Of a DNA stretch of 64,000 nt, positions 1 through 64,000 are shown one piece after another (positions within the stretch are counted from its first letter, which is position 1; each line of letters begins with the position of its first letter). The notes beneath the pieces were generated by a model that did no database searches, was not told where the DNA came from, and worked only from the letters and a program-made list of their open reading frames with translations. Source of the DNA: a virus. The position numbers and the translations under genes are program-made. The stretch spans positions 92,984-156,983 of IMG/VR virus record IMGVR_UViG_3300021478_000015; one strand, given 5' to 3'.

Positions 1-1
1 T

Positions 2-40
2 CATGTGATCAAGACCTGGGCGGACAGCCATGACCTCTGA
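2..40 (+). CDS. 3' end of an upstream gene (partial)
   Basis: The second frame is open from the window edge to a TGA at 38-40 and ends HVIKTWADSHDL. Its codons have G or C at nearly every third position, like the neighbouring genes, so it is probably the tail of a gene that starts upstream. Another frame ends at a TGA overlapping the next ATG (31-33) but has a poorer third-base pattern. Function cannot be inferred. Confidence 0.35.
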   Translation, partial: HVIKTWADSHDL

Positions 41-224
41 GCAGATCGTTGACGCCATCATCTCCGACCTGGCCGGTCGCAGTGCGATCGGCAAGGCCTG
101 GGAGCAGATCGATGCTGACATCCAGGCTGAGATCCGCGCTATCTGGCTCGGTTATATCGAGGACAAGAGCGAGGTCTTCTTTGGCTCGCAGGGAGATGAC
201 CCCCATGGCATCGACCCGCCATGA
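30..224 (+). CDS. Small hypothetical protein
   Basis: This is a 64-residue, mildly acidic protein with no signal peptide or membrane segment. It starts within the end of the preceding reading frame, and its stop overlaps the ATG of the next gene by four bases, so it is part of a tightly packed rightward operon. The first 45 residues look largely helical. I do not recognise the family. Confidence 0.6.
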   Translation: MTSEQIVDAIISDLAGRSAIGKAWEQIDADIQAEIRAIWLGYIEDKSEVFFGSQGDDPHGIDPP

Positions 225-625
225 GTAGCGCCCCCTGCTCGACCTGCCCTTGGCGCAAGTCCTCGACCCTGGGTGGCTACGACATACCGGGCTTCGGCCT
301 GGATCTCATGAGAGGCCTCTCCTGCACCGTCTCCGCCCGTGGGATCCGCACCGATGAGTTCCGGCCCACTATGGCCTGCCACGGCTCCTCAGAGGACCAC
401 AACCAGATCTGCCGGGGCTACGCCTATGTCGAGGGCTGGTCCAACCTCAGCTTCCGGCTGATGGCCATGCGGGGAGAGATCGTCCTGGACGAGCTTGACC
501 GGGCCTGCGGGGGGCTCGACCTGTGGGACAACTTCTGGGAGATGCTAGACGCCTACGAGGAAGTGAGGAGGAATGATAACTCCACAGGATTTTCATCTTC
601 AAGATCTGTTGGTCCTGTCTGTTGA
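221..625 (+). CDS. DUF6283-like Cys-rich small protein
   Basis: The 134-residue product opens with a C-x2-CPWR motif (residues 6-12) and later has MACHGSS and a further Cys-containing segment (NQICRGYAYV). This arrangement resembles DUF6283-type small proteins of actinobacteria and their phages, whose function is unknown; the Cys and His residues suggest metal binding. The start overlaps the upstream stop (ATGA). The last 16 or so residues, after EEVRRND, are read through the beginning of the next, more AT-rich gene. This 53-base overlap is unusually long here, and the tail (NSTGFSSSRSVGPVC) looks like out-of-frame sequence. The end may therefore have been extended when the neighbouring gene arrived. 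Confidence 0.7.
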   Translation: MSSAPCSTCPWRKSSTLGGYDIPGFGLDLMRGLSCTVSARGIRTDEFRPTMACHGSSEDHNQICRGYAYVEGWSNLSFRLMAMRGEIVLDELDRACGGLDLWDNFWEMLDAYEEVRRNDNSTGFSSSRSVGPVC

Positions 626-899
626 TGATTTTGGTGATTTAGCCATCCATCACCTGGATGCACTTAGAGAGCTTTTCCCATTAGATGTAGATGTGGCAGA
701 GCCTCAGGAGTTCATAATAAAGGCGGAGGACTTTGACATTGATAAGATTGATATCATCTTTCTAAAGTCTTTTCGTGAGTACATGCAATCTGGTTCTGAT
801 CCACAGGCCAAAGCCATTATTGAGCACCTTCTCAAGTGTGTAGCTAATGTTCACGAAACAAGTTCGGGTGGTAGTTTTGATTACAGGCTCAATGACTGA
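573..899 (+). CDS. Acidic hypothetical protein in an AT-rich patch
   Basis: This 108-residue acidic protein (DVDVAEPQEF, AEDFDIDKID) has clearly lower GC and more A/T third positions than its neighbours. A GAGGAGGA ribosome binding site lies just before the ATG. The gene overlaps the end of the upstream gene by 53 bases and the start of the next by eight. No motif identifies a function. The composition suggests recent acquisition, which is inference. Confidence 0.65.
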   Translation: MITPQDFHLQDLLVLSVDDFGDLAIHHLDALRELFPLDVDVAEPQEFIIKAEDFDIDKIDIIFLKSFREYMQSGSDPQAKAIIEHLLKCVANVHETSSGGSFDYRLND

Positions 900-1068
900 C
901 GCCACCATCATCGAGCGCATCAAGGAACTGGGCATTGATGCCACCCGGCTGAAGGCTTGTATGGACTCAAAGGATCATTGGGGCGACATGATCCACGCCT
1001 TCGAATACCTCACGGTATGTGGGGTGGTTTGTGATGCCATGCTGGCTGCCGAAGCAGAAAGGAAGTGA
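892..1068 (+). CDS. Small hypothetical protein
   Basis: The 58-residue protein begins MTDATIIERIKELGID. I chose this ATG, which overlaps the upstream stop, over an in-frame ATG at 847, because the extra residues would overlap the preceding gene by 53 bases. It looks helical and soluble. No family was recognised. Confidence 0.6.
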   Translation: MTDATIIERIKELGIDATRLKACMDSKDHWGDMIHAFEYLTVCGVVCDAMLAAEAERK

Positions 1069-1075
1069 ACAGGAC

Positions 1076-1252
1076 ATGAATCTGATCATCGATCATCAAT
1101 GGAAGGTCATTGGTAAGCCATGGCTACATCGTAAGGAGAGGAATGGAGTCATCCATTATTCGGCTCTTGATCTCTTTACTGGACGTAGGACCAGGCGTAT
1201 TCAAAGGCCAGGGTACGAGAACTATGATCGGCTCCTGGAGTTGATGGGATGA
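1076..1252 (+). CDS. Small hypothetical basic protein
   Basis: The product starts MNLIIDHQWKVIGKPW and is 58 residues, Arg-rich (TGRRTRRIQRPG) and predicted to be mostly beta structure. The start at 1076 sits seven bases after the upstream stop with AGGA nearby; the longer frame from 1019 is entirely shadow. Its stop overlaps the next start (ATGA). Function unknown. Confidence 0.6.
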   Translation: MNLIIDHQWKVIGKPWLHRKERNGVIHYSALDLFTGRRTRRIQRPGYENYDRLLELMG

Positions 1253-1509
1253 CCTATCAGACGCATCCGGCTGAACGCCGGGATGACAGCGGCAACATCA
1301 TCCCCATGGATCACCGCTATCTCCACCTGGCGGAGGCCCGTGGCAAGGCCCATCGTCTCAGCCCTGAGCAGCTAGCCGTGGAGCTTGACACGATGGGCGA
1401 TGCCATCGAGGCCAACGTCATCCTGACCCGCAAGTGGCACCAGGCCATAGTCGAGGAAGCCGCCCAGCGCCTGCGGGGCGTGGACGGCTCCCTCAAAGGT
1501 CAGGCTTAG
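1249..1509 (+). CDS. Hypothetical protein
   Basis: This is an 86-residue soluble, probably helical protein (TYQTHPAERRDDSGN at the start, then LSPEQLAVELDTMGDAIEANV). The ATG overlaps the previous stop by four bases. It is the last gene of the first rightward cluster, and its stop codon region overlaps the end of a converging leftward gene. Function is not recognised. Confidence 0.65.
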   Translation: MTYQTHPAERRDDSGNIIPMDHRYLHLAEARGKAHRLSPEQLAVELDTMGDAIEANVILTRKWHQAIVEEAAQRLRGVDGSLKGQA

Positions 1510-1727
1510 GGAGCGGGTGGCGTCTCTGGGGTGGTCAGCCCCTGGACGCTGTCGGTGGCGTTGGTGAGATCAGCGATGGCCTGATCGAGTTCACTCCAGT
1601 CCATGTCGGGGTTTTGGGCCTTGGCCGCGTCCATGGCGGTCTTGACGGCCGCGACGGCTGTGTTCAGGTCCACGATCTCGGCCTGGATCGCGGACACTCG
1701 CCTATCGAGGTTCTCCTGGTTGGACAT
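1506..1727 (-). CDS. Short coiled-coil protein
   Basis: The 73-residue product has heptad-like spacing (NQENLDRRVSAIQAEIVDL, then AVAAVKTAMDAAKA) followed by MDWSELDQAIADL and a Pro-rich tail. Small coiled-coil proteins of this kind are common in actinophages, often of unknown role. The start at 1727 is preceded by AGGTGG at a suitable distance; a GTG at 1820 in the same frame would add a Trp-rich leader (WAWMWTRWERW) that lacks a good ribosome binding site. It is one of few leftward genes in the window and converges on the gene ending at 1509. Confidence 0.55.
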   Translation of the reverse strand: MSNQENLDRRVSAIQAEIVDLNTAVAAVKTAMDAAKAQNPDMDWSELDQAIADLTNATDSVQGLTTPETPPAP

Positions 1728-1951
1728 GAGCCTTGCCACCTGCCTTTCTAGTAAGCGAACTCTCTCCCATATATTCCACCGCTCCCACCGTGTCCACATC
1801 CACGCCCACACCGTGGTCACCTTAGGCGCGGCGGCGAGAAGTTCCCGGCTTCCAGCCTCGGGCGGAGAGATTGAGGACTAGATGGGTGCCGGGTTGCCCC
1901 TCGCCGCCAAATCAATCTTGACACTCCGGACACCAAGCCTCCTTCCTCCGT

Positions 1952-2185
1952 ATGGGAGGAGATGTGAAGGCCAAGTTGGTAACCCGCGCCGAGCTAGCCG
2001 CCCTGGTGGGGCCAGGCCATGCCACCGGGGTGGTCCGCAACGGTTGCTCGCCGGAGGACTGGCGAGTGTGGACCAAGCACGTCGAAGAGCAGGGTCAGCC
2101 CACCCAGCCGAACCGGGCCGGGCGGCGGGCGACCAAGCGCCTCAAGCAGAAGGCCTTGACCAAGAAGCGCATTAGGAGCGCTTGA
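1952..2185 (+). CDS. Small basic hypothetical protein
   Basis: This 77-residue protein ends in a strongly basic helix (NRAGRRATKRLKQKALTKKR), a type of tail often seen in small actinophage proteins and compatible with nucleic-acid or tail-chaperone contacts; the role is not known. Its start is uncertain: GTG at 1964 in the same frame lies too close to a GGAGGAG tract, and the ATG at 1952 has no clear site. The gene overlaps the 3' end of the leftward surface-protein gene by 14 bases. Confidence 0.5.
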   Translation: MGGDVKAKLVTRAELAALVGPGHATGVVRNGCSPEDWRVWTKHVEEQGQPTQPNRAGRRATKRLKQKALTKKRIRSA

Positions 2186-3278
2186 ACCGGCGGGTCAGCA
2201 GCACGATCACCCCACCGGCCATGACCAGCAGCAGGCCCGAGCCCAGGCCCAGGCGGGTGTTGGAGCCGGTGAACGGCAGGGTGCCAGAAGCTGACGCCGG
2301 GGTGACCAGAGCGGGAACAGCGGTCTCCGGGGTGATGGTCTGGACCGCAGGGGTGCCGGGGCCGCCAGGAGTGGTCTGACCCGGCGGGAGCGTGGTGCCC
2401 GAAGGGGCAACGGTGGTGCCCGTGGGGGCAATCGTGGTCGTTGCACTGGGCAGCGTTGTGCCGGTTGGTGCAGTGGTGGTGGCTCCCGGAGCCGTGGTGG
2501 TGGTCACCGCGAACTGGGTGGTGAAGTTGATCACGCACAGGGCGTCCTCACCCTGATCCAGAGTGGTGGAGGCCGGGGTGAAAGAAGCGCTGCCGACACA
2601 GGACCAGCCCGAGTTGGTGTACCCCTCCGACTGGGCCAGAGGAGACAAGGTGTCGAAGAGCCCATAGGTGCCGGGTGGCACCACCGCGAAGGTCACACCA
2701 GGGCTATCGGTGATGCCCGAGAGGCTGACCGGCCCAGAGGCATCCAGAGTGAAGTCAGCCAGGGTGGCCGTACCGCCGTTCACCGTCGCCGCCAGGGTCA
2801 GGATGGTCAGGTTGGGCTGCTCGGTGGTGGTCGTTTCACCAGGCTGCGTGGTAGTGGTCTCGGCCGGTTGGGTGGTGGTCGTTTGCTCCGGCTGAGTAGT
2901 GGTGGTCTCCATGGGTTGCGTAGTGGTGGTCTGTTCCGGCTGAGTAGTAGTGGTTTGCTCTGGTTGGGTGGTGGTCGTTTCGTGTGGCTGAGTGGTGGTG
3001 GTCATCTCAGGCTTGGTGGTGGTGGTCTGGTGCGGCTGCGTGGTGGTCGTTTCCTGCGGTTTGGTCGTTGTCGTTTGATGCGGGTAGGTGGTGGTCGTTT
3101 CGTGTGGTGGCTTGGTGGTGGTGGTCGGATACGTCACCTTGGTGGTGGTGGTGCCGCAGTTGTAGCCACACCCGCCTGGAGGGGCTTGTCCGGCCGAGGC
3201 CGTGCTCGGCTGGAACAACAGGACCACTCCGAGGAGCCCAGCCAGCACGGTGACGACCTGGACAGCGTATTTCCTCAT
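2172..3278 (-). CDS. Secreted LPFTG cell-wall-anchored surface protein with Thr-rich stalk
   Basis: The 368-residue protein has all parts of a sortase substrate. Residues 1-28 form a Sec signal peptide (MRKYAVQ, hydrophobic core, STASAG). Residues 43-154 are a Thr-rich stalk of about thirteen octapeptides. Residues about 156-255 form a prealbumin/SpaA-like beta domain with the pattern ADFTL...PPGTYGLFDTL...WSCVG...LCVINFT. A second Thr/Pro stalk follows, then LPFTG at 334-338, a membrane segment (about 344-362) and the tail RRFKRS. By family knowledge a host sortase would cut at LPFTG and link the protein to peptidoglycan. The ATG is preceded by AAAGGA. The gene runs against its neighbours, which suggests independent control. 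It shares its architecture with the protein at 3741-4589. Why a phage displays such a protein is unknown; receptor masking, superinfection exclusion or lysogenic conversion are possibilities. Confidence 0.85.
   Translation of the reverse strand: MRKYAVQVVTVLAGLLGVVLLFQPSTASAGQAPPGGCGYNCGTTTTKVTYPTTTTKPPHETTTTYPHQTTTTKPQETTTTQPHQTTTTKPEMTTTTQPHETTTTQPEQTTTTQPEQTTTTQPMETTTTQPEQTTTTQPAETTTTQPGETTTTEQPNLTILTLAATVNGGTATLADFTLDASGPVSLSGITDSPGVTFAVVPPGTYGLFDTLSPLAQSEGYTNSGWSCVGSASFTPASTTLDQGEDALCVINFTTQFAVTTTTAPGATTTAPTGTTLPSATTTIAPTGTTVAPSGTTLPPGQTTPGGPGTPAVQTITPETAVPALVTPASASGTLPFTGSNTRLGLGSGLLLVMAGGVIVLLTRRFKRS
2817..3152 (-). repeat. Tandem octapeptide (24-bp) repeat encoding Thr-rich stalk
   Basis: About thirteen in-frame units of the form x-TTTT-(Q/K/Y)-P-x follow one another, for example ETTTTQPH and QTTTTQPE. 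The period is 24 bases. Codon choice varies between units, so the repeat has drifted at the DNA level while the protein pattern is kept. It encodes the membrane-distal stalk of the LPFTG protein. Confidence 0.85.
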
Positions 3279-3347
3279 GGTGTTCCTTTCAGCCTCGATG
3301 CCCTTATTGAGGCGCTGTTATCTTGGCTCTGGTGCTGGACATTAGCA

Positions 3348-3542
3348 ATGGTCAATAATCCCGAGAGACTGCCGGACTTCGAGGCTGGTCCCTGCCCAGC
3401 CTTAGAACGCTGCGTCGATCCTGAGACCTGCGTCGAGCCTCTACGCTGCATGATAGATCGGGCCACGGCGGCCATCGGCAACCCCCGCTTCATGATGATC
3501 GACACCAAGTTCTACTATGTTTATCCCGTTCAGGAGAAATAG
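3348..3542 (+). CDS. Small four-cysteine protein
   Basis: The frame opened at this ATG gives 64 residues with four cysteines spaced exactly six apart (C16, C22, C28, C34; CPALERCVDPETCVEPLRC). The C-terminal half reads like a folded protein (GNPRFMMIDTKFYYVYPVQ). The even spacing could form a metal knuckle or disulfide-linked turns. It lies next to the divergent start of the LPFTG gene and eight bases upstream of the next gene. Function unknown. The longer frame to the left is a shadow of the Thr-rich gene. Confidence 0.5.
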   Translation: MVNNPERLPDFEAGPCPALERCVDPETCVEPLRCMIDRATAAIGNPRFMMIDTKFYYVYPVQEK

Positions 3543-3549
3543 AAACAGG

Positions 3550-3744
3550 ATGACCCGTTGGATCATCGAAGTCTCCCATGATGGGGCCATCGATATCATG
3601 CGGAATGGCAAGGCCTTCGCTTATGACCTCGATGACTACGACGAGGCCTTTGCTCGTATCAAGAAGGACAAGCGCTATCAGAAGGGGGATAGAGTGGAGA
3701 TGGTTGATCCGGATGGATACCGGCGTAAGATCACGTCCCTGTGA
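3550..3744 (+). CDS. Small hypothetical protein
   Basis: The 64-residue product begins MTRWIIEVSHDGAIDIMRNG and has a compact alpha/beta look with a charged end (KKDKRYQKGDRVEMVDPDGYRRK). The start at 3550 was preferred to an ATG at 3517 that would overlap the previous gene; ACAGG lies just upstream. Its stop overlaps the GTG of the next gene. Function unknown. Confidence 0.6.
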   Translation: MTRWIIEVSHDGAIDIMRNGKAFAYDLDDYDEAFARIKKDKRYQKGDRVEMVDPDGYRRKITSL

Positions 3745-4589
3745 AGTGGGCCTCGATAAAGCGTCCGATCATTGCCGCCGGGATTGTCGGATGCTTGATC
3801 GGCATCACCTTGCTGAGCCTGGACGTGACCAAGTCCACAGCCGCTCCCCAGTCGCACGCTGACCCGCTGCTGACCCTGGCCAAGGAGGTCATCAACCTGG
3901 AGGGTGGCACCGCCGTGGCCGCCGACTTCACCTTGATGGCCATCGGCCCGGTCACCGTCTCCGGCCCGGCCAACACCGCCGCGGTCCGTAATCAGCCGGT
4001 GCCGATCGGGACCTACCAGCTACGGGAGTCCGGCCCGGCCAACTACGTCCCCTCGATCTGGGAGTGCCTGGGCAGCTTCGTGTCGTCCACCAGCAACTCG
4101 GTGACCCTGGCCGAGGGCGACAACGCCACCTGCCTGATCACCAACACCTTCCGTCCTCCCACCACCACCACGACCACCACCACCGTGCCGGGCACCACCA
4201 CCACCACGGTGCCGGGGGCGACGACGACCACCACACCGGGTGAGACGACCACCACGGTGCCTCGGTCCACCACTACCGCTGTCCCGGCCACCACCGTGCC
4301 TGAGACTACGGTGCCGGGCGCGCCCACCACTACGCTGCCACCCGAGTTCACCGTGCCGACCGTGCCGGGTCAGACCACCACCACCGTGGCCGTCCCTCCT
4401 TTGCTGCCTCCTGCACCGGGGCCAGGCGCGCCTGCGGCCGCCGGGATCCCCCCGGCTACCCTTCCCCTGGCCTCCACCGGCAGCGATACTGGCCAGTACG
4501 CCGGGATCGGGGTCCTGGCCCTGTTGGCCGGACTGGGCTTGGTGGTCCTCGCCCGCGGCAGGAAGAAGAAGGTGGATGACCACGGCTGA
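3741..4589 (+). CDS. Secreted LASTG cell-wall-anchored surface protein
   Basis: This 282-residue protein is a second sortase substrate. It has a signal peptide or signal anchor (residues about 7-35, IIAAGIVGCLIGITLLSL), a prealbumin/SpaA-like domain (about 42-138: ADFTLMAIGP, IGTYQLRESGP, WECLGS, CLITNTF), a Thr/Pro/Val stalk (139-240), LASTG at 243-247, a membrane segment (about 253-271) and a basic end (RGRKKK). LAxTG motifs are typical of class E sortases of high-GC Gram-positives, whereas its neighbour at 2172-3278 has a classical LPxTG. The GTG start overlaps the upstream stop by four bases. The folded domain is clearly related to that of the leftward protein (same ADFTL, GTY and WxC landmarks), so the pair looks like a duplication that diverged in anchor and orientation. 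Confidence 0.85.
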   Translation: MKWASIKRPIIAAGIVGCLIGITLLSLDVTKSTAAPQSHADPLLTLAKEVINLEGGTAVAADFTLMAIGPVTVSGPANTAAVRNQPVPIGTYQLRESGPANYVPSIWECLGSFVSSTSNSVTLAEGDNATCLITNTFRPPTTTTTTTTVPGTTTTTVPGATTTTTPGETTTTVPRSTTTAVPATTVPETTVPGAPTTTLPPEFTVPTVPGQTTTTVAVPPLLPPAPGPGAPAAAGIPPATLPLASTGSDTGQYAGIGVLALLAGLGLVVLARGRKKKVDDHG

Positions 4590-4785
4590 GATCCCAGACG
4601 GCTTCGAGGAGTGGCTGCACACCGGCATCGAAGCGGGTTACTGCTCCGAGGTGGTGTGCAACACCCATGATGGGCTGCCTTCGTCCGCAGCCGAGGACGC
4701 CGAGTGGGAGGCCGGGGGTGATCCCTGCGTCCCGGCGGTACGGCTGTTCTGGTCCATGGAGACGGGTCAGCGCACCGATGGCTGA
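4576..4785 (+). CDS. Small hypothetical protein
   Basis: The 69-residue protein begins MTTAEIPDGFEEWLHTGIEAG and contains three Cys (CSEVVC and GDPCV) around a short acidic stretch; FEEWLHxGxxxGYCS...C is a pattern met in small actinophage zinc-type proteins. The ATG overlaps the end of the surface-protein gene by 14 bases. Function is unknown. Confidence 0.65.
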   Translation: MTTAEIPDGFEEWLHTGIEAGYCSEVVCNTHDGLPSSAAEDAEWEAGGDPCVPAVRLFWSMETGQRTDG

Positions 4786-5011
4786 CCGGCCCGGCGAGGA
4801 CGAGCTATTGCAGAAGGTGGTGAAGGAGGCCGCCTTGAGGTCCGACACCGACCCCCAGGTCCATGCCGAGATCGAGATGGTCCACCAGATGATGGTCAAG
4901 ATGGTGAACGAGTTCGGGTGGATCGATGACGACGGCCACCCCCTGATCTACACCGCCGCCGCCCTGGCCATCACCCTGCACGATCCTATGGATGGCCACC
5001 CCTTCTTCTGA
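4778..5011 (+). CDS. Hypothetical acidic helical protein
   Basis: The product (77 residues, MADRPGEDELLQKVVKEAAL) is acidic and mostly helical. The chosen ATG overlaps the upstream stop by eight bases; the longer frame from 4667 is shadow. Its TGA is followed immediately by the first copy of the CTGTC/CGAAG element and then the giant protease gene, so it ends the early accessory cluster. Function unknown. Confidence 0.65.
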   Translation: MADRPGEDELLQKVVKEAALRSDTDPQVHAEIEMVHQMMVKMVNEFGWIDDDGHPLIYTAAALAITLHDPMDGHPFF

Positions 5012-5047
5012 CCTGTCCCTGGTCGAGCCAGACCCCCGAAGGTGTGA
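5012..5047 (+). promoter_or_regulatory. CTGTC-24-CGAAG element, copy 1
   Basis: CTGTC starts at 5013, CCAGA at 5028 and CGAAG at 5037, followed by GTGTGA and the ATG of the giant gene at 5048. CTGTC and CGAAG are 24 bases apart, as in all other copies. CTGG/CCAG inside the element can pair as a 4-bp hairpin. The CGAAG block ends six bases before the ATG. It could be a phage promoter giving a near-leaderless message, or a start-associated RNA element. Confidence 0.7.
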
Positions 5048-8000
5048 ATGAAGCACTACGCCGCCCTGGAGATCATCAGCGCTGAGTACGGCGATCAGCA
5101 CTCCCTCCGTCACCTGGCCCATCGGGCGGACTTCACCTACGCGCCACGTCCCGGCTACCTGTACGTCCGCTCCAGGGCCATCAGTTCACGCACGAATGAC
5201 AACTTCGATGACTTCCCGGCCGAGGAGATAGAGAAGGGCTACCGGTCGTTCATCGGGAAGCCAGTGTTCGTTAACCATGTCAACGAGGATCACAAGCGTG
5301 CTCGGGGTGTGGTCATCGATGCCGCCCTGCATCATGATGTGAATCCCAATGGTTCGCCGGATACATGGTGTGAAGTATTGATGGAAGTAGACGCACTACG
5401 CTTTCCGAAGTTGGCTCAAGCGATCGTCCAAGGTCATATCGATCGTACTTCCATGGGTGTTGACGTGGAGTACTCGATCTGTAGTGCCTGTGGTAATAAG
5501 GCCACGAACCCGGCGGAGTATTGTCGTCATATTCCGCAGATGAAGGGCTCGAAGATCGTCCGGCGGAATGCCGCCACCAACCGGCCAGAAGAGACTCTCA
5601 TCTTTGAGACCTGCTATGGGCTGAGCTTCTTCGAGAACTCGTTACTGGTCGAGGATCCCGCCGATCCCACGGCCTACTTCCTGGGCGTGGACGATCGTGG
5701 CCTCAGGATGGCCCAGAAGACCGCACATAGGAAGCTATGTCGGCAATGTCTCACTTCGTCATCATGTGCCGCGTACGGATGTGGGCGTAGCTCAGAGGGC
5801 CTGGGAGCTTTCGTGGCCAGCACACCGGGCAACTTCGACAAGATCCCTCAGCACCACTGGGATTACCTGTCCGATCTGGTGGACCGAGTGGGCCAGCGCG
5901 AGAAGACCCCCAAGGTGTGCTGGCAGGTGTTCTCGGCCATCGATCACAAGCTGGGCTACCCCCAGGAGTCCGGCTACTACCGGGGTGAGGGCCACTACTG
6001 GAATCGCCTGCCGGACGGCTCCATCCTCGATGCCAGCCATGATCAGTTCGAGGAGGACGACGACCCGGTGCGGATCTTCGCCCCTGGTGATCCCGAGCAC
6101 GGCCATTTTAAGACGGCTGTGCGCCACCAGGAGGGCCTGGGAGCCTTCGTGGCGGCCCATGACCTGGACGAGGCTGTGACCTCCTTCAAGCCCTATGCCG
6201 AAGAGCAAGGTTGGCATGATCCGACTTGCGTAGGTGGGCAATGCGACGTGGCCTCGACGGAGTTCGCCCAGCACCTCCATGAGCACGGCATCCCCCATGA
6301 GGTGGTGACCCACTATCCCGAGCCGGGTGGCCCCATGAGCCACAGCGTGGTCGAGGTCGGGGACCACACAGTGGACTGGACGGCTCGCCAGTTTGACCCC
6401 AAGGCGGACTTTCCTCACATCGAGCCCCATCACGTCACCCGCAGTCGCTGGCACCGCACCGAGCCCTACTACGGTGAGATCGAGTATGGCAAGGATTACC
6501 GAGAGGCGTCCTTAGCGGGTGATAAGTCCTGGATCAAAGAGGAGCATGACTACGAGGGTCGTCATGGGGAGCGCCGTCACATCACCCGCACCATGACGGG
6601 AGCATTGCCCACCCATCTGGTCCAGCACTTGATGGGTGTCAAGGGCGAGATACCCGGTGAGCATCGTAATAAGCAAGGTCAGCAATGGGAGGACTTCAAG
6701 TCCGACATCGCTCAGAACGGCATCAAGAACCCCATCTTTATCACCCAGGATCCGGGGGAGCGACCCAAGATCTCCGAGGGCAATCACCGCCGGGACGCGG
6801 CGGTGGAGCTTGGCCATCCCTACGTGCCGGTGGAGATGCGCTACTTCGGTCACGCCGAGCAGGATCCCGACAACCTGGAGGACAAGGCCCAGGCCCACTT
6901 CGATCGGGAGAACCAGATCCGCAGCTTGGGTACTCGCAGGCTCGCCCGTTACGAGCCCGAGCCCGACGCTCCCGAGGAGGGTGAGTACGAGAAGGAGCCC
7001 GATCCTTCGGGTTTCTTCCCCAACGGCATCGCCACCCGTTGGCGACAAGCGCATAAGCCGCTGGTGGCGGACGCCTTGCACGCCTGGAAGGGCGACCCCG
7101 TCAACGCTCTGACTCACTGGCACCACGAACTCAACGACGATCCCCAGCCTGACTCGGGCTCGGGCAAGCAGATGCGAGCCCAGTCCGGGGCTCTGCGCTG
7201 GGAACTTCAAAATAACTCCAAGACGTTCGGACGCAAGCTCTATCGAGGAGTGCCCACCGCCCAGGACCGCCTGCCCAAGGTGGGCGACATCATCGACCAT
7301 GACGACCGGCCGCGGGGCTACTCTTCCAACCGGGCCACGGCTTGGGCCTTCGCCCGCAAGTCGGGCTCCGACCACCTGCGCCGTCCCCTGGTCCCGGTCA
7401 CCTACCAGACCGCGCCGGGCACCCAAGGCCTGCGGATCAAGGACTACGGCACCGGCAGCGGTCTTGATCAGTCCGAGCAGGAGTACGTCCTCCATGGCCA
7501 GCATCAGGTCACCCACGTCGAGTCCACCGACAAGGGCCTCCATGTGCGGACCCGACCGTTACAGAGCTACACGGCCGGGCTCAGAGGCTTTGTGGCCGCA
7601 CGGGGCGATGACCCTGGCCTGGATGAGGCCCTGGACCAGTTGGGAGAGATCCTCTCCCGCCCTTCCCATGCTCCTCCCCCGAAGATCCTGCCCGAGGCCC
7701 ATGAGATGTACGGCGGCTACATCCATGAGCACCCTTCCGGTCACCTGCACGTCTCTGAGGCCCCTGGAGCGCTGTCTAAGCCCCTGGAGAAGCTCTACCG
7801 CATCGTTCACCCTAAGGAGTGGGAGGAGGCCCAGCAGAAGGGCTACCTGCAGTCCAACACGGCCTTCTCGCCGGGTTACACCAGGGCCTCGGCCCAGCCG
7901 GACGAACGCTGGCGGCGGCAATCGGCTGATCCCTCCGAGATTGCCCCCAAGGGCCACACCATAGAGATCGACTACCACCCCGATGACAACTGGCATGCCT

Positions 8001-11000
8001 CGGCCGAGGGCTACGCCGCCACCCGCTCGAAGATCCCGCTCAGCCGGGTCCGCAAGATGGCCAAGACCGAGGTCTCGGTGGCCGGGCTAGCAGTACTGGC
8101 CGCCGATACGGGCCGGGTGCTGATGCTGCAGCGCGCCAACCATGATGTCAAGGATCCGGCTGCGGGCACCTGGGAGTTCCCCGGTGGTCATCTCAACCCC
8201 GACGAAGCGCCAGTCGAGGGGGCTATACGGGAGTGGAAGGAAGAGCTTGGCTGCAAGCTGCCTGCCGGGCATGTCCAGGGCCATTGGATCTCGAAGAAGA
8301 TCTATCAAGGCTTCGTCTATGTCATCGAGCATGAGGACGAGGTTGACATAAACCACGATCATGAGAATCGCCAGGTCCTGAACCCCGATGATCCTGATGG
8401 GGATGAGATCGAGGTGGCGGCCTGGTTCGAGCCCAAGGACCTGCCCGACATGCCTGCCCTGCGCGACGAGGTCAAGAGCGGCACCGACTGGTCCAAGCTC
8501 AAGCTCAAGAAGACGGCCGGACTCGAAGCATTCCTGGCCGCCTACTACCATGTCAGCCCGCACTGGTTGCCATCAGGGACCAAGCTCACCCCCGGCGGGG
8601 GCCGTCGCAACTTCGGGGGCCGGGCCGACAGTGACGCCGTGTACATGGCTGGGTCAGAGGGCGAGGCCGAGCAGTGGGGCAACGCCATGGCCCAGGACGA
8701 GCCCACTGGCCATCTGCACATCTACGAGGTCCAGCCTCACGGCCCGGTCACCCACAGTCAGGGTCATGTGACCATGGACGACTTCCACGATGTGATCGGC
8801 CAGCACGCTGCCCCAGCGGCCACCATCGTCCGCCATCACTACTCCTACGATCCCGAGAGCGGGGAGGCCTTCTATCCCCATGAGGCCGGGCTTGGAGCCT
8901 TGGCGGCGGCCGAACCCACCTTCTACCACGGGACCAGCGACGATCTAGAGCCGGGTAGCCAGCTTTCGGTGGAGGAGGCCACTCGGCGGCAACCAGAGGT
9001 GGCCAAGGCCTTAGAGGATCGGGGTGGTCAGCACATCAGCTTCACCACCGACTACCAGCACGCCCAGATGTACGCCGGGGTCCGCGCCCAGACCCGCGGC
9101 GGGACGCCTCGGGTGTATCGGGTGCAACCAACCGGGGGCTACGAGCCCAACCCCGCCGACGAGAAGTGGCGGGAGGGCAAGCCGCCCATGTCCTTCAGGA
9201 CCAAGGAGCCGGTCACCGTCCTGGGGGAGGCCACGCCACCGAAGCGGCGACGGAAGCAGAGCGGACTGATGGCCTTTGTGGCTGTCAATGCTTCGGATGA
9301 GGTCCCGCCTGAGCCTGGTCTCTCGCCTATCCCTGAGGGCCACGTCCGGCTGTTCCACCAGACCGGCCCGAAGCACGTCGAGTCCATCCGTCAGAACGGG
9401 CTGACCATGGAGCATGCTCGGGCCACCGGAGGGCCGGTCGGGGTGTGGGCCAGCCACGGCACCCGCTTCTATCCCGGCCAGGACCACGCCACGGTGGAGT
9501 TCCACGTCCCCTACAAGGAGCTACAGGACACCGCCGGAGGCCAGTCGCCCCACCGCCATCAGCCCCAGGAGGACTGGGAGCAGTCCAACCACCACACCCT
9601 GGTCATCCCCCGCTCGATCAAGCCCCATGAGATCACCGCCATCCATGAGCCCTGGCACGATCGCTATCGGTACTTCCACAACGAGGGCATGACCGACGAG
9701 GTCAAGCAGGGTGGCTTCGACAACCTGAAGGACATCCCTGACTACGGCCGGGCCATCGACAAGATCAAGAGCGAGGCCAGCCTGCACCTGGCCATGAACA
9801 CCGAGGACGAGGTACCCCCTCGACTGGGCACCGCGCCCATCCCGGAGGGCCATGTGCGCCTCTATCACCACACTTGGTCCAAGAACGTGCCCAGCATCCG
9901 CGAGCACGGTCTCCTGGCCGAGATGGGAAAAGGTGACAGTGGCAAGGGCTACGGCAATGAGCTATCGGCCGGGGTATGGGCGGCTAGTCAGCATCCCGAG
10001 CCTGATCCCCAGAGCGACCGGCATGTGATCGAGTTCCACGCCCACCCCTCCGAGATCGATGTCAACGGGCCTTCTCCTGGCCAGGATGTCCATAAGTGGC
10101 AGCAAGGTGATCACAACGTCTTGATGCGGGGCTCGGTCAAGCCCGAGAACATCCTGGCTATCCATGCCCCCTGGCATACCGCTTATCATCAGATCAACGA
10201 TGATCCCCGCGACCGGGAGGATGTCAAGAACGGCAAGCTGGACTGGGTCCATAACGATCCCTCCATGCCGGGCGTGAGCAAGGCCGTTCACAAGATCCAG
10301 GCCGAGGGGGCGGCCCGGCCCAACATCGGCAAGGGCTGGTGGCTCACCCCCGAGGGCAAGAAGATCGGCGTGTACGACCACTATGAGACGACGCCTGGCA
10401 TGGCTCGTCAGATGATCCGCCCGCACATGGCGGAGAGTGGTCAGGTTAGGGTCCGTAGTTTCAACAATCAACTCAACGTGCAAACGGCCCGTCCCTTCAC
10501 CGATAAGCAGCGTCAGAGTTTGCTGATGGATGCGGACCGACATAGCCGCATGTTTGTGGACGTGCTCCACCCCGATACTGAGGAGTCCATCCACTCCGAG
10601 TCCGGGGGTCCCGAAGAAGCCGATCGCATGCTGGCCCGAGCCCATCGCGCTGCCATCCCCCATGAGGCCAAGAGGGCGGTGCAGGGTGCTCGAAAGGTCA
10701 CTCAGGTGCCCCTGCAACACATCCTCACTCACACCGAGCCCACCGACATGGCTAGCTACGGCCACACCTGGCCGGACGCCTTCCGCGACATCGAGGAGAA
10801 CCATGAGGACTTCGCCCCCAAGCATTGGGGCAAGTTCCTCGATCACGTCCAGGCTCACGGCATCCAGACTCCGGTGGTGATCCTGCATGACGGGGAGCGC
10901 CAGAAGCTGTTCTCCGGCCATCACCGGGTGTGGGCCGCCCACCGTTTGGGCCTCAGCCATGTCCCCGCCTATCACACCGACGATCCCTCCGAGGCCTATG

Positions 11001-14000
11001 ACTTGATGGACGAGCAGGCCGCTCATGAAAGCGATTGGCACAAGCAGGCTGGGCTATCGACCTTCATAGCCATCGAGGCTCACCCTGACAGCTACCATAC
11101 GCTGTATCGAGGATTGCACTTCGGTGAGATTGAGCCACACAATATCGATGACTTCCACAAGAATCCCCAGAAGTACATGGGCCATGAGAAGAATGTTGGG
11201 ATCCATTGGACCGACAATCCGGACTCGGCCTACAACTTTGCCACCGATAGAGATCCCGAAGGCTGGGCGCATGAGGGAGATCCCGATGAGGAGCAGGGAC
11301 ATCTCCACGGCGTGATCCTGGAGGGAAGAGTCCATCCTCGCCACATCATCGACCCGGAGTCTGAGGAGGGCCAGGGCTATGCCATGTCCGACGCCATCCT
11401 GGGCCATGAGCATCCCGAGAACGAGGTGACGGTGCGCGGCGATGCCCGTGTGCATGTCCACAAGATCCACGCCATCACCGAGCACCCCGAGACCGGTGAG
11501 AATCGTTGGACCACCCACAACGTCTCAGAGCATCACTTGGCCGTTCAATATGAAGCCCTCGGTCCTTATCGCAAGATCAACGTCGAAGACATCAAGCGCA
11601 ACATGATCATTCGTCCCAGTTGGGGGCAACATGATTGGACCCGTACTACTGGTGATGCTCAGCATGATCCCGATCATCCTGACGACACTTCGCGTGAGTT
11701 TCCCGATGAGGATGATCCCGATCACGTCAAGATGTACGTGATCCCCATTCACCGGACCTTCACGCCCCATCAGCCTGAGGGGACTCCCTATCACGTCCGG
11801 GTTCGCAAGCAGGCCGGATTGGAGGGCTTCATAGCGGCCCAGGGACCTACCTACTACCAGGGGCGGCGCAGCGATGGCAGCCGGGCTCAGATCGGCGGAG
11901 AGCGGGGTCAGGGCTGGGACGAGCATATGTTCGTGTCCCACGATCCCGAGGTGGCCCGCCTGTACGCCGGGCATCAGGGCAGCGTCCACGCCATCCACAT
12001 GGCCCCCGACACCAAGGTGCTCAAGATCGACCGGGCCAATGGCCCCACCTGGAAGCGCTACGCCAAGGGCACCGAGGGCCAGGGCCTGCTGGACGAGGCC
12101 AAGACCATCGTGGCCCGTGCCGGAGGAGAGGGCTACCACGTTGTGGAGTTCCACCGGCCGCACGATTACATCGGCCACGTCATCCTGGACCGATCCAAGG
12201 TTCAGGGCGAGGAGCATATGGCCGCCGGTCACGGTGATCTCATAGGACGAGGATTACACCTCAATCTCTCCGATGAAGACGGCGATCATGAGCTAGCCAA
12301 TAAGATCTGGGATCATCATCCTGATGCGGCTCGACATCTCCTCCACACTATCCATGACATAGGCGGTGGTCACGCCGGGGCTTGGTGGGGAAGACTTAAT
12401 CCTCAACATCGTGAGTTCAGCACCCATGAGGTCAAGGATTACGCCGAAGGAGGCGAAGGCGGCGAGGAGTTGATGAACAAGTGGCATCCTGAGGCCCATG
12501 ATCCCGAGGAAGGCAATCACGGTTTGCACGGTGGTGTGGATGTCGCCTTGATCGCTCACAACACCCATGGCTGGGACCCCGAGAAGAATCCTCTGGTGGC
12601 GGGCGGGCTCATGGGTAGCTCCTACATCCCCGAGGGCCAGGGCAAGGACATGCCCCTGCACTCGATCCATGTCAACGACGGTAGGGGCTGGCGACGGCTG
12701 CCTCACCCTCCTGGGCTGACCGTGACCGCGGCTGACGATGACGAGGATTGGCGGGGCCTGCACCAGCCCTCGATGGGGCCGCCTATCCACAACCTGCTGG
12801 AGAAGGACGAGGACGGCGGCCAGCTAGCCCCTGACGACATCTACACCCACATGCACTACTACACCGATGGCGAGGCCAACTGGGACAACGAGTCCCACGC
12901 CGCTATCCGCAAGGCCCGTGGTGACATGCCGCTACACCAGCGCCCGGCTGCACCGGCCAAGATGTTCTCGGAGCGAGCCGGTGGGGGCGAGATGAGCCCG
13001 GCCCGAGAAGCTGAAAGCGATGAGGCCTTCGCCCAGCGCCAGCAACGGCGCAAAGACGGTGAGCACCACGTCACCATCTACCGGGCTGCCCCCAAGGGGC
13101 TCAAGTCCATCGGGCCAGGGGATTGGGTCACGCCCTCGCCCAGCTACGCCCGCGACCACGCCCGTCAGGCCAGCGACCCCAAGAAGGACTGGCCGGTCTA
13201 CAAGGCCTCGGTCCCGGCCAAGCATGTGCGCTGGGCCGGGGACTCCCTCAACGAGTTCGGATATTCGGGGCCTGCGGTTAAGCCCACTTACCACACCAGG
13301 GGTGGCACCCAGGCCGAGCGTCTGGCCGCATTCGTGGTCGAGGCTGATCAGCCTTACGCCGGGGGCTACCAGTTCAAGTTCCGCAAGGCCCAACCCAACT
13401 CCATGGAGGCTCAGGCCGATAAGACGCTGAACTATCACCGCCTGGATGCCTTCCATGAGAACACCCAGGATCTTACCCAGGGTCGCGGTGGTCATGCAGG
13501 CTTTCTACTCTGGCATCACAAGACCGGTGAGATCGGCAGTATCGAGACCCTGCCCGAGCATCAGCGTCGAGGGCTGGCCACCGAGATGCTGGACCAGGCC
13601 CGCCAGATCTCCGCCACCACCCGAGGGGTCAAGCCCCCGAAGCACTCCAATCAGCGCACCGACGCCGGGGAGGCCTGGGCACGCTCGACTGGCGACCGGC
13701 TGCCTCGCCGGGTGCAATCCCTGGCCGCCTTCGTGGCTGCCCTGGACCCCTCCGAGATCTCTGAGACCTCACCGGAGGAGTTCCACCGCAACTTCTCCCG
13801 GTCCATCGCCGGTAGCCCCTTCGAGCGTCATGTCACCAACCACACCCCGGAGGAGATCCGCTCCGAGGGTATGAAGCCGCTTACTATCAACCATGGTACG
13901 AGTGGTGTCCTGATCCATGATCACGGGGATGGTAGGATAGAGCCGACAGGACTGTACAACGATCGGGAGAAAGGAGTGAAGGGTGCCGGTATAGATCTTC

Positions 14001-14398
14001 TCAAGCATGCCGTTGAGCATCACGGGGCGAACTACTTTGAGTGTTACGGCCCGCAACTGCCGAAGATGTACGAGAAGCTCGGGTTCCATACCACCGAGAA
14101 GTATCCGTTCGATCCCTCCCAGGCCCATCCGGACTGGGATTACGAGCAGCACAACCACCCTGATTACCACATCATGAGACCGAACGATCCCCAGCAGAAG
14201 ACGGCCGCGCTCCCGGCTGACGTGATCAGTCTTTCCGACGTGGACTGGGACGACCCGGCGGCGGTGGCCGCGTTCAAGGCCCAGACCGAAGCTGAGCTTG
14301 ACGCTGAGGGCGGCCAGGACTGGGTCCACATGACGCCCGAGCAGAAGGAAGCCTCCTGGCAGGCAGCCCTGGCTCAACTCGGGGTCCATCTCCCCTAG
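5048..14398 (+). CDS. Giant prohead-protease-like polyprotein with tandem effector domains
   Basis: This is one uninterrupted frame of 3116 residues. Residues 1-215 resemble capsid maturation proteases: FVNHVNEDH (H77, H82) and TSMGVDV (S135) fit the His/Ser pattern, followed by Cys clusters (C145, C148, C159; then C231, C234, C240, C245). Modules then follow: papain-like C291-H316-D328 and C399-H432-D443; ParB-like (about 515-620, GNHRRDAA); ADP-ribosyltransferase (ART) with R733, S759/S760 and E810/E812; an ART-like module (850-1005); Nudix with a perfect box at 1047-1069; several ART-like modules (1160-1750, 2005-2550); second ParB-like (about 1885-1985, GHHRVWAAHRLG); ART-like YRAAPKGLKS (about 2678); two GNAT-like (about 2760-2890, QRRGLATEML; 2895-3045). 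A motif like (K/R)xAGLxAFVAA recurs between modules. The architecture matches the polyvalent-protein concept for phage proteins packaged and delivered with DNA; cleavage by its own protease is inference. Confidence 0.85.
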   Translation: MKHYAALEIISAEYGDQHSLRHLAHRADFTYAPRPGYLYVRSRAISSRTNDNFDDFPAEEIEKGYRSFIGKPVFVNHVNEDHKRARGVVIDAALHHDVNPNGSPDTWCEVLMEVDALRFPKLAQAIVQGHIDRTSMGVDVEYSICSACGNKATNPAEYCRHIPQMKGSKIVRRNAATNRPEETLIFETCYGLSFFENSLLVEDPADPTAYFLGVDDRGLRMAQKTAHRKLCRQCLTSSSCAAYGCGRSSEGLGAFVASTPGNFDKIPQHHWDYLSDLVDRVGQREKTPKVCWQVFSAIDHKLGYPQESGYYRGEGHYWNRLPDGSILDASHDQFEEDDDPVRIFAPGDPEHGHFKTAVRHQEGLGAFVAAHDLDEAVTSFKPYAEEQGWHDPTCVGGQCDVASTEFAQHLHEHGIPHEVVTHYPEPGGPMSHSVVEVGDHTVDWTARQFDPKADFPHIEPHHVTRSRWHRTEPYYGEIEYGKDYREASLAGDKSWIKEEHDYEGRHGERRHITRTMTGALPTHLVQHLMGVKGEIPGEHRNKQGQQWEDFKSDIAQNGIKNPIFITQDPGERPKISEGNHRRDAAVELGHPYVPVEMRYFGHAEQDPDNLEDKAQAHFDRENQIRSLGTRRLARYEPEPDAPEEGEYEKEPDPSGFFPNGIATRWRQAHKPLVADALHAWKGDPVNALTHWHHELNDDPQPDSGSGKQMRAQSGALRWELQNNSKTFGRKLYRGVPTAQDRLPKVGDIIDHDDRPRGYSSNRATAWAFARKSGSDHLRRPLVPVTYQTAPGTQGLRIKDYGTGSGLDQSEQEYVLHGQHQVTHVESTDKGLHVRTRPLQSYTAGLRGFVAARGDDPGLDEALDQLGEILSRPSHAPPPKILPEAHEMYGGYIHEHPSGHLHVSEAPGALSKPLEKLYRIVHPKEWEEAQQKGYLQSNTAFSPGYTRASAQPDERWRRQSADPSEIAPKGHTIEIDYHPDDNWHASAEGYAATRSKIPLSRVRKMAKTEVSVAGLAVLAADTGRVLMLQRANHDVKDPAAGTWEFPGGHLNPDEAPVEGAIREWKEELGCKLPAGHVQGHWISKKIYQGFVYVIEHEDEVDINHDHENRQVLNPDDPDGDEIEVAAWFEPKDLPDMPALRDEVKSGTDWSKLKLKKTAGLEAFLAAYYHVSPHWLPSGTKLTPGGGRRNFGGRADSDAVYMAGSEGEAEQWGNAMAQDEPTGHLHIYEVQPHGPVTHSQGHVTMDDFHDVIGQHAAPAATIVRHHYSYDPESGEAFYPHEAGLGALAAAEPTFYHGTSDDLEPGSQLSVEEATRRQPEVAKALEDRGGQHISFTTDYQHAQMYAGVRAQTRGGTPRVYRVQPTGGYEPNPADEKWREGKPPMSFRTKEPVTVLGEATPPKRRRKQSGLMAFVAVNASDEVPPEPGLSPIPEGHVRLFHQTGPKHVESIRQNGLTMEHARATGGPVGVWASHGTRFYPGQDHATVEFHVPYKELQDTAGGQSPHRHQPQEDWEQSNHHTLVIPRSIKPHEITAIHEPWHDRYRYFHNEGMTDEVKQGGFDNLKDIPDYGRAIDKIKSEASLHLAMNTEDEVPPRLGTAPIPEGHVRLYHHTWSKNVPSIREHGLLAEMGKGDSGKGYGNELSAGVWAASQHPEPDPQSDRHVIEFHAHPSEIDVNGPSPGQDVHKWQQGDHNVLMRGSVKPENILAIHAPWHTAYHQINDDPRDREDVKNGKLDWVHNDPSMPGVSKAVHKIQAEGAARPNIGKGWWLTPEGKKIGVYDHYETTPGMARQMIRPHMAESGQVRVRSFNNQLNVQTARPFTDKQRQSLLMDADRHSRMFVDVLHPDTEESIHSESGGPEEADRMLARAHRAAIPHEAKRAVQGARKVTQVPLQHILTHTEPTDMASYGHTWPDAFRDIEENHEDFAPKHWGKFLDHVQAHGIQTPVVILHDGERQKLFSGHHRVWAAHRLGLSHVPAYHTDDPSEAYDLMDEQAAHESDWHKQAGLSTFIAIEAHPDSYHTLYRGLHFGEIEPHNIDDFHKNPQKYMGHEKNVGIHWTDNPDSAYNFATDRDPEGWAHEGDPDEEQGHLHGVILEGRVHPRHIIDPESEEGQGYAMSDAILGHEHPENEVTVRGDARVHVHKIHAITEHPETGENRWTTHNVSEHHLAVQYEALGPYRKINVEDIKRNMIIRPSWGQHDWTRTTGDAQHDPDHPDDTSREFPDEDDPDHVKMYVIPIHRTFTPHQPEGTPYHVRVRKQAGLEGFIAAQGPTYYQGRRSDGSRAQIGGERGQGWDEHMFVSHDPEVARLYAGHQGSVHAIHMAPDTKVLKIDRANGPTWKRYAKGTEGQGLLDEAKTIVARAGGEGYHVVEFHRPHDYIGHVILDRSKVQGEEHMAAGHGDLIGRGLHLNLSDEDGDHELANKIWDHHPDAARHLLHTIHDIGGGHAGAWWGRLNPQHREFSTHEVKDYAEGGEGGEELMNKWHPEAHDPEEGNHGLHGGVDVALIAHNTHGWDPEKNPLVAGGLMGSSYIPEGQGKDMPLHSIHVNDGRGWRRLPHPPGLTVTAADDDEDWRGLHQPSMGPPIHNLLEKDEDGGQLAPDDIYTHMHYYTDGEANWDNESHAAIRKARGDMPLHQRPAAPAKMFSERAGGGEMSPAREAESDEAFAQRQQRRKDGEHHVTIYRAAPKGLKSIGPGDWVTPSPSYARDHARQASDPKKDWPVYKASVPAKHVRWAGDSLNEFGYSGPAVKPTYHTRGGTQAERLAAFVVEADQPYAGGYQFKFRKAQPNSMEAQADKTLNYHRLDAFHENTQDLTQGRGGHAGFLLWHHKTGEIGSIETLPEHQRRGLATEMLDQARQISATTRGVKPPKHSNQRTDAGEAWARSTGDRLPRRVQSLAAFVAALDPSEISETSPEEFHRNFSRSIAGSPFERHVTNHTPEEIRSEGMKPLTINHGTSGVLIHDHGDGRIEPTGLYNDREKGVKGAGIDLLKHAVEHHGANYFECYGPQLPKMYEKLGFHTTEKYPFDPSQAHPDWDYEQHNHPDYHIMRPNDPQQKTAALPADVISLSDVDWDDPAAVAAFKAQTEAELDAEGGQDWVHMTPEQKEASWQAALAQLGVHLP

Positions 14399-14551
14399 TG
14401 GTTAGAACAACCCTACTGGGAAGGGTTGTGCCATATTGCGGTGCCCCAGGGAGGAGGGACCCCGAAGGGTGTCAGTCCCCATTGGACGGTGCTCAGGCCA
14501 AATGCATTCCCCGGAGCCTCTAGGAGGTCGTTGACGGGTTGCTCTAACCAC
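14398..14551 (+). ncRNA. Candidate structured RNA closed by a 16-bp inverted repeat
   Basis: GTGGTTAGAACAACCC (14398-14413) and GGGTTGCTCTAACCAC (14536-14551) are complementary at 15 of 16 positions. Between them are smaller hairpins: ACAACCC with GGGTTGT (14408-14431), ACCC/GGGT around CGAA (about 14459-14470), GTCC/GGAC around CCATT, and CCTC/GAGG around TAG. The first hairpin would compete with part of the closing stem, leaving a nine-bp outer helix. No reading frame explains the region and no T-tract follows, so a simple terminator is unlikely. It lies between the giant protease gene and the scaffold gene. Function unknown; a packaging RNA, regulator or processing structure are guesses. 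Confidence 0.5.
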
Positions 14552-14592
14552 AACTGACAATAGCATCTCGGGCCGGGGGATGTGGGCGCGGG

Positions 14593-14629
14593 CCTGTCGG
14601 TGACCGGGTCAGGGCGACGAAGGGATGAG
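14593..14629 (+). promoter_or_regulatory. CTGTC-24-CGAAG element, copy 2
   Basis: CTGTC starts at 14594 and CGAAG at 14618 (24 bases). The middle block is TCAGG rather than CCAGA, and TGA/TCA can pair, a compensatory version of the hairpin seen in copy 1. GGATGAG then leads to the ATG at 14630, seven bases after CGAAG. This placement fixes the start of the scaffold-like gene. Confidence 0.65.
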
Positions 14630-16813
14630 ATGTCGGTCTTCACCGCCAAGGAGCAGATCTCGGTCCCGCCCGAGGTGGACACCATGCGGGAGGAGATCTG
14701 CCCGGTCTGCGGGTCGGATGACTCCTACGTGGGCGACAAGTGCTCGGTGTGCGGCTTCGAGAAGCCCCCGTCGATCTTCATGGACCCCGACACCTCTCTG
14801 GCTCAGAACGTCAACCTGCGCCAGGAGGACCAGGAGGACCAGAACGACGATGGGGCCGGAGAGCTTCAGTGCCCCAACTGCGGTGAGACCTTCCCCTCCG
14901 CCGAGGCCCTGAACGCGGCCGGGGATCCCCATCTGGCCCCCGCCGCCCAGACCATCCCGGCCGAGCAGGACCTGGAGGTCCCAGAAGGGGCGGAGGAGGA
15001 GCCTGAGCCCCTCCAGAGCCCGGACGACAACCAGATGGCCCCGCCGCCCCCAGCGGGCCAGGAGGGGCCTCCTGAGCCCCCTGAGAACGAAGATGAGCAA
15101 GTCCCGCCCGGCCAAGAGGAGGATGAGGATGAGCAGCCTCCGCCTGAGGGCGCAGTCCCGCCGGAGGAGGAGCCCGAGGAGGAGGGTGGCCCACCTGCTG
15201 AGCTAGCCGGACCCCCTGAGCCCGGTGGAGCCCCCGAGGAGGAGTCTCCCGAGCAGGGCCAGGTCGAGCAGGTCGATCCCGAGGCCATGGCCGAGCAGCA
15301 GTACGCCGCCGACCAGGAGGGCATGCAGCAGACCGGCTACGAGGAGGGCGACATCTGCCCCAACTGTGGCCAGGGCCTGCTCCAGCCCCTCGGCACCGAG
15401 AACGCCGTGCCGGAGCCGGGTCAACCGCCCGAGGTCGAGGGCTCTGACGAGATGCCCCAGGGCGGTCCTCGACCCTTCCCGCCCGGCGTGCCCGGCGATG
15501 ACGAGCCCGAGCCCGAGGACGAAGAGGAGGAGGGTCCTCCCTCAGCGGCTGCTCCGGACCAGGAGGGCGGCGAAGCCGAAGACGAGCAGGAAGACGACGA
15601 AGACGAAGAGGACGAAGACGGGGACCAGCCTCCCTGGCTGAACAAGAAGAAATCAGCAGTTCTTTTTAACTACCAAACCAGCAGCATCGAAAGGAGCCTC
15701 AGTACGATGCCTACCCGCCCCCGCCGCCCAGTGCAGCGCCAAGCTACCACTCAGACCCAGCCCGAGCCGACGCCGCGTAGCTCGGTCCGTACCGCCCTGC
15801 ACGCCTCGCTCAACGCCCAGGCCAACGTCCTGCGCCGTATGACCGCCGCCTGCCAGCAGGAGCGTCTCCTGCGCCTGGCCGCCGAGGCCCGCATCTTTAC
15901 CCTGGAGCGGCAGATGTTCCGCTTCGCCACCTTGGCCGGAGCCGACGCTGACCCCGAGCTTCGAGGCATCAACGAGGAGGGCTATCGGGTCCATGCCTCC
16001 TTGATGGCTCGCGCCGCCTCCTTGCACACCGCCGACCAGAGGGATCCAGCCCAGCCGGTGCCCGAGGGCGCACCCGAGGCCCCCATCGTCACCGAGCAGC
16101 AGGCGGCCGAGCCCGCGGCGCGCACCGACGTGACCCAGCTTGGAGCCACCCCGGTGACCGATGTGTCGGCCGACGCCACCATCGCCGTGGACCAGCCCTA
16201 CGGCACCGAGGCCTTCGAGCCCATGAACCTCAACGAGGTGGACGTGACCGCACCCGTACAGAACACCCAGGGGCACCTGCCGCCTGAGCAAACCATCATC
16301 CCCGTCGAGGTGCGTGTCGGTGACCCCGACGATCCCCAGCCCTCCTACGGCTGGACCCTTGATGGTGGCAATCCGTCCGGCCAGACCGGAGGGTCGGTGG
16401 GATCCGGGCAGCCCACTGCAGGCGCGCCGGGCTCGCCTCCGGGGGTCATGCCGGGCACCAGGGCATCCCGTAACGACGGCCAGGTGTCCCTGGGTGCGCT
16501 GCGCCTGGCTCGTCTTCGCATCCAGGCTGGTATTGCCCCGGCCAACCAGGACGACCTGTCCATCGCCGCGAGCATCCAGGACAACCCGGATATGACCGTC
16601 GAGGCCGTCAACACCGAGATCAAGACCCTGACCCAGGTGCTCTCGGTCCAGGTCCCCAACGGCCGGGTGGCCTCGGCCAACCGTCGCCTGGTCCCTCGCT
16701 CGGCTACCACCCAGAGCCCGGCTCCATCCCTGGCTCCCACCGAGATGGAAGGCCCCATCCGCGCCCATGCCTCCACCGGGCAAGTAACCGCGGATGAGAT
16801 GCTCTTCGAGTAG
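14630..16813 (+). CDS. Scaffold-like acidic protein with zinc ribbons and a nested start
   Basis: The 727-residue product begins MSVFTAKEQISVPPEVDTM. Residues 24-41 carry a CxxC...CxxC zinc ribbon (CPVCGSDD, CSVCGF); further CPNCG knuckles follow near residue 80 and about 240. The middle is very rich in Glu, Pro, Asp and Gly, ending in runs of Asp/Glu. From residue 360 the character changes to a helical, Arg- and Ala-rich segment (ALHASLNAQANVLRRMTAACQQERLLRLAAEARIF in part) and an Ala/Pro-rich C-terminus. Its place between protease and decoration/capsid genes and the acidic helical make-up suggest a scaffolding or core protein; this is positional inference. A strong internal ribosome binding site with ATG at 15707 could give a separate 368-residue C-terminal product. 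Confidence 0.7.
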   Translation: MSVFTAKEQISVPPEVDTMREEICPVCGSDDSYVGDKCSVCGFEKPPSIFMDPDTSLAQNVNLRQEDQEDQNDDGAGELQCPNCGETFPSAEALNAAGDPHLAPAAQTIPAEQDLEVPEGAEEEPEPLQSPDDNQMAPPPPAGQEGPPEPPENEDEQVPPGQEEDEDEQPPPEGAVPPEEEPEEEGGPPAELAGPPEPGGAPEEESPEQGQVEQVDPEAMAEQQYAADQEGMQQTGYEEGDICPNCGQGLLQPLGTENAVPEPGQPPEVEGSDEMPQGGPRPFPPGVPGDDEPEPEDEEEEGPPSAAAPDQEGGEAEDEQEDDEDEEDEDGDQPPWLNKKKSAVLFNYQTSSIERSLSTMPTRPRRPVQRQATTQTQPEPTPRSSVRTALHASLNAQANVLRRMTAACQQERLLRLAAEARIFTLERQMFRFATLAGADADPELRGINEEGYRVHASLMARAASLHTADQRDPAQPVPEGAPEAPIVTEQQAAEPAARTDVTQLGATPVTDVSADATIAVDQPYGTEAFEPMNLNEVDVTAPVQNTQGHLPPEQTIIPVEVRVGDPDDPQPSYGWTLDGGNPSGQTGGSVGSGQPTAGAPGSPPGVMPGTRASRNDGQVSLGALRLARLRIQAGIAPANQDDLSIAASIQDNPDMTVEAVNTEIKTLTQVLSVQVPNGRVASANRRLVPRSATTQSPAPSLAPTEMEGPIRAHASTGQVTADEMLFE
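15690..15709 (+). promoter_or_regulatory. Internal ribosome binding site and in-frame start inside scaffold-like gene
   Basis: AAAGGAG (15690-15696) sits about ten bases before an in-frame ATG (15707). The roughly 50 bases upstream are AT-rich (containing TTCTTTTTAACTACC) and look like an intergenic leader although the frame stays open. A product starting here (MPTRPRRPVQRQ) would lack the zinc-ribbon and acidic parts. This resembles nested scaffold arrangements such as lambda C/Nu3, or a fusion of two formerly separate genes. Confidence 0.5.
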
Positions 16814-16981
16814 CTATTGATCTCCACTCAGGAACTGGACTTCGAGATAGTCCACCGTCTCCGGGAGCATCAACAGGAACATTCGTAGTTCGCTTCGACG
16901 CATACGCACGGTAATACGAGCCTGTTGATCTGGATTCGGTAGCTCAGGATCCGGGCCGGTAATAGGTGGCAGTGAAGTCAT
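16814..16981 (-). CDS. Possible small leftward protein
   Basis: On the reverse strand an ATG at 16981 opens 55 residues (MTSLPPITGPDPELPNPDQ, then ITVRMRRSELRMFLLMLPETVDYLEVQFL) ending in a TAG directly abutting the stop of the scaffold-like gene. The sequence reads like a small folded protein. There is no good ribosome binding site, and a longer frame to 17182 would cross a terminator-like hairpin and the next gene start. I consider it about even odds. Confidence 0.4.
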   Translation of the reverse strand: MTSLPPITGPDPELPNPDQQARITVRMRRSELRMFLLMLPETVDYLEVQFLSGDQ

Positions 16982-17000
16982 GTCGAGATTGTAGATACCC

Positions 17001-17030
17001 ACGAACTCCGGTCTTCGGGCCGGGGTTCGT
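17001..17030. terminator. Terminator-like hairpin
   Basis: ACGAACTCCGG (17001-17011) pairs with CCGGGGTTCGT (17020-17030) over 11 positions with one G-U, around an eight-base loop. No T-run follows, as is common for hairpins in high-GC actinophages. It lies between the scaffold-like gene and the next CTGTC/CGAAG element, as does the hairpin at 21930-21966. Confidence 0.5.
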
Positions 17031-17050
17031 TCACGCTCGGCAGAGAAAAG

Positions 17051-17090
17051 CCTGTCCTCCCGACCACCAGAGCGACGAAGTGGTGAAAGC
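17051..17090 (+). promoter_or_regulatory. CTGTC-24-CGAAG element, copy 3
   Basis: CTGTC starts at 17052, CCAGA at 17067 and CGAAG at 17076 (24 bases), followed by TGGTGAAAGCC. The next start (GTG, 17114) lies 34 bases further and has its own AGGAGG, so this copy is not itself the ribosome binding site. The internal hairpin pairing is not conserved in this copy. Confidence 0.65.
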
Positions 17091-17113
17091 CACTCATAGG
17101 AGGCTGAGCGCCC

Positions 17114-17749
17114 GTGATTCGTGTTCCCATCTCCAGGTCGTACATCAAGCGGACGATCCGGCCCAACTATGGGTGGACGCAAGCCACGCCCAAGTCCGGG
17201 TATCTGGATCCGGCTTGGAACCGCTCCGTTCCCATCTGGCCCGGCATGGCCTTCATGCGGACCACGGGCGCGTCCGGTTACACCGGCCCGTATCAGACCT
17301 TCGGAGCCACTTCAGGTGGTCCCAACTACAGCCTTCTCAACGCCACTGGCGTCCCGGCTGGTCTGGTCGGTAACTACATCGGCGGCGAGGGCATCGATGA
17401 GCTTCTCGATACCGGTGTGTCGGCCTTGGCCGTGTGGGTCCTCGACCCTGACGCCGAGTTCGAGATCCTGGCCCCGGCCTTCGACGCCAACCTGACCTGG
17501 ACCGACCCTGGCAACGGCACTGACGCCCTGGTCTACGCCCGCACCGCCAACCTGGGTGGAGCGGTAGGTCTCAACGGTCTCGGTGGAGCCATCGCAGGAG
17601 GCAGCTACACCGGCACCTACGGCCTGCAGGGTCAGCTTGTGACCGCCGCGGACGCCAACAAGTCCACCCAGCCGGTGGCCCGGCTCATCGCCGTGAACTC
17701 GAACATCTCCATCACTGTCGGCGGCCTGATGGTCCGCTCCGGCTTCTGA
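17114..17749 (+). CDS. Probable head decoration / minor capsid protein
   Basis: The 211-residue protein starts at a GTG with AGGAGG 12 bases upstream. It is rich in Gly, Ala and Thr with alternating beta-type segments (SALAVWVLDPDAEFEILAPAF; ARLIAVNSNISITVGGLMVR) and no signal peptide. It sits directly before the capsid gene, the usual place for a decoration protein. The assignment rests on position and composition, as no catalytic or binding motif is visible. A minor structural protein is the alternative. Confidence 0.6.
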   Translation: MIRVPISRSYIKRTIRPNYGWTQATPKSGYLDPAWNRSVPIWPGMAFMRTTGASGYTGPYQTFGATSGGPNYSLLNATGVPAGLVGNYIGGEGIDELLDTGVSALAVWVLDPDAEFEILAPAFDANLTWTDPGNGTDALVYARTANLGGAVGLNGLGGAIAGGSYTGTYGLQGQLVTAADANKSTQPVARLIAVNSNISITVGGLMVRSGF

Positions 17750-17789
17750 TCGTCCTAGCCCTACCTCGTCACACAAGGAGTCCATCAAC

Positions 17790-18782
17790 ATGAGCATGGT
17801 TGCCACCGCAGCGGGGCTAGCGCCGAAGCGAGCCAAGAAGTCGGACGATTACGTCCAGGAGATCCTCAAGCGCCGCGGTGGGGACGGCAACGTTCCCTCC
17901 CTGACCCATGAGGCCAAGGTCCGCAAGCTCTCGTTGATCCTCCAGGACGAGGTCAACGGCATCCGCCGCCTGGGCGTGGGCATGGTCGGCCCTATCCAGC
18001 TAAAGCTGCGCTACCAGGGCATCGTCCGCAACGTGCTGATCGAGGACCCGGTCACGCCGGGCACCCCGGTGGAGTACGACGTGTGGGACGACCTCGGCCA
18101 GGCCTACCTCATGAGTGGCACCGAAGGCGAGGTCCGGGTCACTCCCTTCGAAGGCAAGCGCCTGCCCATCCGGTTCTGGCGTATCGCCTCCCGTCCGGCC
18201 ATCCGCAAGGAGGACCTGTTCTACCTCCGCATCAATGCAGTCGAGCAGGCCCAGGACGAGACCAAGCAGGCCATCATGAAGCAAGAGGACAGCCGGATGA
18301 TGGTGATCATCCAGGCCGCCCTCACCGACTACGCCTCCCGGCCGGACCATGTGGTCACCCCCAACCACACCGTGTACGAGGCTTCGGGGTACTTCACCCC
18401 GCAGTCCATGTACACCGCGGTGGCCCAGTCCGACATGCACGAACTGCCTGCCGGGCGCATGTTGGTCAACCCCTTTGACTACCGGGACTTCTTCCGCTGG
18501 GACATCAACACCACCGGCTGGGCCTTCAAGGACCGTATCGTGGCCGGGGAGCAGATCCAGAGCTTCGGTGAGTTCCAGTTCCAGCGTTCCATCATGGTCC
18601 CCTCGGGCCAGATGTTCCTGCTTCCCAACCCTGACTTCCTGGGTGTGTTCCCGGTCCTGTACTCGCTCGATGTGGAGGAGAACCACAACGTCGAGGCCTT
18701 CTGGAAGGGCTGGGTGTTCGATGAGATGGTGTCGATGGCCATCCTCAACCCTCGGGGTATCACCACCGTTCTCAAGGGCTAA
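17790..18782 (+). CDS. Major capsid protein
   Basis: The 330-residue protein has the size and character of HK97-fold capsid subunits: a charged N-terminal helix region (KRAKKSDDYVQEILKRR), an E-loop-like beta segment, a long helix (RINAVEQAQDETKQAIMKQEDSRMM in part), and a C-terminal beta-rich P/A-domain (MLVNPFDYRDFF; MFLLPNPDFLGVFPVLYSLDV). Large actinobacterial myoviruses encode capsid proteins of this type. AAGGAG precedes the ATG. The first residues (MVATAAGLAPKRA) contain an AAGL sequence resembling the linker of the giant protease protein, which might mark a maturation site; that is speculative. Placement after protease, scaffold and decoration genes fits. Confidence 0.8.
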   Translation: MSMVATAAGLAPKRAKKSDDYVQEILKRRGGDGNVPSLTHEAKVRKLSLILQDEVNGIRRLGVGMVGPIQLKLRYQGIVRNVLIEDPVTPGTPVEYDVWDDLGQAYLMSGTEGEVRVTPFEGKRLPIRFWRIASRPAIRKEDLFYLRINAVEQAQDETKQAIMKQEDSRMMVIIQAALTDYASRPDHVVTPNHTVYEASGYFTPQSMYTAVAQSDMHELPAGRMLVNPFDYRDFFRWDINTTGWAFKDRIVAGEQIQSFGEFQFQRSIMVPSGQMFLLPNPDFLGVFPVLYSLDVEENHNVEAFWKGWVFDEMVSMAILNPRGITTVLKG

Positions 18783-18811
18783 TACTTCGGCCCCCGATGG
18801 GGTAGTGGTGC

Positions 18812-19069
18812 ATGGTGACTGAACCTGAGGACTATCAGTACCAGAATCCACTACCTGTCGAAGAACCCGTCACTCCGGCCAATAAGCTCTCGTCCAGGGC
18901 GCATTTCGCGGCCACCAGACGGGCGGTGGTCTTCCTCTTGGGCGTGCTGGTAATCATCGATGCCTTTTTTCAAAGTCACCATGTCGTTGCCCAGTTAATC
19001 ATCGGAACATTTCTGGTCGGGGTGCTTCCCATTGACGATTTTCTGGTTGCGATCAGACGACGGCGATGA
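18812..19069 (+). CDS. Small membrane protein
   Basis: The 85-residue protein has a polar N-terminal third (YQYQNPLPVEEPVTP), two hydrophobic segments (AVVFLLGVLVIIDAFF and VVAQLIIGTFLVGVLPIDDFLV) and an Arg-rich end (AIRRRR). It is probably an inner membrane protein. It precedes another small membrane protein by only a few bases, so the two may act together. A holin-type or membrane-signalling role is possible but not shown. Confidence 0.6.
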   Translation: MVTEPEDYQYQNPLPVEEPVTPANKLSSRAHFAATRRAVVFLLGVLVIIDAFFQSHHVVAQLIIGTFLVGVLPIDDFLVAIRRRR

Positions 19070-19072
19070 GGA

Positions 19073-19336
19073 ATGCGGAAGCCATCTGTCGATCTGATCG
19101 CCTTCATACTGGCGCTGACATTGGGTCTTTCTGTGATATTGATCATCGCTGCCGTCATTATCCAGATCTTCGTAGCCTCCAACAACCCGGTGCTGAGTGC
19201 GGCTCCCAGCCAGGTGATCGACTCAGCCGTGACTGGCATTATTGGCGTGTTGGGCAGCTACGTGGGCTACAGCATGAAACGTAAACACGACGATGACGCA
19301 ACGGGTGACAATGACCGTGAGGATCGGGAGACGTGA
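19073..19336 (+). CDS. Small membrane protein, possible holin-like
   Basis: The 87-residue product has an N-terminal transmembrane helix (AFILALTLGLSVILIIAAVII), a second weaker hydrophobic segment ending GVLGSYVGYSM, and a highly charged tail (KRKHDDDATGDNDREDRE). Small phage membrane proteins with this end-weighted charge can be holins or antiholins, but there is no endolysin next door. The start follows GATGAGGA three bases after the previous stop. The gene ends the operon before a 195-base non-coding stretch. Confidence 0.6.
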   Translation: MRKPSVDLIAFILALTLGLSVILIIAAVIIQIFVASNNPVLSAAPSQVIDSAVTGIIGVLGSYVGYSMKRKHDDDATGDNDREDRET

Positions 19337-19343
19337 TACGTCA

Positions 19344-19383
19344 TTGCTTGCGCCGGTTAGAGATTTGCTTGCGCCGGTTAGAG
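19344..19383 (+). repeat. Direct repeat in non-coding leader
   Basis: TTGCTTGCGCCGGTTAGAG occurs twice, at 19344-19362 and 19365-19383, a 21-base period. The pair lies in the 195-base gap upstream of a secreted protein gene and could be an operator for a DNA-binding protein. The same gap holds an AT-rich stretch (19416-19433) and a small hairpin, CCCTCA/TGAGGG at 19482-19495, before the ribosome binding site. Confidence 0.65.
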
Positions 19384-19531
19384 GGTGGCGGGGGAACCAC
19401 TTGATGTGTCAGAGAAATCTAAAAAAGTTTCTTAGGGGGCTTTCAGGTTGCTCTTAGCTGAGCTATGGTTCGAATCTGCTGCCCTCATTTGAGGGTGGGG
19501 CATCATCACTCAGACAGAAGGAGCAAGCTGA

Positions 19532-20002
19532 ATGAACATCTTCAAACGGGGGGCTATCGCGCTCGCCGCTCTCGCCATGGCCGGAACTACCGCCGGTTTG
19601 GTCACGGCTCAGGCGGCTTCGGCTGCCCCTCCCACCGTCATCACCGCCACCAGCGTGGAGACCTCGGCCACCTTCCTGGCCCCTGGTCTTGAGGCCCTGA
19701 CCTTCAACCTGTATCAGCCCAGCGTGGTCCCGCCTGGCTTCCGTCTCTTTGCCAGCGTCAGCGAACTCTGCTTGGTCGGTCCTCTCGGCAACGCCCGGTG
19801 CAACTGGCGTCTGACCACCAACGCCCCGCCGCTGCTTCAGCAGCAACTGCGCGGCAACGCTGTCATCCCCCGTATCGGTTTCGGTCAGGCCGGTGCCATC
19901 ACCGGAGGTACCAGGGGTTGGACCGGTGCCCGTGGCGTCTTCCGGTCTCTCAACATCGCTCCCAACGTGGCCAGCAACACCTACGTGTTCTCGACCCCGT
20001 AA
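19532..20002 (+). CDS. Secreted small beta-barrel-like protein
   Basis: The 156-residue product carries a clear Sec signal peptide (MNIFKRGAIALAALAMAG, cleavage near AASA-APP at about residue 31). The mature part is beta-rich with two cysteines (LCLVG, RCNWR) and ends GAITGGTRGWTGARGVFRSL, which recalls the GGTG-x-(F/Y)-x-GARG signature of allene-oxide-cyclase/dirigent-like barrels secreted by actinobacteria. AGAAGGAGC gives a strong ribosome binding site. The gene stands alone between a repeat-bearing leader and a strong terminator, so it is probably a separately regulated unit. A phage-encoded protein exported by the host suggests envelope modification during infection, which is inference. 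Confidence 0.7.
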   Translation: MNIFKRGAIALAALAMAGTTAGLVTAQAASAAPPTVITATSVETSATFLAPGLEALTFNLYQPSVVPPGFRLFASVSELCLVGPLGNARCNWRLTTNAPPLLQQQLRGNAVIPRIGFGQAGAITGGTRGWTGARGVFRSLNIAPNVASNTYVFSTP

Positions 20003-20017
20003 TCAGCCATTCACTGA

Positions 20018-20047
20018 CGATGCCCACCTCTTCCGGGGTGGGCATCG
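20018..20047 (+). terminator. Intrinsic-type terminator hairpin
   Basis: CGATGCCCACC (20018-20028) pairs perfectly with GGTGGGCATCG (20037-20047), an 11-bp stem with an eight-base loop. The sequence TCGTCGCGTC overlaps its 3' foot and is found identically after the hairpin at 21930-21966. There is no long T-tract. It lies 15 bases after the secreted-protein gene. Confidence 0.65.
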
Positions 20048-20065
20048 TCGCGTCTACACTCGGTC

Positions 20066-20323
20066 ATGGCCACTGGAGCAACCTTCGCTGTCATCAACGG
20101 GCAGATGGTTCAGGTCGGTCTCGACGGGTCGATAGCCCACAAGGCGGTGGTCGGCACCTGCATCAACTGCGGGCAGGCCAACGTGCAACTGGACACCCAC
20201 TACGGCCGTCATGAGAACGTGCGCTATGTTTGCCTGTCCGCCACCCAGCTTCCCTTCATCGACGCCAACCAGAGCGCTCTGCCCGCCAACCAGAAGGGAG
20301 CGGCTCCAAGCAAGCACCGATGA
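20066..20323 (+). CDS. Small zinc-knuckle protein
   Basis: This 85-residue protein has a beta-type first part (TFAVINGQMVQVGLDGSIAHK) and then GTCINCGQ...HYGRH...YVCL, a CxxC...C arrangement that may bind zinc. The same C-terminal signature (GTCINCGQ, HY, YICL) ends the next gene, so the module is shared. Its stop overlaps the next start by four bases (ATGA). Function unknown. Confidence 0.65.
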   Translation: MATGATFAVINGQMVQVGLDGSIAHKAVVGTCINCGQANVQLDTHYGRHENVRYVCLSATQLPFIDANQSALPANQKGAAPSKHR

Positions 20324-21165
20324 CCAATCTCAAGATCAGTACGCTGGTCGATGACTTCAACAGCGGTACATGGAATCCAGCCTTATGGCAAGTCGTCCCC
20401 GCCGATGGTGGAGACATGGTGAACGGTGGTTTTGTCGGTAACGGTGGGTCTGTAGCCGTGGTCGGTGGACAACTGTGCATCACCACTGCCATTAGTGCCG
20501 GTTCTAACTGGCGGTCATTGGAGACTATCGGCCTTTACGATCTGACGAACTCGCAGATCACTATCCAGATGGTTAGTTACGGCGATGATGTCGCGGTGCC
20601 ACAGTTGGATGCCTATCCGATGATCATATTTGATCCATCAGGGGCTTACGATTTTATCTGGACAGAGATCTACGATGGAACCTTGGTGATATGGGATGGG
20701 CAGGGTATTGGTGCATCACTTGCCTACGATCCCGCCGTTCACAAATGGTTTCGGGTGTGGGAGTCCAGTGGTACTTACGGCTTCGACCACTCGATAGATG
20801 GCCTGACCTGGACGAACATCTACACCAGCGGCAGTGATCCCTTCGATCTAAGTGCTGTGAAGTTTGCTATCTGTTCCGGCAACGGTCAAGGAGTAGCGAC
20901 AGCAGCCACAACTTCCATCTTCGACAACGTCAATGTTCTGCCCCCACAGAAGCTCCACTACACCGAGCGCAACGGTGTCCTGGTCCAGGATGGGCTCAAC
21001 CCCCTCCAGGGTATCCAGGACCCCGGCCCCGGCACCTGCATCAACTGCGGCCAGTACATCCCCAAGCTGAACCATCATTACTCGCAGTACTTCGGCTACA
21101 TCTGCTTGCCGCCCTGGCAGCCCAACGGCACCGACCCCAGGCCCATCACCGTTCCCACTTCCTGA
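20320..21165 (+). CDS. Concanavalin-like lectin domain protein with C-terminal zinc knuckle
   Basis: The 281-residue protein begins MTNLKISTLVDDFNSG; the longer upstream frame is shadow. Residues about 8-220 are a jelly-roll, DUF1349/LamG-like module with landmarks DDFNSGTWNPALW, YDLTNSQITIQM, HKWFRVWESSGTYGFD and DGLTWTNIY. The same landmarks appear three times in the giant fibre at 30467-36118. The last 60 residues repeat the knuckle of the upstream small protein (GTCINCGQ...HHYSQYFGYICL). A carbohydrate-binding virion or head-fibre protein is likely. GC drops in the lectin part (20330-20950) and rises in the knuckle, consistent with a domain fusion. Confidence 0.7.
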   Translation: MTNLKISTLVDDFNSGTWNPALWQVVPADGGDMVNGGFVGNGGSVAVVGGQLCITTAISAGSNWRSLETIGLYDLTNSQITIQMVSYGDDVAVPQLDAYPMIIFDPSGAYDFIWTEIYDGTLVIWDGQGIGASLAYDPAVHKWFRVWESSGTYGFDHSIDGLTWTNIYTSGSDPFDLSAVKFAICSGNGQGVATAATTSIFDNVNVLPPQKLHYTERNGVLVQDGLNPLQGIQDPGPGTCINCGQYIPKLNHHYSQYFGYICLPPWQPNGTDPRPITVPTS

Positions 21166-21201
21166 CTGTCCCTGGCCGCCCCAGAGCGCCGAAGGGGTGA
21201 G
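21165..21201 (+). promoter_or_regulatory. CTGTC-24-CGAAG element, copy 4
   Basis: CTGTC starts at 21166, overlapping the previous stop region, with CCAGA at 21181 and CGAAG at 21190. CTGG/CCAG can pair. GGGTGAG leads to the ATG at 21202, seven bases after CGAAG. Confidence 0.7.
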
Positions 21202-21519
21202 ATGGCTACCGTCAACAAGAACCGGGCCTATCACGGCACCTTGACCGCGGCCACGGTGGACACCGTCAACTTGAGCCGGGTCTACGGCCGGGTCCAGGTC
21301 CTCAACCGGGGCGGGGCCAACGAGATCTACTGGACCACCGATGGCACCGCTCCCACCGTGGGCGGGGACAACTGCTGGGTGGTCCCTTCCCAGGTCGGGG
21401 CCTCCGACATCAGGGCCAACAGCCAGGCCCAGTCCAACACCTGCGTGGTCAAGCTGATCTCCACCGGGACCCCGACCTACTCGGTGCTGGGCGTGGACGA
21501 GACCGACATCGACCTCTAG
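21202..21519 (+). CDS. Small structural-type protein
   Basis: The 105-residue protein (ATVNKNRAYHGTLTAATVDTV...VQVLNRGGANEIYWTTDGTAP...SQVGASDIRA) is a beta-rich domain whose pattern, with IYWTTDGTAPTVGG, I associate with small actinophage virion proteins of unclear role, possibly capsid or tail decoration. It lies between two copies of the CTGTC/CGAAG element, so it may be its own transcription unit. Confidence 0.65.
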   Translation: MATVNKNRAYHGTLTAATVDTVNLSRVYGRVQVLNRGGANEIYWTTDGTAPTVGGDNCWVVPSQVGASDIRANSQAQSNTCVVKLISTGTPTYSVLGVDETDIDL

Positions 21520-21521
21520 AG

Positions 21522-21560
21522 CCTGTCCCTGGGCCATCCAGAGCCACGAAGTGGTGAAGC
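21522..21560 (+). promoter_or_regulatory. CTGTC-24-CGAAG element, copy 5
   Basis: CTGTC starts at 21523, CCAGA at 21538 and CGAAG at 21547, then TGGTGAAGCC. CTGG/CCAG can pair. The next ATG is at 21585 with AGGGAGA of its own. The sequence after CGAAG (TGGTGAA) is shared with copy 3. Confidence 0.7.
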
Positions 21561-21584
21561 CCCATCATCGAGGGAGATCTCCAA

Positions 21585-21899
21585 ATGGCGCGTGGTGTCA
21601 GAGTCAACAAAGCCAATACCAACTTGCCGAACGGGTTCTACTACCCGGTCAACGCCAACGTGGTGCTCAGCGACGATGAGTTTGCCCGGCTGGCCTTCGA
21701 CGTGTTCTCCTCGGGCACCCTCACCGACTTGGGCCAGCAAGGTGTCGCCGGGCAGCAGGTTACCACCCAGGGCGCGCACGTCGCCCTGACCTCTTCGCAG
21801 ATCGCCGCTGCTCCCACCCAGGCCAACTACAACGCCCTCCAGGCCGATGTGGCGGCCATCGTGGCCTCCCTCTCGGGGGCCGGAAAGGCCATGGCCTGA
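21585..21899 (+). CDS. Hypothetical small structural protein
   Basis: The 104-residue protein has a beta-type N-terminal half (VRVNKANTNLPNGFYYPVNANVVLSDDEFARL) and an Ala-rich helical C-terminus (NYNALQADVAAIVASLSGAG). It has no signal peptide. The gene is flanked by a CTGTC/CGAAG element and a strong terminator, giving a compact single-gene unit. I do not recognise the family; a head or tail accessory protein is likely from context. Confidence 0.6.
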   Translation: MARGVRVNKANTNLPNGFYYPVNANVVLSDDEFARLAFDVFSSGTLTDLGQQGVAGQQVTTQGAHVALTSSQIAAAPTQANYNALQADVAAIVASLSGAGKAMA

Positions 21900-21929
21900 C
21901 CTGACGCCCGTCGCCTGATCTTCGGCGCG

Positions 21930-21966
21930 AGGCCACACCCCCTTCGTCCTGTTCGGGGTGTGGCCT
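21930..21966 (+). terminator. Intrinsic-type terminator hairpin
   Basis: AGGCCACACCCC (21930-21941) pairs perfectly with GGGGTGTGGCCT (21955-21966), a 12-bp stem with a 13-base loop. TCGTCGCGTC follows, identical to the sequence after the hairpin at 20018-20047. The next CTGTC/CGAAG element begins at the last base of that decamer. Confidence 0.7.
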
Positions 21967-21975
21967 TCGTCGCGT

Positions 21976-22014
21976 CCTGTCACCGGTTCGACCAGGCCTA
22001 CGAAGGGATGAAGA
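21976..22014 (+). promoter_or_regulatory. CTGTC-24-CGAAG element, copy 6
   Basis: CTGTC starts at 21977, CCAGG at 21992 and CGAAG at 22001, then GGATGAAG. The following gene starts at 22047 behind its own GGAGGT. The copy lies immediately downstream of a terminator, which fits a promoter role. Confidence 0.65.
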
Positions 22015-22046
22015 CCATTCAAGTTCATCTCATGGAGGTAATCATC

Positions 22047-22592
22047 ATGTCTGGTTCCGGTGTTCTCATCGTTCGTAACATGCATGGGGGTCCAACCACT
22101 TTCCTTCATGAACATGATGGGATGAAGACTCCCTACGAATGGTTCGGAGCCGGAGACATAGACGAGCGCGACATCCTCGAAGTGCCTGAGTCCATGGCCA
22201 TGAGCCCCCACTTTCGCAAGGCGGTGGCGCGGGGCATCCTCAAGGTCGAGGAGGGTGACGAGGACGTGATCGCCTCGGTGAATCGGGCTGGGATGAGGTG
22301 GCAGGAGCGCCAGCTACAAAGGCGCAACGAGATCGAGGCCCAGATGGACCGCCAGGAGGATCGCTCCATGGTGGTCATCCCTTGCCAGGCTCCTGGCCCC
22401 AGAGGATCCCTCTGTGGGGCCAGCGTGTTCGAGCGCGAGGCCACCAAGGGGGCCAAGCCCCCACTGTGCTCAGCCCACCAGCATCTCTCGACCAACTTCG
22501 TCCAGGTGGAGACGGATGAGATCCGCAATGGCAAGGCCGTGATGATCTGGGTCGAAGCCTCCAAGACGGCCCGCAACGAAATCCCCGGATAG
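22047..22592 (+). CDS. Hypothetical phage protein with Cys/His cluster
   Basis: The 181-residue product begins MSGSGVLIVRNMHGGPTTF behind a clean GGAGGT site; in-frame ATGs further up were rejected because they fall inside the terminator and element. Its N-terminal half follows a pattern I associate with actinophage structural-region genes (NMHGGPTTF, then GAGDIDERDILEVPES, then ARGILKVEE). The C-terminal half has IPCQAPGPRGSLCG...PLCSAHQH, a possible zinc site. Function unknown. Confidence 0.65.
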   Translation: MSGSGVLIVRNMHGGPTTFLHEHDGMKTPYEWFGAGDIDERDILEVPESMAMSPHFRKAVARGILKVEEGDEDVIASVNRAGMRWQERQLQRRNEIEAQMDRQEDRSMVVIPCQAPGPRGSLCGASVFEREATKGAKPPLCSAHQHLSTNFVQVETDEIRNGKAVMIWVEASKTARNEIPG

Positions 22593-22601
22593 GAGATCCC
22601 C

Positions 22602-23432
22602 ATGCCTGACAAGACCGAAGAGAAGGCCCCTGCTGAAGAGGAAACCTCTGACGAGCCGGTGGTAGACGAGCGAAAGTCGGATGATGAGCCTCGGGTGGAA
22701 GGCCGCGCCGCCGAGGAGGAAGAGGAGGATCTGCGGCCCATCGCAGACCCGGAGGTGGCGGCTCAGATGGCCAAGGCCCGCGACATGGGCATCACCGGGG
22801 ACCCCGATGCTCCGCCCGGCTACTTCGTGGACGAGAACCACCGGCCCAACCCCCTGGACGTGGGCACCGTCATCACCACCGAGTACCACGGGGTGTCCAG
22901 CTACGACGTGGCCTCCTACTCCGGGGCCATCGCCAACGCCGGAGCCGATCCCTTCGAAGGGGTCGAGGTGCCCGAGAGCCCCGAGCCGCCCCCACAAATG
23001 GGAGCCACCGACTACGACCCCACCCTGGCTCCTGGTGTCCCCACCGAGGAGGCGGTCAAGGCCCACAACGAGTCCATGGTGGCCATGCAGGAGGCGGCCA
23101 TTCGGACCGCCCCTTCTGGAGCCAGCGAGTACGACCCCTCTACGCCCGGTGGCATCGCGCCCAGCGGTACCCATGTGGAGGAGTCCGCCCGGTCTGAGGC
23201 CGACAAGTCAGCCACGCCTGAGGGGACCTCGGGTGATCAGGACCCCAAGCTGGCCGAGGCCAGGGCCAAGGCGGAGGAGACCGTAGAGGCCGCCGAGGGG
23301 ACCGTGGCCGCCGTTGATGAGGCTCAGGGGGCTGACAAGGCTCAGGGGGCCAGGAAGGCCGCCAAGGCGGCCGCTCCGGCCTCTCCAGCGGGGACCAAGG
23401 ACACCGCCCTGGAGGCGGACCCCAAGAAGTAA
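22602..23432 (+). CDS. Acidic Ala/Pro-rich protein of unknown function
   Basis: The 276-residue protein is dominated by Glu, Asp, Ala and Pro. It has an acidic disordered start (DKTEEKAPAEEETSDEP), a middle with recurring STxYDPxxPGG-type phrases (ATDYDPTLAPGV, ASEYDPSTPGG) and an Ala/Lys-rich helical end (KAQGARKAAKAAAPAS). AGGAG precedes the ATG. Such proteins can be internal head proteins or disordered tails, but nothing specific shows this. It ends three bases before the next gene. Confidence 0.6.
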   Translation: MPDKTEEKAPAEEETSDEPVVDERKSDDEPRVEGRAAEEEEEDLRPIADPEVAAQMAKARDMGITGDPDAPPGYFVDENHRPNPLDVGTVITTEYHGVSSYDVASYSGAIANAGADPFEGVEVPESPEPPPQMGATDYDPTLAPGVPTEEAVKAHNESMVAMQEAAIRTAPSGASEYDPSTPGGIAPSGTHVEESARSEADKSATPEGTSGDQDPKLAEARAKAEETVEAAEGTVAAVDEAQGADKAQGARKAAKAAAPASPAGTKDTALEADPKK

Positions 23433-23435
23433 CCG

Positions 23436-24113
23436 ATGCCCACCCCGTCCACCAAGCTGGGGATCAACATCTTCAGCACCGCCGATCAGTTCTCCACGGC
23501 TGCCTACAACAACAACTGGCAGATCCTGGACGGCTTTCCGGGGTTCTACATCTGCACGTCCACCACCCGCCCGGTGTGGGGAGCCAACCAGTACGGCATG
23601 CGGATCACCGAAACCGACACCGGGCTGACCTGGATGTGGACGGGGACGGGTTGGGTCCGCAACATCGCCGCGGGCTCGGCGCTGGGAGCTTCGGGGGCGC
23701 AGGCTCGGGTGACCAGGACCTCGAACATCGGCACCACCACCACCTGGACCCCGCCCGGCACCGGCACCTTGACCACGGCGGTGACCCAGACCGTGCATCC
23801 CCCCAACGGGGGACGACTGCTCATGATCGTGGCCGAGGTCCCCGAGGTCGGCAATCCCAGTGGGCTGTCCTACATCGTGATCCAGCGCGACGCCACCATC
23901 TTGAACTCCTACCCGGTGTGGACCGCCCAGCAGACCGGCTCGGGCAACTCCGGTAAGGCCGGGTCGCCGGGGAACTTCGTCACCTTCGACGTGCCTGGCG
24001 AGGCCTCGGCCGTCTACACCCTGGCCTTCGCCGCGGCCACCGTCTCGGGTGGGACCACCACCCTGGTCGCCGCCCCCACCCGGCCCATCAGTTTGACGGT
24101 GATCGAGACATGA
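23436..24113 (+). CDS. Minor tail / fibre-associated protein
   Basis: The 225-residue product starts STKLGINIFSTADQFSTAAYNNNWQILDGFPGFYICTST, a pattern typical of the N-terminal attachment segment of actinophage fibre and baseplate-associated proteins. A beta-rich C-terminus with many Thr and Gly follows (TWTPPGTGTLTTAVTQTV, VYTLAFAAATVSGG). It opens the host-recognition gene block. The stop overlaps the next start (ATGA). It is probably a virion surface protein. Confidence 0.6.
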   Translation: MPTPSTKLGINIFSTADQFSTAAYNNNWQILDGFPGFYICTSTTRPVWGANQYGMRITETDTGLTWMWTGTGWVRNIAAGSALGASGAQARVTRTSNIGTTTTWTPPGTGTLTTAVTQTVHPPNGGRLLMIVAEVPEVGNPSGLSYIVIQRDATILNSYPVWTAQQTGSGNSGKAGSPGNFVTFDVPGEASAVYTLAFAAATVSGGTTTLVAAPTRPISLTVIET

Positions 24114-24307
24114 TCGAGACGGTCCGTCCGGGAGCCCCTTTCTATCCCTATCCCGAAGTGGGAGCACCGGTCGTAGACACCACCATCGATCCTGATCTCA
24201 TACGGCAAGGGAGTGTCTTATACGCCCTTCCTACCGCCGATAGTCCAGTGGTGGAGAACACGGTAGGAAGCATCATCATAACCGGACAACCAGGCCGAGA
24301 GTATTGA
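24110..24307 (+). CDS. Small hypothetical protein with YPYP motif
   Basis: The 65-residue protein begins MIETVRPGAPFYPYPEVGAP. A similar phrase (LYPYPAVGATP) ends the giant fibre at 36118, hinting at a shared interaction motif. GC is lower than in neighbours. Translationally coupled to the upstream fibre-associated gene by an ATGA overlap. Function unknown. Confidence 0.55.
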   Translation: MIETVRPGAPFYPYPEVGAPVVDTTIDPDLIRQGSVLYALPTADSPVVENTVGSIIITGQPGREY

Positions 24308-24326
24308 CCAGAACAGGATTGAGATC

Positions 24327-24650
24327 ATGACTGATACCCCTCCAGATCCAGAAACCAGAACGTGTGATATTTGTGGTCAGACGGACTCTGATCCACATCA
24401 TGTTCAGTACGTCGCTTTCAACCATCCGGTGACCGGGGAGCCGACTGATCTCTCGATTAGCCGACACCTTGATTGCTGCTCCACTGATGGTTGCGAGATT
24501 TGCGCTACTGACGTGGCTGCGGCCACCCAGGCCGGGCTCTCCATCCCGGAGTTCGTCCAGAACCGGCCCGAGGCCAACCTGCAGGCCCTGTTCGAGCAGC
24601 ACAGCATCGAGACGCCGGAGTTTTCCATCCCAGGGACCCAGGAGGCATAA
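24327..24650 (+). CDS. Small zinc-binding protein
   Basis: This is a 107-residue protein with CDICG, HHVQYVAFNHP, HLDCCSTDGCEIC, an array of at least six Cys plus His residues suggesting one or two zinc sites. The C-terminal half is a helical acidic stretch. Its first 180 bases are AT-richer than the remainder. It ends at the base before the next ATG. Such small zinc proteins occur in many phages, with mostly unknown roles. Confidence 0.65.
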   Translation: MTDTPPDPETRTCDICGQTDSDPHHVQYVAFNHPVTGEPTDLSISRHLDCCSTDGCEICATDVAAATQAGLSIPEFVQNRPEANLQALFEQHSIETPEFSIPGTQEA

Positions 24651-25034
24651 ATGGCCAACCTCGTTACCGTCGAAGCCAATGCCCTGCTGGCGGCCTCCTC
24701 GGGGCAAGCGGCATACCCGGCGGTCACCGCCCCGGTCAAGGTCGCCCTGGTGACCGCCACCGGCACCGCGGCTGCTCCCGGTACCGAGGTGACCGGCGGC
24801 TCCTACGCCCGGCAGACCATCACCTTCGCGGCTCCCTCGGGTGGCTCGATCGCCTCCAACGTGGCCCTCACCTACACCAACATGCCCGCCTGCACCGTCA
24901 CCGGAGTGGATGAGTACGATAGTACAGCCACACCCGTGAGACGCTGGTTTGGCGCTCTAAGTGCATCAAAAACGGTGAATGCAGGTGATACGTTCTCGAT
25001 TGCGTCGGGTAGCTATACAAAGACCCTGAGCTAG
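24651..25034 (+). CDS. Tail-fibre-type protein
   Basis: The 127-residue product has the layout of short phage tail fibre proteins (ALLAASSGQAAYPA...VKVALVTATGT...GTEVTGGSYARQTITFAAPSGGSIASNVALTYTNM in sections). Related proteins are encoded at 38121-38564 and 38576-38974. GC falls abruptly after 24905, within the last third of the gene, implying that the tip was exchanged. It directly precedes the first large fibre. Confidence 0.65.
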   Translation: MANLVTVEANALLAASSGQAAYPAVTAPVKVALVTATGTAAAPGTEVTGGSYARQTITFAAPSGGSIASNVALTYTNMPACTVTGVDEYDSTATPVRRWFGALSASKTVNAGDTFSIASGSYTKTLS

Positions 25035-25037
25035 CCC

Positions 25038-26651
25038 ATGGCGCTGTATCCGCCGCTGTGGATGCAGGAGGGCACCTATCCGGCCAACCTGGACCGGTTC
25101 TTCATCCAGGACGCCCTGGGACCCGGCCCAGCCCTTCTGAGTGGCTCTGGAGCCCTCCAGGTGACCCAACGGGCCGCCGGGACCAATATGTCGGTGGACG
25201 TGGCTGCAGGGCGAGCTTTGATCCCCGGCACCGACATCGCCAACCAGGGGGCCTACACCATCTGGTCCGACACCGTGGTCAACGTGCCCATCGCCGTCGC
25301 GCCGGGGGTGGGCACCGCCCGTATCGATCTGATCGTGGCTCAGGTTCGCGACGACTTCGTCATCGGTGGAGGCCGCAGCGACTTCGTCATCGTCCCCATC
25401 CAGGGCACCGCCGCTGTCACTGGTTCGCAGGTAGCTCCGGCCGTTCCATCTAGCACCTTGGTCTTGGCCCAGATCCTGGTCGGATCCAATGTTCCGGCCA
25501 TCCTCAACTCCTTCATCACCGACGTGCGGCCTTATGCCCGTGCCGCGAACACCCAGCTACTGGTCAGCCGTCCCCTGGCCTCTCTGATCACGGCGGGGTC
25601 GCCTTACACGGTCAACCACAACCTGAACACCACCAGCCTGATCGTGGATATCTGGGACACGGTGACCAATCAGCGCATCATGGCCAACGTGGCCATCGTG
25701 GACGCCAACAACATCTCGGTGTCGGTGACCCAGAACGCCCCCAACCCGGTCAACGTGGTCATCATGGGCACCTCGGTGGCCCCCACCATGGTGTTGCCCT
25801 CGAACCTGGCCACCGTCCAGTACGTCCAGCAGCAACTGACCCAGGCGTACAACTTCGCCTTCATGCAGACCATTGCTTCGCCCACGGCCGCGGGCTCGCC
25901 TTACAGCATCGCCCACAACCTCAATACCACCAACGTCTTTGTCGAGATCTGGGACGCCGTCACCAACCAGCTTGTGATGACTCAGATCAACATCGTGGAT
26001 GTCAATCACATCTCGATCACAGTGGCTCAGAACATGCCCAACTCCATCAACGTGGTGGTCATGGGCGTGGGTAATGCCCCTCTGCCACTCAACCCCTCTA
26101 ACACCGCCACCAAGCAGTATGTCGATTCTAAGACGCCCACTCTTCCGGCTGCGGTTACCACTGGTGCCACCATTCAGAGCTTCACCGATTCGTTGGGCGA
26201 TGTGTGGGTGGCTCTCAACGGTGTTAACGGTGGGAACTGGAGGCGAGCCCGTGATGTCTTGCACTCCGCCGTTTATCGCAATGCTGCCTGGACTACTTCC
26301 AATGCTAATACTCCAATAGCCTTTGACACTGTTATTAAGGACGACTACGGCCTCTGGGTTTCTCCTAGCTGGACTGCGCCTGTAGCGGGGTGGTACGACA
26401 TTTATGGTCAGTATGAGGCCACGCCTGCGGCTGCTGGTAACTTGTTTAACATCTTCATTGGTGCGGGCGTATCCGCATATCAGTCTACGTTTGCGAGGGC
26501 AGTCGAGACCACGGCGGCTCGAACTCATGCCTCTCTCTACTTGGCCGCGGGTGGACAGGGTCAAGTTGTCCTTCAAACCACGGCGGCCTACACAGGAAGC
26601 ACTGGTAACCAGTCTACTTGTGGCCGCTTTCACTATATGGGATCGGGCTGA
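25038..26651 (+). CDS. Tail fibre with C-terminal C1q-like tip
   Basis: The 537-residue protein has an N-terminal baseplate-attachment-like domain (residues 1-175, YPPLWMQEGTYPANLDR). Two tandem beta modules follow (about 180-250 and 280-350; each SPYxxxHNLNTTxxxVxIWDxVTNQ), then the tip (about 365-537) starting TLPAAVTTGATIQSFTDSLGDVWVALNGVNGG. The tip contains VAGWYDIYGQY and ends FHYMGSG, consistent with a C1q/TNF-like jelly roll. The tip is repeated as stand-alone proteins by the six genes that follow. GC drops at about 26120, exactly where the tip begins, supporting domain replacement. It is probably the receptor-binding fibre or its carrier. Confidence 0.75.
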   Translation: MALYPPLWMQEGTYPANLDRFFIQDALGPGPALLSGSGALQVTQRAAGTNMSVDVAAGRALIPGTDIANQGAYTIWSDTVVNVPIAVAPGVGTARIDLIVAQVRDDFVIGGGRSDFVIVPIQGTAAVTGSQVAPAVPSSTLVLAQILVGSNVPAILNSFITDVRPYARAANTQLLVSRPLASLITAGSPYTVNHNLNTTSLIVDIWDTVTNQRIMANVAIVDANNISVSVTQNAPNPVNVVIMGTSVAPTMVLPSNLATVQYVQQQLTQAYNFAFMQTIASPTAAGSPYSIAHNLNTTNVFVEIWDAVTNQLVMTQINIVDVNHISITVAQNMPNSINVVVMGVGNAPLPLNPSNTATKQYVDSKTPTLPAAVTTGATIQSFTDSLGDVWVALNGVNGGNWRRARDVLHSAVYRNAAWTTSNANTPIAFDTVIKDDYGLWVSPSWTAPVAGWYDIYGQYEATPAAAGNLFNIFIGAGVSAYQSTFARAVETTAARTHASLYLAAGGQGQVVLQTTAAYTGSTGNQSTCGRFHYMGSG

Positions 26652-27244
26652 TGTCGCTCATTCCCACCTACGCCCCTCCGGACAACCTTCCGGCTCCGCT
26701 CACATACGGCGGCATCCAGTCGTACACCGACATCTACGGCGACGTGTGGGTGGCCCTGGTCGGGGTCAATGGAGGAGCCTGGAGACGAGCCAAGGATGTC
26801 CTCTTCAGCCACGTCTATCGCGTCGCTGCTCTGAACTTGACGGCTGGCGGTGCCACCACGCTTATGGATGGCACGATCTCGGACAACTATAGTCTGTACA
26901 ATCCCGGCTTCCAAAGCGGAGTGGGTGCCTACATCATCCCGGTAGCAGGCTGGTACGAAGCTGTCCATCAAGTGGGAGGCACTGCCACTGCGGTCGGTCA
27001 GCAGATGGATGCTCGCATCTATAACAACGGTGTTTTGATGAGCGTGGCCAGGGTGCATACCACGCTGGCCACCAGTTTCTCAGCCATAACAACGTACTTG
27101 GGCCTCTGCAATGTCAATGACTACGTGCAGCCTTGGGACTACTGCAGCGCCACCATAGCGGCCATTGTGGGCTCGGGTACCCCGCCGAGCTTCGGTCCAG
27201 GGTACTGGACCTATTCCATCCTTCGATACCGGGGGACGGGCTGA
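26651..27244 (+). CDS. C1q-like fibre-tip protein, array member 1
   Basis: The 197-residue protein repeats the tip of the upstream fibre: PTYAPPDNLPAPL, then GGIQSYTDIYGDVWVALVGV, WRRAKDVLF, IPVAGWYEAV, and the end LRYRGTG. It lacks the attachment domain, so it must join another protein to reach the virion. The ATG overlaps the previous TGA by one base, indicating coupled translation. Confidence 0.7.
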   Translation: MSLIPTYAPPDNLPAPLTYGGIQSYTDIYGDVWVALVGVNGGAWRRAKDVLFSHVYRVAALNLTAGGATTLMDGTISDNYSLYNPGFQSGVGAYIIPVAGWYEAVHQVGGTATAVGQQMDARIYNNGVLMSVARVHTTLATSFSAITTYLGLCNVNDYVQPWDYCSATIAAIVGSGTPPSFGPGYWTYSILRYRGTG

Positions 27245-27810
27245 TGAGCCTAATCCCCACTTACGCTATCCCCGACAGTCTTCCGCCTCCGGTTATCTCT
27301 GGTACCACCGTGCAGTCATTCACCGACGTGTGGGGCGATGTGTGGATAGCCAAGAACGGGGTCTATGGAGGAGCTTGGAAACGGGCGCGGGACACCCTCT
27401 ACGGCAAGTGGTATCGCAATGCTGCCTTCACGTTGCCAGCGGGGCAGGCCGCGGTCCCACTTGATAGCACTACCCGAGATCCCTACAGCATGTACACCAA
27501 TCCTGCCGGTAGTGCTGCGTATCCGCCTATTTCAGGTCTGTATGACATTCTCTGGCAGGTTACGGCTAATGCTACTGCTAGCGGTCAGTGGGTACAACCT
27601 CGGTTTTTCATCAATGGTATGCTGATGGGTGTTTCTCAGTCTTATGCCTCTTCGGTTAACGCCTTTAGCAGTGTCATAAGCCAGCAGTTTGTTCTCCATG
27701 TGGGAGATTACATACAGTTCTACGACAACGCTAGTACTGCGTTGGCAGCAGGAGTAGGCGCTCCGGGTTACTGGACTTACGCCACCGTCGAGTACTACGG
27801 AACGGGGTGA
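27244..27810 (+). CDS. C1q-like fibre-tip protein, array member 2
   Basis: The 188-residue product (SLIPTYAIPDSLPPPVISG) has the same core IQ/VQSFTDVWGDVWIAKNG, WKRARDTLYGKWYRNAA, SGLYDILWQV and end VEYYGTG. It is coupled to the preceding gene by a one-base stop/start overlap. GC is lower than in the surrounding structural genes. It is closest in sequence to array members 1 and 3. Confidence 0.7.
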   Translation: MSLIPTYAIPDSLPPPVISGTTVQSFTDVWGDVWIAKNGVYGGAWKRARDTLYGKWYRNAAFTLPAGQAAVPLDSTTRDPYSMYTNPAGSAAYPPISGLYDILWQVTANATASGQWVQPRFFINGMLMGVSQSYASSVNAFSSVISQQFVLHVGDYIQFYDNASTALAAGVGAPGYWTYATVEYYGTG

Positions 27811-27814
27811 TGTC

Positions 27815-28363
27815 ATGAGCCTTGTTCCTGCCTATGCCATTCCTGATAATCTTCCGGCTCCCGTTACCTCGGGTGCCACCATCCAATCGTTCACCGATGT
27901 TTGGGGTGACGTATGGGTGGCCAAGAACGGTGTCAATGGTGGGAGATGGAAACGGGCACGCGACGCCATCTACGCCAAGTGGTTTCGTAATGCGGCCATT
28001 TCCATTGCTGGTGCCGCTGTTCTTACGCTGGATACTATGACCAAGGACGACTATGGCCTCTACTCTGCGGCGGCGTTCACCGTACCGGTAGCAGGCTGGT
28101 ACGATGTCGTCTTTCAGCTAGCCGTCACGGCCACCGCTACGGGACAATGGTGTTCGGCTCGCATCAACGTCAACGCGGCCTTGCAAGGGATTATGCGAGC
28201 GCATTCTGGTGCGGCGGCCGCCATCTCGGCCACCTGCATCCAGCAGCTTGCTTTCAACGCTGGAGACACCGTGAACGCGGTGGCTGAGGCCAGCGTTTCA
28301 TTGGCTTGTACGCCGTTGGTTTACTGGACCTACGCCACCTTGCAGTATCGGGGGACGGGCTGA
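27815..28363 (+). CDS. C1q-like fibre-tip protein, array member 3
   Basis: The 182-residue product (SLVPAYAIPDNLPAPVTSG) contains IQSFTDVWGDVWVAKNGVNG, WKRARDAIYAKWFRNAA, VPVAGWYDVVFQL, and ends LQYRGTG. Of the array it is the closest match to the tip consensus. Four bases separate it from the preceding gene. No attachment domain is present. Confidence 0.7.
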   Translation: MSLVPAYAIPDNLPAPVTSGATIQSFTDVWGDVWVAKNGVNGGRWKRARDAIYAKWFRNAAISIAGAAVLTLDTMTKDDYGLYSAAAFTVPVAGWYDVVFQLAVTATATGQWCSARINVNAALQGIMRAHSGAAAAISATCIQQLAFNAGDTVNAVAEASVSLACTPLVYWTYATLQYRGTG

Positions 28364-28932
28364 TGACCATCCAGACCTACGCCCTCATCGATAACCTGCC
28401 GCCGCCGGTCACCTCGGGATCGGGCATCCAGAGCTTTACCGACGCCATGACCGGCGAGGTTTGGATCGCCAAGAACGGTGTCTACGGTGGAGCTTGGCGC
28501 AAGGCCCGAGATGTGGTGCATTTCCATACCTACCGTGCTGCTGCCTACAACTTGCCCACCGCGTCGGCTGTTATCGTTTTCGATACCCCTTGGCATGACA
28601 CCTGGGGATTTTCTGCTGGATCTAACTACCAGTTTACGGCCTGGATCCCAGGCTTTTATCGTGTCTTTTCCTACCTGGAAGTCTCGGTAGCGGCAGCGGG
28701 TACTTATATCCAGATGAACCTCATGCAGAACAACGCCACCAACTGGTCCAGCGACAACTATTTCACCAGCCGTGCCTCCGGTGGTCTGTGTGCCCGGACT
28801 CAAGCGCTTATGTATTTAAGCATAGGAGATCTTGTCAACCTCCATGCTTACCAGCCACAGGGTTACCCATGCATCGTCAGTGGGAGTCCTCCTCCCTGTC
28901 ATCTTGAAGTCAGTTATCTGGGTACCGGATGA
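28363..28932 (+). CDS. C1q-like fibre-tip protein, array member 4
   Basis: The 189-residue protein (TIQTYALIDNLPPPVTSG) keeps IQSFTDAMTGEVWIAKNGVYG, WRKARDVVHFHTY and the end VSYLGTG, but the jelly-roll middle has diverged (AWIPGFYRVFSYLEVSVA) and gained cysteines (GGLCART, YPCIV, PPCHLE). It overlaps the previous stop by one base and the next start by four. Confidence 0.68.
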   Translation: MTIQTYALIDNLPPPVTSGSGIQSFTDAMTGEVWIAKNGVYGGAWRKARDVVHFHTYRAAAYNLPTASAVIVFDTPWHDTWGFSAGSNYQFTAWIPGFYRVFSYLEVSVAAAGTYIQMNLMQNNATNWSSDNYFTSRASGGLCARTQALMYLSIGDLVNLHAYQPQGYPCIVSGSPPPCHLEVSYLGTG

Positions 28933-29534
28933 CCATCCAGGCTTATACCGGCGCTGAACTCAACATCCTGCCACCCCCGGTGACCACGGGTGGCATCCAG
29001 AGCTTCCTGGACCTCTACAGAGAGCTTTGGATAGCAAAACCTGGCGTTAACGGAGGCAACTGGAGGAAGGCTCGCGATGTCCTCCACGCCTCGGTGTACC
29101 GTAATGCGGCTCTTGTTGCTCCCACGGCTAACTCCGTTTTTCCGGCTGACACCGTTATTCGTGACCCGTATGGCATCTGGGTTGGCAGCCCCACCTACGC
29201 GTTTGTGTTGCCAGTGGCGGGCAGTGTTTCAGGTGCGGTATACCCGGCCAGTTGGTGGCGCTTCGCCTTCCACTGGGTCTTGCAATCAGCGACCAGCCCC
29301 AACTATGTCGGCTGCCAGATCTTCCAGAACGGTTCGGGCGTCACCCAGGACAACATGATCATGAATCAAACCTCAGCCGGTAACTGTTCGGCCCGGACGC
29401 AGTACATGGGTCTTGGCTCGGCTAATGACACGTTTCAAGCGTATTATTCGTCCAGTGTTGCCAGCTTGAATGTCTATACTGGTCCGTCTATAAATACCTT
29501 CTCCTGCGCCTTCATGGGATTGTTCTTCGGATGA
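28929..29534 (+). CDS. C1q-like fibre-tip protein, array member 5
   Basis: The 201-residue protein (TIQAYTGAELNILPPPVTTG) has GGIQSFLDLYRELWIAKPGVNG, WRKARDVLHASVYRNAA and later LPVAGS. Its end (SCAFMGLFFG) lacks the YxGTG signature of other members, so this is the most divergent copy. It is coupled to both neighbours by four-base overlaps. Confidence 0.65.
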   Translation: MTIQAYTGAELNILPPPVTTGGIQSFLDLYRELWIAKPGVNGGNWRKARDVLHASVYRNAALVAPTANSVFPADTVIRDPYGIWVGSPTYAFVLPVAGSVSGAVYPASWWRFAFHWVLQSATSPNYVGCQIFQNGSGVTQDNMIMNQTSAGNCSARTQYMGLGSANDTFQAYYSSSVASLNVYTGPSINTFSCAFMGLFFG

Positions 29535-30091
29535 GCATTAACACGGGTGTTCCCGTCAATGGTTTCCCTCCTCCTTGGACGGCCTCGAACGTTGTTCAGT
29601 CTTACGTCGATCCATGGGGCGAAGTATGGGTGGCTAGAAGCAGTGTGGCCGGTGGCCAGTGGGGCAGAGCGCGTGATTGGCTACACGCTGTCATATATCG
29701 CAACGCCGCTTACACCATGCCCACGTCACAGACCGTTATTCCCTATGACACTCAACTGGCTGACAACTTTGGTCTGTACACTGTCTCTCCCACTTACGGT
29801 TTCACCGTTCCGATAGCAGGCTGGTATTGGGTCCAGGCCACCTGTAATGGCAACTGCAATGCCACCGGGCAGTACATCCAGGGCAGTATCTTTCAAAACA
29901 GCACCGGTATCACCAATGAGAACAGCATCACTTCTCTTACTGGCGGCGGGTTGTCCTGGCGCACCTGGAATGATGTGTTTTGTGCAGCCGGGGACAAGAT
30001 CAACGCGCAGGCTTACAACCCCACTGGATTGGCGGCCCAGGTGGGTCAGTCGAATACTCGACTAGAGATCTCATACATCGGTACTGGCTAG
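29531..30091 (+). CDS. C1q-like fibre-tip protein, array member 6
   Basis: The 186-residue protein (SINTGVPVNGFPPPWTASN) has VQSYVDPWGEVWVARSSVAG, WGRARDWLHAVIYRNAA, VPIAGWYWVQATC and the end ISYIGTG. It closes the array. It contains extra cysteines (CNGNCNATG), and its start overlaps the previous stop by four bases. Confidence 0.68.
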   Translation: MSINTGVPVNGFPPPWTASNVVQSYVDPWGEVWVARSSVAGGQWGRARDWLHAVIYRNAAYTMPTSQTVIPYDTQLADNFGLYTVSPTYGFTVPIAGWYWVQATCNGNCNATGQYIQGSIFQNSTGITNENSITSLTGGGLSWRTWNDVFCAAGDKINAQAYNPTGLAAQVGQSNTRLEISYIGTG

Positions 30092-30099
30092 GAGAGCCC

Positions 30100-30441
30100 A
30101 TGAGCTACCAGACCCAAGCCCTGCTCAACGAGGACTCGGATTTCACCGGGCGGCGTTGTCGCTCCTGCCTGTTTCAGAAGGCGTCGGAGGTCTATCAGGA
30201 GGCCGGATCGGCCTCCGATGTCCAGGCCCTGTCCAGCGCCTTGCTGAAGGACGACCCGGCTCCTCTGAGCGCCTTCCTGCGGGCCATTTGTGCCGCTCCG
30301 GGATTTGCCGACATGGTGGACAACGGGGATGGCACCATCGACCAGTCCAAGATCTCCGACGAGGATCTCCTGGCCGCGGTGACCGAGCTTTATCCCGTCA
30401 TCGCCACGTTGTTCTTCACCAGCGATGGCACTCCGGTCTGA
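30100..30441 (+). CDS. Hypothetical acidic helical protein
   Basis: The 113-residue protein begins MSYQTQALLNEDSDFTGRRCRSCLFQ behind GGAGAG; the longer frame is shadow. It is mainly helical (ASDVQALSSALLKDD, SAFLRAICAAPGFADM) with an acidic loop (DNGDGTIDQSKISDEDLL) resembling a degenerate EF-hand-like turn, though this is weak. It separates the fibre-tip array from the giant fibre. Fibre assembly or attachment is possible but unproven. Confidence 0.6.
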   Translation: MSYQTQALLNEDSDFTGRRCRSCLFQKASEVYQEAGSASDVQALSSALLKDDPAPLSAFLRAICAAPGFADMVDNGDGTIDQSKISDEDLLAAVTELYPVIATLFFTSDGTPV

Positions 30442-30466
30442 TCGAATGTAGGTGGTGATTTAGCTC

Positions 30467-33400
30467 ATGCCTGGCGGCCGTGTTTACAGCCTCACCTTCA
30501 ATCGTAACTACGGCCCGCCGGTAGACGTTGGGATAGCCCCTTTAGCGGCCTCGGCCGGGATGACCATCGGGGCCACCGTCACCGAGATCGCAGCGGTGGC
30601 CATGGCGGGTTCGGCGGCCCTGCAGGTGGCCAGTACCACGCTGGTCGCAGGCAGCAAGATGGCCACGCTCACCGACGCCTTCACCACGGCCGGAGCCCCC
30701 GATTCCACCAAGTGGTTGCCCTACGCCAGTGCCGGGGTCACGGTGGCCAACTCGGGCGGAGCGTTGAGCGTCAGCCTGCCCGCCAATGCCGCCATAGGCG
30801 TCGGCGGGGGGATCTACTCCGGCACCGCGGCCCAGCCCAACGGGAGCTACTACGACCTGACCGAGAGCTACGCCCTGTTCCAGATGACCAGCGCCGGGAA
30901 CCAGGCTGACACCACCCATCAGGCCCTGGTCACCTTCATGCTCTACGACCAGGACGGCAACGACTTTGGCTGGGCCGTCCAGGGCAACCAGATCTTCTGG
31001 CTGGACCAGGACGGCGTCCATCAGAATCCCCAGCCCTACAACGCCGCCACCTATCAGTGGTTGCGGATCCGCGAGCACGCCGGGACCACCTATTTCGACT
31101 ACAGCGCGAACGGCAACATCTGGTCGAACTTCGCCGCCGTCCCGGACAGCACCTGGATCTATCCACCCCGGTACCTGCAGCCCACCTTTCAGTTCGACTC
31201 GCAGGCGGGCTCGGGGCTGGTGGCCCAGAGCGCCACCTTCGACAACTTCAACCTGCCTCCGGCCGCGGCCGTGCCTATGTCAGGGACCGCCGGGATGACC
31301 ATCGGTGGGGCCGTCACCAAGGTGGCGGCGACCTCCTTGGCCGCTACTGCCGGGATGACCGTAACCCCGGCGACGGCGACCGTAACGGCCTCCGTCTTTG
31401 CTCCCACCCATCTGCTGACCGCCGCCGATGCGGACTTCGAGACCGGCGTGGGCTCCTGGGCTCCCCTCCAATACTGCAATGTGGCCCAGACCACGGCCGT
31501 GGCCCATACCGGCTCGGGAGCGCTGGCCATCACCTCGACAACGGCCACCTCGGGGCTCACCGCTTGGCCGACGCGCTACGCCGTTACCCCCGGCCAGATC
31601 TACAAGGCCAGCTTCTGGGCCATGGCCGCCACCAACGCCCGCAACGTGCAATGCCAACTGGTCTTCTACGACGCCAGTCTGGCGGTGATCGCAGGCTCGG
31701 GCGGCACCGCCACCATGGGCGATCAGGTGGGCTCCTGGAATCAGTTCGGGGCTCCACCGATAGCGGTCGCTCCACCCAACGCGGTCTATGCCGCGGTGCT
31801 GTTTGTTGGCTTCGGGGCGATTCCCGTCAACGAAGTCCACTACATCGACACCGTCACCCTTGATCAGCAACCGGGGGGTGTGGCCGCTCTGACGGTCGGG
31901 GCCATCGACATCACGGGTTCTCCCGATCTGCTATCGGCGGAGTCGTCTGGGTTCGAGGGCGGCACCACCGGTAACTGGAGTGGCACCGGGGGGCTGACGC
32001 TCACCAACATCACCTCGCAGGCCCATTCGGGCACTCACGCCCTGCAGATCTCCGCCACTCAGCCTGTCGGGACGGTCCAGGCCAAGCAGTCCACAACCAT
32101 CCCGGTGACCCCTGGCTCGGCCTATGTCTTCAGCGGCTGGGCCATGGCCGGTTCGGCTTCGCTCACATCCGCCTTTTTACAGATCTCTTGGCTGACGGCG
32201 GCTCAGGCTCCGATCAGTACGACCAACGGAGTATCCACGCCGATCTCGACCTCGGCATGGGCATATCTGACCGTTAGTGATGTCGCTCCACCTACCGCGG
32301 CCTATGCTCAAATACAGATCAACTGGCCGGTCACATCCGCCAATCTACCGATTTACTGGGATGACTTTAGCTTCGCCTCGGTACTGGTCAGCATGGGCGC
32401 AGTCAATGTGCTGGCCACCGACGACTCGACCTTCGAGGGCGGCACCGCTGGATCCTGGATCAATGTGTCCGGTACCACCGTGGCTAATACTACCGCGGTG
32501 GCCTCAAGTGGTACTCATGCTCTTGCTATCACCGCCACCGGTACCGGGGGTGGCCAGATTTCGACATCACATACGCTTTATCCAGCCATTGCTGGGGTTA
32601 GTTACACGGCCAGTTTGGATTCTCAGGCGGCGACGATTCCTCGGGTTGTTTCTTGTATATTGAACTTCTACAACAATGCGGGAGGTTTTCTAGGTTCTTA
32701 TACCAGTCCGCAACTCCCAGATAATACCTGGGTCAGGGTAACCGTATCGGGTGTTGCTCTGGCGAATACTGCCTATGTGGGAGTAGGTTGGAATAATAAC
32801 AACAATGTCAGTGTCAATGGCGAAGTCCATTACATCGACAATGTCAGCCTTTATCAGACGGCTGGTGCGCTAGCCAAACTGAGCATAACGCCAACGGTCA
32901 AAGAGGTCGCCACTGTTGCTCAGTCGGGCACGGCGGGGTTGAGCATCGATACCTCGGTCACCGAAGTGGCTACGGCTCCTCTGAGCGCCAATGCCAGTCT
33001 GGCGGTGAGTGGTGCTCAGGTCACCGAAGTGGCCGCGGCTCCATTGGCCGCTTCGGCAGGCATGTTCGTGGCCACCACCGGCCTGCAGGTGGCCAGCATC
33101 ACCCTGGCCGGAGGCGCAACGCTCAACATCAGTGGCCTCTTGACCGAGACCGCCAGCGTGGCCGAGGCGGCCAACGCCAGCATGGTCGTCACCGTCGCCT
33201 CCAAGACCATCACCGGCACCCCCATCCTGGGCTTGGCCCTCAACGTGCTGGTGGGCGACGACTCCTCCTTCGAGAGCGGCAGCACCGGCACCTGGCAAGG
33301 CCAGAACACCACCGTGGCCAACACCACTGCCGTGGCCCAGAGCGGCACCCACTCCCTGGCCATCACCGCCACCACCACCTCGGGGGGCTCGGCCTCCACG

Positions 33401-36118
33401 GCCTGGAACCTCTACCCGGCTATCGCGGGCAATACCTACGCCGCCAACCTGGGCTCGCTGGCGGCCACCACGCCCCGCAGCTTCATGGTCCAGATCGTTT
33501 TCTTCGACGCTGGATCGAACGTGGTGGGCTCACTCAACGGGGTACCCGCCACCAATCAGACCGGCTCTACCTGGACCATCGCCTCCGCCCAGGGAGTGGC
33601 TCCAGCGGGCTCGGTCTGGATGGCGGTCTACTGGCGCAACAACACGGGCGTGAGCGCCATAGGCGAGGTTCACTACATCGACCTCGTCGTCCTGAAGCAG
33701 AACTTCGGGGCGGTGGCCGGACTCAGCATCGGCACCCCGGTCATCTCCAGGACCGCCTCCGTCCCTCTGGCCGCCACCACGGGCATGGCCATTGGAGGCA
33801 AGGTCTCCGAGGTTGCATCCGTCCCTCTGGTCGGGAGCGCAGCCCTCACGGTCATACCCGTATGGCCGAAGGTGGAGGTGCTGAGGGATGCCTTCAATGT
33901 GAATGGCCCACCAGATCCGACCAAGTGGGTCATGTATGCCCCGTCTGGTCCGGATCCCGCGGCTGGTGGCGCTGATATTCCCACCGTGGTCAACCAGCAA
34001 GTGCAGTGGACGACCGGTGGTTATTACACGGGATTAGCTTCGGCCCAACCATACACCTTGATCGAGAGTCACATACTCTTCAATCTGGTCAACGCTGGAG
34101 ACCAAAGTGTTAGCAGTGACTTGGAACTCTATTTGATGATGACCAACCGGGTACACAATCCGACCCTCTACAACGAGATTAACTGGTACATCAACGAAGG
34201 GAAGATCTACTCCAGCGTCTATGTCAACAACAACCAAGTACCCTGCGGTCCACCAGGAGGCGTCACCTTCGATCCGGTGGCGCATGCCTGGTTACGGTTT
34301 CGGGAGACGGGCGGCACGATCTACTTTGACACCTCGGCGGATGGGCTTGTCTGGACCAACTTCGCCAGCACTCCTGACATACCTGAGGTAGCCCAACTCA
34401 ACCTACTTCTCCAAGCCGGTACCTGGAGCTATCCCTCAACCCATAACGCGGTTGTCGCCTTTGACAACGTCAATAATCCACCTCCAGTTCTCGGTGGAGT
34501 ACAGCAGTCGGCTACCTCGGGCCTGAGCATGACCGTTCAGAGCACCTTCTTGGCCTCGATGGATCTGGAGGCCGATGCCTACCTGAACGTCAAGTTCAAG
34601 GCCAATACTCTCCAGGACAACTTCAACAGCGGAGTGCTTGATCCAAACAAGTGGTGGTTTGATGACGTAAGCGACGGCTATGGCGGCAAGGTCCAGATCG
34701 TCAATGGACAGGTCAACATCTCCACTGATCTCACCGCCTCGTATCCTGACCTGGAGGCCATGGGTGGTTACGATCTCACCGAGTCGAATATCACGCTTGA
34801 ACTGGCCAGCGCCGGTAATCAGAACCTGGCCTCATTGCAAGTGTGGATCATCGATGCCGGAGCAGGATGGTTCCTGCAGAACAATACTCTTACGGCTTAT
34901 CTGGGCAATGTAACCGAAGTTGGTAATCCGCCTTACGGTCCTCGTTGGACTGGTGCTTACAATCCGGCTGTCCATAAGTGGTTTCGGGTGCGAGAAACGA
35001 GTGGCACGCTCTATTGGGACTACTCACCGGACGGCTTGGCCTGGACGAACGCCTGGAGTCAGGCCACTCCTGCTCCCACCGACCTGGATATGACCAATGT
35101 CTATCCCTCCATGCTGGTGAACACCGGGGCCGAGGCCTCGACCACCACGGTCATCTGGGACAACTACAACACCCTCCCGGTGGTCAGCGCGGCCGCCGTG
35201 GTGATGTCCGCCAGCGCGGCCATGACCACGGGGACCGCCACCATCTCCAGGACGGCCTCGGTCCCCCTGGCGGCCAGCGCTGGGATGACCATCGGGGCCT
35301 CGATCACCCAGCTTGCCAACGTGGTTTTGGCCGGTGGGGCCACCCTCAATGTCTCGGCCCTGGTCACCGAGGTGGCTGCGGTGCCCATGGCGGCCACGGG
35401 CAGCCTGAGCGCGGCTGGGATCATCACCAAGCTGGGCACAGTCTCCTTGACGGCCACCGCCGGATTGACGGTGGCGGCTGCGGTCACCGAGCAGGCCACT
35501 GTGGCCATGGCGGCCACCACCGGGATGGTGACCTCCACCGCCATCATCGGGTTTGTCATCTGGTCAGGCTCCACCACCCTAACGGTGGGGGCGCAGGTCA
35601 CCGAGCTAGCTGCGGTGCCCCTGGTGGCCTCTGCCGCCCTGAACGTGACGGTGGTGGTCCAACAGGTCGGTCTGGTCTCCATGACCGCCAGCGCCGCTCT
35701 CAGCGTGACCGGGATATTCCTGGTCCAGTTTGGGACCATTTCTCTGTCGGCCACGGCCGGTCTCATCGTGGGTCCCACCGTCAAAGAGATCGCCTCGGTC
35801 ATCCTGTCGGCTCAGGCCGGTCTCACCACCACTGGCATCGCGGTAGAGATCGCCTTTGTCTCCATGACCGCTCAGGCCGGTCTGGTCTTGACTGGCGTGA
35901 CCACCGAGATCGCGGCCATCGCCTTCTTGACGGCCACCGCCACCCTCTTCAGTGGCACCGTCGAGGAGTTCGCCTCAGTACGCCTGTCGGCCACCACCGG
36001 CATGACCGTCGTCGGTAGCGCCATCGCCATAGTCTTCGTTTTCAGGGATCTGGTTCGAGCCCAGGCGCAGCTTTATCCTTATCCTGCAGTAGGTGCCACG
36101 CCCGAGACCTCGGGCTGA
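30467..36118 (+). CDS. Giant modular tail fibre with lectin and CBM-like domains
   Basis: The 1883-residue protein is a chain of beta modules. Three concanavalin/LamG-like domains lie at about residues 68-265 (DAFTTAGAPDSTKW), 1137-1342 (DAFNVNGPPDPTKWV) and 1382-1570 (DNFNSGVLDPNKWW). Four CBM4/9-like domains lie at about 315-473, 485-642, 648-798 and 923-1078, each with FE(T/G/S)G near the start, a SGxxALxI phrase and HYID or YWDD near the end. Between and after them runs a 20-25-residue repeat of the type VxEVAxVPLxAxAGLxVxG, most extensive at 1575-1855. It ends FRDLVRAQAQLYPYPAVGATP. The module CBM3 (32400-32900) and lectin 2 are visibly AT-richer than neighbours, suggesting module exchange. 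It is very likely a receptor-binding fibre or head/tail appendage that recognises surface polysaccharide. Confidence 0.75.
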   Translation: MPGGRVYSLTFNRNYGPPVDVGIAPLAASAGMTIGATVTEIAAVAMAGSAALQVASTTLVAGSKMATLTDAFTTAGAPDSTKWLPYASAGVTVANSGGALSVSLPANAAIGVGGGIYSGTAAQPNGSYYDLTESYALFQMTSAGNQADTTHQALVTFMLYDQDGNDFGWAVQGNQIFWLDQDGVHQNPQPYNAATYQWLRIREHAGTTYFDYSANGNIWSNFAAVPDSTWIYPPRYLQPTFQFDSQAGSGLVAQSATFDNFNLPPAAAVPMSGTAGMTIGGAVTKVAATSLAATAGMTVTPATATVTASVFAPTHLLTAADADFETGVGSWAPLQYCNVAQTTAVAHTGSGALAITSTTATSGLTAWPTRYAVTPGQIYKASFWAMAATNARNVQCQLVFYDASLAVIAGSGGTATMGDQVGSWNQFGAPPIAVAPPNAVYAAVLFVGFGAIPVNEVHYIDTVTLDQQPGGVAALTVGAIDITGSPDLLSAESSGFEGGTTGNWSGTGGLTLTNITSQAHSGTHALQISATQPVGTVQAKQSTTIPVTPGSAYVFSGWAMAGSASLTSAFLQISWLTAAQAPISTTNGVSTPISTSAWAYLTVSDVAPPTAAYAQIQINWPVTSANLPIYWDDFSFASVLVSMGAVNVLATDDSTFEGGTAGSWINVSGTTVANTTAVASSGTHALAITATGTGGGQISTSHTLYPAIAGVSYTASLDSQAATIPRVVSCILNFYNNAGGFLGSYTSPQLPDNTWVRVTVSGVALANTAYVGVGWNNNNNVSVNGEVHYIDNVSLYQTAGALAKLSITPTVKEVATVAQSGTAGLSIDTSVTEVATAPLSANASLAVSGAQVTEVAAAPLAASAGMFVATTGLQVASITLAGGATLNISGLLTETASVAEAANASMVVTVASKTITGTPILGLALNVLVGDDSSFESGSTGTWQGQNTTVANTTAVAQSGTHSLAITATTTSGGSASTAWNLYPAIAGNTYAANLGSLAATTPRSFMVQIVFFDAGSNVVGSLNGVPATNQTGSTWTIASAQGVAPAGSVWMAVYWRNNTGVSAIGEVHYIDLVVLKQNFGAVAGLSIGTPVISRTASVPLAATTGMAIGGKVSEVASVPLVGSAALTVIPVWPKVEVLRDAFNVNGPPDPTKWVMYAPSGPDPAAGGADIPTVVNQQVQWTTGGYYTGLASAQPYTLIESHILFNLVNAGDQSVSSDLELYLMMTNRVHNPTLYNEINWYINEGKIYSSVYVNNNQVPCGPPGGVTFDPVAHAWLRFRETGGTIYFDTSADGLVWTNFASTPDIPEVAQLNLLLQAGTWSYPSTHNAVVAFDNVNNPPPVLGGVQQSATSGLSMTVQSTFLASMDLEADAYLNVKFKANTLQDNFNSGVLDPNKWWFDDVSDGYGGKVQIVNGQVNISTDLTASYPDLEAMGGYDLTESNITLELASAGNQNLASLQVWIIDAGAGWFLQNNTLTAYLGNVTEVGNPPYGPRWTGAYNPAVHKWFRVRETSGTLYWDYSPDGLAWTNAWSQATPAPTDLDMTNVYPSMLVNTGAEASTTTVIWDNYNTLPVVSAAAVVMSASAAMTTGTATISRTASVPLAASAGMTIGASITQLANVVLAGGATLNVSALVTEVAAVPMAATGSLSAAGIITKLGTVSLTATAGLTVAAAVTEQATVAMAATTGMVTSTAIIGFVIWSGSTTLTVGAQVTELAAVPLVASAALNVTVVVQQVGLVSMTASAALSVTGIFLVQFGTISLSATAGLIVGPTVKEIASVILSAQAGLTTTGIAVEIAFVSMTAQAGLVLTGVTTEIAAIAFLTATATLFSGTVEEFASVRLSATTGMTVVGSAIAIVFVFRDLVRAQAQLYPYPAVGATPETSG
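35190..36030 (+). repeat. Run of about twelve degenerate beta-strand repeats in the giant fibre
   Basis: The protein phrase (S/A)AxAxLxVxxxVxEVAxVxLxA recurs every 20-25 residues, for example SLTATAGLTVAAAVTEQATV and ILSAQAGLTTTGIAVEIAFV. The DNA repeats are diverged. The regular hydrophobic alternation predicts a stacked beta solenoid or a shaft. The same repeat connects the lectin modules earlier in the gene (for example at about 31270-31390 and 32870-33200). Confidence 0.7.
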
Positions 36119-36132
36119 GTCTGGAGGCCCCC

Positions 36133-37065
36133 ATGTCCGTCCTGCCCAACCCTGCACCGGGTCCTCCTCCGGCCAACCTGGAGGACTACGTCTACGTCTC
36201 CCAGGGCGGCAACGATCAGGTGGGCATCATCATCAACATCGGCGGAGTCCCCACCGACCCCGATGGCGGCCTGGTCCTGGTGGCCATGACCCCGGACACG
36301 GCCGGGGCCGGGCCGGTCTTCTCCGGCAACGAAGCTGTGCGCCAGTACACCGGGGCTTACACCTACACCTTCCTGTCCACCGACACCGCCACCGCGGGCC
36401 ATTACCACCTGGCCTGGACCTACCAGATCCAGGGCGTCCCCGACACCTTCATGACCCCCATCGAGGTCGGCCCGTACAACCCGGCCTACGACGTGCTGCC
36501 GCCCGAGGCCAAGGCCATTGTGAATCTGGTCTGGGCCAAGTTCGAGGACATCTACGACTCCCAGTTCGGCGGCCCTCACCTGCAGAGCTACTTCCAGAGT
36601 CACTTCTCCCGCGGTCGCATGGCCCAGCTACTGCAGATCACCATCCTGCAGATCAACACCACCATGCAGCCGGTTAACAGCTACTCCATCGCCGGGCCTC
36701 TCTCCGATCCCAACGCCCCGCCCATGGGGCCAGAGTTCCCCTACCAGCAATGGTCCGGGCTGCTGGTGGCCGGGCTGTCCATCGAGACCATCAAGCACCT
36801 GATGCGCTCCTACGTGGAGGAGCCCCTGGGCGAGAACGTGACCGCGGCCCGCATGACCCGGCGGGACTACCTCGATCGCTGGGGCACCATCCTGGGCACC
36901 GAGCAGGAGGCCTACAACCAGATGCTGGAGGTGTTCAAGATTCGCCAGATGTTCACCTTGCAGCCACGGGTGCTGGTCTCGGGTGGGGTGTTCGGCAACT
37001 TTGGCCCCACTCGATTGATGGGCAACGCCGCGGCCCGGCCCCGCTACTGGACGAGGTGGTACTGA
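36133..37065 (+). CDS. Head-tail connector-region structural protein (possible adaptor)
   Basis: The 310-residue protein has a beta-sandwich-like first part (DYVYVSQGGNDQVGIIINIGGVP; YTFLSTDTATAGHYHLAWTYQ) and a helical second part (LPPEAKAIVNLVWAKFEDIY; RRDYLDRWGTILGTEQEAYNQMLEVFKIRQM) ending VLVSGGVFGNFGPTRLMG. The first gene after the fibre block and the first of four proteins before the sheath, it occupies the place of a head-tail adaptor in the canonical order. That assignment is positional inference. Confidence 0.55.
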   Translation: MSVLPNPAPGPPPANLEDYVYVSQGGNDQVGIIINIGGVPTDPDGGLVLVAMTPDTAGAGPVFSGNEAVRQYTGAYTYTFLSTDTATAGHYHLAWTYQIQGVPDTFMTPIEVGPYNPAYDVLPPEAKAIVNLVWAKFEDIYDSQFGGPHLQSYFQSHFSRGRMAQLLQITILQINTTMQPVNSYSIAGPLSDPNAPPMGPEFPYQQWSGLLVAGLSIETIKHLMRSYVEEPLGENVTAARMTRRDYLDRWGTILGTEQEAYNQMLEVFKIRQMFTLQPRVLVSGGVFGNFGPTRLMGNAAARPRYWTRWY

Positions 37066-37226
37066 TGCAATGCATCGGTTACGACGAGGATGGAAAGGGC
37101 TTCGATTGTCCCAACGAAGCCGGTACGCCCTGGACACCGATCTGGTGCTTGCCCTGCGATGAGCGCCGTCGAGCCCGTATCACCCGGCAGTTCGCGGACT
37201 TGCAGAGGTCGCTAGATGGAACCTGA
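37065..37226 (+). CDS. Small zinc-ribbon protein
   Basis: The 53-residue protein MQCIGYDEDGKGFDCPNEAG...IWCLPCDERRRARITRQF has four Cys in two pairs (C3, C15; CLPC) and a basic helix, a compact zinc finger typical of small actinophage proteins. Its ATG overlaps the previous TGA by one base. It may be regulatory or structural; no evidence decides. Confidence 0.65.
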   Translation: MQCIGYDEDGKGFDCPNEAGTPWTPIWCLPCDERRRARITRQFADLQRSLDGT

Positions 37227-37440
37227 GAACGACGACTGGATCACCTACACCACCAACTCCTCGAATCTGCCGATCAGCTTCACCGGCAGCAACGCCCAGG
37301 TCACTACGGTGTCCTGGACCTACTACCAGCCTCCCACAGACCCCTCAGCGCCCCCTGCAGGCGTCCGGGAGCCCCGCAGGCCCCTACCGTCCTCCTGGTC
37401 CGGCTCGAACGCTCTGGAGCCCCCGGAGGGCTGTCCCTAG
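37216..37440 (+). CDS. Small hypothetical protein
   Basis: The 74-residue product (MEPENDDWITYTTNSSNLPISF...) has a short beta-type N-terminus and a Pro/Ser/Arg-rich tail. It overlaps the previous gene by 11 bases. Its last codons and stop lie inside a CTGTC/CGAAG element, so the C-terminal residues are partly fixed by that element. Function unknown. Confidence 0.5.
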   Translation: MEPENDDWITYTTNSSNLPISFTGSNAQVTTVSWTYYQPPTDPSAPPAGVREPRRPLPSSWSGSNALEPPEGCP

Positions 37441-37464
37441 CTGGGCCAGAGCAACGAAGGGGTG
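37430..37464 (+). promoter_or_regulatory. CTGTC-24-CGAAG element, copy 7
   Basis: CTGTC starts at 37431, CCAGA at 37446 and CGAAG at 37455, then GGGTG and the ATG at 37465 (GTG at 37462 is an alternative start). The stop of the upstream gene lies inside the element. Confidence 0.7.
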
Positions 37465-37722
37465 ATGAGCACCTCCGAGTCCGGCAGCTTCCGCCACGTC
37501 ACCCAGGTGAACAAATGGTCGGAGGCTCAGACCCAGGCCGCGGCCGAGCACTTCGGGCTCACCCCCGACGAGCTTACCCATGATCAGTTTGTCGAGCTTG
37601 GCTGGATCCCGGAGGAGACGATCGAGGTCGATCACGATCAAGGCATCGTGACCCACACCGATGAACAGGGCCAGAAGCGGATCCTGCACATCGATGAGTG
37701 GAACGCCGAGAAGGGATCCTGA
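37465..37722 (+). CDS. Small hypothetical protein
   Basis: The 85-residue acidic protein (STSESGSFRHVTQVNKWSEAQ...HFGLTPDELTHDQFVELGW) has a helix-turn-helix-like middle and an acidic end (HIDEWNAEKGS), but no clear DNA-binding signature. It follows directly on a CTGTC/CGAAG element and heads a run of tail-type genes. The next gene begins three bases after its stop region. Function unknown. Confidence 0.6.
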   Translation: MSTSESGSFRHVTQVNKWSEAQTQAAAEHFGLTPDELTHDQFVELGWIPEETIEVDHDQGIVTHTDEQGQKRILHIDEWNAEKGS

Positions 37723-37724
37723 GG

Positions 37725-38120
37725 ATGGAGACCACCGTGGGCATCTCCATCATGGAGCAGCTTCTGACCGGTACCGGCTCCCCGGTCCCCTTCGACAATG
37801 TCCATGCTCGCATCGGCCTCGGGGACGGCAACGGCTCGGTGCCGACCGTCTCGGCTGCTGACACCGCCCTCAAGGCCACCACCAACACCGTCTTCCTGCC
37901 CATGAACCCCGGCTACCCCCAGGTGGCCAACGGGGTCATGGTCTGGCAGGGCACAGCCGGGGCCTCCCAGGGCAACTTCGCCTGGAACGAGTGGTGCATC
38001 GACAACGGCAACACCGGGGTCCAGGTGCCGCCGCAACTGTTCAATCACAAGGGAGTGGCCATGGGGACCAAGACCACCGGGACCACCTGGACCTTCCAAG
38101 CCTCGATCACCCAGACGTAG
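37725..38120 (+). CDS. Small tail-type structural protein
   Basis: The 131-residue product begins METTVGISIMEQLLTGTG behind GAGG; an upstream in-frame ATG is inside the preceding gene. It reads as a beta sandwich with phrases such as NVHARIGLGDGNGSVPTVSAADTAL and ANGVMVWQGTAG...NFAWNEWCIDNG, typical of small phage virion proteins. The next gene starts at the base after its stop. Probably part of a virion appendage. Confidence 0.6.
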   Translation: METTVGISIMEQLLTGTGSPVPFDNVHARIGLGDGNGSVPTVSAADTALKATTNTVFLPMNPGYPQVANGVMVWQGTAGASQGNFAWNEWCIDNGNTGVQVPPQLFNHKGVAMGTKTTGTTWTFQASITQT

Positions 38121-38564
38121 ATGCCGTTCACCACCTACTTCGATCAGAAGCTCATCCTGTGGGCCATCGGCCAGATGGCCTACACCCTTCCGGCTACCTT
38201 CTACGTGGGTCTGTCCTCCACCCCGCCATCCCAGATCCGGCAGGGCACCCCGGCCTGGGATTTCAGCGAACCGGCCGGGAACAACTACGCCCGCGTGGCC
38301 GTCCCTAACGACCAGGCTCACTGGGTGCCGCTCGGAGCCCAGCCGCCCACCGGCTACAGCATGACCAACAAGCTGGCCATCACCTACCAGCAGTCCTCCG
38401 GAGCCTGGATCGGCGGAGCCAACCTGCCCTTCTTCGGGCTGTGGGATGCCCTGCTCGGCGGGAATCTCCTGGTCTTCGGGAACTGTCAACCGGCACAGGC
38501 GGTGGGGGCTGGCAATATCACGCTTTCCATCGCCGTGAACGCCTTGACGGCCACCATCAACTAG
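38121..38564 (+). CDS. Tail-fibre-type protein, related to neighbours
   Basis: The 147-residue protein (FTTYFDQKLILWAIGQMAYTLPATFYVGLSSTPPSQ in part) shares the layout of short tail fibre proteins also seen at 24651 and in the next gene: N-terminal helix, then YVGLSST/VALVTAT, a YARVxV strand, and a Gly-rich C-terminus. Likely a small fibre or tip component. Confidence 0.6.
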   Translation: MPFTTYFDQKLILWAIGQMAYTLPATFYVGLSSTPPSQIRQGTPAWDFSEPAGNNYARVAVPNDQAHWVPLGAQPPTGYSMTNKLAITYQQSSGAWIGGANLPFFGLWDALLGGNLLVFGNCQPAQAVGAGNITLSIAVNALTATIN

Positions 38565-38575
38565 AAGGAGTCGGT

Positions 38576-38974
38576 ATGCCCACAGGTGTTTCTGCACCGA
38601 TCGCCAACAGCATGTTGGCCCTGATGTTGAACGGAACAGTGTGGGCCGGATACAACATCATCTTCGCCCAGTTGCATACCGGTCCCCCTGGGCCTAATGG
38701 CACGCTTAGCGTGGCGGCGGAGAGCACACGGGTGTCCTGTGGGGCGGCTCCGGCCTTCGCGGTCCCGGCCAACGGACAAAGCCTGAACAACAACCTGATT
38801 CTTTGGAGCAATGTTATAGCGGCGGAGACCTTCTCCTTTGTCAGCCTGTGGAATGCGGCCACGGCGGGTGTGTTCATAGTCTCTGGCTCCATCACGGCTC
38901 AAGCTATCAATCCCGGCAACAACTTCTCTATTCCTACAGGAGGGCTGGCGATTTCCATACCGCTCGCCAGTTAA
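38576..38974 (+). CDS. Tail-fibre-type protein, related to neighbours
   Basis: The 132-residue protein begins MPTGVSAPIANSMLALMLNG with AAGGAG upstream. It follows the plan of the previous gene (IIFAQLHTGPPGPNG..., ESTRVSCGAAPAF, SFVSLWNAATAGVFIVSG), so the two look like old duplicates. It is probably virion associated. Confidence 0.6.
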   Translation: MPTGVSAPIANSMLALMLNGTVWAGYNIIFAQLHTGPPGPNGTLSVAAESTRVSCGAAPAFAVPANGQSLNNNLILWSNVIAAETFSFVSLWNAATAGVFIVSGSITAQAINPGNNFSIPTGGLAISIPLAS

Positions 38975-38977
38975 TCC

Positions 38978-40072
38978 ATGGCTACTTTCACCGGTACTGC
39001 TCATGTCTCCATCGGTAATGTCAATGTTGTTGTAACCGGAGAAGTCATATCTGATATCATGGGGACAAGTCACATTGTCCTCGGTGGCATCGACGTTGCT
39101 GCTATTGGGCATATCACCATCCGTTCCGCTGTCAATGTTCATCTTGGTGGAGTCCGGGTAGTAGCCACCGGCATCGTGACGGTGATGGGCAGCGGCCAGG
39201 TGGTCATCGGCCCGGTGGAGATGGCAGCCCTTCACACTCCCCTGGACATCACCTACGCCCCGTCCTTGTCCACCACCGAGGCTGAGGCCCGCTTGACCAG
39301 GACGATGGCTATCACCGCCGCGACCTCCACCTCGGTCACCGATGCCCAGGCCGTACTGACCTTGGACCTGGAGATCCCGCCTGACAGGGATGTTGGCACC
39401 AGCGTCGAAGCTCAGTCCATCCCCGACATCAAGGCCGCTCTGCTCAGCCACTACCTGGACCACTACGTGGTGCCCGATGCCAAGCACTGGGAACTGGAGA
39501 ACGAGCGCTTCCGCCATGATCAGGCCCTGTACCGCTACGGCGAGTACGCCATCTTCGTGACCATGTGGACCATGCAGGACTTCACCGCTGGGTTAGTGGC
39601 CCGCTGTCCCACCTGCTACGTGCCCCAGGGAGGCCTGGAGAACACCTGGAAGCAACCGGCTTACTTCAAGTGCCCGGATTGCCTGGGCACCAGCTTTCAG
39701 GGCGGCTACAAGGCCATCCTGGTCCGGCCCAGCCTGTGGTCCTGGGATGAGCCCACCCTGCAACAGCAGCAGCGTGGTGTCATCAACACCAACGTGGCCA
39801 CCGTCCAGACCACCTCGGACTTCCGGCTTCAGCCCAAGGACTACATCATCCGGGGTGACGGGTCGCGCTGGCAGTCCCAGGCCGTGACCGGTGACCATCT
39901 CGACACCGGCTTCGGTACCCAGTCCGGCATCTGGAACGCTACCGCCTTCATCTACACCAACGTCACCCGAGAGGACGAGTCCTCGCCCATCTACCTTTTG
40001 CCCATCACCGAGAGCTACATCCAGGAGACCATCCCGCAGTACTATTCCCGTGAGCCGGTGGCGGACTTCTGA
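38978..40072 (+). CDS. Connector-region protein with beta-repeat N-terminus and zinc ribbon
   Basis: The 364-residue protein begins with about 85 residues of beta repeats (AHVSIGNVNVVVTGEVI, SHIVLGGIDVAAIGHITI, VNVHLGGVRVVATGIVTV). A helical linker and a conserved-looking body follow, with a CPTC...CPDC zinc ribbon (near residues 209-233) and FQGGYKAILVRPSLW. Structural proteins with this central ribbon lie in the neck region of large actinophages; a stopper or neck role is inferred from position. The N-terminal repeats resemble those of the giant fibre and may have been added. AT-rich N-terminus (38980-39160). Confidence 0.6.
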   Translation: MATFTGTAHVSIGNVNVVVTGEVISDIMGTSHIVLGGIDVAAIGHITIRSAVNVHLGGVRVVATGIVTVMGSGQVVIGPVEMAALHTPLDITYAPSLSTTEAEARLTRTMAITAATSTSVTDAQAVLTLDLEIPPDRDVGTSVEAQSIPDIKAALLSHYLDHYVVPDAKHWELENERFRHDQALYRYGEYAIFVTMWTMQDFTAGLVARCPTCYVPQGGLENTWKQPAYFKCPDCLGTSFQGGYKAILVRPSLWSWDEPTLQQQQRGVINTNVATVQTTSDFRLQPKDYIIRGDGSRWQSQAVTGDHLDTGFGTQSGIWNATAFIYTNVTREDESSPIYLLPITESYIQETIPQYYSREPVADF

Positions 40073-40881
40073 TGCCTTCAGGGACCAAAGCGCCAGACCG
40101 AGTGATCATGGTCATTCCAGGGCTCCGTCGCCGCGACGCCAAGGTGATGGCTTTGCTGGCGGTGTCCTACGCCCGTACTCACGCTCCTAAGTTGACCGGA
40201 GTCTCATCCGCTTGGATCAGGCCGTTGTATGGCAACGGTAACTTCGGGATGCAATGGTTTCATGAACAAATCTGGTTTCAGAACACCGGAGTAAGACCAT
40301 TCTTGATGAGTAAACTGGCAGGTAAGACTGTTCCTATGTGGATCGATGATCCTAATGGTGATGTAGAGCGTCAAGAGCAAGAAAGTCTCGGTCGCGGTAA
40401 GACACTTCCTGCTAACAGGAAGCGTGTTTTCCCTGAGACTGGTCGTAAGCAGGTACTCATCTTTCGTAAGGCGGCCAAACCTACTAGACCAGTTTTTAAG
40501 GATGGCAAACTGGTAATGGTTAAGAATACCAAACAGGTCATACGTGGTAACAGGACGGTCACAGTACCTAGAAGCTATCCTGGCGCACCAGGCCGCATTG
40601 ATGAGAGACTTCGTACTGCTACTGGTAAGATCGGTAGGGGTAATATAGGTGTACGTTGGTATTTTCCTGGATTAACTCCTCGTAACTTCCTTCAAATGGG
40701 ATTAGTGGAGGCTTGTGATAGGTTTGGTGTTACTCCAGGGGCAATCCATACTGGATATGGATATATTCCAACTCTTGCTTCAGTTGGTGACAAGATCCCT
40801 GACTATACCGGTCAACCGATGGCTGAAAGGATGAACGCGATGGCCAGGAAGAGAGGTGCGTCACGTATCTCGTCCAACTGA
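40072..40881 (+). CDS. Connector/tail-completion region protein, AT-rich gene body
   Basis: The 269-residue basic protein starts with an overlap to the upstream stop. Recognisable phrases are VMALLAVSYARTHAPKLTG, SAWIRPLYGNGNFGMQWFHEQIWFQNTG and WIDDPNGDVERQEQES. Its position, third between the presumed adaptor and the sheath, is where HK97 gp10-like neck or tail-completion proteins occur, but I cannot confirm homology. After the first 150 bases the gene becomes AT-rich with A/T third positions, and GC returns at the next gene. Confidence 0.55.
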   Translation: MPSGTKAPDRVIMVIPGLRRRDAKVMALLAVSYARTHAPKLTGVSSAWIRPLYGNGNFGMQWFHEQIWFQNTGVRPFLMSKLAGKTVPMWIDDPNGDVERQEQESLGRGKTLPANRKRVFPETGRKQVLIFRKAAKPTRPVFKDGKLVMVKNTKQVIRGNRTVTVPRSYPGAPGRIDERLRTATGKIGRGNIGVRWYFPGLTPRNFLQMGLVEACDRFGVTPGAIHTGYGYIPTLASVGDKIPDYTGQPMAERMNAMARKRGASRISSN

Positions 40882-41543
40882 TGCACGTCATCACCACCGG
40901 TCTCAAGAGCGTCTTCACCCCCGAGTACGTCTCCATGGACGGCCAGCCAGACTTCGCCGGGCTGCATTGCTCCATCGAGTACCCCATCGACCCCCAGGAC
41001 TACCCCGGTGTGTGGGTGGACTTCGAGCCCGAGGGCGAACTCTCCAGGGGCGGCATCGATGACATCAACAGCTACCTCACCAACGGCAACAACACCCTGA
41101 CCCCGTTGTACCTGTGGCGAGCCCAGGGCTGGGCCACCTATACCCTGGCCGCCCTGTCCTCCCTGCAGCGCGCCCGCCTGCACGATGAGATCGTGCGGGT
41201 ATTCGCCTTCGGCTCCGATCCGACCGTGGCTGCTTTCCGGGACACCATCGAGAACAACAACTACCTGGCTATGAACATGGACTTCGATCGCATCGCGGAG
41301 CGAGGATCGGCGGCTACTCCCGGCACGCCCTGGGGATCGGAAGAGATCATCTACGAGGTGACATTGGCCATGCAATGCGTGATCGAGTTCTACTCGACTG
41401 CTAACAAGGACCAACTCTTTCCCCTTGATGCCATCCAGATTTACGGTAGTGCTGAGAATACGAATACCTGGACTGAGATGACTCTGGATAAGAACGGGGT
41501 CGTAATCGGCCCCGGCACACCCCCGTCAGATGGGTGGCAGTAG
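40881..41543 (+). CDS. Probable tail terminator / neck protein
   Basis: The 220-residue product (HVITTGLKSVFTPEYVSMDGQPDF) is an alpha/beta protein with a repeated beta-strand plan (YPGVWVDFEPEGELSRGG; EEIIYEVTLAMQCVIEFYS). It is the last gene before the sheath, the usual slot of the tail terminator. The ATG overlaps the preceding stop by one base. The assignment rests on synteny and size. A CTGTC/CGAAG element follows its stop. Confidence 0.55.
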   Translation: MHVITTGLKSVFTPEYVSMDGQPDFAGLHCSIEYPIDPQDYPGVWVDFEPEGELSRGGIDDINSYLTNGNNTLTPLYLWRAQGWATYTLAALSSLQRARLHDEIVRVFAFGSDPTVAAFRDTIENNNYLAMNMDFDRIAERGSAATPGTPWGSEEIIYEVTLAMQCVIEFYSTANKDQLFPLDAIQIYGSAENTNTWTEMTLDKNGVVIGPGTPPSDGWQ

Positions 41544-41550
41544 TGCTGGG

Positions 41551-41590
41551 CCTGTCTCTAGACCGATCAGAGCGACGAAGGAGTGAGAAG
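41551..41590 (+). promoter_or_regulatory. CTGTC-24-CGAAG element, copy 8
   Basis: CTGTC starts at 41552, TCAGA at 41567 and CGAAG at 41576, then GAGTGAGAAGG. About 85 bases of leader follow before the sheath start (GTG, 41674), which has its own AAGGGGG. A promoter for the tail operon would fit this place. Confidence 0.7.
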
Positions 41591-41673
41591 GCCGACGAGG
41601 GAGACGCTGTCCTGTGTCATCTGCCCTAATGCATGACGCAATCGAGACCCATAACAAGGGGGCGTGATACATC

Positions 41674-43149
41674 GTGTCCATCATTGACTTCACTCAGTAT
41701 CAGCCTCCAGGTGTCTATATCGAGCAGTTGGCCGTACCCCTTGTCGGGGTCACTGGCATCGCCCCTGACATCGTTGGCATCGTGGGGCCGTCGCAGGGGT
41801 ACCGCACCGTAACCGAGAGCTATGTGCTCAACGCTGAGACTCCGACAACGCTCAACCAGTACGGGGCTAATCCCGCCTCGGTAAGCGTCACCAATCAATC
41901 CGGAGTCCCGTACCTTCTCACCGACTACATCGTCACGGTGATCGAGGGTCCCACGGTGTCACAGAATCAGGTCCAACTGATGATGGCCACGCCGTCGAAC
42001 ATCAACCCTGGCTCGGCGGTCTACGTCACCTACCAGTACACCGATCAGAACTACTTTCTGCCGGTCACCTACACCGACTACACCTCGGTGAAGAGCGACT
42101 GGGGAGCCCCGCTCGACCTGTCCACCAACCAGATCCTCTCCCCGCTGTCCCTGGCCGCTCAGTTGGCCTTCACCAACGGAGCCAACACCATCCTCATCTG
42201 CCCCACCCAGGACACCGGGGGCGTGGCCAGCAGGTCCGGGCTGGCCGACGCCTACCAAAACCTGGCCGCGGTGGAGGCCCTGGACATCATCGTCCCTCTC
42301 CCGGTGGGCATCACCGGCACCCCGGCGCTGCCCGGCGATGTCATCAACATCGGCCTCGACCTGGCCACCTTCCTGAACAGCCAGGCTCAGGTGGGCATCT
42401 TCGGCGTGGGCCTGGTGGGCTACGACGCCGCCAATCAGGTGGCCCCCGATGTCATCGCCAATGGCATCTCCAACTACCGCATCCAGGAACACTGGCCCAA
42501 TCAGATGAACTACTTCAACGGCAGCAACAACGCCTCGTTCATCATCTCCGGCTACTACCTGGCGGCGGCCTGGGCCGGGGTCTTGGCCTCTCTGCAGCGC
42601 CAGATCCCCCTGACCAAGAAGAACGTGTCCGGGCTCAGTGGCATCCCCAACAGCGTCTTCACCACCATGTCGGTGGCCTACAAGAACCAGCTTTCCTCCT
42701 CGGGAGTGGCGGTGACCGAGCAGGTGACCGGCGGGGGCCTGCAGATGCGCCACTCGGTCACCACCCAGACCACCGCGGTGACCACTCGGGAGCTATCGAT
42801 CATCCGGGCCGGTGACGGCATGATCGAGATGATCCAGAACACCCTGGAGAACTCCGGGCTCATCGGGAGCGCCTTCACCCCCAATACCGTGGCCACGGTC
42901 AAGAGCCTGGTCCAGGGGGCGCTGGAGGCCCTGGTGGCCCAGAACACCATCGTGGGCTACGTCAACCTGGGGGTCCAGCAGCAGAACACCAACCCTCTCG
43001 TCGTCCTGGTGCAGTTCCAATACCAGCCTGCCTACCCCCTCAACTACATCGTGGTCCAGTACGCCATCGATGTCACCACCGGCTCGGTCTCGACGGTCAC
43101 CACCGCCCCCGATCCCACGGGCGGCTCGACCGGCAACACCGGCACCTAG
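41674..43149 (+). CDS. Tail sheath protein
   Basis: The 491-residue protein begins FTQYQPPGVYIEQLAVPLVGVTGI, the classic PGVY-type opening of contractile tail sheath subunits. It ends with the C-terminal domain typical of the family (ELSIIRAGDGMIEMIQNTLENSGLIG, TVATVKSLVQGALEAL, then beta strands YVNLGVQQQNTNPLVVLVQF). The middle holds the variable surface domain. It polymerises around the tube and contracts at infection, so the phage is a myovirus. The GTG start is preceded by AAGGGGG. The protein-coding tail (GSTGNTGT) is disordered. Confidence 0.9.
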   Translation: MSIIDFTQYQPPGVYIEQLAVPLVGVTGIAPDIVGIVGPSQGYRTVTESYVLNAETPTTLNQYGANPASVSVTNQSGVPYLLTDYIVTVIEGPTVSQNQVQLMMATPSNINPGSAVYVTYQYTDQNYFLPVTYTDYTSVKSDWGAPLDLSTNQILSPLSLAAQLAFTNGANTILICPTQDTGGVASRSGLADAYQNLAAVEALDIIVPLPVGITGTPALPGDVINIGLDLATFLNSQAQVGIFGVGLVGYDAANQVAPDVIANGISNYRIQEHWPNQMNYFNGSNNASFIISGYYLAAAWAGVLASLQRQIPLTKKNVSGLSGIPNSVFTTMSVAYKNQLSSSGVAVTEQVTGGGLQMRHSVTTQTTAVTTRELSIIRAGDGMIEMIQNTLENSGLIGSAFTPNTVATVKSLVQGALEALVAQNTIVGYVNLGVQQQNTNPLVVLVQFQYQPAYPLNYIVVQYAIDVTTGSVSTVTTAPDPTGGSTGNTGT

Positions 43150-43164
43150 TGAAGGACGCCTGAC

Positions 43165-43656
43165 ATGCAGACACAAACCAGACTGGTCGGCTCGGGGTTC
43201 ACCAGCTTCACCTTCAACGGCAAGGCCATCGCCTTCCTGGACGAGGTCCATGACTCCGGCCAGCAGCCCATCCGCCAGTACGAGGCGGTCACCCCGCTCG
43301 ACGCGCCCTACCCGGTGGAGTTCGCCCTGCCCCGTGTGCGGGCCGAGGGCACCTTGCAGCTAGTGGTGAGGGAACTGTGGAACCAGCCCGTCTGGTGGGC
43401 GCTGAACGGCCTCACCGGGTCCTGGAACATCGTGGACGTGTACAACATGATGGCCAACACCAAGACCCCTATCCTGGCCACCACGGTCATTCGCTCGCCC
43501 ACCGCCAACGCCAACGTGTGGCGGGGCTGGACCTACCACAACTGCGTGGTCACGGCCATCGATGATCGGGAGGCGGTGCAAATCGGCACCTTGACCTTCC
43601 CGCGCAATCTGAGCCTCATCTACGCCTACAAGACCGGGCTTCAAGGACAACTGTAG
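43165..43656 (+). CDS. Tail tube protein
   Basis: The 163-residue protein is beta-rich (TRLVGSGFTSFTFNGKAIAFLDEV; YPVEFALPRVRAEGTLQLVV; DREAVQIGTLTFPRNLSLIYAYKTG) and directly follows the sheath gene, as the tube does in nearly all myoviruses. Its size matches the family. It forms the inner tube through which DNA passes. Confidence 0.82.
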   Translation: MQTQTRLVGSGFTSFTFNGKAIAFLDEVHDSGQQPIRQYEAVTPLDAPYPVEFALPRVRAEGTLQLVVRELWNQPVWWALNGLTGSWNIVDVYNMMANTKTPILATTVIRSPTANANVWRGWTYHNCVVTAIDDREAVQIGTLTFPRNLSLIYAYKTGLQGQL

Positions 43657-43665
43657 GGAGGGACT

Positions 43666-43860
43666 GTGCTCGCCGTCACCCACTACCTGGCCACCAAGCC
43701 GACCGGTGGAGTCCTTATCTGCCTGGTCGTCGCCATCGTGTGCTTTGTTTTCGCGGCCATCCTGAGCTTCCCCCTCAGAGCATGGCCCTATGTCATGCAC
43801 TTGATCCTCGGTCTACTGGCGGTCGGGCTGGCTTTCTTTATGCTCGCTTTCCTCGTTTGA
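43666..43860 (+). CDS. Small two-helix membrane protein
   Basis: A GTG start behind GGGAGGG gives 64 residues with two hydrophobic helices (GGVLICLVVAIVCFVFAAIL and MHLILGLLAVGLAFFMLAFL) and almost no charge. It sits between tube and chaperone genes, an odd place for a membrane protein. It may act in host membrane targeting or lysis timing; there is no direct evidence. Confidence 0.55.
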   Translation: MLAVTHYLATKPTGGVLICLVVAIVCFVFAAILSFPLRAWPYVMHLILGLLAVGLAFFMLAFLV

Positions 43861-43885
43861 TCATTCGTCCTAGTTAGGAGAAAAT

Positions 43886-44497
43886 ATGCAGGGTGAAGGA
43901 GAGTCATTCGACCCTCCTGTTTCGGACAACTTCATGGACTTTGGCACCACATCTCCCGAGTCAGGCGCGTTCTGGTCTAGCGAATCAGATCAAGAGAGCA
44001 ACTCCGAGCCATCCCACGACTCACATCCGGTGACTGAAGGAACGGTGAGTGGAGTACCGGAACCAGAGGAAGAGGAACTCCCCGCTTTCGATGAGCAGTA
44101 CAGACAGGATTTCATTGGGCTCACCTTCGTCGGCAAGCTCAGTTGGGACTTTGAATGGATGGGACATCGCTTCAAGATCAAAACGTTGATGACAGACGAG
44201 TTGATCCAGATCGGTTTAGTCCATGCGAAGTTCCAGAATACCCTGTCTGATGTCAAGGCTTATCAGACTCTGGTTGTAGCCGCTTGCTTAGAGGCCGTCG
44301 ACGGTAAACAACTACCGGTGCCCATCACCAATGATGTGGATCTGGTGGAAGCAAGGTTCGAGTACATCAAGAACCACTGGTATCCCTGGACCATCGATGC
44401 GGTGTACGAGCAATACCTCCTCCTTGAAGTCCGGGTACAGAAGGTCATTGCAGCAATGGGAAAAGCGTCGGGATCAGTGGAGTTGATCCCTGGCTAG
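43886..44497 (+). CDS. Tail assembly chaperone (upstream frame)
   Basis: The 203-residue product has an acidic disordered N-terminus (DPPVSDNFMDFGTTSPES..., PEPEEEELP) and a helical domain (MTDELIQIGLVHAKFQNTLSDVKAYQTLVVAACLEAVDG in part), matching tail assembly chaperones of the lambda gpG type encoded before the tape measure. A GGGAAAA slippery site near its end (44458-44464) allows a -1 shift into the next frame. GC is lower than in the sheath and tube genes. The chaperone binds the tape measure during tail assembly; this is family knowledge. Confidence 0.8.
   Translation: MQGEGESFDPPVSDNFMDFGTTSPESGAFWSSESDQESNSEPSHDSHPVTEGTVSGVPEPEEEELPAFDEQYRQDFIGLTFVGKLSWDFEWMGHRFKIKTLMTDELIQIGLVHAKFQNTLSDVKAYQTLVVAACLEAVDGKQLPVPITNDVDLVEARFEYIKNHWYPWTIDAVYEQYLLLEVRVQKVIAAMGKASGSVELIPG
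44458..44464 (+). promoter_or_regulatory. -1 programmed ribosomal frameshift site GGGAAAA
   Basis: The heptamer falls in the correct phase, G-GGA-AAA, with zero-frame codons GGA (44459-44461) and AAA (44462-44464). A -1 shift enters a frame that stays open to 44856. This is the canonical arrangement of tail assembly chaperone genes in lambda-like and many other phages. Confidence 0.85.
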
Positions 44498-44856
44498 CCT
44501 CTCAGTGTCGCCTGGCTGAACGACAGGGCCTCTTACGAGGCAAGCACCTCTCGCAGGTGCAGAGCGCAGCGCTCGAAGTCGTCATGGCCATGGAGGACAA
44601 CGAGAAGGTGCGCCAGGAGATCCAGTCGCTGAAACTGGCTCTGATCTCTGCTGATCCCGCTTATTACATTCCTCAGTTCTATCCCGAGATCGCACCCCCT
44701 CCAATGATGAGTAGCAACGTGGATGAGATAGCCGACACCATTGACGACGAGGAGACTCCCATCATCGACTTCCAACTCACGCCACCATCGGGCGATGAAG
44801 CCGCTGACATCATCTCCCGACTGTTGAACAACAAGACTGTGACGGTAGAGCCATGA
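44464..44856 (+). CDS. Tail assembly chaperone frameshift extension
   Basis: After a -1 shift at GGGAAAA the frame reads SVGISGVDPWLASQCRLAERQ, then GLLRGKHLSQVQSAALEVV and onward to a TAG-free end at 44856, giving a fusion of about 323 residues. The second half is acidic and helical (AMEDNEKVRQEIQSLKLALI; DEIADTIDDEETPIIDF). A GTG at 44557 is an unlikely independent start because the frame is open well upstream and lacks a ribosome binding site. The stop overlaps the tape measure start by four bases. Confidence 0.82.
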   Translation, partial: SVGISGVDPWLASQCRLAERQGLLRGKHLSQVQSAALEVVMAMEDNEKVRQEIQSLKLALISADPAYYIPQFYPEIAPPPMMSSNVDEIADTIDDEETPIIDFQLTPPSGDEAADIISRLLNNKTVTVEP

Positions 44857-47321
44857 GCGATCCCGGTCCCCGAGGATGGGAATGGGGCGGCCAAGGTGGC
44901 TATGAGGATGTCAGGGGCACCCGTGGCACCACCAATGCTCCGCCCGGTGGAGGCCCCGGAGCCGCCTCGGACCTGCCTGACTCCATCAAGACCCTGGTCT
45001 CGGCTATCGACTCCCTGAAGGGGGTCATCAACACCAGTGCCGGTCAGAACCAGCAGATGAGCCAGTTCATGGCCATGATGATGGGCAAGAGCATGCAGGG
45101 CCAAGCCATGTTCGGCGGAGCGATGTTCCCCGGCGGATTCCCCGGCTTCGGCTCTCCCCATCAGCAGGGCAACGCCACTGTGCCCAACGTGCGGGCCTAC
45201 TTCCCGGACCCCGGCAACCTGGGCTCCTACCGGTCTATGGACAACCCCATGAGCATGCGGGGCACCGGTCGGCCGGGCTCGATGCCGATGCGGGGATCGG
45301 TGACCGGGATCCGGGCGCGAGCGGCCCGAGCCATCTCCACCAACACTTCGGTCTTCGGCACCCGCTTGGAGAGCTTCGCCAATCCCGACACCGGGGAGAT
45401 CGAGACCTACCGTCACACCGGGGAAGACACCGATGGGACCCCCAAGTACGAGAAGGTGAACCCTGCCGATGTGCCCCGATTGCAGAAGCGGGAGCGGGTG
45501 GAGTCAGCGGTGCAGACCGCCATGGGTAGGGCTATCACCGGAGAAGGGCTCAAGGGGGTCACCGACATCGCCGGAGCCCTCATCCCCGACGCCGCCGCCG
45601 GTCCAGTCGGATGGGCCATAGGAGGGGCCACGGTGGCCGGAGAGGTCGGTCTGCAGGCCGCCCATCTAGTGGCCAACCAGCGAGCCAAGAATGCTCAATA
45701 CCAGTCGATCATGGGTGGCTCCAACTTCGCCGGGTTCGGACAACGCATCCAGAGCACCATGTTCGGGATTCGCAATGCCTTCACCCTGGGCAGCGGTCAA
45801 GCCCAGGAGGCCTTTATGGGGGCCACCCAGATGGGTATGCGCGGCAACGAGCGCAACAACGCCCTGAACATGGCGGTCTCGGCCTTCAACAGCATGGGCA
45901 TGAGCGTGTCCCAGTCCCTGGCCGCCATGAACATCCAGGCTCAGTCCGGCTACGAGAACTTCACCGCCCTGGAGCAGTCGCTCAAGGGAGTGACCGCGGC
46001 GGCCAAGGAGACCTCTCAGAACGCCGACGCCGTGCGGCAGAGCTTTATCAACACCCTGGGGGCGGTCACCCAGAATGTCGGTGGGGGAGCCGGAACCAAT
46101 ACCGCGGCGGCGGCCATCTCCACCATGCAAGCTGGTCTCGGTCGTCAGTTCGCCAACGTGAACTTCAGTGGTCTAACCGATCAAAACCGGCTGTACATGA
46201 TGGCTTCGAACGCCGGTCAGGGTATCAACCAGTTTTTGGCGAATGCCACTACCAATCCAAATGTTTTGACCAGTGGCATCAACCGACTACAGAATCAGTT
46301 CCTCGGTAACTTGGGTGGTCAGCAAGCGGTAGCAAATGCTTTGAAGACTGGATATAAGCCGGGCGCTAACGGCAAGTTGGGACCGGCTCAGATCGCCTCC
46401 TTGACCGAGCGGGTGCAGAGCCAGTACGCCCCCGAGCCTGAGATCGCCGCTATCCTGCAGCAAGCCTTGGGCGTGGACACCTCCAGCATGAGCCCCGAGG
46501 CCGTGCTGCAGATGTACACCAACTATCTGGTCGGTAACACGCAACTTCAAGGCCAGAACCCGGCTGGTCCTCAAGCGGTCACCGGAGCCGGACGAGCAGC
46601 CCTGCAGCAGGCCTTCAGCCCGGCTCAGGCGGCTCAGTCGGCGGCCACCTCGGCCGCAGGGGGAGGAGCCCTCACGGCGGCGACATACACCACCCAGGCC
46701 ATCGGAGCAGCGGCCAAGAAGGCCGGGATCAGCGTGGGCAGCCTGAGCGGCAGCCAGGGCAAGCTGCGCGAGGCCTACCTCAAGCAGGTGGGTCAGACCG
46801 GCTCGAACTCCACCATCATCGATCAGTTGCTGCGCGACAAGTCCAACTGGGGCAAGCTCTACACCGTCCAGACGGCCAACGGCGGCCAGGCCACGGTCAG
46901 CTTCCAGGACCTGATCACCAACTACTCCGATCAGGCCGCTTCCGGTGGGGTGACCTTCGCCACCGGCAAAGACGCCTCTGGACAGAGCCTGGCCGGGACC
47001 TCGGTGGCCTCCAAGTACGGCGGTCCCAGTGACGATGCGGCCTACGCCCAGGCGGGCAAGGCGGCCTCGGCTCAGCAGGCCCTCAAGGGCAAGGACCTCT
47101 CGAAGCAGGCCCAGGACTGGGAGACCAAGCAGCAGGGCAAGTCCACCAAGGGCAACAACATCACCATCTCGGCCACCCCGCAGCTACAGCAACTCTTCGG
47201 CTTCGCCCTGAACGGCCAGAGCATCACCGCCTCCACGTCCACCTCCCTGACCCCGGTCACCGGCAACGTCAACAGCGAGAACCTGGCCGGTAGCTCCCCG
47301 GCCACCTACGGGTCCTCCTGA
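44853..47321 (+). CDS. Tape measure protein
   Basis: The 822-residue protein is rich in Ala, Gly, Gln and Met, with long helical stretches (SIKTLVSAIDSLKGVINTSAGQ; NMAVSAFNSMGMSVSQSLAAM in part) and one hydrophobic region (IAGALIPDAAAGPVGWAIGGATVAGEVGL in part). It follows the chaperone frameshift pair, the diagnostic position. At about 0.15 nm per residue it would set a tail of roughly 120 nm. The C-terminus is Thr/Ser-rich. The start overlaps the chaperone stop (ATGA). Confidence 0.85.
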   Translation: MSDPGPRGWEWGGQGGYEDVRGTRGTTNAPPGGGPGAASDLPDSIKTLVSAIDSLKGVINTSAGQNQQMSQFMAMMMGKSMQGQAMFGGAMFPGGFPGFGSPHQQGNATVPNVRAYFPDPGNLGSYRSMDNPMSMRGTGRPGSMPMRGSVTGIRARAARAISTNTSVFGTRLESFANPDTGEIETYRHTGEDTDGTPKYEKVNPADVPRLQKRERVESAVQTAMGRAITGEGLKGVTDIAGALIPDAAAGPVGWAIGGATVAGEVGLQAAHLVANQRAKNAQYQSIMGGSNFAGFGQRIQSTMFGIRNAFTLGSGQAQEAFMGATQMGMRGNERNNALNMAVSAFNSMGMSVSQSLAAMNIQAQSGYENFTALEQSLKGVTAAAKETSQNADAVRQSFINTLGAVTQNVGGGAGTNTAAAAISTMQAGLGRQFANVNFSGLTDQNRLYMMASNAGQGINQFLANATTNPNVLTSGINRLQNQFLGNLGGQQAVANALKTGYKPGANGKLGPAQIASLTERVQSQYAPEPEIAAILQQALGVDTSSMSPEAVLQMYTNYLVGNTQLQGQNPAGPQAVTGAGRAALQQAFSPAQAAQSAATSAAGGGALTAATYTTQAIGAAAKKAGISVGSLSGSQGKLREAYLKQVGQTGSNSTIIDQLLRDKSNWGKLYTVQTANGGQATVSFQDLITNYSDQAASGGVTFATGKDASGQSLAGTSVASKYGGPSDDAAYAQAGKAASAQQALKGKDLSKQAQDWETKQQGKSTKGNNITISATPQLQQLFGFALNGQSITASTSTSLTPVTGNVNSENLAGSSPATYGSS

Positions 47322-48517
47322 TGTCGAGTTACGCCCGCGAGAGCTTCCTGAACCGGCAACTGCCGGGGACCATGAACGCCAGCCTCAACGGCATCCCCAT
47401 GCGCCTGAACCCCACCGAGGTGGACATCTCCTACACGGTCAAGACCTCGGAGACGCCCACCCTCGGGGGCATGGTGGTCCAGGTGTACGGCATGGAGATG
47501 GCTGATCTCACCGTCACCGGGACCTTCGGTCGAGGCGGTTACGCCGAGCAACTTGAGTTCCTGCAGAGGATGCTCAACATCGCCGGGTACCAGGCCAACC
47601 AATCCTTTGCCACAGCCGGTGGACCGGTCAGCTTTATCTATCCCAACCGAGGCTACAACTTCCAGGTTTATCTCAAGAGTTACACCTCGCTTGGGGGCAT
47701 GGCTATCGACTACGAGAACACCAACATCGCCCCGGATTGGGAGTTGACACTCTTTGTGGACAACGACAACACAGGCGGTGGGTTCTCCAAGGTGGCCGCC
47801 GATGCCTACATCTCACGCCTCTCCGATGGGCTCGGCTACAAGATCTCCGCCTTCAACGGGCAGATCTCCTCCCAGGACATCGCCGGGTTCCTGGCCGACC
47901 AGGGCTTCGCCAACAACCCGCAGGGGTACCTGAACGCGGCCTTCGGCTCTCCTCGCCAGCAGACCACCACGCAGACCACAGCGGCCTCTGGGACCTCCTC
48001 AGACGGCTCCGCGGCCGCCACCGGGGGCACAGGGGCCGGAAGGTACTCCGGGGCCTCCTGGATGCCGGTAGGGGCCGCTAACCACGGTGGGACCATGACC
48101 GGCCACCTGGGCCTGGTCCTGCACGTCTGCCAGGGCGACGGCAGTCAGTATGGCTGGTTCAACAACCCGGCTAGTGGGGTTTCGGCTCACTTCTGGGTGG
48201 GCAAGGACGGCCACGTCGAGCAGTACGTGGACGGCAACACCGCCGCCAACCACGCCATGGCCGCCAATGGCACCTACAACGGGGTGGAGACCGAGGGCTT
48301 CAACACCGACCCGCTCACCCCCCAGCAGATCACCGCCCTGGCCGGGATCTACAAGTGGGGCATGGCCTCCTATGGCTGGCCCAAGCAACTCTGTGACACC
48401 GTGGGCGGCTCCGGGTTCGCCTGGCACGGCCTCGGCGGCCAGGCCTGGGGCGGGCATATCTACTGCCCCGGTGATCCGCGCAAAGCTCAGCGCGCCGACA
48501 TCTTGAAGCTGGTGTGA
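47321..48517 (+). CDS. Baseplate/tail protein with C-terminal N-acetylmuramoyl-L-alanine amidase
   Basis: The 398-residue protein has an N-terminal tail domain (residues 1-215, SFLNRQLPGTMNASLNGIPMRLNP; FIYPNRGYNFQVYLKSYTS) almost duplicated in the next gene. A Thr/Ser/Gly linker leads to a C-terminal Amidase_2/PGRP-type domain with probable zinc ligands H268 (LVLHVC), H369 (AWHGL) and C382 (YCPGD). By family knowledge it cleaves the amide between muramic acid and the stem peptide, so the tail can open peptidoglycan during entry. The ATG overlaps the tape measure stop by one base. Confidence 0.8.
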   Translation: MSSYARESFLNRQLPGTMNASLNGIPMRLNPTEVDISYTVKTSETPTLGGMVVQVYGMEMADLTVTGTFGRGGYAEQLEFLQRMLNIAGYQANQSFATAGGPVSFIYPNRGYNFQVYLKSYTSLGGMAIDYENTNIAPDWELTLFVDNDNTGGGFSKVAADAYISRLSDGLGYKISAFNGQISSQDIAGFLADQGFANNPQGYLNAAFGSPRQQTTTQTTAASGTSSDGSAAATGGTGAGRYSGASWMPVGAANHGGTMTGHLGLVLHVCQGDGSQYGWFNNPASGVSAHFWVGKDGHVEQYVDGNTAANHAMAANGTYNGVETEGFNTDPLTPQQITALAGIYKWGMASYGWPKQLCDTVGGSGFAWHGLGGQAWGGHIYCPGDPRKAQRADILKLV

Positions 48518-48518
48518 G

Positions 48519-49736
48519 ATGACCTTCGTCCCCTACGCCAAGCAGAGCTTCTTGAATCGGAAGCTGGCCGGGACCATGAACGCCTCGCTCAATGGGGTGC
48601 CCATGCGGCTCAACCCCATGAGCGTGCAGCTTGACTACACGGTCAAGACCTCCGAGACCCCGACATTGGGCGGCATGGTGGTGCAGATCTTCGGGATCGA
48701 GATGAGCGACCTCACCGTGACCGGCACCTTCGGGACAGGTGGCTATCAGGAGCAACTGGCCTTCCTCAACCGCATGCTGGCCATCGCCAGCATGCAATCC
48801 AACCAGACCATCCAGACGCCATCACCATCGCAGCCGGTGCGCTTCGTCTATCCCAACCGGGGGTTCGACTTCCAGGTCTATCTCAAGGATTACACCTCGG
48901 CCAGCGGCATGGCCATCGACTACGAAAACACCAACATCGCTCCGGACTGGCAACTCACCTTGTTCGTGGACAACGACAACCTGGGTGGAGGATTGGCCAA
49001 GGTAGCGGCCGATGCTTACATCCAGCGTCTCTCCAATGGCCTGGGCTATGCCATCTCCGTTTACAACGGCCAGATCTCGGCCAACGACATCGCTGGCTTC
49101 CTGGCCGATCAAGGCTTCGCTAACAATCCTCAGGGCTATCTGAACGCGGCCTTCGGAGGAGCCCAACAGCAGACCACCACCACCACCCCCGATGCTGGGA
49201 GTGGGGCTGCTCCGGCGGGCGGTGGCAGCCCGGCCACCTCGGCCGATCCGAACATGACCATCCTCGGCCCCAGCACCGCCACCGCCAACCAGATGAACCA
49301 GTTCTGGGGTGGTCGAGGCCAGCCCGGCAACCTGCAGGCCCCCATCCTCGATGTCATGGGCTGGTACCTCTCCGAGGGCACGGCCCAGAACGTGCGAGGC
49401 GACGTGGCCTTCGCCCAGGCCTGCTGGGAGACCGGCTACTTCACCAACAACGACACCAAGCTCAACAACTACGCCGGGATCGGCCACCCCGTCTCGGCTC
49501 CATCGGGGCTGGACTTCTCCAGCCCCCAGATGGGCGTGCGCGCCCAGATCCAGCTTCTGTACCGGGTGGTCAAGGGCAACTCCGCTCCCCTGGCCAACCC
49601 GGTGGTCGCCCCCACCTGGGGCGGCAAGAACGTCTCCACCTGGGAGGGCCTGGGCGGCAACTGGGCTGCCGACACCACTTATCCGGCTGACATCATGAGC
49701 ATCTATTCCAAAATACTGTCTGCGAGTAAGTCATGA
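48519..49736 (+). CDS. Baseplate/tail protein with C-terminal glucosaminidase-like domain
   Basis: The 405-residue protein repeats the N-terminal domain of the previous gene (SFLNRKLAGTMNASLNGVPMRLNP; FVYPNRGFDFQVYLKDYTS), then has a Thr/Ala/Gly linker. The C-terminal domain has GDVAFAQACWETGYFTNND...NNYAGIG, the pattern of GH73 endo-beta-N-acetylglucosaminidases, with E304 as likely catalytic acid. The two neighbouring genes thus look like a duplication with different lytic domains attached. The stop overlaps the following start. Confidence 0.78.
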   Translation: MTFVPYAKQSFLNRKLAGTMNASLNGVPMRLNPMSVQLDYTVKTSETPTLGGMVVQIFGIEMSDLTVTGTFGTGGYQEQLAFLNRMLAIASMQSNQTIQTPSPSQPVRFVYPNRGFDFQVYLKDYTSASGMAIDYENTNIAPDWQLTLFVDNDNLGGGLAKVAADAYIQRLSNGLGYAISVYNGQISANDIAGFLADQGFANNPQGYLNAAFGGAQQQTTTTTPDAGSGAAPAGGGSPATSADPNMTILGPSTATANQMNQFWGGRGQPGNLQAPILDVMGWYLSEGTAQNVRGDVAFAQACWETGYFTNNDTKLNNYAGIGHPVSAPSGLDFSSPQMGVRAQIQLLYRVVKGNSAPLANPVVAPTWGGKNVSTWEGLGGNWAADTTYPADIMSIYSKILSASKS

Positions 49737-49966
49737 CTGCAAGCAAATACTGGATCGCTGATACCCCCATTTCCATGCCTCGTCCACCGACCGTGCAACG
49801 ACCGGTGGTGCATGTCTTTGAGGGCACCGGCTTCGGGCTTACCACCTACGGTCTCACCGTGGCTCTCTCCGACGCCGATCGGGACGAGATGCTGTCGGGC
49901 TTCTTCGGGCCTCCTGGCACGGCTATCACGGGGACCGGTGATGTCCCGGTGCAAGGACCGACCTGA
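49733..49966 (+). CDS. Small baseplate-region protein
   Basis: The 77-residue protein (ASKYWIADTPISMPRPPTVQRPVVHVFEGTGF in part) is beta-rich with no signal sequence. Its start overlaps the previous stop by four bases and its stop overlaps the next start by one, so it is translated as part of the baseplate operon. The family is not recognised. Confidence 0.6.
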   Translation: MTASKYWIADTPISMPRPPTVQRPVVHVFEGTGFGLTTYGLTVALSDADRDEMLSGFFGPPGTAITGTGDVPVQGPT

Positions 49967-50643
49967 TGGCGGGTGAGAACCTCATCCTGTCCTGGGGCAG
50001 GAATACCTGGAGGCTCAAATGCACCCGCATCCTCTACGGCCCCAACATCATCTCCACCCAGGACTCTGGTCAGGGTGGCATCCACTACGGCGGCTACGCG
50101 GCCAAGGCCATCTACGTCCGTCAGTACTTCATGTCAACGGTGGGCGTCACCGTGATCCACTCCACCTGGGAGGACCGGGAAGCCTTCGTCAACTGGTGCA
50201 TCTCCTACGGCAAATACATCTCCTCTCAGACCGGTATTCCCATTCCTATGCGGATTCAGGGACCCAGAAAGTTCGACTATTACGGGGTCTTAACTGAGGG
50301 ATTTGGTCGCTCTAATGCGGTCACAGATCTAGCTTATACGATGAATCTCACCTTCCGGGGCAGCCAACCCACGGTAGGAGGGAAGCCGATCTTCGGCGGC
50401 GGATCTGCGGTCCCTAATCCTCCGGCCAGTCTGGGCGGAGCCAATAGCAAGTTTTATCCCTTTGAGATCCTGCCCGCCGGTCCGCCTACCGCTGAAGCGG
50501 CGCTCTACAACGCTCCTCTCAACGACAGCGGGGGCTTCTCCGCCACCCTGCCTCCCAATGTGAACAACCCGTCCAGCCAAAACAACTCCGTCCTGAACAC
50601 CTCGATACCGGGTCATCCCGGCAAGGGGGCGGTGAACGACTAA
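49966..50643 (+). CDS. Baseplate-region structural protein
   Basis: The 225-residue product begins AGENLILSWGRNTWRLKCTRI and has a beta-rich tube-like body (YAAKAIYVRQYFMSTVGVTVIH; WEDREAFVNWCISYGKYI), suggesting a hub- or tube-related fold. Its disordered C-terminus carries SIPGHPGKG, which recurs inside the next protein. It is coupled to both neighbours. Role in the baseplate is inferred from position. Confidence 0.55.
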   Translation: MAGENLILSWGRNTWRLKCTRILYGPNIISTQDSGQGGIHYGGYAAKAIYVRQYFMSTVGVTVIHSTWEDREAFVNWCISYGKYISSQTGIPIPMRIQGPRKFDYYGVLTEGFGRSNAVTDLAYTMNLTFRGSQPTVGGKPIFGGGSAVPNPPASLGGANSKFYPFEILPAGPPTAEAALYNAPLNDSGGFSATLPPNVNNPSSQNNSVLNTSIPGHPGKGAVND

Positions 50644-53111
50644 TGGGTATCTTCGTCTATTCACCAAGCATCCGCATGCTGATCGAGGCCTCTTCCACCA
50701 ACACCACCATCGATGTCTCCGAGGACATCACGGCCGGACAGGTGCAGCTTCGCGAGAACGGGCTGCACACCATGAGCATTGGCTTGCTCAACAAACGGCG
50801 TAAGTACGACCGGGCCTTCTCACCCAACGATCGCTTCGTGATCTACATGAAGCGCATCCAGGAGATGCTGGTCATGACTGGCTATCTCAACGTGGTGCCT
50901 TACGTCACCGCCTGGCAGCGGACCATCACCCTGACTGGGTCCTGCGCCAACAAGAAGCTCCTGTACCACTACTGGGATCCTGGCACCCAGGCCGCCTTGA
51001 ATCTGTTGTCGGCCAACGGCAATCTGGGGGATCAGGTCACCGCCGCCGATGGTGGGATCTCGGAGAAGCTCAATCAAGTCCTCATCCAGGTGGCCGGGAT
51101 GAATCCTGCCGAGATCCACATCGGTCAGATCCCCACCAACTGGGTGCGGAAGATCACCACTCTCTACAACGCCGTCGAGAGCCAGGTGGGCAACCTATGG
51201 GCCACCCTGGGTGGCTCCAATACCAACGGCAGCACCAAGACCACGCCCTCGACCAATGCGGGCGGGGTCCTGGGCGTGACCACCCTCCCTGACACCCCTC
51301 CAGGAGCCGAGCTTCCTACCACCATGGGGGGAGTGACCTCCAAGCCGCCGCTCACCACCGGGGTCCAGCCTGAGCGCGATGACAACTGGATCGCCATGCA
51401 ATGGGGCTTCCGTATGCCTCCTGATGGCAACTACAACACCCCTGGCATCGACAAGGTCAAAGCCGGGAACTGGCTAGCCAAGCAGAAGCTCATTGTCACC
51501 AATGGCGACAACAACGTCTCAGCCGTGGTCTATGTCACCGGCTGGGGACCCTCCTATCCGGCCGCTAATCCGGTCTCCACCTCCATCCCTGGTCATCCTG
51601 GCAAAGGTGAATCACCGGACCCGGTGGCGGCGGTACCCAACCCGGCCAGTATGTGCCTCAGCAAGAACCTGATGAAGAAGCTGGGGCTGAGTGAAGGTGC
51701 CGACGCCGAGGTGGCTTGGGTCGCGCCCGCCCATCTGGCCACTACTCCGTTTGGCATCATCACCGCGGCGCAGGCTAAGACGGAGACGACCTACTCGGCC
51801 GACAACACCTACTCCTCGGCGGCCAACGCCCAGGTGCAGACGGTTTCAGTGGCTGGAGTGAACGCCGCCAACTGGGCTTATGCCAAGTGTACGGCTCAGC
51901 CTCCTGTTCCCTATGTCTACGGTGGTACTGGGCCTAATGGCTACGATTGTTCTGGGCTTACCGGTCAGGCTTGGCTCAATGGTGGCAAGGTCACCATCCC
52001 TCGTACTTCTCAAGATCAATACGCGGCTTTGCATGTGCCGAATCTCACCGAAGCCCAACTGGAGCCCGGCGATCTGATCTTCTACGAGGGAGTGCCGCCG
52101 GGGCACGTCACCATGTGGCTGGGCGGGGGTCAGATGGCCGAGGCCCCTCACACCGGCACCAACCTGCATGTGACCACCTACCGGACCGACTCGGTGGGCT
52201 TCGGGCGGCCCTCCAACGCCGACGTGGTGGCCGGGACCACCACCATCCCGGCCGGGAGCACGGCCGGATCCGCCACCGCCGGTCAGACCACCACCGGCAG
52301 CACCCTGCTCACCGAGTGGGACTGGTTCGGCCAGGGACCTGATCCGCTGACCATGATCCTGTCCGGGGTCCGCTCCCTGATGAACGACACGCCCCTGCTG
52401 CCCTTCATTAGCATGCTGGTGAACACCTCGTTGCGATCGTGGTGCTCGGCCCCCAACGGCGACTTCATCGCCTGGTTCCCGGACTACTTCGGGGCCTATG
52501 GCACCGCCGCGGTCATGGAGGTGCAGCCGATAGAGCTACAGGACTTCACCGTGGTCTGGAGCGATGAGAATCTGGTCACCCACCAGTTCACGGCCGGAAC
52601 CTACGTGCCCTCCTTGTTCGGCTCTCAGCCCGGTGGTCCGACCGCCATGGGCAACATGGCTCAGACCATGGGCATCGCCACCGTGGAGTCGCCTGCCATC
52701 CTTCAGGCCCTTCTCCAACTCAGCCCCAAGGACATGGGGCCGGACGGCAAGGGCACCAAGATCACCAAGGTCCTCCTGAACCGTTTCGGGGTGCGACCCA
52801 ACTTCACGCCCATGTCCACGCTGGTGGGGCACATGGCTGAGTTCTGGTACGCCCTCTTCCTCTTCCAGTTGAACTGGGCGCAGCAGTTCAACACGGTGAT
52901 CCCCATCACCTTCATGCCCGAGCTTTACCCCGGCATGCTCATCAAGCTGCCCCAGTTCGGCTTCCAGTGTTACGTCACCGGAGTGACCCACAACTTCAAC
53001 CTGACCCAGGGCGGAGGGTTCACCACCCAGGTGTACGTGATGGCTCCCTCCTCGACCTCAGGAGGCGGGCTCCTGGGTCTGGCCAAGGGCGGATTCGAGG
53101 CCTTGGTATGA
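50643..53111 (+). CDS. Baseplate hub protein with NlpC/P60 peptidase domain
   Basis: The 822-residue protein has an N-terminal hub-like region (YSPSIRMLIEASSTNTTIDVSEDITAGQV) and a C-terminal hub region (QFNTVIPITFMPELYPGMLIKLPQFGFQCYVTGVTHNF in part). Between them, at about residues 415-515, is an NlpC/P60 domain with YDCSGL (C436), PPGHVTMW (H488) and a third polar position near H503. Family knowledge assigns such domains to cleavage of stem peptides in peptidoglycan. SIPGHPGKG appears before the domain. It is the third lytic domain in the tail. Confidence 0.78.
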   Translation: MGIFVYSPSIRMLIEASSTNTTIDVSEDITAGQVQLRENGLHTMSIGLLNKRRKYDRAFSPNDRFVIYMKRIQEMLVMTGYLNVVPYVTAWQRTITLTGSCANKKLLYHYWDPGTQAALNLLSANGNLGDQVTAADGGISEKLNQVLIQVAGMNPAEIHIGQIPTNWVRKITTLYNAVESQVGNLWATLGGSNTNGSTKTTPSTNAGGVLGVTTLPDTPPGAELPTTMGGVTSKPPLTTGVQPERDDNWIAMQWGFRMPPDGNYNTPGIDKVKAGNWLAKQKLIVTNGDNNVSAVVYVTGWGPSYPAANPVSTSIPGHPGKGESPDPVAAVPNPASMCLSKNLMKKLGLSEGADAEVAWVAPAHLATTPFGIITAAQAKTETTYSADNTYSSAANAQVQTVSVAGVNAANWAYAKCTAQPPVPYVYGGTGPNGYDCSGLTGQAWLNGGKVTIPRTSQDQYAALHVPNLTEAQLEPGDLIFYEGVPPGHVTMWLGGGQMAEAPHTGTNLHVTTYRTDSVGFGRPSNADVVAGTTTIPAGSTAGSATAGQTTTGSTLLTEWDWFGQGPDPLTMILSGVRSLMNDTPLLPFISMLVNTSLRSWCSAPNGDFIAWFPDYFGAYGTAAVMEVQPIELQDFTVVWSDENLVTHQFTAGTYVPSLFGSQPGGPTAMGNMAQTMGIATVESPAILQALLQLSPKDMGPDGKGTKITKVLLNRFGVRPNFTPMSTLVGHMAEFWYALFLFQLNWAQQFNTVIPITFMPELYPGMLIKLPQFGFQCYVTGVTHNFNLTQGGGFTTQVYVMAPSSTSGGGLLGLAKGGFEALV

Positions 53112-53899
53112 GCCCGATCCAGGAGCGCAACCCTCAGGCCGCGGTGGCCAACCGCTCGGGCCAGCTAGGGGTCTACCGGGTCATCGTCACCGGCATCGAC
53201 ATGACCAAGGTGGGGCAGCCCAACAATGATCCGAAGGGCATGGCCAATACCGTGGACACCTTCGGCCACTTGCGTCAGATCGGGATGTCCATGGTCGTCG
53301 GCTCGGGGGCCATCCCGCAGGTGGGTGAGACCTGGATCATCAACCAGGCGCTCGGCTCCTGGACCTTCCTGTCGCGCCAGGTCCCCGACACCCCGATCGT
53401 GTACTCCTTCTACTCCCTGGCCGAGGGCCTGGAGGACCTGGGGCTGATCGACTATCAGGGTCCGGCTGCGCCGCCGGTTCCGTTCAAGAACGTGAATACC
53501 GTCGCTCAGAACCTGGCGGCGACGGCCAATATCACCACCTACGCTCCGCTTCCAACGCCCATGGTCAGCAATGTTGTTGTGACAGCAGGCAACTGGCTGT
53601 GCTTGTTTGTGATCACCGTTTACATCAACACCACCTCCAACAATACCGAAGTGGCTCTAGCTATGAACGTGAGCGGTGGCACTAACATTCCGGCGGGTAG
53701 TCGCACCGAGGATCGTCTTCATGTGTTGGCCAAATCACCTATCGGCTCCAGTATCAATCAGGTGGTATGGGCCGTAGTCAACCCTGGATCGAATCGATTT
53801 GAAGTGCAACATTCCGGTCAGGCTTGCACCATCAGTGATCTGGCCTTCAGCTTCATCCCGCTTTTGCTGTTGCCAGTTGGGTTCACTCTCAATGTCTAG
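53108..53899 (+). CDS. Baseplate protein
   Basis: The 263-residue protein begins MSPIQERNPQAAVANRSGQL; the start overlaps the hub stop. The first half is an OB-like beta region (LGVYRVIVTGIDMTKVGQPNND; VGETWIINQALGSWTFLSRQV), and the second half, after about residue 130, is another beta domain with AT-richer DNA. Position between the hub and the gp25-like gene suggests a spike-adaptor or gpV-like role; this is inference. Confidence 0.55.
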   Translation: MSPIQERNPQAAVANRSGQLGVYRVIVTGIDMTKVGQPNNDPKGMANTVDTFGHLRQIGMSMVVGSGAIPQVGETWIINQALGSWTFLSRQVPDTPIVYSFYSLAEGLEDLGLIDYQGPAAPPVPFKNVNTVAQNLAATANITTYAPLPTPMVSNVVVTAGNWLCLFVITVYINTTSNNTEVALAMNVSGGTNIPAGSRTEDRLHVLAKSPIGSSINQVVWAVVNPGSNRFEVQHSGQACTISDLAFSFIPLLLLPVGFTLNV

Positions 53900-53917
53900 A
53901 TAAGAGAAAGCATTCGA

Positions 53918-54349
53918 ATGTTCACTCTGCTGATCCAGAACGGAGACCTTCAGATCGGGGCCAATGGCTTCGCCGCCCTCAACGGCTCCCAGAAGGTCTA
54001 TCAGGATCTCACCATCGCCAGCCTGGAACCGCTCGGATGTGATCGCTTCCACCCCCGGTGGGGATCCATGCTCTACACCTACATCGGTGACGCCATCACC
54101 GCGGTGGAAGAGTCGATGATCGAGGCGGAGATCTCCCGGTTGGTGAACAACTACATCCTGGTGCAGCAGGACAACATCGCCAGTGAGGCCTCTCTCGGCT
54201 TGCAGAGCCAGTATTCCAGCAATGAAGTGGTGGGCTCGGTTGAGAGTATCGACGTTATCCAAAACCAGGACTATCTCAGTGTGAACGTCTTGGTCCAGAC
54301 CATCTCAGGAGAACAGGTGACCCTCCAGAGCACCGTGAGCAACGCCTGA
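53918..54349 (+). CDS. Baseplate wedge protein, gp25/gpW-like
   Basis: The 143-residue protein has the length and plan of the T4 gp25/P2 gpW family: NGSQKVYQDLTIASLEPLGCDRFHPRWGSMLYTYIG near the start, then helices with EESMIEAEISRLVNNYILVQQ, and a final beta hairpin (LSVNVLVQTISGEQVTLQS). It lies directly before the J-like gene, the conserved order. It nucleates sheath assembly in related phages. Confidence 0.75.
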   Translation: MFTLLIQNGDLQIGANGFAALNGSQKVYQDLTIASLEPLGCDRFHPRWGSMLYTYIGDAITAVEESMIEAEISRLVNNYILVQQDNIASEASLGLQSQYSSNEVVGSVESIDVIQNQDYLSVNVLVQTISGEQVTLQSTVSNA

Positions 54350-56574
54350 TGCCGAGTCAGCCAGAAATCGCCAGCCAGATGGTCTCGGCCCTGGGAGTGA
54401 CCATCCCCGACCTGGACACCTCCATCGGCACGCCCACCCGCAAGATCCTCGACGCCGTGGCCGAGGTGGTGGCCGAGGCCTACGTGGACCAGTTCTTCCT
54501 CGGTTACAACTACGACATCACCAGCCTGTCAGGCTCGTCGCTGGACGACTTCGTCAACCTGTTCGGCATGACCCGCCTGACGGCGCGCCGGGCCACGGGA
54601 GTGGTCACCTTCGCCGCTCCTGCCGCGGCCACCCAGGCCACCTCGGTACCGGCCGGGACGGCGGTGTCCACCTACGACAGTCCGCCCGTCACCTTCGTCA
54701 CCCTCATCACCGGGGTCATGCCCATCGGGGCCATCTCCATCGACATCCCCATCATTGCCCAGGTGGGCGGCTCGAACGGCAACGTGCCGCCCAACTCCAT
54801 CGCCGGGTTCTCCACCCCGTTGTCAGGATTCTCCACCCTGGCCAACACCACGGCCACCACCGGAGGAGCAGACGCCGAGTCCGACGATGCTTTGCGGAAC
54901 CGCTTCGAGAACACCGTCTTTCGCAACATGGCGGGGACCGAGCAGATGTTCCTGGGCACAGCCCAGGAGAACCCGGCCACGGTTATGGCCAATGTCATCG
55001 GGGCGGCCAAGACCCATCTGGAGCAGATTCAGATCACGGGTGGCACCGGTCAGTCCACCATTCAGGCGGCCAAGTACATCTACCCCATGAACTACGTCTT
55101 TGGACCGAGTATCGCGGACCAGAGCCTCCTCAATCCCAACATCCATTACACCTTCAATGCGAACACCTATGCATTAGCGGCTCCGGGGACGGCCCCTCAG
55201 ACCGCCTTGACCGCGGCCACTCTGACCACAGGCGGGACCATTCCCAGCGGTCGGACCCGTTTCTATCGCATTGCTTATGCCACCGCGGCTGGCACCACCC
55301 CGGCCGGGGCCGAAGTAGCTGCCGCGGCCACCACCACGGCCGCTTCCAGCGTCCGGTTGACCTTCCCCACCCCGGTGCCCATCCAGGCCCAGTGGATCTA
55401 TGTCTACGGATCGAACACCACCAACACCGAGACCCTCCTGGCCATCGTGGCTGCCTCGATCACCACCTGGACCGACACCACCGGGGCCACCGGTACCCAG
55501 GCCTACCCCACCACCAACACGGCCGGGTACTCGCCCACCATCACCTCCATCGACGCCGTCAACTGCCCGGACGGGGTCTACGACTTCCAGTTCCAGTACG
55601 TGCCGATGGCCAGCCGCAACGATCCGGTCAACGGGGTCACCAACAAGATCGACATCTACGTCCAGGGGGCCGACGACCAGAGCGCCACCGACACCGTCAT
55701 CTGGTCCACCGGCCAGGTGTTCAACTCCAACGCCGGGGATCCGCTCAACTACACCAGCTACGCCCATCCGGACCTGACCCGGCCCACGCCCGGCAACTAC
55801 TTCCTGCCCCTGACCTTCCAGCCCGTGGTGGGGCTGCCGTCCACCATCACCGTCTCGGCCCTGGGTGGGGTGGCGGTGTCGGGCTCGACCAACACGGTGG
55901 GCTCGGTCATCTACGCCGCTGACGCCGGGACCGGCACCGACGTGGGAGCCATCACCTACTACTACGGGATCGACTACTTCCTGGTCAACAACATCACCTC
56001 GATCGGCGGCAGTCCACACTCCAACTCGGGCATCGAGTGGCGCTCGGTGGCCAACGGCGGCAATCCCCTGCCCCCGGCTAACGCTCAGCTACCGGTCACT
56101 TACAGCTACAACGCCGTGCCCCGCGAGATCGAGACCGCCATCCAGCGTTGGCGGCTGGTGACCACCGACGTGTGGGTCCACCAGTCCAAGCAGATGTTCC
56201 TCAACACCACCTTCGTGGTGGTCCTGGCCTCGGGCTACACCGCCTCCTCGGTGCTCGGGGATGTCCAGAGCGCCATGCAGACGGCCTTCTCCGGGGTGGG
56301 CTTCGACGGCATCTTGTCCACCTCTGAGCTTCTCACCGCGGTAGGCCAGGTGGCCGGGATCCTGGCGGTGCGCTTCGCCACCCAAGCCGACGCCACCGCG
56401 GCGGGCTCGACCAACTGGGCCATCCAGCAGATTAACTCGGCGGCTGGGCTGATCCAGACCTTCTCCTACGGGGGCCGGGCTACCGACGTGTACTTCCCCG
56501 ATGACACGGTGCCGGTCTTCAACAACGCCAACCTCTACGTGAGGGCCTTCAACACTTACATGACGGGGGCCTGA
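54349..56574 (+). CDS. Baseplate J-like protein
   Basis: The 741-residue protein begins with the J-family pattern (ASQMVSALGVTIPDLDTSIGTPTRKILDAVAEVVAEAY in sections), a beta domain with AGTAVSTYDSPPVTFVTL, and ADAESDDALRNRFENTVFRN, the usual J signature. It is larger than the P2 J protein (about 300), with inserted beta domains in the middle. It forms the baseplate wedge. The start overlaps the gp25-like stop by one base. Confidence 0.8.
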   Translation: MPSQPEIASQMVSALGVTIPDLDTSIGTPTRKILDAVAEVVAEAYVDQFFLGYNYDITSLSGSSLDDFVNLFGMTRLTARRATGVVTFAAPAAATQATSVPAGTAVSTYDSPPVTFVTLITGVMPIGAISIDIPIIAQVGGSNGNVPPNSIAGFSTPLSGFSTLANTTATTGGADAESDDALRNRFENTVFRNMAGTEQMFLGTAQENPATVMANVIGAAKTHLEQIQITGGTGQSTIQAAKYIYPMNYVFGPSIADQSLLNPNIHYTFNANTYALAAPGTAPQTALTAATLTTGGTIPSGRTRFYRIAYATAAGTTPAGAEVAAAATTTAASSVRLTFPTPVPIQAQWIYVYGSNTTNTETLLAIVAASITTWTDTTGATGTQAYPTTNTAGYSPTITSIDAVNCPDGVYDFQFQYVPMASRNDPVNGVTNKIDIYVQGADDQSATDTVIWSTGQVFNSNAGDPLNYTSYAHPDLTRPTPGNYFLPLTFQPVVGLPSTITVSALGGVAVSGSTNTVGSVIYAADAGTGTDVGAITYYYGIDYFLVNNITSIGGSPHSNSGIEWRSVANGGNPLPPANAQLPVTYSYNAVPREIETAIQRWRLVTTDVWVHQSKQMFLNTTFVVVLASGYTASSVLGDVQSAMQTAFSGVGFDGILSTSELLTAVGQVAGILAVRFATQADATAAGSTNWAIQQINSAAGLIQTFSYGGRATDVYFPDDTVPVFNNANLYVRAFNTYMTGA

Positions 56575-59500
56575 TGAGCGATCTGACGCCCCCTGGGGCT
56601 CTGCAGCTAGTTCCGGGCACTCCAGGGCCTGCCAGCCTGGACACGGTCACCCAGGGCCTCCTGGTGCCGGTCCAGACCGACCAGCGCTTCCGGCACTTTC
56701 CGAGCGAGATCTACACCCTCACCCCGCACTCCAATCTGGTCCGCTTCCTGCGGGTGCTCCTGGGTGACGCCGGAGCCGGGCAACTACGCAAGCGGCTGGT
56801 GCTCTCTCGCCTGGGCCAGATCATGTCCTCGTCGTACTTTTATGACCTGGACAGCTTCTACGGGGCGCTCTTCGGCATGCAGCGTGCTCCGGCCGAGGCC
56901 CTGTCCATGGACCCCTACAGCGACACCGCCTCGCCCGACGATTGGACCAGCGCGGCCACCGCCGATGCCAGCTATCGCAACCGGCTGTTCCAGTTCGGCC
57001 GAGCCCTGGAGTACGGGCCGTCCCCGGTGGGCATGAAGCTGGTGGCCGAGGCCATCCTGTCGGTCACCTGCGACATCTACGAGAGCTACATTTACGCCGA
57101 TCAGTTGGCCTTGACCTACGGCGGGTTGCAGGCCTACACCTATGCCGGGTTGCAGCAGTTCACCTACGCCCAGCTTGAGGGGGTCACCGGCACCGTCCCC
57201 AACTCCTTGCAGCGCAAGCAGTTCGTCATCGCCCCGCACCGGCCCATCACTCAGGTCGAGGCCAACGACGTGCTGCAGGTCATCGAACAACTCAAGCCCG
57301 CCGACGCGGTGGCCACCATCGCGGCCCAGGGACCGGACGTGTACCAGCCGGTGAAGGCCATCGCGGTGTGGGCCGACTCGGTCTACTGGGAGATCCGTCC
57401 GGCGGTCACCGTCACCACCACGGGGGCCACCGTCCCTTACGGCCAGGCCCAGCCCGGCACCACCATCAGCCCGGCGGTGCCGCCGTTCAACAGCTACCAG
57501 GGCGAGCAGTGGTTCTACAACAAGGACATCGTGGGGGCCATCAGCTACCTGCAGGACCCCATGCAGAACGTGCTGTCCTCCACCGACACCCAGCGCATCT
57601 TCTGGTCAGACGGGACCTACACCGACTTCCTGCCCACCAACGCCCCGCTGCCCTGGTGGATGGCCCTGCTCGGGCGCTACGCCCAGGACGGGGTCATGGC
57701 CATCAACCCGCTCAGCGGGCGGGGCTCCCTGGCCAACAATGCCTCAGCCTCGTTGTCGGACATCACCTTCGACGGGGTGGACATGGACACCCTGTTGCAG
57801 ACCATCAGCCAACAGAACACCACCAACAACAACTTCCAGTTGTCATCGGATTCGACCAGCTTCTGGTGTACCGATAATCGGGCTCAAACCGATCCGTCGC
57901 GTGACATTCTTGAAGTGCGCTTCGGATCAGAGCATACGGTCAATGCGGTGTCGCTGGATGTGGCTCATTTTCCGTCTCATATCTCAGTGGAGTACTACGA
58001 TGATGCGGCTGGTACTTGGTACTCGATGCTGCAGCATGACATCGTGGATTCAGTGCCGGGAGTGCTGGTCAACAACGACGACTATCTCCTGACCAAGATT
58101 CACCCTCAGCATTACGGTGAGGATCACTGGTACTCGCTCTCCACTCGGATCCTGCCCACCAACACCCAGCGGGTCCGGGTGGTCTTGACCAGGCGCACCG
58201 GCAAGGCCCCGGCTTACAACCGGATCACCACCCAGCCCGGACCGTCAGGCGGCTTCGCCACCATCCAGGTGGCGGCGGCCTACTCCCTGGCAGTGCGACG
58301 ACTGAAGATCGGCTACTCCGTCGAGGGCACCGCCGACCTGCCGATCCCGTACCTGCCCAACGGTGGGGTCATCGACGCGGCCACCGACATCATGGGCAGC
58401 CCGGTGCAGTACTCGATGTACCGGGAGGGAGCCTCAGGCCTGCTGGGGGTCATGGGGACGGCCCAGCCGGTGCAGTGGCGCTGCTCGCCGCAGCCTCTGG
58501 CCTCCTCGGTGGTCAGCTTCTACATGGACGTGCGGACCCCGGCCGGGACCGCCCAGGTGGTGGACCGGTTTTTGATCGATCCCACCCACCTGGGCGTTCA
58601 CGCCACCCTGTACTGGTCGAACTCCACGCCCAGCCCGGCCAACACTCACACCGCTCGGGACATCCCGCTGATCTACCCGGCCTCGATCATCAACGGCAAC
58701 ATTGTTCCGGCTGCCAACGGAGTGCAGTTCCCCAACGCCGGGGGCACCACCGGGGACATTGACGTGTCCAATACCGGGCTGCAGTTCGATCCCACCCAGG
58801 ACTGGTGGGTGGGGCTCAGCTTCTTCGCCGCCATGGCCCCAACCCATGGATCTCTGCCGTTCATCGATGTGCGCGGCGTCAAGATCGGCTATGCCGCCGG
58901 AGCCTTCTACATCAACCCCACCACGTTGCTATCGACGGTGGACGCTGGTTTCGAGGACGGCACCATAGGCGACTGGGGTGGGGCCTACGCCTGCACCTTG
59001 AGCAACACCACCGCCCATGCCGTCACCGGTACGCATTCTTTGCGAGCCACCACCACGGCGGTTGGTGAGCCTTATTTCACCAATAACGTGTTCCTTCCGG
59101 TCACCCCCGGTGTCTCTTACGCCGCGACTGGATGGGTCACCGGCTCGAATGCCGCTGATTATGCCATCTTGGGTTATGCCTGGTACGACCGTAACCATAC
59201 CTATATGAGTCAGGTGAGTGGTCCGGCCGTTTCTATTACGCCCTCCATCTGGACGCAGGTAAACGTGACGGCTACTGCGCCCACCGGGGCCGCCTTTGTA
59301 CAGCTTTTCCCCAACATGCTCAACCAGTCCGTAGGTGACACTTTCGATTGGGATGCCTTTTCGATTATTGGATCGTCACTCAGGACCGTGGTTCCCATTC
59401 CCTTGAACAGCCTCATCTATCTGGTAGTGGGCTTCACGCATGCCACCAATACCTGGAGCTTCTCTTATCAGATCAATGCTGCTGGTGATCCCGAACTCAA

Positions 59501-61799
59501 CGTGCCGGTCACCGTCACTGGTCTCCAACCGGCCGGGATGATCGTCACCAGTTATCCCAATGTGCGCGTCGGTGGCTATAACGACAACTCCATACCGGCC
59601 ACCTCGGGGATGTTGCTGCAGAATCTGGTCCTCAAAGGTGAGACCTTGACCAGTGCCACCATCGCCAGTTACCTGACCGATCCGGAGTCATACTCGGTGA
59701 AAGGGTCATTCAACTCACAGGACCAAGGGTTCACCCGTAACGCCTATCTCCGCTTTGATGACACCTTCATCTCCGAGGCCAATCCCTCGGGAATGGTCGG
59801 CGGAGCCCCCACCTTCTACCCGGACTTGTTCTGGACCCCCATCGCCGGGGACTACCTGCTCACCACCGGGTATATCTCCTTACCACCCACCTTGGCCAAG
59901 TTCTGGAAGATCGAGCTAACCAACCTGGCCCCCGAGCCCTACGAGGGCTTCCTGCCGGTGCAGAGCACGGTCAAGACCTTCCCGGCCACGGTCATGAACG
60001 CCTCGATGCCGGGCACGGCCACCCCCGGCTACGAGGGGCCGATGGACGTGGGTCTGCCCACCTTGATCGCCCTGGGCCAGGGTGAGAACACCTACCCCTA
60101 CACCGGGACCATCGGCACCCCGACGCCCACCGGGGCCTCCAACCTGCTGATGAGCCCCACTCAGGTCATGATCTCCAAGGACCCCGGCACGGCCCAGCAG
60201 ATCGGGGCGGCCTCCTGGCTGTACAACTTCACCAACTTCCACCAGGGCATGCAAGCGCCGCGTTTCGCAACTCCGGGCTTTCATAACTACCAGACCTCCG
60301 ACGTGCCCTTCACCTCGAAGCTGGCCTTCTTCTGCGGGTTCAAGACCATCCAGGCCGTCCGCACCTCCCCCTTGGCCCAGAACGACGCCCCGGTGTACTA
60401 CGAGGCCTTCCTGGATGAGGTATTCATCGAGTCCAACACCTTCAACCAGAACCCCGGCGACCTGGCCACCCCCACCAACCCGGCCGATAGCGGTTTGCTG
60501 CCCTGCACCGCTCAGTCGGTGAGCTTCATCTCCACCCATGACGTGACCAGCCTGCAGTTCGCCACCAGCCAGTCCGATGCCGTTCAGGTGGTCTACGACG
60601 ACGACATGCGGAACACCGCCCTGGCCTCGACCACCTGGAATGACACCGGCACCTGGCATGTGGTAGGCGACGTGGCCCCCATCCAGGTCACCTACCTGGC
60701 CGGGTCCAACGCCATCGTCTTCTCCCGCCAGTCGAATCCTCCGCCTCCGGCCCAGAACGTGACCGGCGCGGTCCACGGCATGATGAACCCACCCATCGAG
60801 CCCCCGCTCAAGACCGAGAACCTGGCCCAATCACATGCGGCCACGGCCAACATCCCCTTCGGCGGCATCTGCTCCGCGCCGCTGTTGCTGTCGGCTCGGG
60901 GCCGGGCCTGGGTGGCGGTGCGCTACACCCCCATCACCCCGTTGACCAATCCGTTGTGGGTGCAACTGGTGGACGTGGCCACCGGGCGACTGGTGTGGCA
61001 GGCCGAGACCTCCGGCTCAGCCGGAGCAGTCACCGAGTTCACCGCCCCTTACGACATCGGCTCGGTACCAGGGGTGAACGTGGCCGACTCGTTGTACGTG
61101 CAACTGGTCCAGCAGGGCAAGTCCAACGACGCCATCTCCATCGACACCTTGTCGGTCTTCGATGAGTCCATCGTGTGGGAGTTCTCGGTGGACGGCGGCA
61201 CCACCTTCTGGCAGGCCATCGACAGCCGCAACAACCCCAACGGGGTGCTGCGCTTTCCGGTCGCCTCTCAGCAACTGGTATGGCGGACCACCTGCTACCG
61301 GGAGTCCATGCACATCTCCTCGCTGCAGATCCGGCCCATCTACGAGGGTCAGTTGAACGTGGATACCCAACCTTTTATGCGAGGGCCGAATCTCTCCACT
61401 TTCGACACCACTCCTGATGTCTATAACGATCCGATGTTCACGCAGTGGAACAACCCAGTGCCACGATGGTGGTATCTAGCCTTCAAGCAGTATCCGAATC
61501 TGTTCCCTGACGGCGTGCCTATCATCAACGTCTTCTCGAACTTCTACAACCGTACTACGACGGATGATCTCTCCACCACATTGGTGGATACGGCTACTCG
61601 TATCGTCACTGCGGAGCCCAGTGCATTCGAGTTCTTCGGCCCGGTAACAGATGCCGGGACATGGGTGAGTGGTCTGTTCCACCGGCCCGCGATCGAGGAT
61701 GTCTCGGGCACCTTCGGGGATTCGGCCTCCTTCTTCGTGGTGACTCCGGCCGAGTACGACAACATCATCTCCCCGACCATTACCAAGCTCATCACCTAA
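56574..61799 (+). CDS. Large baseplate/minor tail protein with discoidin- and CBM-like domains
   Basis: The 1741-residue protein starts with a helical attachment region (NLVRFLRVLLGDAGAGQLRKRL; SYFYDLDSFYGALFGMQRAPAEAL) typical of proteins following J in actinophages, perhaps a gpI-like wedge part. It then has a discoidin-like domain (about 423-500, ILEVRFGSEHTVNAVSLDV), a jelly roll, a CBM4/9-like domain (about 783-940, DAGFEDGTIGDWGG) and further beta domains. DNA of the discoidin part (57840-58100) and the CBM part is AT-richer. It probably links the wedge to host surface sugars. It is the last structural gene. Confidence 0.72.
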   Translation: MSDLTPPGALQLVPGTPGPASLDTVTQGLLVPVQTDQRFRHFPSEIYTLTPHSNLVRFLRVLLGDAGAGQLRKRLVLSRLGQIMSSSYFYDLDSFYGALFGMQRAPAEALSMDPYSDTASPDDWTSAATADASYRNRLFQFGRALEYGPSPVGMKLVAEAILSVTCDIYESYIYADQLALTYGGLQAYTYAGLQQFTYAQLEGVTGTVPNSLQRKQFVIAPHRPITQVEANDVLQVIEQLKPADAVATIAAQGPDVYQPVKAIAVWADSVYWEIRPAVTVTTTGATVPYGQAQPGTTISPAVPPFNSYQGEQWFYNKDIVGAISYLQDPMQNVLSSTDTQRIFWSDGTYTDFLPTNAPLPWWMALLGRYAQDGVMAINPLSGRGSLANNASASLSDITFDGVDMDTLLQTISQQNTTNNNFQLSSDSTSFWCTDNRAQTDPSRDILEVRFGSEHTVNAVSLDVAHFPSHISVEYYDDAAGTWYSMLQHDIVDSVPGVLVNNDDYLLTKIHPQHYGEDHWYSLSTRILPTNTQRVRVVLTRRTGKAPAYNRITTQPGPSGGFATIQVAAAYSLAVRRLKIGYSVEGTADLPIPYLPNGGVIDAATDIMGSPVQYSMYREGASGLLGVMGTAQPVQWRCSPQPLASSVVSFYMDVRTPAGTAQVVDRFLIDPTHLGVHATLYWSNSTPSPANTHTARDIPLIYPASIINGNIVPAANGVQFPNAGGTTGDIDVSNTGLQFDPTQDWWVGLSFFAAMAPTHGSLPFIDVRGVKIGYAAGAFYINPTTLLSTVDAGFEDGTIGDWGGAYACTLSNTTAHAVTGTHSLRATTTAVGEPYFTNNVFLPVTPGVSYAATGWVTGSNAADYAILGYAWYDRNHTYMSQVSGPAVSITPSIWTQVNVTATAPTGAAFVQLFPNMLNQSVGDTFDWDAFSIIGSSLRTVVPIPLNSLIYLVVGFTHATNTWSFSYQINAAGDPELNVPVTVTGLQPAGMIVTSYPNVRVGGYNDNSIPATSGMLLQNLVLKGETLTSATIASYLTDPESYSVKGSFNSQDQGFTRNAYLRFDDTFISEANPSGMVGGAPTFYPDLFWTPIAGDYLLTTGYISLPPTLAKFWKIELTNLAPEPYEGFLPVQSTVKTFPATVMNASMPGTATPGYEGPMDVGLPTLIALGQGENTYPYTGTIGTPTPTGASNLLMSPTQVMISKDPGTAQQIGAASWLYNFTNFHQGMQAPRFATPGFHNYQTSDVPFTSKLAFFCGFKTIQAVRTSPLAQNDAPVYYEAFLDEVFIESNTFNQNPGDLATPTNPADSGLLPCTAQSVSFISTHDVTSLQFATSQSDAVQVVYDDDMRNTALASTTWNDTGTWHVVGDVAPIQVTYLAGSNAIVFSRQSNPPPPAQNVTGAVHGMMNPPIEPPLKTENLAQSHAATANIPFGGICSAPLLLSARGRAWVAVRYTPITPLTNPLWVQLVDVATGRLVWQAETSGSAGAVTEFTAPYDIGSVPGVNVADSLYVQLVQQGKSNDAISIDTLSVFDESIVWEFSVDGGTTFWQAIDSRNNPNGVLRFPVASQQLVWRTTCYRESMHISSLQIRPIYEGQLNVDTQPFMRGPNLSTFDTTPDVYNDPMFTQWNNPVPRWWYLAFKQYPNLFPDGVPIINVFSNFYNRTTTDDLSTTLVDTATRIVTAEPSAFEFFGPVTDAGTWVSGLFHRPAIEDVSGTFGDSASFFVVTPAEYDNIISPTITKLIT

Positions 61800-61857
61800 C
61801 TCGATAGCCGGATCCTTCGTCCTGGTGTAGTATCCGTATCAGCAGGGTAGGTCAGTG

Positions 61858-61869
61858 AAGGAGGTGATC
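61858..61869 (+). promoter_or_regulatory. Exceptionally strong ribosome binding site
   Basis: AAGGAGGTGATC is complementary over its full length to the conserved 3' end of bacterial 16S rRNA. It lies three to four bases from the ATG at 61873 when counted from its end, with the AGGAGG core at the usual distance. It fixes this start over a GTG at 61855. Other genes in the window have weaker sites. Confidence 0.75.
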
Positions 61870-61872
61870 CGG

Positions 61873-62184
61873 ATGTCGGTGCTGGAGAGTCGGTTGAACA
61901 TGAGCCTGGCTCGGCTCCGAGTCATTGAGGAGGCTCTGCACGGGCAGCACTTCTGGTGCCTGCGCTTCGTGGGCACCGGTCATGGTTTGACTATCCCCGT
62001 CGATGTGCGAATCCTGGAGGACGGGGTACAGTTCGTGGCCATGGTCCCGGCCCGCGTTCCCCATGTCATGATCGAGCTACTGATGGATGGCGAATCGGTT
62101 CAGATGCTCGATGCTTGTAATCGTGATCATGCCTACGTGTTCATCTGGGATTTGAAGGTGGAGAGCCCGCTGGCGGTGGGATGA
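61873..62184 (+). CDS. Hypothetical protein upstream of helicase
   Basis: The 103-residue protein (SVLESRLNMSLARLRVIEEAL) has a helix followed by an alpha/beta body (FWCLRFVGTGHGLTIPVDVRI; VQFVAMVPARVPHVMIELLM). It opens the operon after the structural genes and has an extremely strong ribosome binding site, so it should be abundant. Its stop overlaps the helicase start by four bases. Function unknown. Confidence 0.65.
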   Translation: MSVLESRLNMSLARLRVIEEALHGQHFWCLRFVGTGHGLTIPVDVRILEDGVQFVAMVPARVPHVMIELLMDGESVQMLDACNRDHAYVFIWDLKVESPLAVG

Positions 62185-63770
62185 CCTACGTTGCTCCCTT
62201 CGATCTGAAGCCCTTTCAGGTCGATCTGGTGGCCCAGGGGTTAGCCCAGGATTCGCTGTGCATCGGAGCCGATTGCGGGGCTGGGAAGACCGTCATCGCC
62301 CTGTGCGTGGCCAGCATGCTCTTAGACGACCACCAGATCGACCACGTCCTGCTCGAATGCGAGAAAGGCAAGCTGTCTGAGTGGGAATACGACCTGCGGA
62401 CCTTCACCCGAGCAACAGTCGGGGTGCTGAGTGGGGGTCCGCAGCAACGTAAGCGGATCATCGCCAACCCACCCCAGATCATCCTGGGGGTCTACGAGTC
62501 GGTCCGGGGAGAGATCGCCCATCCTGAGAAGTTCTGGACCGGTGGGCGCGAGCGCACCCGGCTGGCACCGGGTCCGCTGACCCAGGCCCTGGCCGGTAAG
62601 CGGGTCCTGCTCATCTGGGACGAGGCCTCGGCCAAGCTCGGGGCCAACCGGGGCTCGGCCATGTACAAGCACCATGAGCTAATGCTCAAGAACCTGCGGA
62701 AGACGGGCTCGGTGCGGATCCTGCCCACCACCGCCACGGTGGTCGATCGAGACCCTGAGGGCTGGTTCAACCTGGCCCGGCTCATGGACCCCACCGCTGC
62801 CGGGCGCGTCGAGGACTTCGAGAGCTACCACGTTGGCCGGGACCGTTACGGCAAGGCCATCGTGTTCAAATGCCTGACCCCGGAGGACTGCCCGCCGGGG
62901 ATCGTGAGCTTGCAGGAGAAGATCGGGCACCTGGCCGTCTTCAAGTCCAAGATGGACCCCGACATCGCCGGGCTGTTCCCCACCGTCAAGGTGCAATCGG
63001 ACTACGTGGACCTGGGCGAGCGCCATCAGGAGTTCTACGAGGTCATCGCCCAGACCGACGACGACCACAAAGGCGACTGGCAGTGGAACCGCCAGCTATT
63101 CGGGGTGCTGCGTCAGATCGCCGGGCATCCCTTGTCCCTGGTCCGCAGCGTGGAGATGGCCAAGGCGGAGAAGCGCGACATCCCCCAGGTGGCCTCGGTG
63201 ATCGTCCGAGAGGTGGGTGTGGCGGGCCTGGAGGCCCTGGGGGCGGCCAAGCTGGACCATCTGGTCACCCGGCTGCGCCAGGCTACCCAAGGCGGTCAGG
63301 GGCTCGTCTTCACCTTCTACGGGCAATCGATGTTGCCGCTGATCGAGGAGCGCCTGATCAAGGAGGGCTTCGAGGTGGTGGTCAACCACGGCGCTCTCTC
63401 CTATGCACAAAGACGCCGGGCCATGTCTGACTTTAGGGACGGGGCTCAGGTCTTCCTCTCCAGTGACGCCGGGTGTCGGGGCATCAACCTGCCCGAGGCC
63501 CTGTGGGTGGTCAACTACGAGATGCCGTTGACCCATTCGAAGTGGTGGCAACGCATCAATCGAGCGAATAGGCTCGACTCCAAGTGGCCGGTGACCATGG
63601 TGAATGATCTCGTCGTGCGGAACACCATCGAGGACGGCATCGTGGGGCTCGGGCTCAAACGACACGGCTGGTCCGATGAACTCACCGATGACTCAGAGGA
63701 TGGCTCGAACTATCTCTCTGCCGATGTTCGACGGCGGCTGATGAGGGTCAGCCGCAAGCAAACCGTCTGA
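62181..63770 (+). CDS. SNF2/DEAD-like superfamily 2 helicase
   Basis: The 529-residue protein carries the SF2 motifs in order: Walker A GADCGAGKT (29-37), motif Ia-like LLECEKGKLSEWE, Walker B WDEAS (146-150), motif III TTAT (183-186), motif V region SSDAGCRGINLPEAL and motif VI QRINRANR (457-464). The DEAS variant and overall length match SNF2-like phage helicases (for example those grouped with T4 UvsW). It probably uses ATP to remodel or unwind DNA in replication or recombination. It marks the change from structural to DNA-metabolism genes. Confidence 0.85.
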   Translation: MTYVAPFDLKPFQVDLVAQGLAQDSLCIGADCGAGKTVIALCVASMLLDDHQIDHVLLECEKGKLSEWEYDLRTFTRATVGVLSGGPQQRKRIIANPPQIILGVYESVRGEIAHPEKFWTGGRERTRLAPGPLTQALAGKRVLLIWDEASAKLGANRGSAMYKHHELMLKNLRKTGSVRILPTTATVVDRDPEGWFNLARLMDPTAAGRVEDFESYHVGRDRYGKAIVFKCLTPEDCPPGIVSLQEKIGHLAVFKSKMDPDIAGLFPTVKVQSDYVDLGERHQEFYEVIAQTDDDHKGDWQWNRQLFGVLRQIAGHPLSLVRSVEMAKAEKRDIPQVASVIVREVGVAGLEALGAAKLDHLVTRLRQATQGGQGLVFTFYGQSMLPLIEERLIKEGFEVVVNHGALSYAQRRRAMSDFRDGAQVFLSSDAGCRGINLPEALWVVNYEMPLTHSKWWQRINRANRLDSKWPVTMVNDLVVRNTIEDGIVGLGLKRHGWSDELTDDSEDGSNYLSADVRRRLMRVSRKQTV

Positions 63771-63779
63771 GGAGCACCG

Positions 63780-64000
63780 ATGATCACCTCTCTGTCCGAT
63801 CCCATCAAGGAGCGCATCCCCCGGCTGCTGGAGAGCGTGACCTTCGGGGAGGACGTGCAGTGGGAATGCAACGTGCAGCTACAGCCCACCCCGCAGGGCA
63901 TGGTGCCCACGGTGGGGGTGATCCTGATCATCCCCTCCGGCCTGTTGGGCCAGGAGATCGTGGGGGCGGCCGTGATGCCGCTGGGCATGGCCCAACAGGA
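63780..64000 (+). CDS. Hypothetical protein (partial, runs off window)
   Basis: An ATG behind GAGGAGC opens a frame that is still open at the window end (73 complete codons). The sequence (ITSLSDPIKERIPRLLESVTF, then VQWECNVQLQPTPQGM, GVILIIPSGLLGQEIVG) looks like an alpha/beta protein. It follows the helicase by nine bases and belongs to the same operon. Function unknown. Confidence 0.6.
   Translation, partial: MITSLSDPIKERIPRLLESVTFGEDVQWECNVQLQPTPQGMVPTVGVILIIPSGLLGQEIVGAAVMPLGMAQQ

Follow-up and report, generated by a model that had tools for sequence, protein, structure and literature searches.

Two phage-encoded SpaA_2 proteins with predicted sortase-type sorting signals in an apparently virulent actinobacterial myovirus

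The window, a stretch of 64,000 nucleotides, comprises bases 92,984-156,983 of a 156,983-base viral record and carries two genes for predicted surface proteins, P0001 and P0002. P0001 (2172-3278, minus strand; 368 aa) is laid out as a signal peptide, a Thr/Pro stalk, a SpaA_2 domain of prealbumin-like type, a second Thr/Pro stalk, LPFTG, a hydrophobic helix and the tail RRFKRS. On that strand its predicted signal peptide occupies residues 1-29 (3192-3278, ending at an ASA-G junction), the first stalk is built of about 12 copies of a 24-bp unit encoding TTTTxPxx repeats (2814-3152), the SpaA_2 domain covers residues 156-250 (2529-2813), and the sorting motif, residues 334-338 (2265-2279), is followed by the membrane helix and basic tail (2175-2264). 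The domain matches PF19403 at 54.5 bits (E 1.8e-14, gathering cut-off 25). With the Pfam anchor profile P0001 reaches 15.7 bits, under the cut-off of 20, and it likewise misses that of TIGR01167; despite these scores, LPFTG, a hydrophobic stretch and the RRFKRS tail can be read directly off the sequence. The gene is one of 27 on the minus strand among 205 called, opposite to its neighbours, and has a ribosome-binding-like AAAGGA of its own upstream. A sigma-70 scan, which covers actinobacterial promoters poorly, gave no promoter-like site for it, and no homologue of P0001 was found in the relatives compared.

P0002 (3741-4589, plus strand; 282 aa, GTG start) has a simpler order: a predicted signal peptide (residues 1-35, 3741-3845), a SpaA_2 domain (residues 44-133, 3870-4139), a Thr/Pro stalk (4152-4460), LASTG (residues 243-247, 4467-4481) and a membrane helix with the basic tail RGRKKKVDDHG (4482-4586). 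It matches PF19403 at 82.9 bits (E 2.5e-23, gathering cut-off 25) and the LPXTG-anchor family TIGR01167 at 17.1 bits, above the cut-off of 15.9. An earlier note on this DNA had described two anchored proteins of this kind, one gene being reversed, and both the strands and the layout of SpaA_2 domain, stalk and C-terminal sorting signal agree with it. Both N-termini satisfy a hydrophobicity rule for signal peptides, the calls being made by that rule and by eye only.

Each protein ends in an LPxTG-like motif, a helix and a basic C-terminal tail. A rule demanding these three elements in order was applied to 15 phage records (the phage's own and its relatives). Of their 1,438 called genes that encode 100 aa or more it passed 2, namely P0001 and P0002, and of 28,760 shuffled control proteins it passed 7. 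The two sorting signals are thus more than chance.

The kinship of the folded domains, also claimed in the note, holds at the domain level, where a two-sequence alignment gives about 42% identity and 40 invariant columns; in a whole-protein BLASTP comparison the stalks alone align. A common origin of the two phage domains was considered; a tree of SpaA_2 domains leaves their sister relation unresolved and places both on long branches. The fold assignment of both domains rests on Pfam and PDB sequence profiles, and by the PDB profile matches the closest solved structures are collagen adhesion and pilus proteins.

The best cellular relatives of the SpaA_2 domains come from Actinomycetota, with others in Acidobacteriota, Chloroflexota and elsewhere. 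Several of these cellular proteins end in a sorting signal, in L190 and L195 after a Pro/Thr stalk. By sequence, the cellular relatives can be classed as proteins of adhesin type that are anchored in the wall of Actinomycetota. The SpaA_2-LPxTG proteins of that phylum (L190, L195 and L184 among them) have both the domain family and the sorting signal in common with the phage proteins, and L190 and L195 the stalk as well; they are, however, bacterial genes, many with SpaA_2 arrays, whereas the phage proteins have one domain each. 

SpaA_2 is among the isopeptide families that have a Lys-Glu-Asn triad, and disulphides have been reported in it (PMC12617251, 2025). All three triad residues are present in 65 of 66 cellular SpaA_2 domains, a sample drawn by similarity. 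P0002 keeps the triad as K48, E96 and N135, the last lying just outside the Pfam match; P0001 has T, D and F at these positions instead. A Cys pair is kept in both phage domains (C109 and C131 in P0002). By the Lys-Glu-Asn signature of an isopeptide-locked CnaB-type domain, P0002 thus qualifies and P0001 does not. Because all three triad residues are kept, P0002 is a candidate viral isopeptide domain, and as such it bears on a gap pointed out in 2025, when the predicted viral structures of the BFVD set were scanned and yielded no hit for such domains (PMC12617251).

The cellular relatives also give weight to the main rival of the interpretation that we develop below, namely that the proteins serve adhesion and make infected cells adhere to one another, to uninfected cells or to surfaces, with the benefit that released virions find new hosts or that the infected cell stays in its niche. 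Cellular SpaA_2 proteins are stalked and anchored, several with tandem domains, the solved structures closest by profile are the collagen adhesion and pilus proteins noted above, and isopeptide domains have been linked with fibrillar adhesins (PMC12617251). Yet P0001 and P0002 have one SpaA_2 domain apiece, where many cellular proteins have long arrays, and no separate ligand-binding domain was recognised in either. We regard adhesion as a serious possibility, albeit clearly a minority one.

The genomic setting ties P0002 closely to the phage. A 64-aa gene (3550-3744, plus strand) that is conserved in related phages, where it stands directly before the gene for the head maturation protease, separates P0001 from P0002. 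The GTG start of P0002 overlaps the stop of this gene, and the next gene begins within the end of P0002. Two small genes of 69 and 77 aa (4576-5011, plus strand), for which no homologue was found in the relatives compared, belong to the same inserted block as P0002, and the block is flanked on the right by the gene for the 3116-aa protease (5048-14398, plus strand). The third-position G+C of the two surface-protein genes, 0.78 and 0.87, falls inside the range of the phage, whose mean is 0.80 (s.d. 0.08). P0002 is part of a phage operon and its codon use is phage-like. In five related records (G002, G004, G009, G015 and G018) the 64-aa gene has a homologue 36-222 nt ahead of the protease gene, the 36 nt being that of G002, whose protease N-terminus is 85% identical; in the window the same gap measures 1,304 nt and holds P0002 and the two small genes. 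P0001 and P0002 are both lineage-specific cargo, and the insertion site is empty in related phages. The protease itself is fused to NUDIX, ParB-like and acetyltransferase domains and two Arr-type ADP-ribosyltransferase stretches, and its length varies widely across related phages, from 501 to 3240 aa as called.

Two alternatives turn on this setting. The proteins might be virion components, decoration or fibre, whose sorting-like tails are fortuitous, as the location of P0002 in a head-gene operon would allow; immunoglobulin-like folds do occur on phage heads. Against this, both proteins have the full set in the correct order, from a predicted signal peptide by way of stalk and motif to the helix and the basic tail, the relatives are cell-wall proteins, and closely related phages lack the genes. 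The architecture thus speaks for the note's view that these are not virion proteins, and we consider a virion role very unlikely. Alternatively, the locus could be neutral cargo or an assembly artefact, that is, recently captured genes without function or host DNA joined to phage. The genes occur in one record only, and a near-identical record, G001, ends before the locus. A conserved phage gene nevertheless lies between the two SpaA genes, the start and stop overlaps and the codon use fit the phage, and both reading frames are intact, all of which makes such a reading quite improbable.

The record of about 157 kb has a head protein, tail sheath, baseplate wedge, portal and endolysin that match known phage families. 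The tail sheath is nearest, at ~35% identity, to those of myoviruses of Mycobacterium, Rhodococcus and Gordonia, and together with the baseplate protein it upholds the earlier assignment to the myoviruses. A scan of viral contigs found 196 related stretches matching the head protein. The genome is circularly permuted, as G001, a 58.7-kb record almost identical across most of the shared part, spans the ends of the window's record. Alongside head, tail and lysis genes, the phage encodes a ribonucleotide reductase (RNR), the thymidylate synthase ThyX, RecA, helicases and nucleotide metabolism. Neither a tRNA nor a sortase was found in the record; nor was an integrase or resolvase, there or among the proteins scanned with Pfam. 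From this gene content we read the record as what looks to be a large virulent phage, an actinobacterial myovirus whose host lives in soil or water.

This lifestyle bears on a further alternative, lysogenic conversion, in which the genes would serve a dormant phage. An orientation opposite to the neighbours, as in P0001, is a typical trait of cargo genes in prophages. There is also a precedent in SasX (SesI), an LPXTG surface protein encoded on the staphylococcal prophage phiSPbeta (PMC8655729), from which it follows that phages can carry LPXTG proteins. SasX is, like P0001 and P0002 as judged from their genes, phage-carried, of host type and of the sortase-anchored kind. It is, however, a single gene of a temperate phage of Firmicutes, whereas here an apparently virulent actinobacterial myovirus carries two genes, with SpaA_2 domains and with LAxTG as well as LPxTG. 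Since the search for an integrase or resolvase across the record and the Pfam-scanned proteins found none, and the genes present are those of a large phage with a virulent lifestyle, display on a lysogen, which the note had entertained, is not supported, and we hold lysogenic conversion to be unlikely.

Such proteins are indeed rare among related phages, as the note had supposed. SpaA_2 was found in 0 of 47 related records, in a search that gave no match in any control genome either; in a separate search this family had matched the phage's own record. Among 40 records searched with the LPXTG-anchor profile, the phage's own alone exceeded the cut-off, and in a survey of 27 records (2.80 Mb, 3,450 called genes) the full sorting architecture was confined to P0001 and P0002. 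Pattern scans of viral contigs with P0002, A1 and A6 as queries gave no SpaA_2 relatives, tblastn against 50,697 phage records gave no match for the SpaA_2 proteins, and PHROGs has no family for them; some of the collections searched for viral relatives may omit records very near the window's own. Sorting-like matches of 48, 54 and 71 aa in related phages were discarded as short, and a weak anchor-profile match in G046 as below the cut-off. A literature search that had most subscription journals outside its range turned up no description of a virulent phage with a sortase-anchored protein.

Export as such is more common in this group. Several of the related phages carry predicted lipoproteins or other secreted proteins, so envelope cargo recurs. 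In one relative, G040:C1:64031-64792 (L162:4031-4792; also L204) encodes a 253-aa exported protein with a Pro/Thr stalk that ends exactly after LPVTG; a hairpin with a T run lies downstream, so that no helix or tail is coded there, and the protein looks like one whose sorting signal has been cut short. Within the window, the gene at 19532-20002 and G000:C1:86457-86999 (minus strand) encode small exported proteins that are 46% identical over their first 50 residues and unlike in their mature parts, a pattern that would fit the reuse of a single signal peptide.

Other parts of the phage also show variable or duplicated genes. The window's phage and G001 are 99-100% identical over most of their shared DNA, yet 20366-20915 of the window, within a gene at 20320-21165, has no alignable sequence in G001 and the proteins are 49% identical, which suggests a swapped or fast-changing gene. 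Five tandem genes at 26651-29534, of about 190-200 aa, look like paralogues with similar starts (for example MSLIPTYA); a further three, each about 331 aa long, lie at G000:C1:70310-73302. A 20-gene minus-strand block at about 40.6-52.2 kb of the record includes an ArdC-type antirestriction protein with a zincin domain (G000:C1:41831-42889, minus strand) and a fusion of HNH nuclease and ResIII helicase (G000:C1:47054-48949, minus strand).

Anchoring of P0001 and P0002 would call on an enzyme of the host. LAXTG motifs have been assigned to class E sortases and LPXTG motifs to classes A and C (PMC5148588). Among the SpaA_2-bearing actinobacterial genomes checked, a sortase was present in all nine (9/9), and in 8/9 the class E cut-off was passed. 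In G276 and G367, genomes whose completeness is not stated, the sole sortase found is of class E, although the sorting motifs of their SpaA_2 proteins are LPATG and LPSTG. Because class E alone is here paired with LPxTG ends, two motifs do not prove two enzymes. The note's contrast between LPFTG and LASTG is real, while its claim that they point to different sortase classes is weakened, and one host enzyme could serve both. A matching sortase is assumed for the host of this phage.

We propose a model where wall-anchored surface proteins of actinobacteria were the source, or the pattern, of both genes. In the infected cell, both proteins would be exported via the Sec pathway, and a host sortase would cut at the motif and join each to peptidoglycan; for LASTG, and possibly for LPFTG as well, this would most simply be an enzyme of class E. 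The infected cell would then display SpaA_2 domains on Thr/Pro stalks, P0002 with an outermost isopeptide domain that could lock itself and P0001 with an unlocked domain mid-stalk. Anchoring by the host is, we infer, the most economical reading of the protein anatomy, and viral proteins are probably displayed on the exterior of infected cells. The most likely use would be to change what other phages or cells meet at the infected-cell surface. We lean, with confidence only just past the midpoint, towards this account as a whole: captured host-type proteins, exported in infection and anchored by host sortase, that alter the infected-cell surface, most likely for superinfection exclusion or receptor masking.

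Blocking of superinfection or masking of the receptor is possible as the leading role, and by analogy exclusion would have close counterparts in Ltp and in CwpV, the latter not sortase-anchored. Ltp of the Streptococcus thermophilus phage TP-J34 is a phage lipoprotein shown on the host cell exterior that confers superinfection exclusion (PMC3952083), and CwpV of Clostridioides difficile is a wall protein that blocks phage after adsorption (PMC4737114). Ltp, however, is a lipoprotein of a temperate phage with no known domain in common with P0001 and P0002, and CwpV is host-encoded, whereas P0001 and P0002 are encoded by the phage. As P0002 lies within the head-gene operon, adjoining the head maturation protease, it may be made late; late production would count against an exclusion role, since blocking a second phage matters least then.

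It is tempting to go further and to speculate that a virulent phage uses the host's class E sortase to coat the host wall covalently with an adhesin domain locked by its own isopeptide bond. We put this forward tentatively and think it doubtful in full; if true, it would be an early case both of a virus-encoded protein with an isopeptide bond and of a lytic infection that remodels the cell surface through a sortase. What is new here is that phage-borne surface proteins with sortase signals occur as a pair, bear SpaA_2 domains and belong to a phage that looks lytic. To our knowledge, phage proteins on the host exterior come mainly from prophages and are mainly lipoproteins or membrane proteins, and a phage that looks strictly lytic is an unusual bearer of them. 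Use of the host's sortase by a lytic phage would broaden this picture, and the borrowed enzyme would offer a testable route by which a phage may change the surface of the cell that it is killing.

Follow-up and report, generated by a model that had tools for sequence, protein, structure and literature searches.

Phages are usually seen as altering their binding by exchanging or mutating one fibre tip. Detachable tips are also known: in T-even phages the fibre-tip adhesin gp38 is the product of a separate small gene placed after the fibre gene; unlike the tips described here, it is a single gene, does not copy the fibre's own tip and is not C1q-like. The neck fibre of the Anabaena myophage A-1(L) is built from an anchored protein extended by stand-alone trimeric beads, which dock via their N-termini (gp82/gp81/gp80; PMC10966104). 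In the mycobacteriophage Mysterious, the adjacent small β-rich products of three consecutive genes (gp35, gp36 and gp37) form a baseplate heterotrimer around an N-terminal arm (preprint PMC13252515). Receptor-binding proteins with C1q domains have been reported in phages, for instance in pelagiphages (PMC3909814), and the branched tail-spike complexes of Ackermannviridae are reported to place several binding proteins on each virion (PMC11414711).

In this study, we have analysed a 64,000-nucleotide stretch of viral DNA (the window), part of a 157-kb record (IMGVR_UViG_3300021478_000015), in which a fibre gene ending in a C1q-like tip is followed by six genes for stand-alone tips of the same family. 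As in A-1(L), the phage is a myovirus, and an anchored protein with a C-terminal bead is encoded together with small anchor-less genes in one operon; whereas in A-1(L) gp81 is repeated ~14 times and accompanied by one terminal protein, the window encodes six differing, homologous heads of predicted C1q fold. A profile of the tip family, run against A-1(L) gp80–82 in a three-sequence search at maximum sensitivity, gave no significant match (best E 0.02, best domain 1.1 bits), and homology to the A-1(L) beads was therefore rejected. The C1q-domain proteins of phages, such as those of pelagiphages, of Synechococcus phage S-SRM01 and of Gordonia phage EricDab, share the jelly roll, also adjoin or end fibre genes and are highly variable, but the matches listed are single proteins. 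The Mysterious trio, compared by description, is a fixed set of three in a siphophage baseplate, unlike the array, and the Ackermannviridae use large separate tail-spike proteins in a branched complex rather than copies of one tip. The neck subdomain, the conserved gene joints and the multi-copy arrays reported below were not described in the literature searched.

Organization of the locus

The source is a soil virus that infects bacteria, its hosts probably being actinobacteria. Its gene order is collinear with that of the actinobacterial myophages Myrna and Finch; the major capsid protein (MCP) is 56% identical in this comparison and the neck-to-baseplate order is also kept. By this synteny, the array sits inside the accessory block between the MCP and the neck genes. 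Because it lies in this capsid-to-neck block and the baseplate genes are distant, the locus may encode a head or neck fibre, and the word fibre should not be taken here to mean a tail fibre. Such a placement is not inherent to the tip, since members of the same family are also found in the tail-fibre regions of siphophage-like contigs and on baseplate-side fibres. In Finch and Myrna, the same block contains, just 5' of the same conserved gene, a protein with a C1q-like end (Finch gp37, matched by the tip profile; Myrna gp117, recognized via shared PHROG profiles), as well as a 'head decoration' protein in Myrna (gp111). Unlike the window array, gp37 and gp117 are one larger protein each and form no array, and the profile matches Finch gp37 only from position 45, so that the neck subdomain is missing there.

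All parts of the locus lie on the + strand. A small conserved protein of 107 aa (24327–24650) precedes the fibre module and has homologues (50–60% identity) at the same position in three related loci, L062, L017 and L026. It is followed, directly 5' of the fibre, by a 127-aa structural protein (24651–25034) of the Gp80 (podophage GP4 fiber I)/phrog_240 'head protein' family (Pfam PF23140, E 3e-17; phrog_240, E 6.5e-14), which is 85–90% identical to its counterparts in the same three loci. The body of the fibre, hereafter F (25038–26132), comprises an N-terminal anchor domain (approximately residues 1–170), two Ig-like β repeats (approximately 172–245 and 273–343) and a KQYVD linker; in its AF2 model the repeats are good and the first 40 residues are of low confidence. 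It matches PHROG virion structural proteins and is 56% identical to the L062 fibre. The C-terminal tip of F, a neck subdomain followed by a C1q-like jelly roll, occupies 26133–26651; the original prediction, made from the letters of this DNA, had recognized a real tip here and set its start slightly too early, at 26110.

The six stand-alone genes foreseen by that prediction are present, with open frames: A1 (26651–27244, 197 aa), A2 (27244–27810, 188 aa), A3 (27815–28363, 182 aa), A4 (28363–28932, 189 aa), A5 (28929–29534, 201 aa) and A6 (29531–30091, 186 aa). The translational coupling proposed for them is borne out by TGATG overlaps at F/A1, A1/A2 and A3/A4 and by ATGA overlaps at A4/A5 and A5/A6, the one non-overlapping joint being A2/A3, with a spacing of 4 nt. 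No promoter- or terminator-like signals above chance were found inside the array, nor RNA elements or tRNAs in the window. A gene for a 113-aa protein (30100–30441) follows and serves as a marker, as it lies downstream of the tips in ~20 related loci, mostly adjoining the last tip; among 15 members of its family, one has a PHROG match, a weak one, and the rest have none.

In all-against-all BLASTP, the tip of F and A1–A6 are mutually homologous, with 31–51% pairwise identity over aligned stretches and E about 1e-24 or better (for example, A2/A3, 49%, E 3e-67; F/A3, 40%, E 1e-38), values that place their homology far beyond chance; across the whole 157-kb record, tip matches occur at these seven places only. 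The terminal YxGTG ascribed to most of the tips holds for five of the seven, A5 ending in MGLFFG and the fibre in YMGSG. The region is indeed AT-richer, the array having 55–59% GC against mostly 62–65%, and the excess is for the most part a matter of third codon positions, with GC3 values of 0.58–0.72 for A1–A6 and 0.55 for the fibre tip, compared with 0.84 for the fibre body encoded by the same gene.

A two-part tip domain

The tip, of ~170 residues, consists of a conserved neck of ~60 residues (consensus IQSFTD..GDVWVA..GV.GG.W..ARD) and a variable C1q/TNF jelly roll. Among 78 tips, identity averages 48% for the neck and 24% for the jelly roll, with a correlation of 0.17 between the two; within the window, the jelly-roll parts are just 17–41% identical, and A5, for instance, shares 60% of the neck and 24% of the jelly roll with F. 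The model of A3 (pLDDT 95.5) is a C1q/TNF β-sandwich, whose top solved match in Foldseek is the C1q domain of Caprin-2 (4oum, E 1.9e-8, target TM-score 0.84); the other solved matches include C1QL1-3 and EDA-A1, that is, C1q and TNF-family domains. Searched against PDB chains, the profile of the tip family finds C1q and adiponectin entries (E 1e-9 to 1e-3), and the Pfam C1q model reaches A4 at E 0.002, under its curated cut-off. The viral matches are phage C1q-domain proteins, among them a minor tail protein of Gordonia phage EricDab. By predicted fold and sequence profile, the tip is thus a member of the C1q/TNF jelly-roll superfamily. C1q/TNF-family domains are a group known for trimerising, and the tips would be expected to form trimers as well.

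Relatives, joints and leader

Related tips were found in ~55 further uncultivated phage contigs. About 20 loci share the same order, namely fibre, 0 to 6 stand-alone tips and the ~110-aa marker gene. The array content, which the original prediction proposed to compare between relatives, differs among them, and copy number varies at a fixed locus. In the tree, stand-alone and fibre-borne tips interleave, with at least four switches between the two states forced by well-supported branches, so that the stand-alone genes, which are copies of the C-terminal tip of the fibre, have exchanged with fibre-borne tips over evolution. A4 is most closely related to a tip that is fused to a laminin-G-like protein in L026 (support 96), and A6 groups with a stand-alone tip of the same contig (10655, 47% identity). 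Among annotated phages (50,697 records), tblastn with A3 and with tips of L027 and L025 gave no match, and the fibre had three weak matches to Streptomyces phages, in the N-terminal domain only. Two scans of bacterial genomes gave no relative, and hence neither a prophage example nor a named host.

The stand-alone genes of unrelated phages have two features of their joints in common: the start overlaps the preceding stop (typically TAYNNGGGACGGGCTGATG), and the protein opens with a short leader, which in ~10 phages follows the pattern M[STA]x(2-6)Y[ATV]...P[LT]PxPVTSG. When the viral collection was scanned for the full joint, six of the seven stretches recovered came from the tip family, the other (L101) being an unrelated gene; a chance origin of the motif was therefore rejected. 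The stand-alone genes had been thought to lack an attachment domain; no large one is present, but this leader is. The tip domains that bear it do not fall into a single clade, which makes it probable that the leader has been retained for some function. In the model of the A3 monomer it has the lowest confidence (mean pLDDT 71 over residues 1–10), which might fit a docking peptide. Alternatively, it could simply be an ordered edge on the N-terminal side of the tip, because fibres carry a comparable linker, KxYVDARTPNLP, at that place.

Discussion

We propose, with a probability of about 0.5, that A1–A6 encode six extra trimeric C1q-like adhesin heads, made together with F and put onto or beside it, so that several binding heads are present per virion. 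Coupled translation would supply the heads alongside the anchored fibre, their conserved leaders would dock them onto or beside F, and a single virion would then show several different heads for binding receptors. The arrangement can be likened to the bead-chain neck fibre of A-1(L), but with beads that differ from each other; as A-1(L) gp80–82 have no significant sequence similarity to the tips, the comparison goes no further than analogy. A more specific version, which we advance tentatively, is a poly-specific head or neck fibre, in which the anchored fibre and up to six different, interchangeable tip trimers, possibly including mixed ones, would form a chain or cluster by means of standard gene joints and standard N-terminal docking leaders, and host-contact specificity would change as whole cassettes are gained or lost, not through point mutations or inversions. 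The cassette arrangement suggests modular parts for multi-specific adhesive fibres, not a switching or mutating system. Several lineages maintain additional whole tips, each in a coupled gene of its own with a standard joint on either side, and, if all of these tips are built into the virion, they would amount to a plug-in architecture for multi-specific adhesion. The neck, the leader and the joint provide sequence signatures by which such arrays can be spotted in uncultivated phages.

The stand-alone tips might instead assemble into hetero-trimers, among themselves or together with the F tips, so that a few genes generate many combined binding surfaces, as the original prediction had suggested. 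In complement C1q, the A, B and C chains combine in one trimer, and here the paralogues, of predicted C1q fold, are adjacent, coupled and alike in size; the Mysterious baseplate heterotrimer, from three consecutive genes, offers a phage precedent (preprint PMC13252515). Nevertheless, we regard mixed trimers as rather unlikely, since jelly rolls that are 17–41% identical in the window are less likely to present interfaces at which subunits swap freely, the three tips of F are covalently joined to one shaft, from which an incoming stand-alone subunit would need to dislodge one of them, and the number and content of the arrays vary freely among phages, unlike an obligate heteromer. It is less probable still that the tips are no part of a fibre and are instead released, or loosely cover the capsid or the surface of the host, to act as decoys, as competitors or as aids to assembly. 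Their small, single-domain nature, the lack of a large attachment domain and the location in the capsid–neck block, where Myrna has its decoration protein, are in line with this idea; however, inspection by eye shows no signal peptide in A1–A6, the synteny of marker and fibre ties the tips to the fibre, and in L026 at least one close relative is part of a fusion with another domain of structural type. That the array is a decaying family of duplications with no selected role is very improbable: a GC3 below that of the neighbours could mean relaxed or foreign codon use, but all six frames are intact, leader, neck and joints are conserved in distant phages, and the same arrangement arises or persists in many lineages.

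The original prediction had also considered a store of interchangeable receptor-binding domains and a diversification system. If the genes were kept chiefly to donate sequence to the fibre by recombination and so alter its specificity, the conserved neck and 3' end would be natural crossover points, and the interleaving of the tree, as well as the sharing of one fibre N-terminus by different C-termini (window 52967–53899 versus L023), would be accounted for. We nevertheless consider a dedicated store improbable, as the intact, coupled frames and the conserved leader point to use as proteins, and traces of recent transfer are missing. In line with the prediction, no retroelement was seen: the 157-kb record, which may be incomplete, contains no reverse transcriptase (PF00078), and also no serine resolvase/invertase (PF00239) or tyrosine recombinase (PF00589); there are no inverted repeats in 25000–30500. 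With enzymes and repeats missing, a DGR, an invertase or a recombinase was rejected as the cause. Recent gene conversion between F and the array was rejected too: no near-identical tract links the fibre tip to any array member, identity to F reaches at most 60% in the neck and 28% in the jelly roll, and the top long DNA match among array members is 77% over 183 nt. The idea of a dedicated diversification system thus found no support, and the exchange between fibre and array looks like a slow by-product of homology.

The array is also static between the two strains compared. For the genes at 20066–20323 and 20341–21519 the strain comparison is coarse, small alignment gaps making the synonymous/nonsynonymous split unreliable. 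In another strain, 99.3% identical, the stretch from ~21548 to 30467 is unchanged, with 0 SNPs in the array, and 121 SNPs fall in a block near this unchanged stretch.

Gene array and tip fold

Behind the fibre gene F (25038-26651, + strand, 537 aa) come six open frames, A1 to A6 (26651-30091, 182-201 aa each), all reading in its direction. As the original prediction held, these are tip-only genes behind a tip-bearing fibre: all six are homologous to the last ~170 residues of F, with E ~1e-24 or better. Pairwise identity among the seven tips is mostly 31-49% over the aligned stretches, at E-values in the same range (~1e-24 or better); A2/A3 (49%) and A1/A2 (45%) are the strongest pairs, and the 58% identity of F and A5 is confined to the first 86 residues. 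No tips beyond these seven places turned up when all 157 kb of the record were searched. Neighbouring genes from F to A6 are joined by TGATG or ATGA overlaps, with the exception of A2/A3, separated by a 4-nt gap. The AT-richness noticed earlier in this region is borne out, the excess lying mostly at third codon positions (GC3 of 0.55 in the F tip versus 0.84 in the F body, and 0.58-0.72 in A1-A6). Across all phages examined, GC3 falls below the surroundings in 26 of 27 stand-alone tips, a pattern that frequent transfer or relaxed codon use could produce.

Predicted very confidently (pLDDT 95.5) with an input alignment of 78 tips, A3 opens with a short leader, continues as a neck of ~60 residues (about 14-75) and ends in a beta jelly roll. 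Among solved structures the model comes closest to C1q and TNF-family domains, and among viral models to phage C1q-domain proteins. The invariant motifs originally recognized map to the neck and to the last strand (YxGTG). Mean identity is 48% in the neck and 24% in the jelly roll, and the two are nearly uncorrelated (r 0.17), the pattern that a conserved collar carrying a changing head would give. The model of F, of moderate overall confidence (pLDDT 75), places two Ig-like repeats behind an N-terminal domain, followed by a linker and then the tip.

The stand-alone genes of about ten phages start at a common type of junction, most frequently TAYNNGGGACGGGCTGATG; here the triplets encoding the closing Y-x-G-T-G of one tip also put a G-rich stretch in front of the next start codon. 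Scanning the whole viral collection for this joint returned seven matching stretches, six of them from this tip family. The stand-alone proteins, except A6 and the copy in locus L046, share the leader M[STA]x(2-6)Y[ATV]...P[LT]PxPVTSG; at this position the fibre-borne tips have a different linker, in many of them KxYVDxRTPNLPxPVTSG. A tree of 78 tips, many of whose branches are poorly supported owing to the shortness of the domain, needs 17 changes between the stand-alone and fibre-borne states, at least four of them forced by well-supported branches. As the stand-alone tips do not form one clade, the leader has been either retained or acquired anew while the heads changed.

Variation among relatives

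The relatives comprise 53 loci from a scan of uncultivated viral contigs, L062 (found with the fibre as query) and several from a second scan. Most have a single tip ending a fibre, and about a dozen contain stand-alone copies: one behind the fibre in L017, one behind a 2,017-aa fibre in L082, three or four behind the fibre in L022 and L027, four in a row in L012, and two alongside two fibres in each of L009 and L026. Behind the tips, about twenty loci, including the single-fibre L062, L018 and L039, have a ~110-aa gene without assigned function; the number of tips thus changes at a set position. Its window representative (30100-30441, +) shows 35-49% identity across many phages, downstream of tip-bearing fibres, and the product could be a fibre assembly helper.

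The most informative relative is L026, whose flanks match those of the window (87% for g24651, 77% for g36133). Array content, which the original prediction proposed to compare between relatives, does differ in number, with four tips in L026 versus seven here. In L026, the tip nearest to A4 is part of a fusion with a laminin-G-like domain, and the last of the stand-alone tips clusters with A6. Laminin-G-like stretches homologous to the N-terminal portion of that fusion (L026:9103-10269) also occur downstream of the window's array, in a 1,883-aa repetitive protein (30467-36118, +), at ~aa 128-265 and 1433-1596.

The array is stable over short times: in L061 (contig IMGVR_UViG_3300021475_000016), the same virus at 99.3% identity, the stretch ~21548-30467 is free of differences. 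A ~1.4 kb block with identical flanks (20066-21519) differs from L061 by 121 SNPs and, at 20366-20915, does not align at all; it is likely a recombination hot spot. The fibre chassis also varies. The baseplate-side fibre at 52967-53899 (+) is 57% identical at its N-terminus to the tip-carrying L023 fibre and differs in its C-terminal domain, a natural tip swap.

Proposed mechanism and alternatives

The most economical explanation makes the six heads structural proteins that join F in a multi-specific adhesive device. C1q domains fold as trimers; A1-A6 would do likewise, would be produced together with F and would attach to the fibre via their leaders. A comparable assembly principle has been measured in the A-1(L) neck fibre, where trimers of gp81, which lacks an anchor, stack through their N-termini onto the anchored gp82 (PMC10966104); as these proteins have no detectable homology to the tips, the array may work like that fibre and is not a member of its family.

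The original prediction had considered mixed trimers or a store of interchangeable tips. Mixed trimers have precedents, in PMC13252515 and in complement C1q, but jelly rolls this strongly diverged and an array whose content changes so freely speak against an obligate heteromer. A dedicated store of tips finds no support: a recombinase, a reverse transcriptase and an inverted repeat were looked for and none was found, nor was any recent exchange tract. C1q-like phage receptor-binding proteins are already known, as are virions with several binding proteins; in a literature search mostly outside subscription sources, we found no published account of stand-alone fibre tips arrayed in varying number and linked by standard joints.

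Proposed location in the virion

With a tail sheath at 41674 and baseplate J at 54349, the phage is a myovirus. It is collinear with two actinobacterial myophages, Finch and Myrna: the neck and baseplate genes come in the same order, and identity is 56% for the MCP and 35% for the sheath. F and the array sit within the accessory block bounded by the MCP and the first conserved neck-side gene (36133); the baseplate genes are some 24 kb away. In the same block, Myrna gp111 is annotated 'head decoration' and Finch gp37 has a C1q-like end matched by the tip profile (E 2e-7). Judging from gene position, F and the array may form a fibre attached to the head or neck. Siphophage-like relatives have the same tips behind tail genes.

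Two adjacent genes (47321-48517 and 48519-49736; 398 and 405 aa) both match one gene in Finch and in Myrna, which suggests a tandem duplication. In the capsid module, just upstream of the major capsid gene, a strikingly composite 3,116-aa open frame (5048-14398, +) combines a head-maturation-protease-like N-terminus with NUDIX, rifampin ADP-ribosyltransferase (Arr-ms), ParB-like and GNAT domains.
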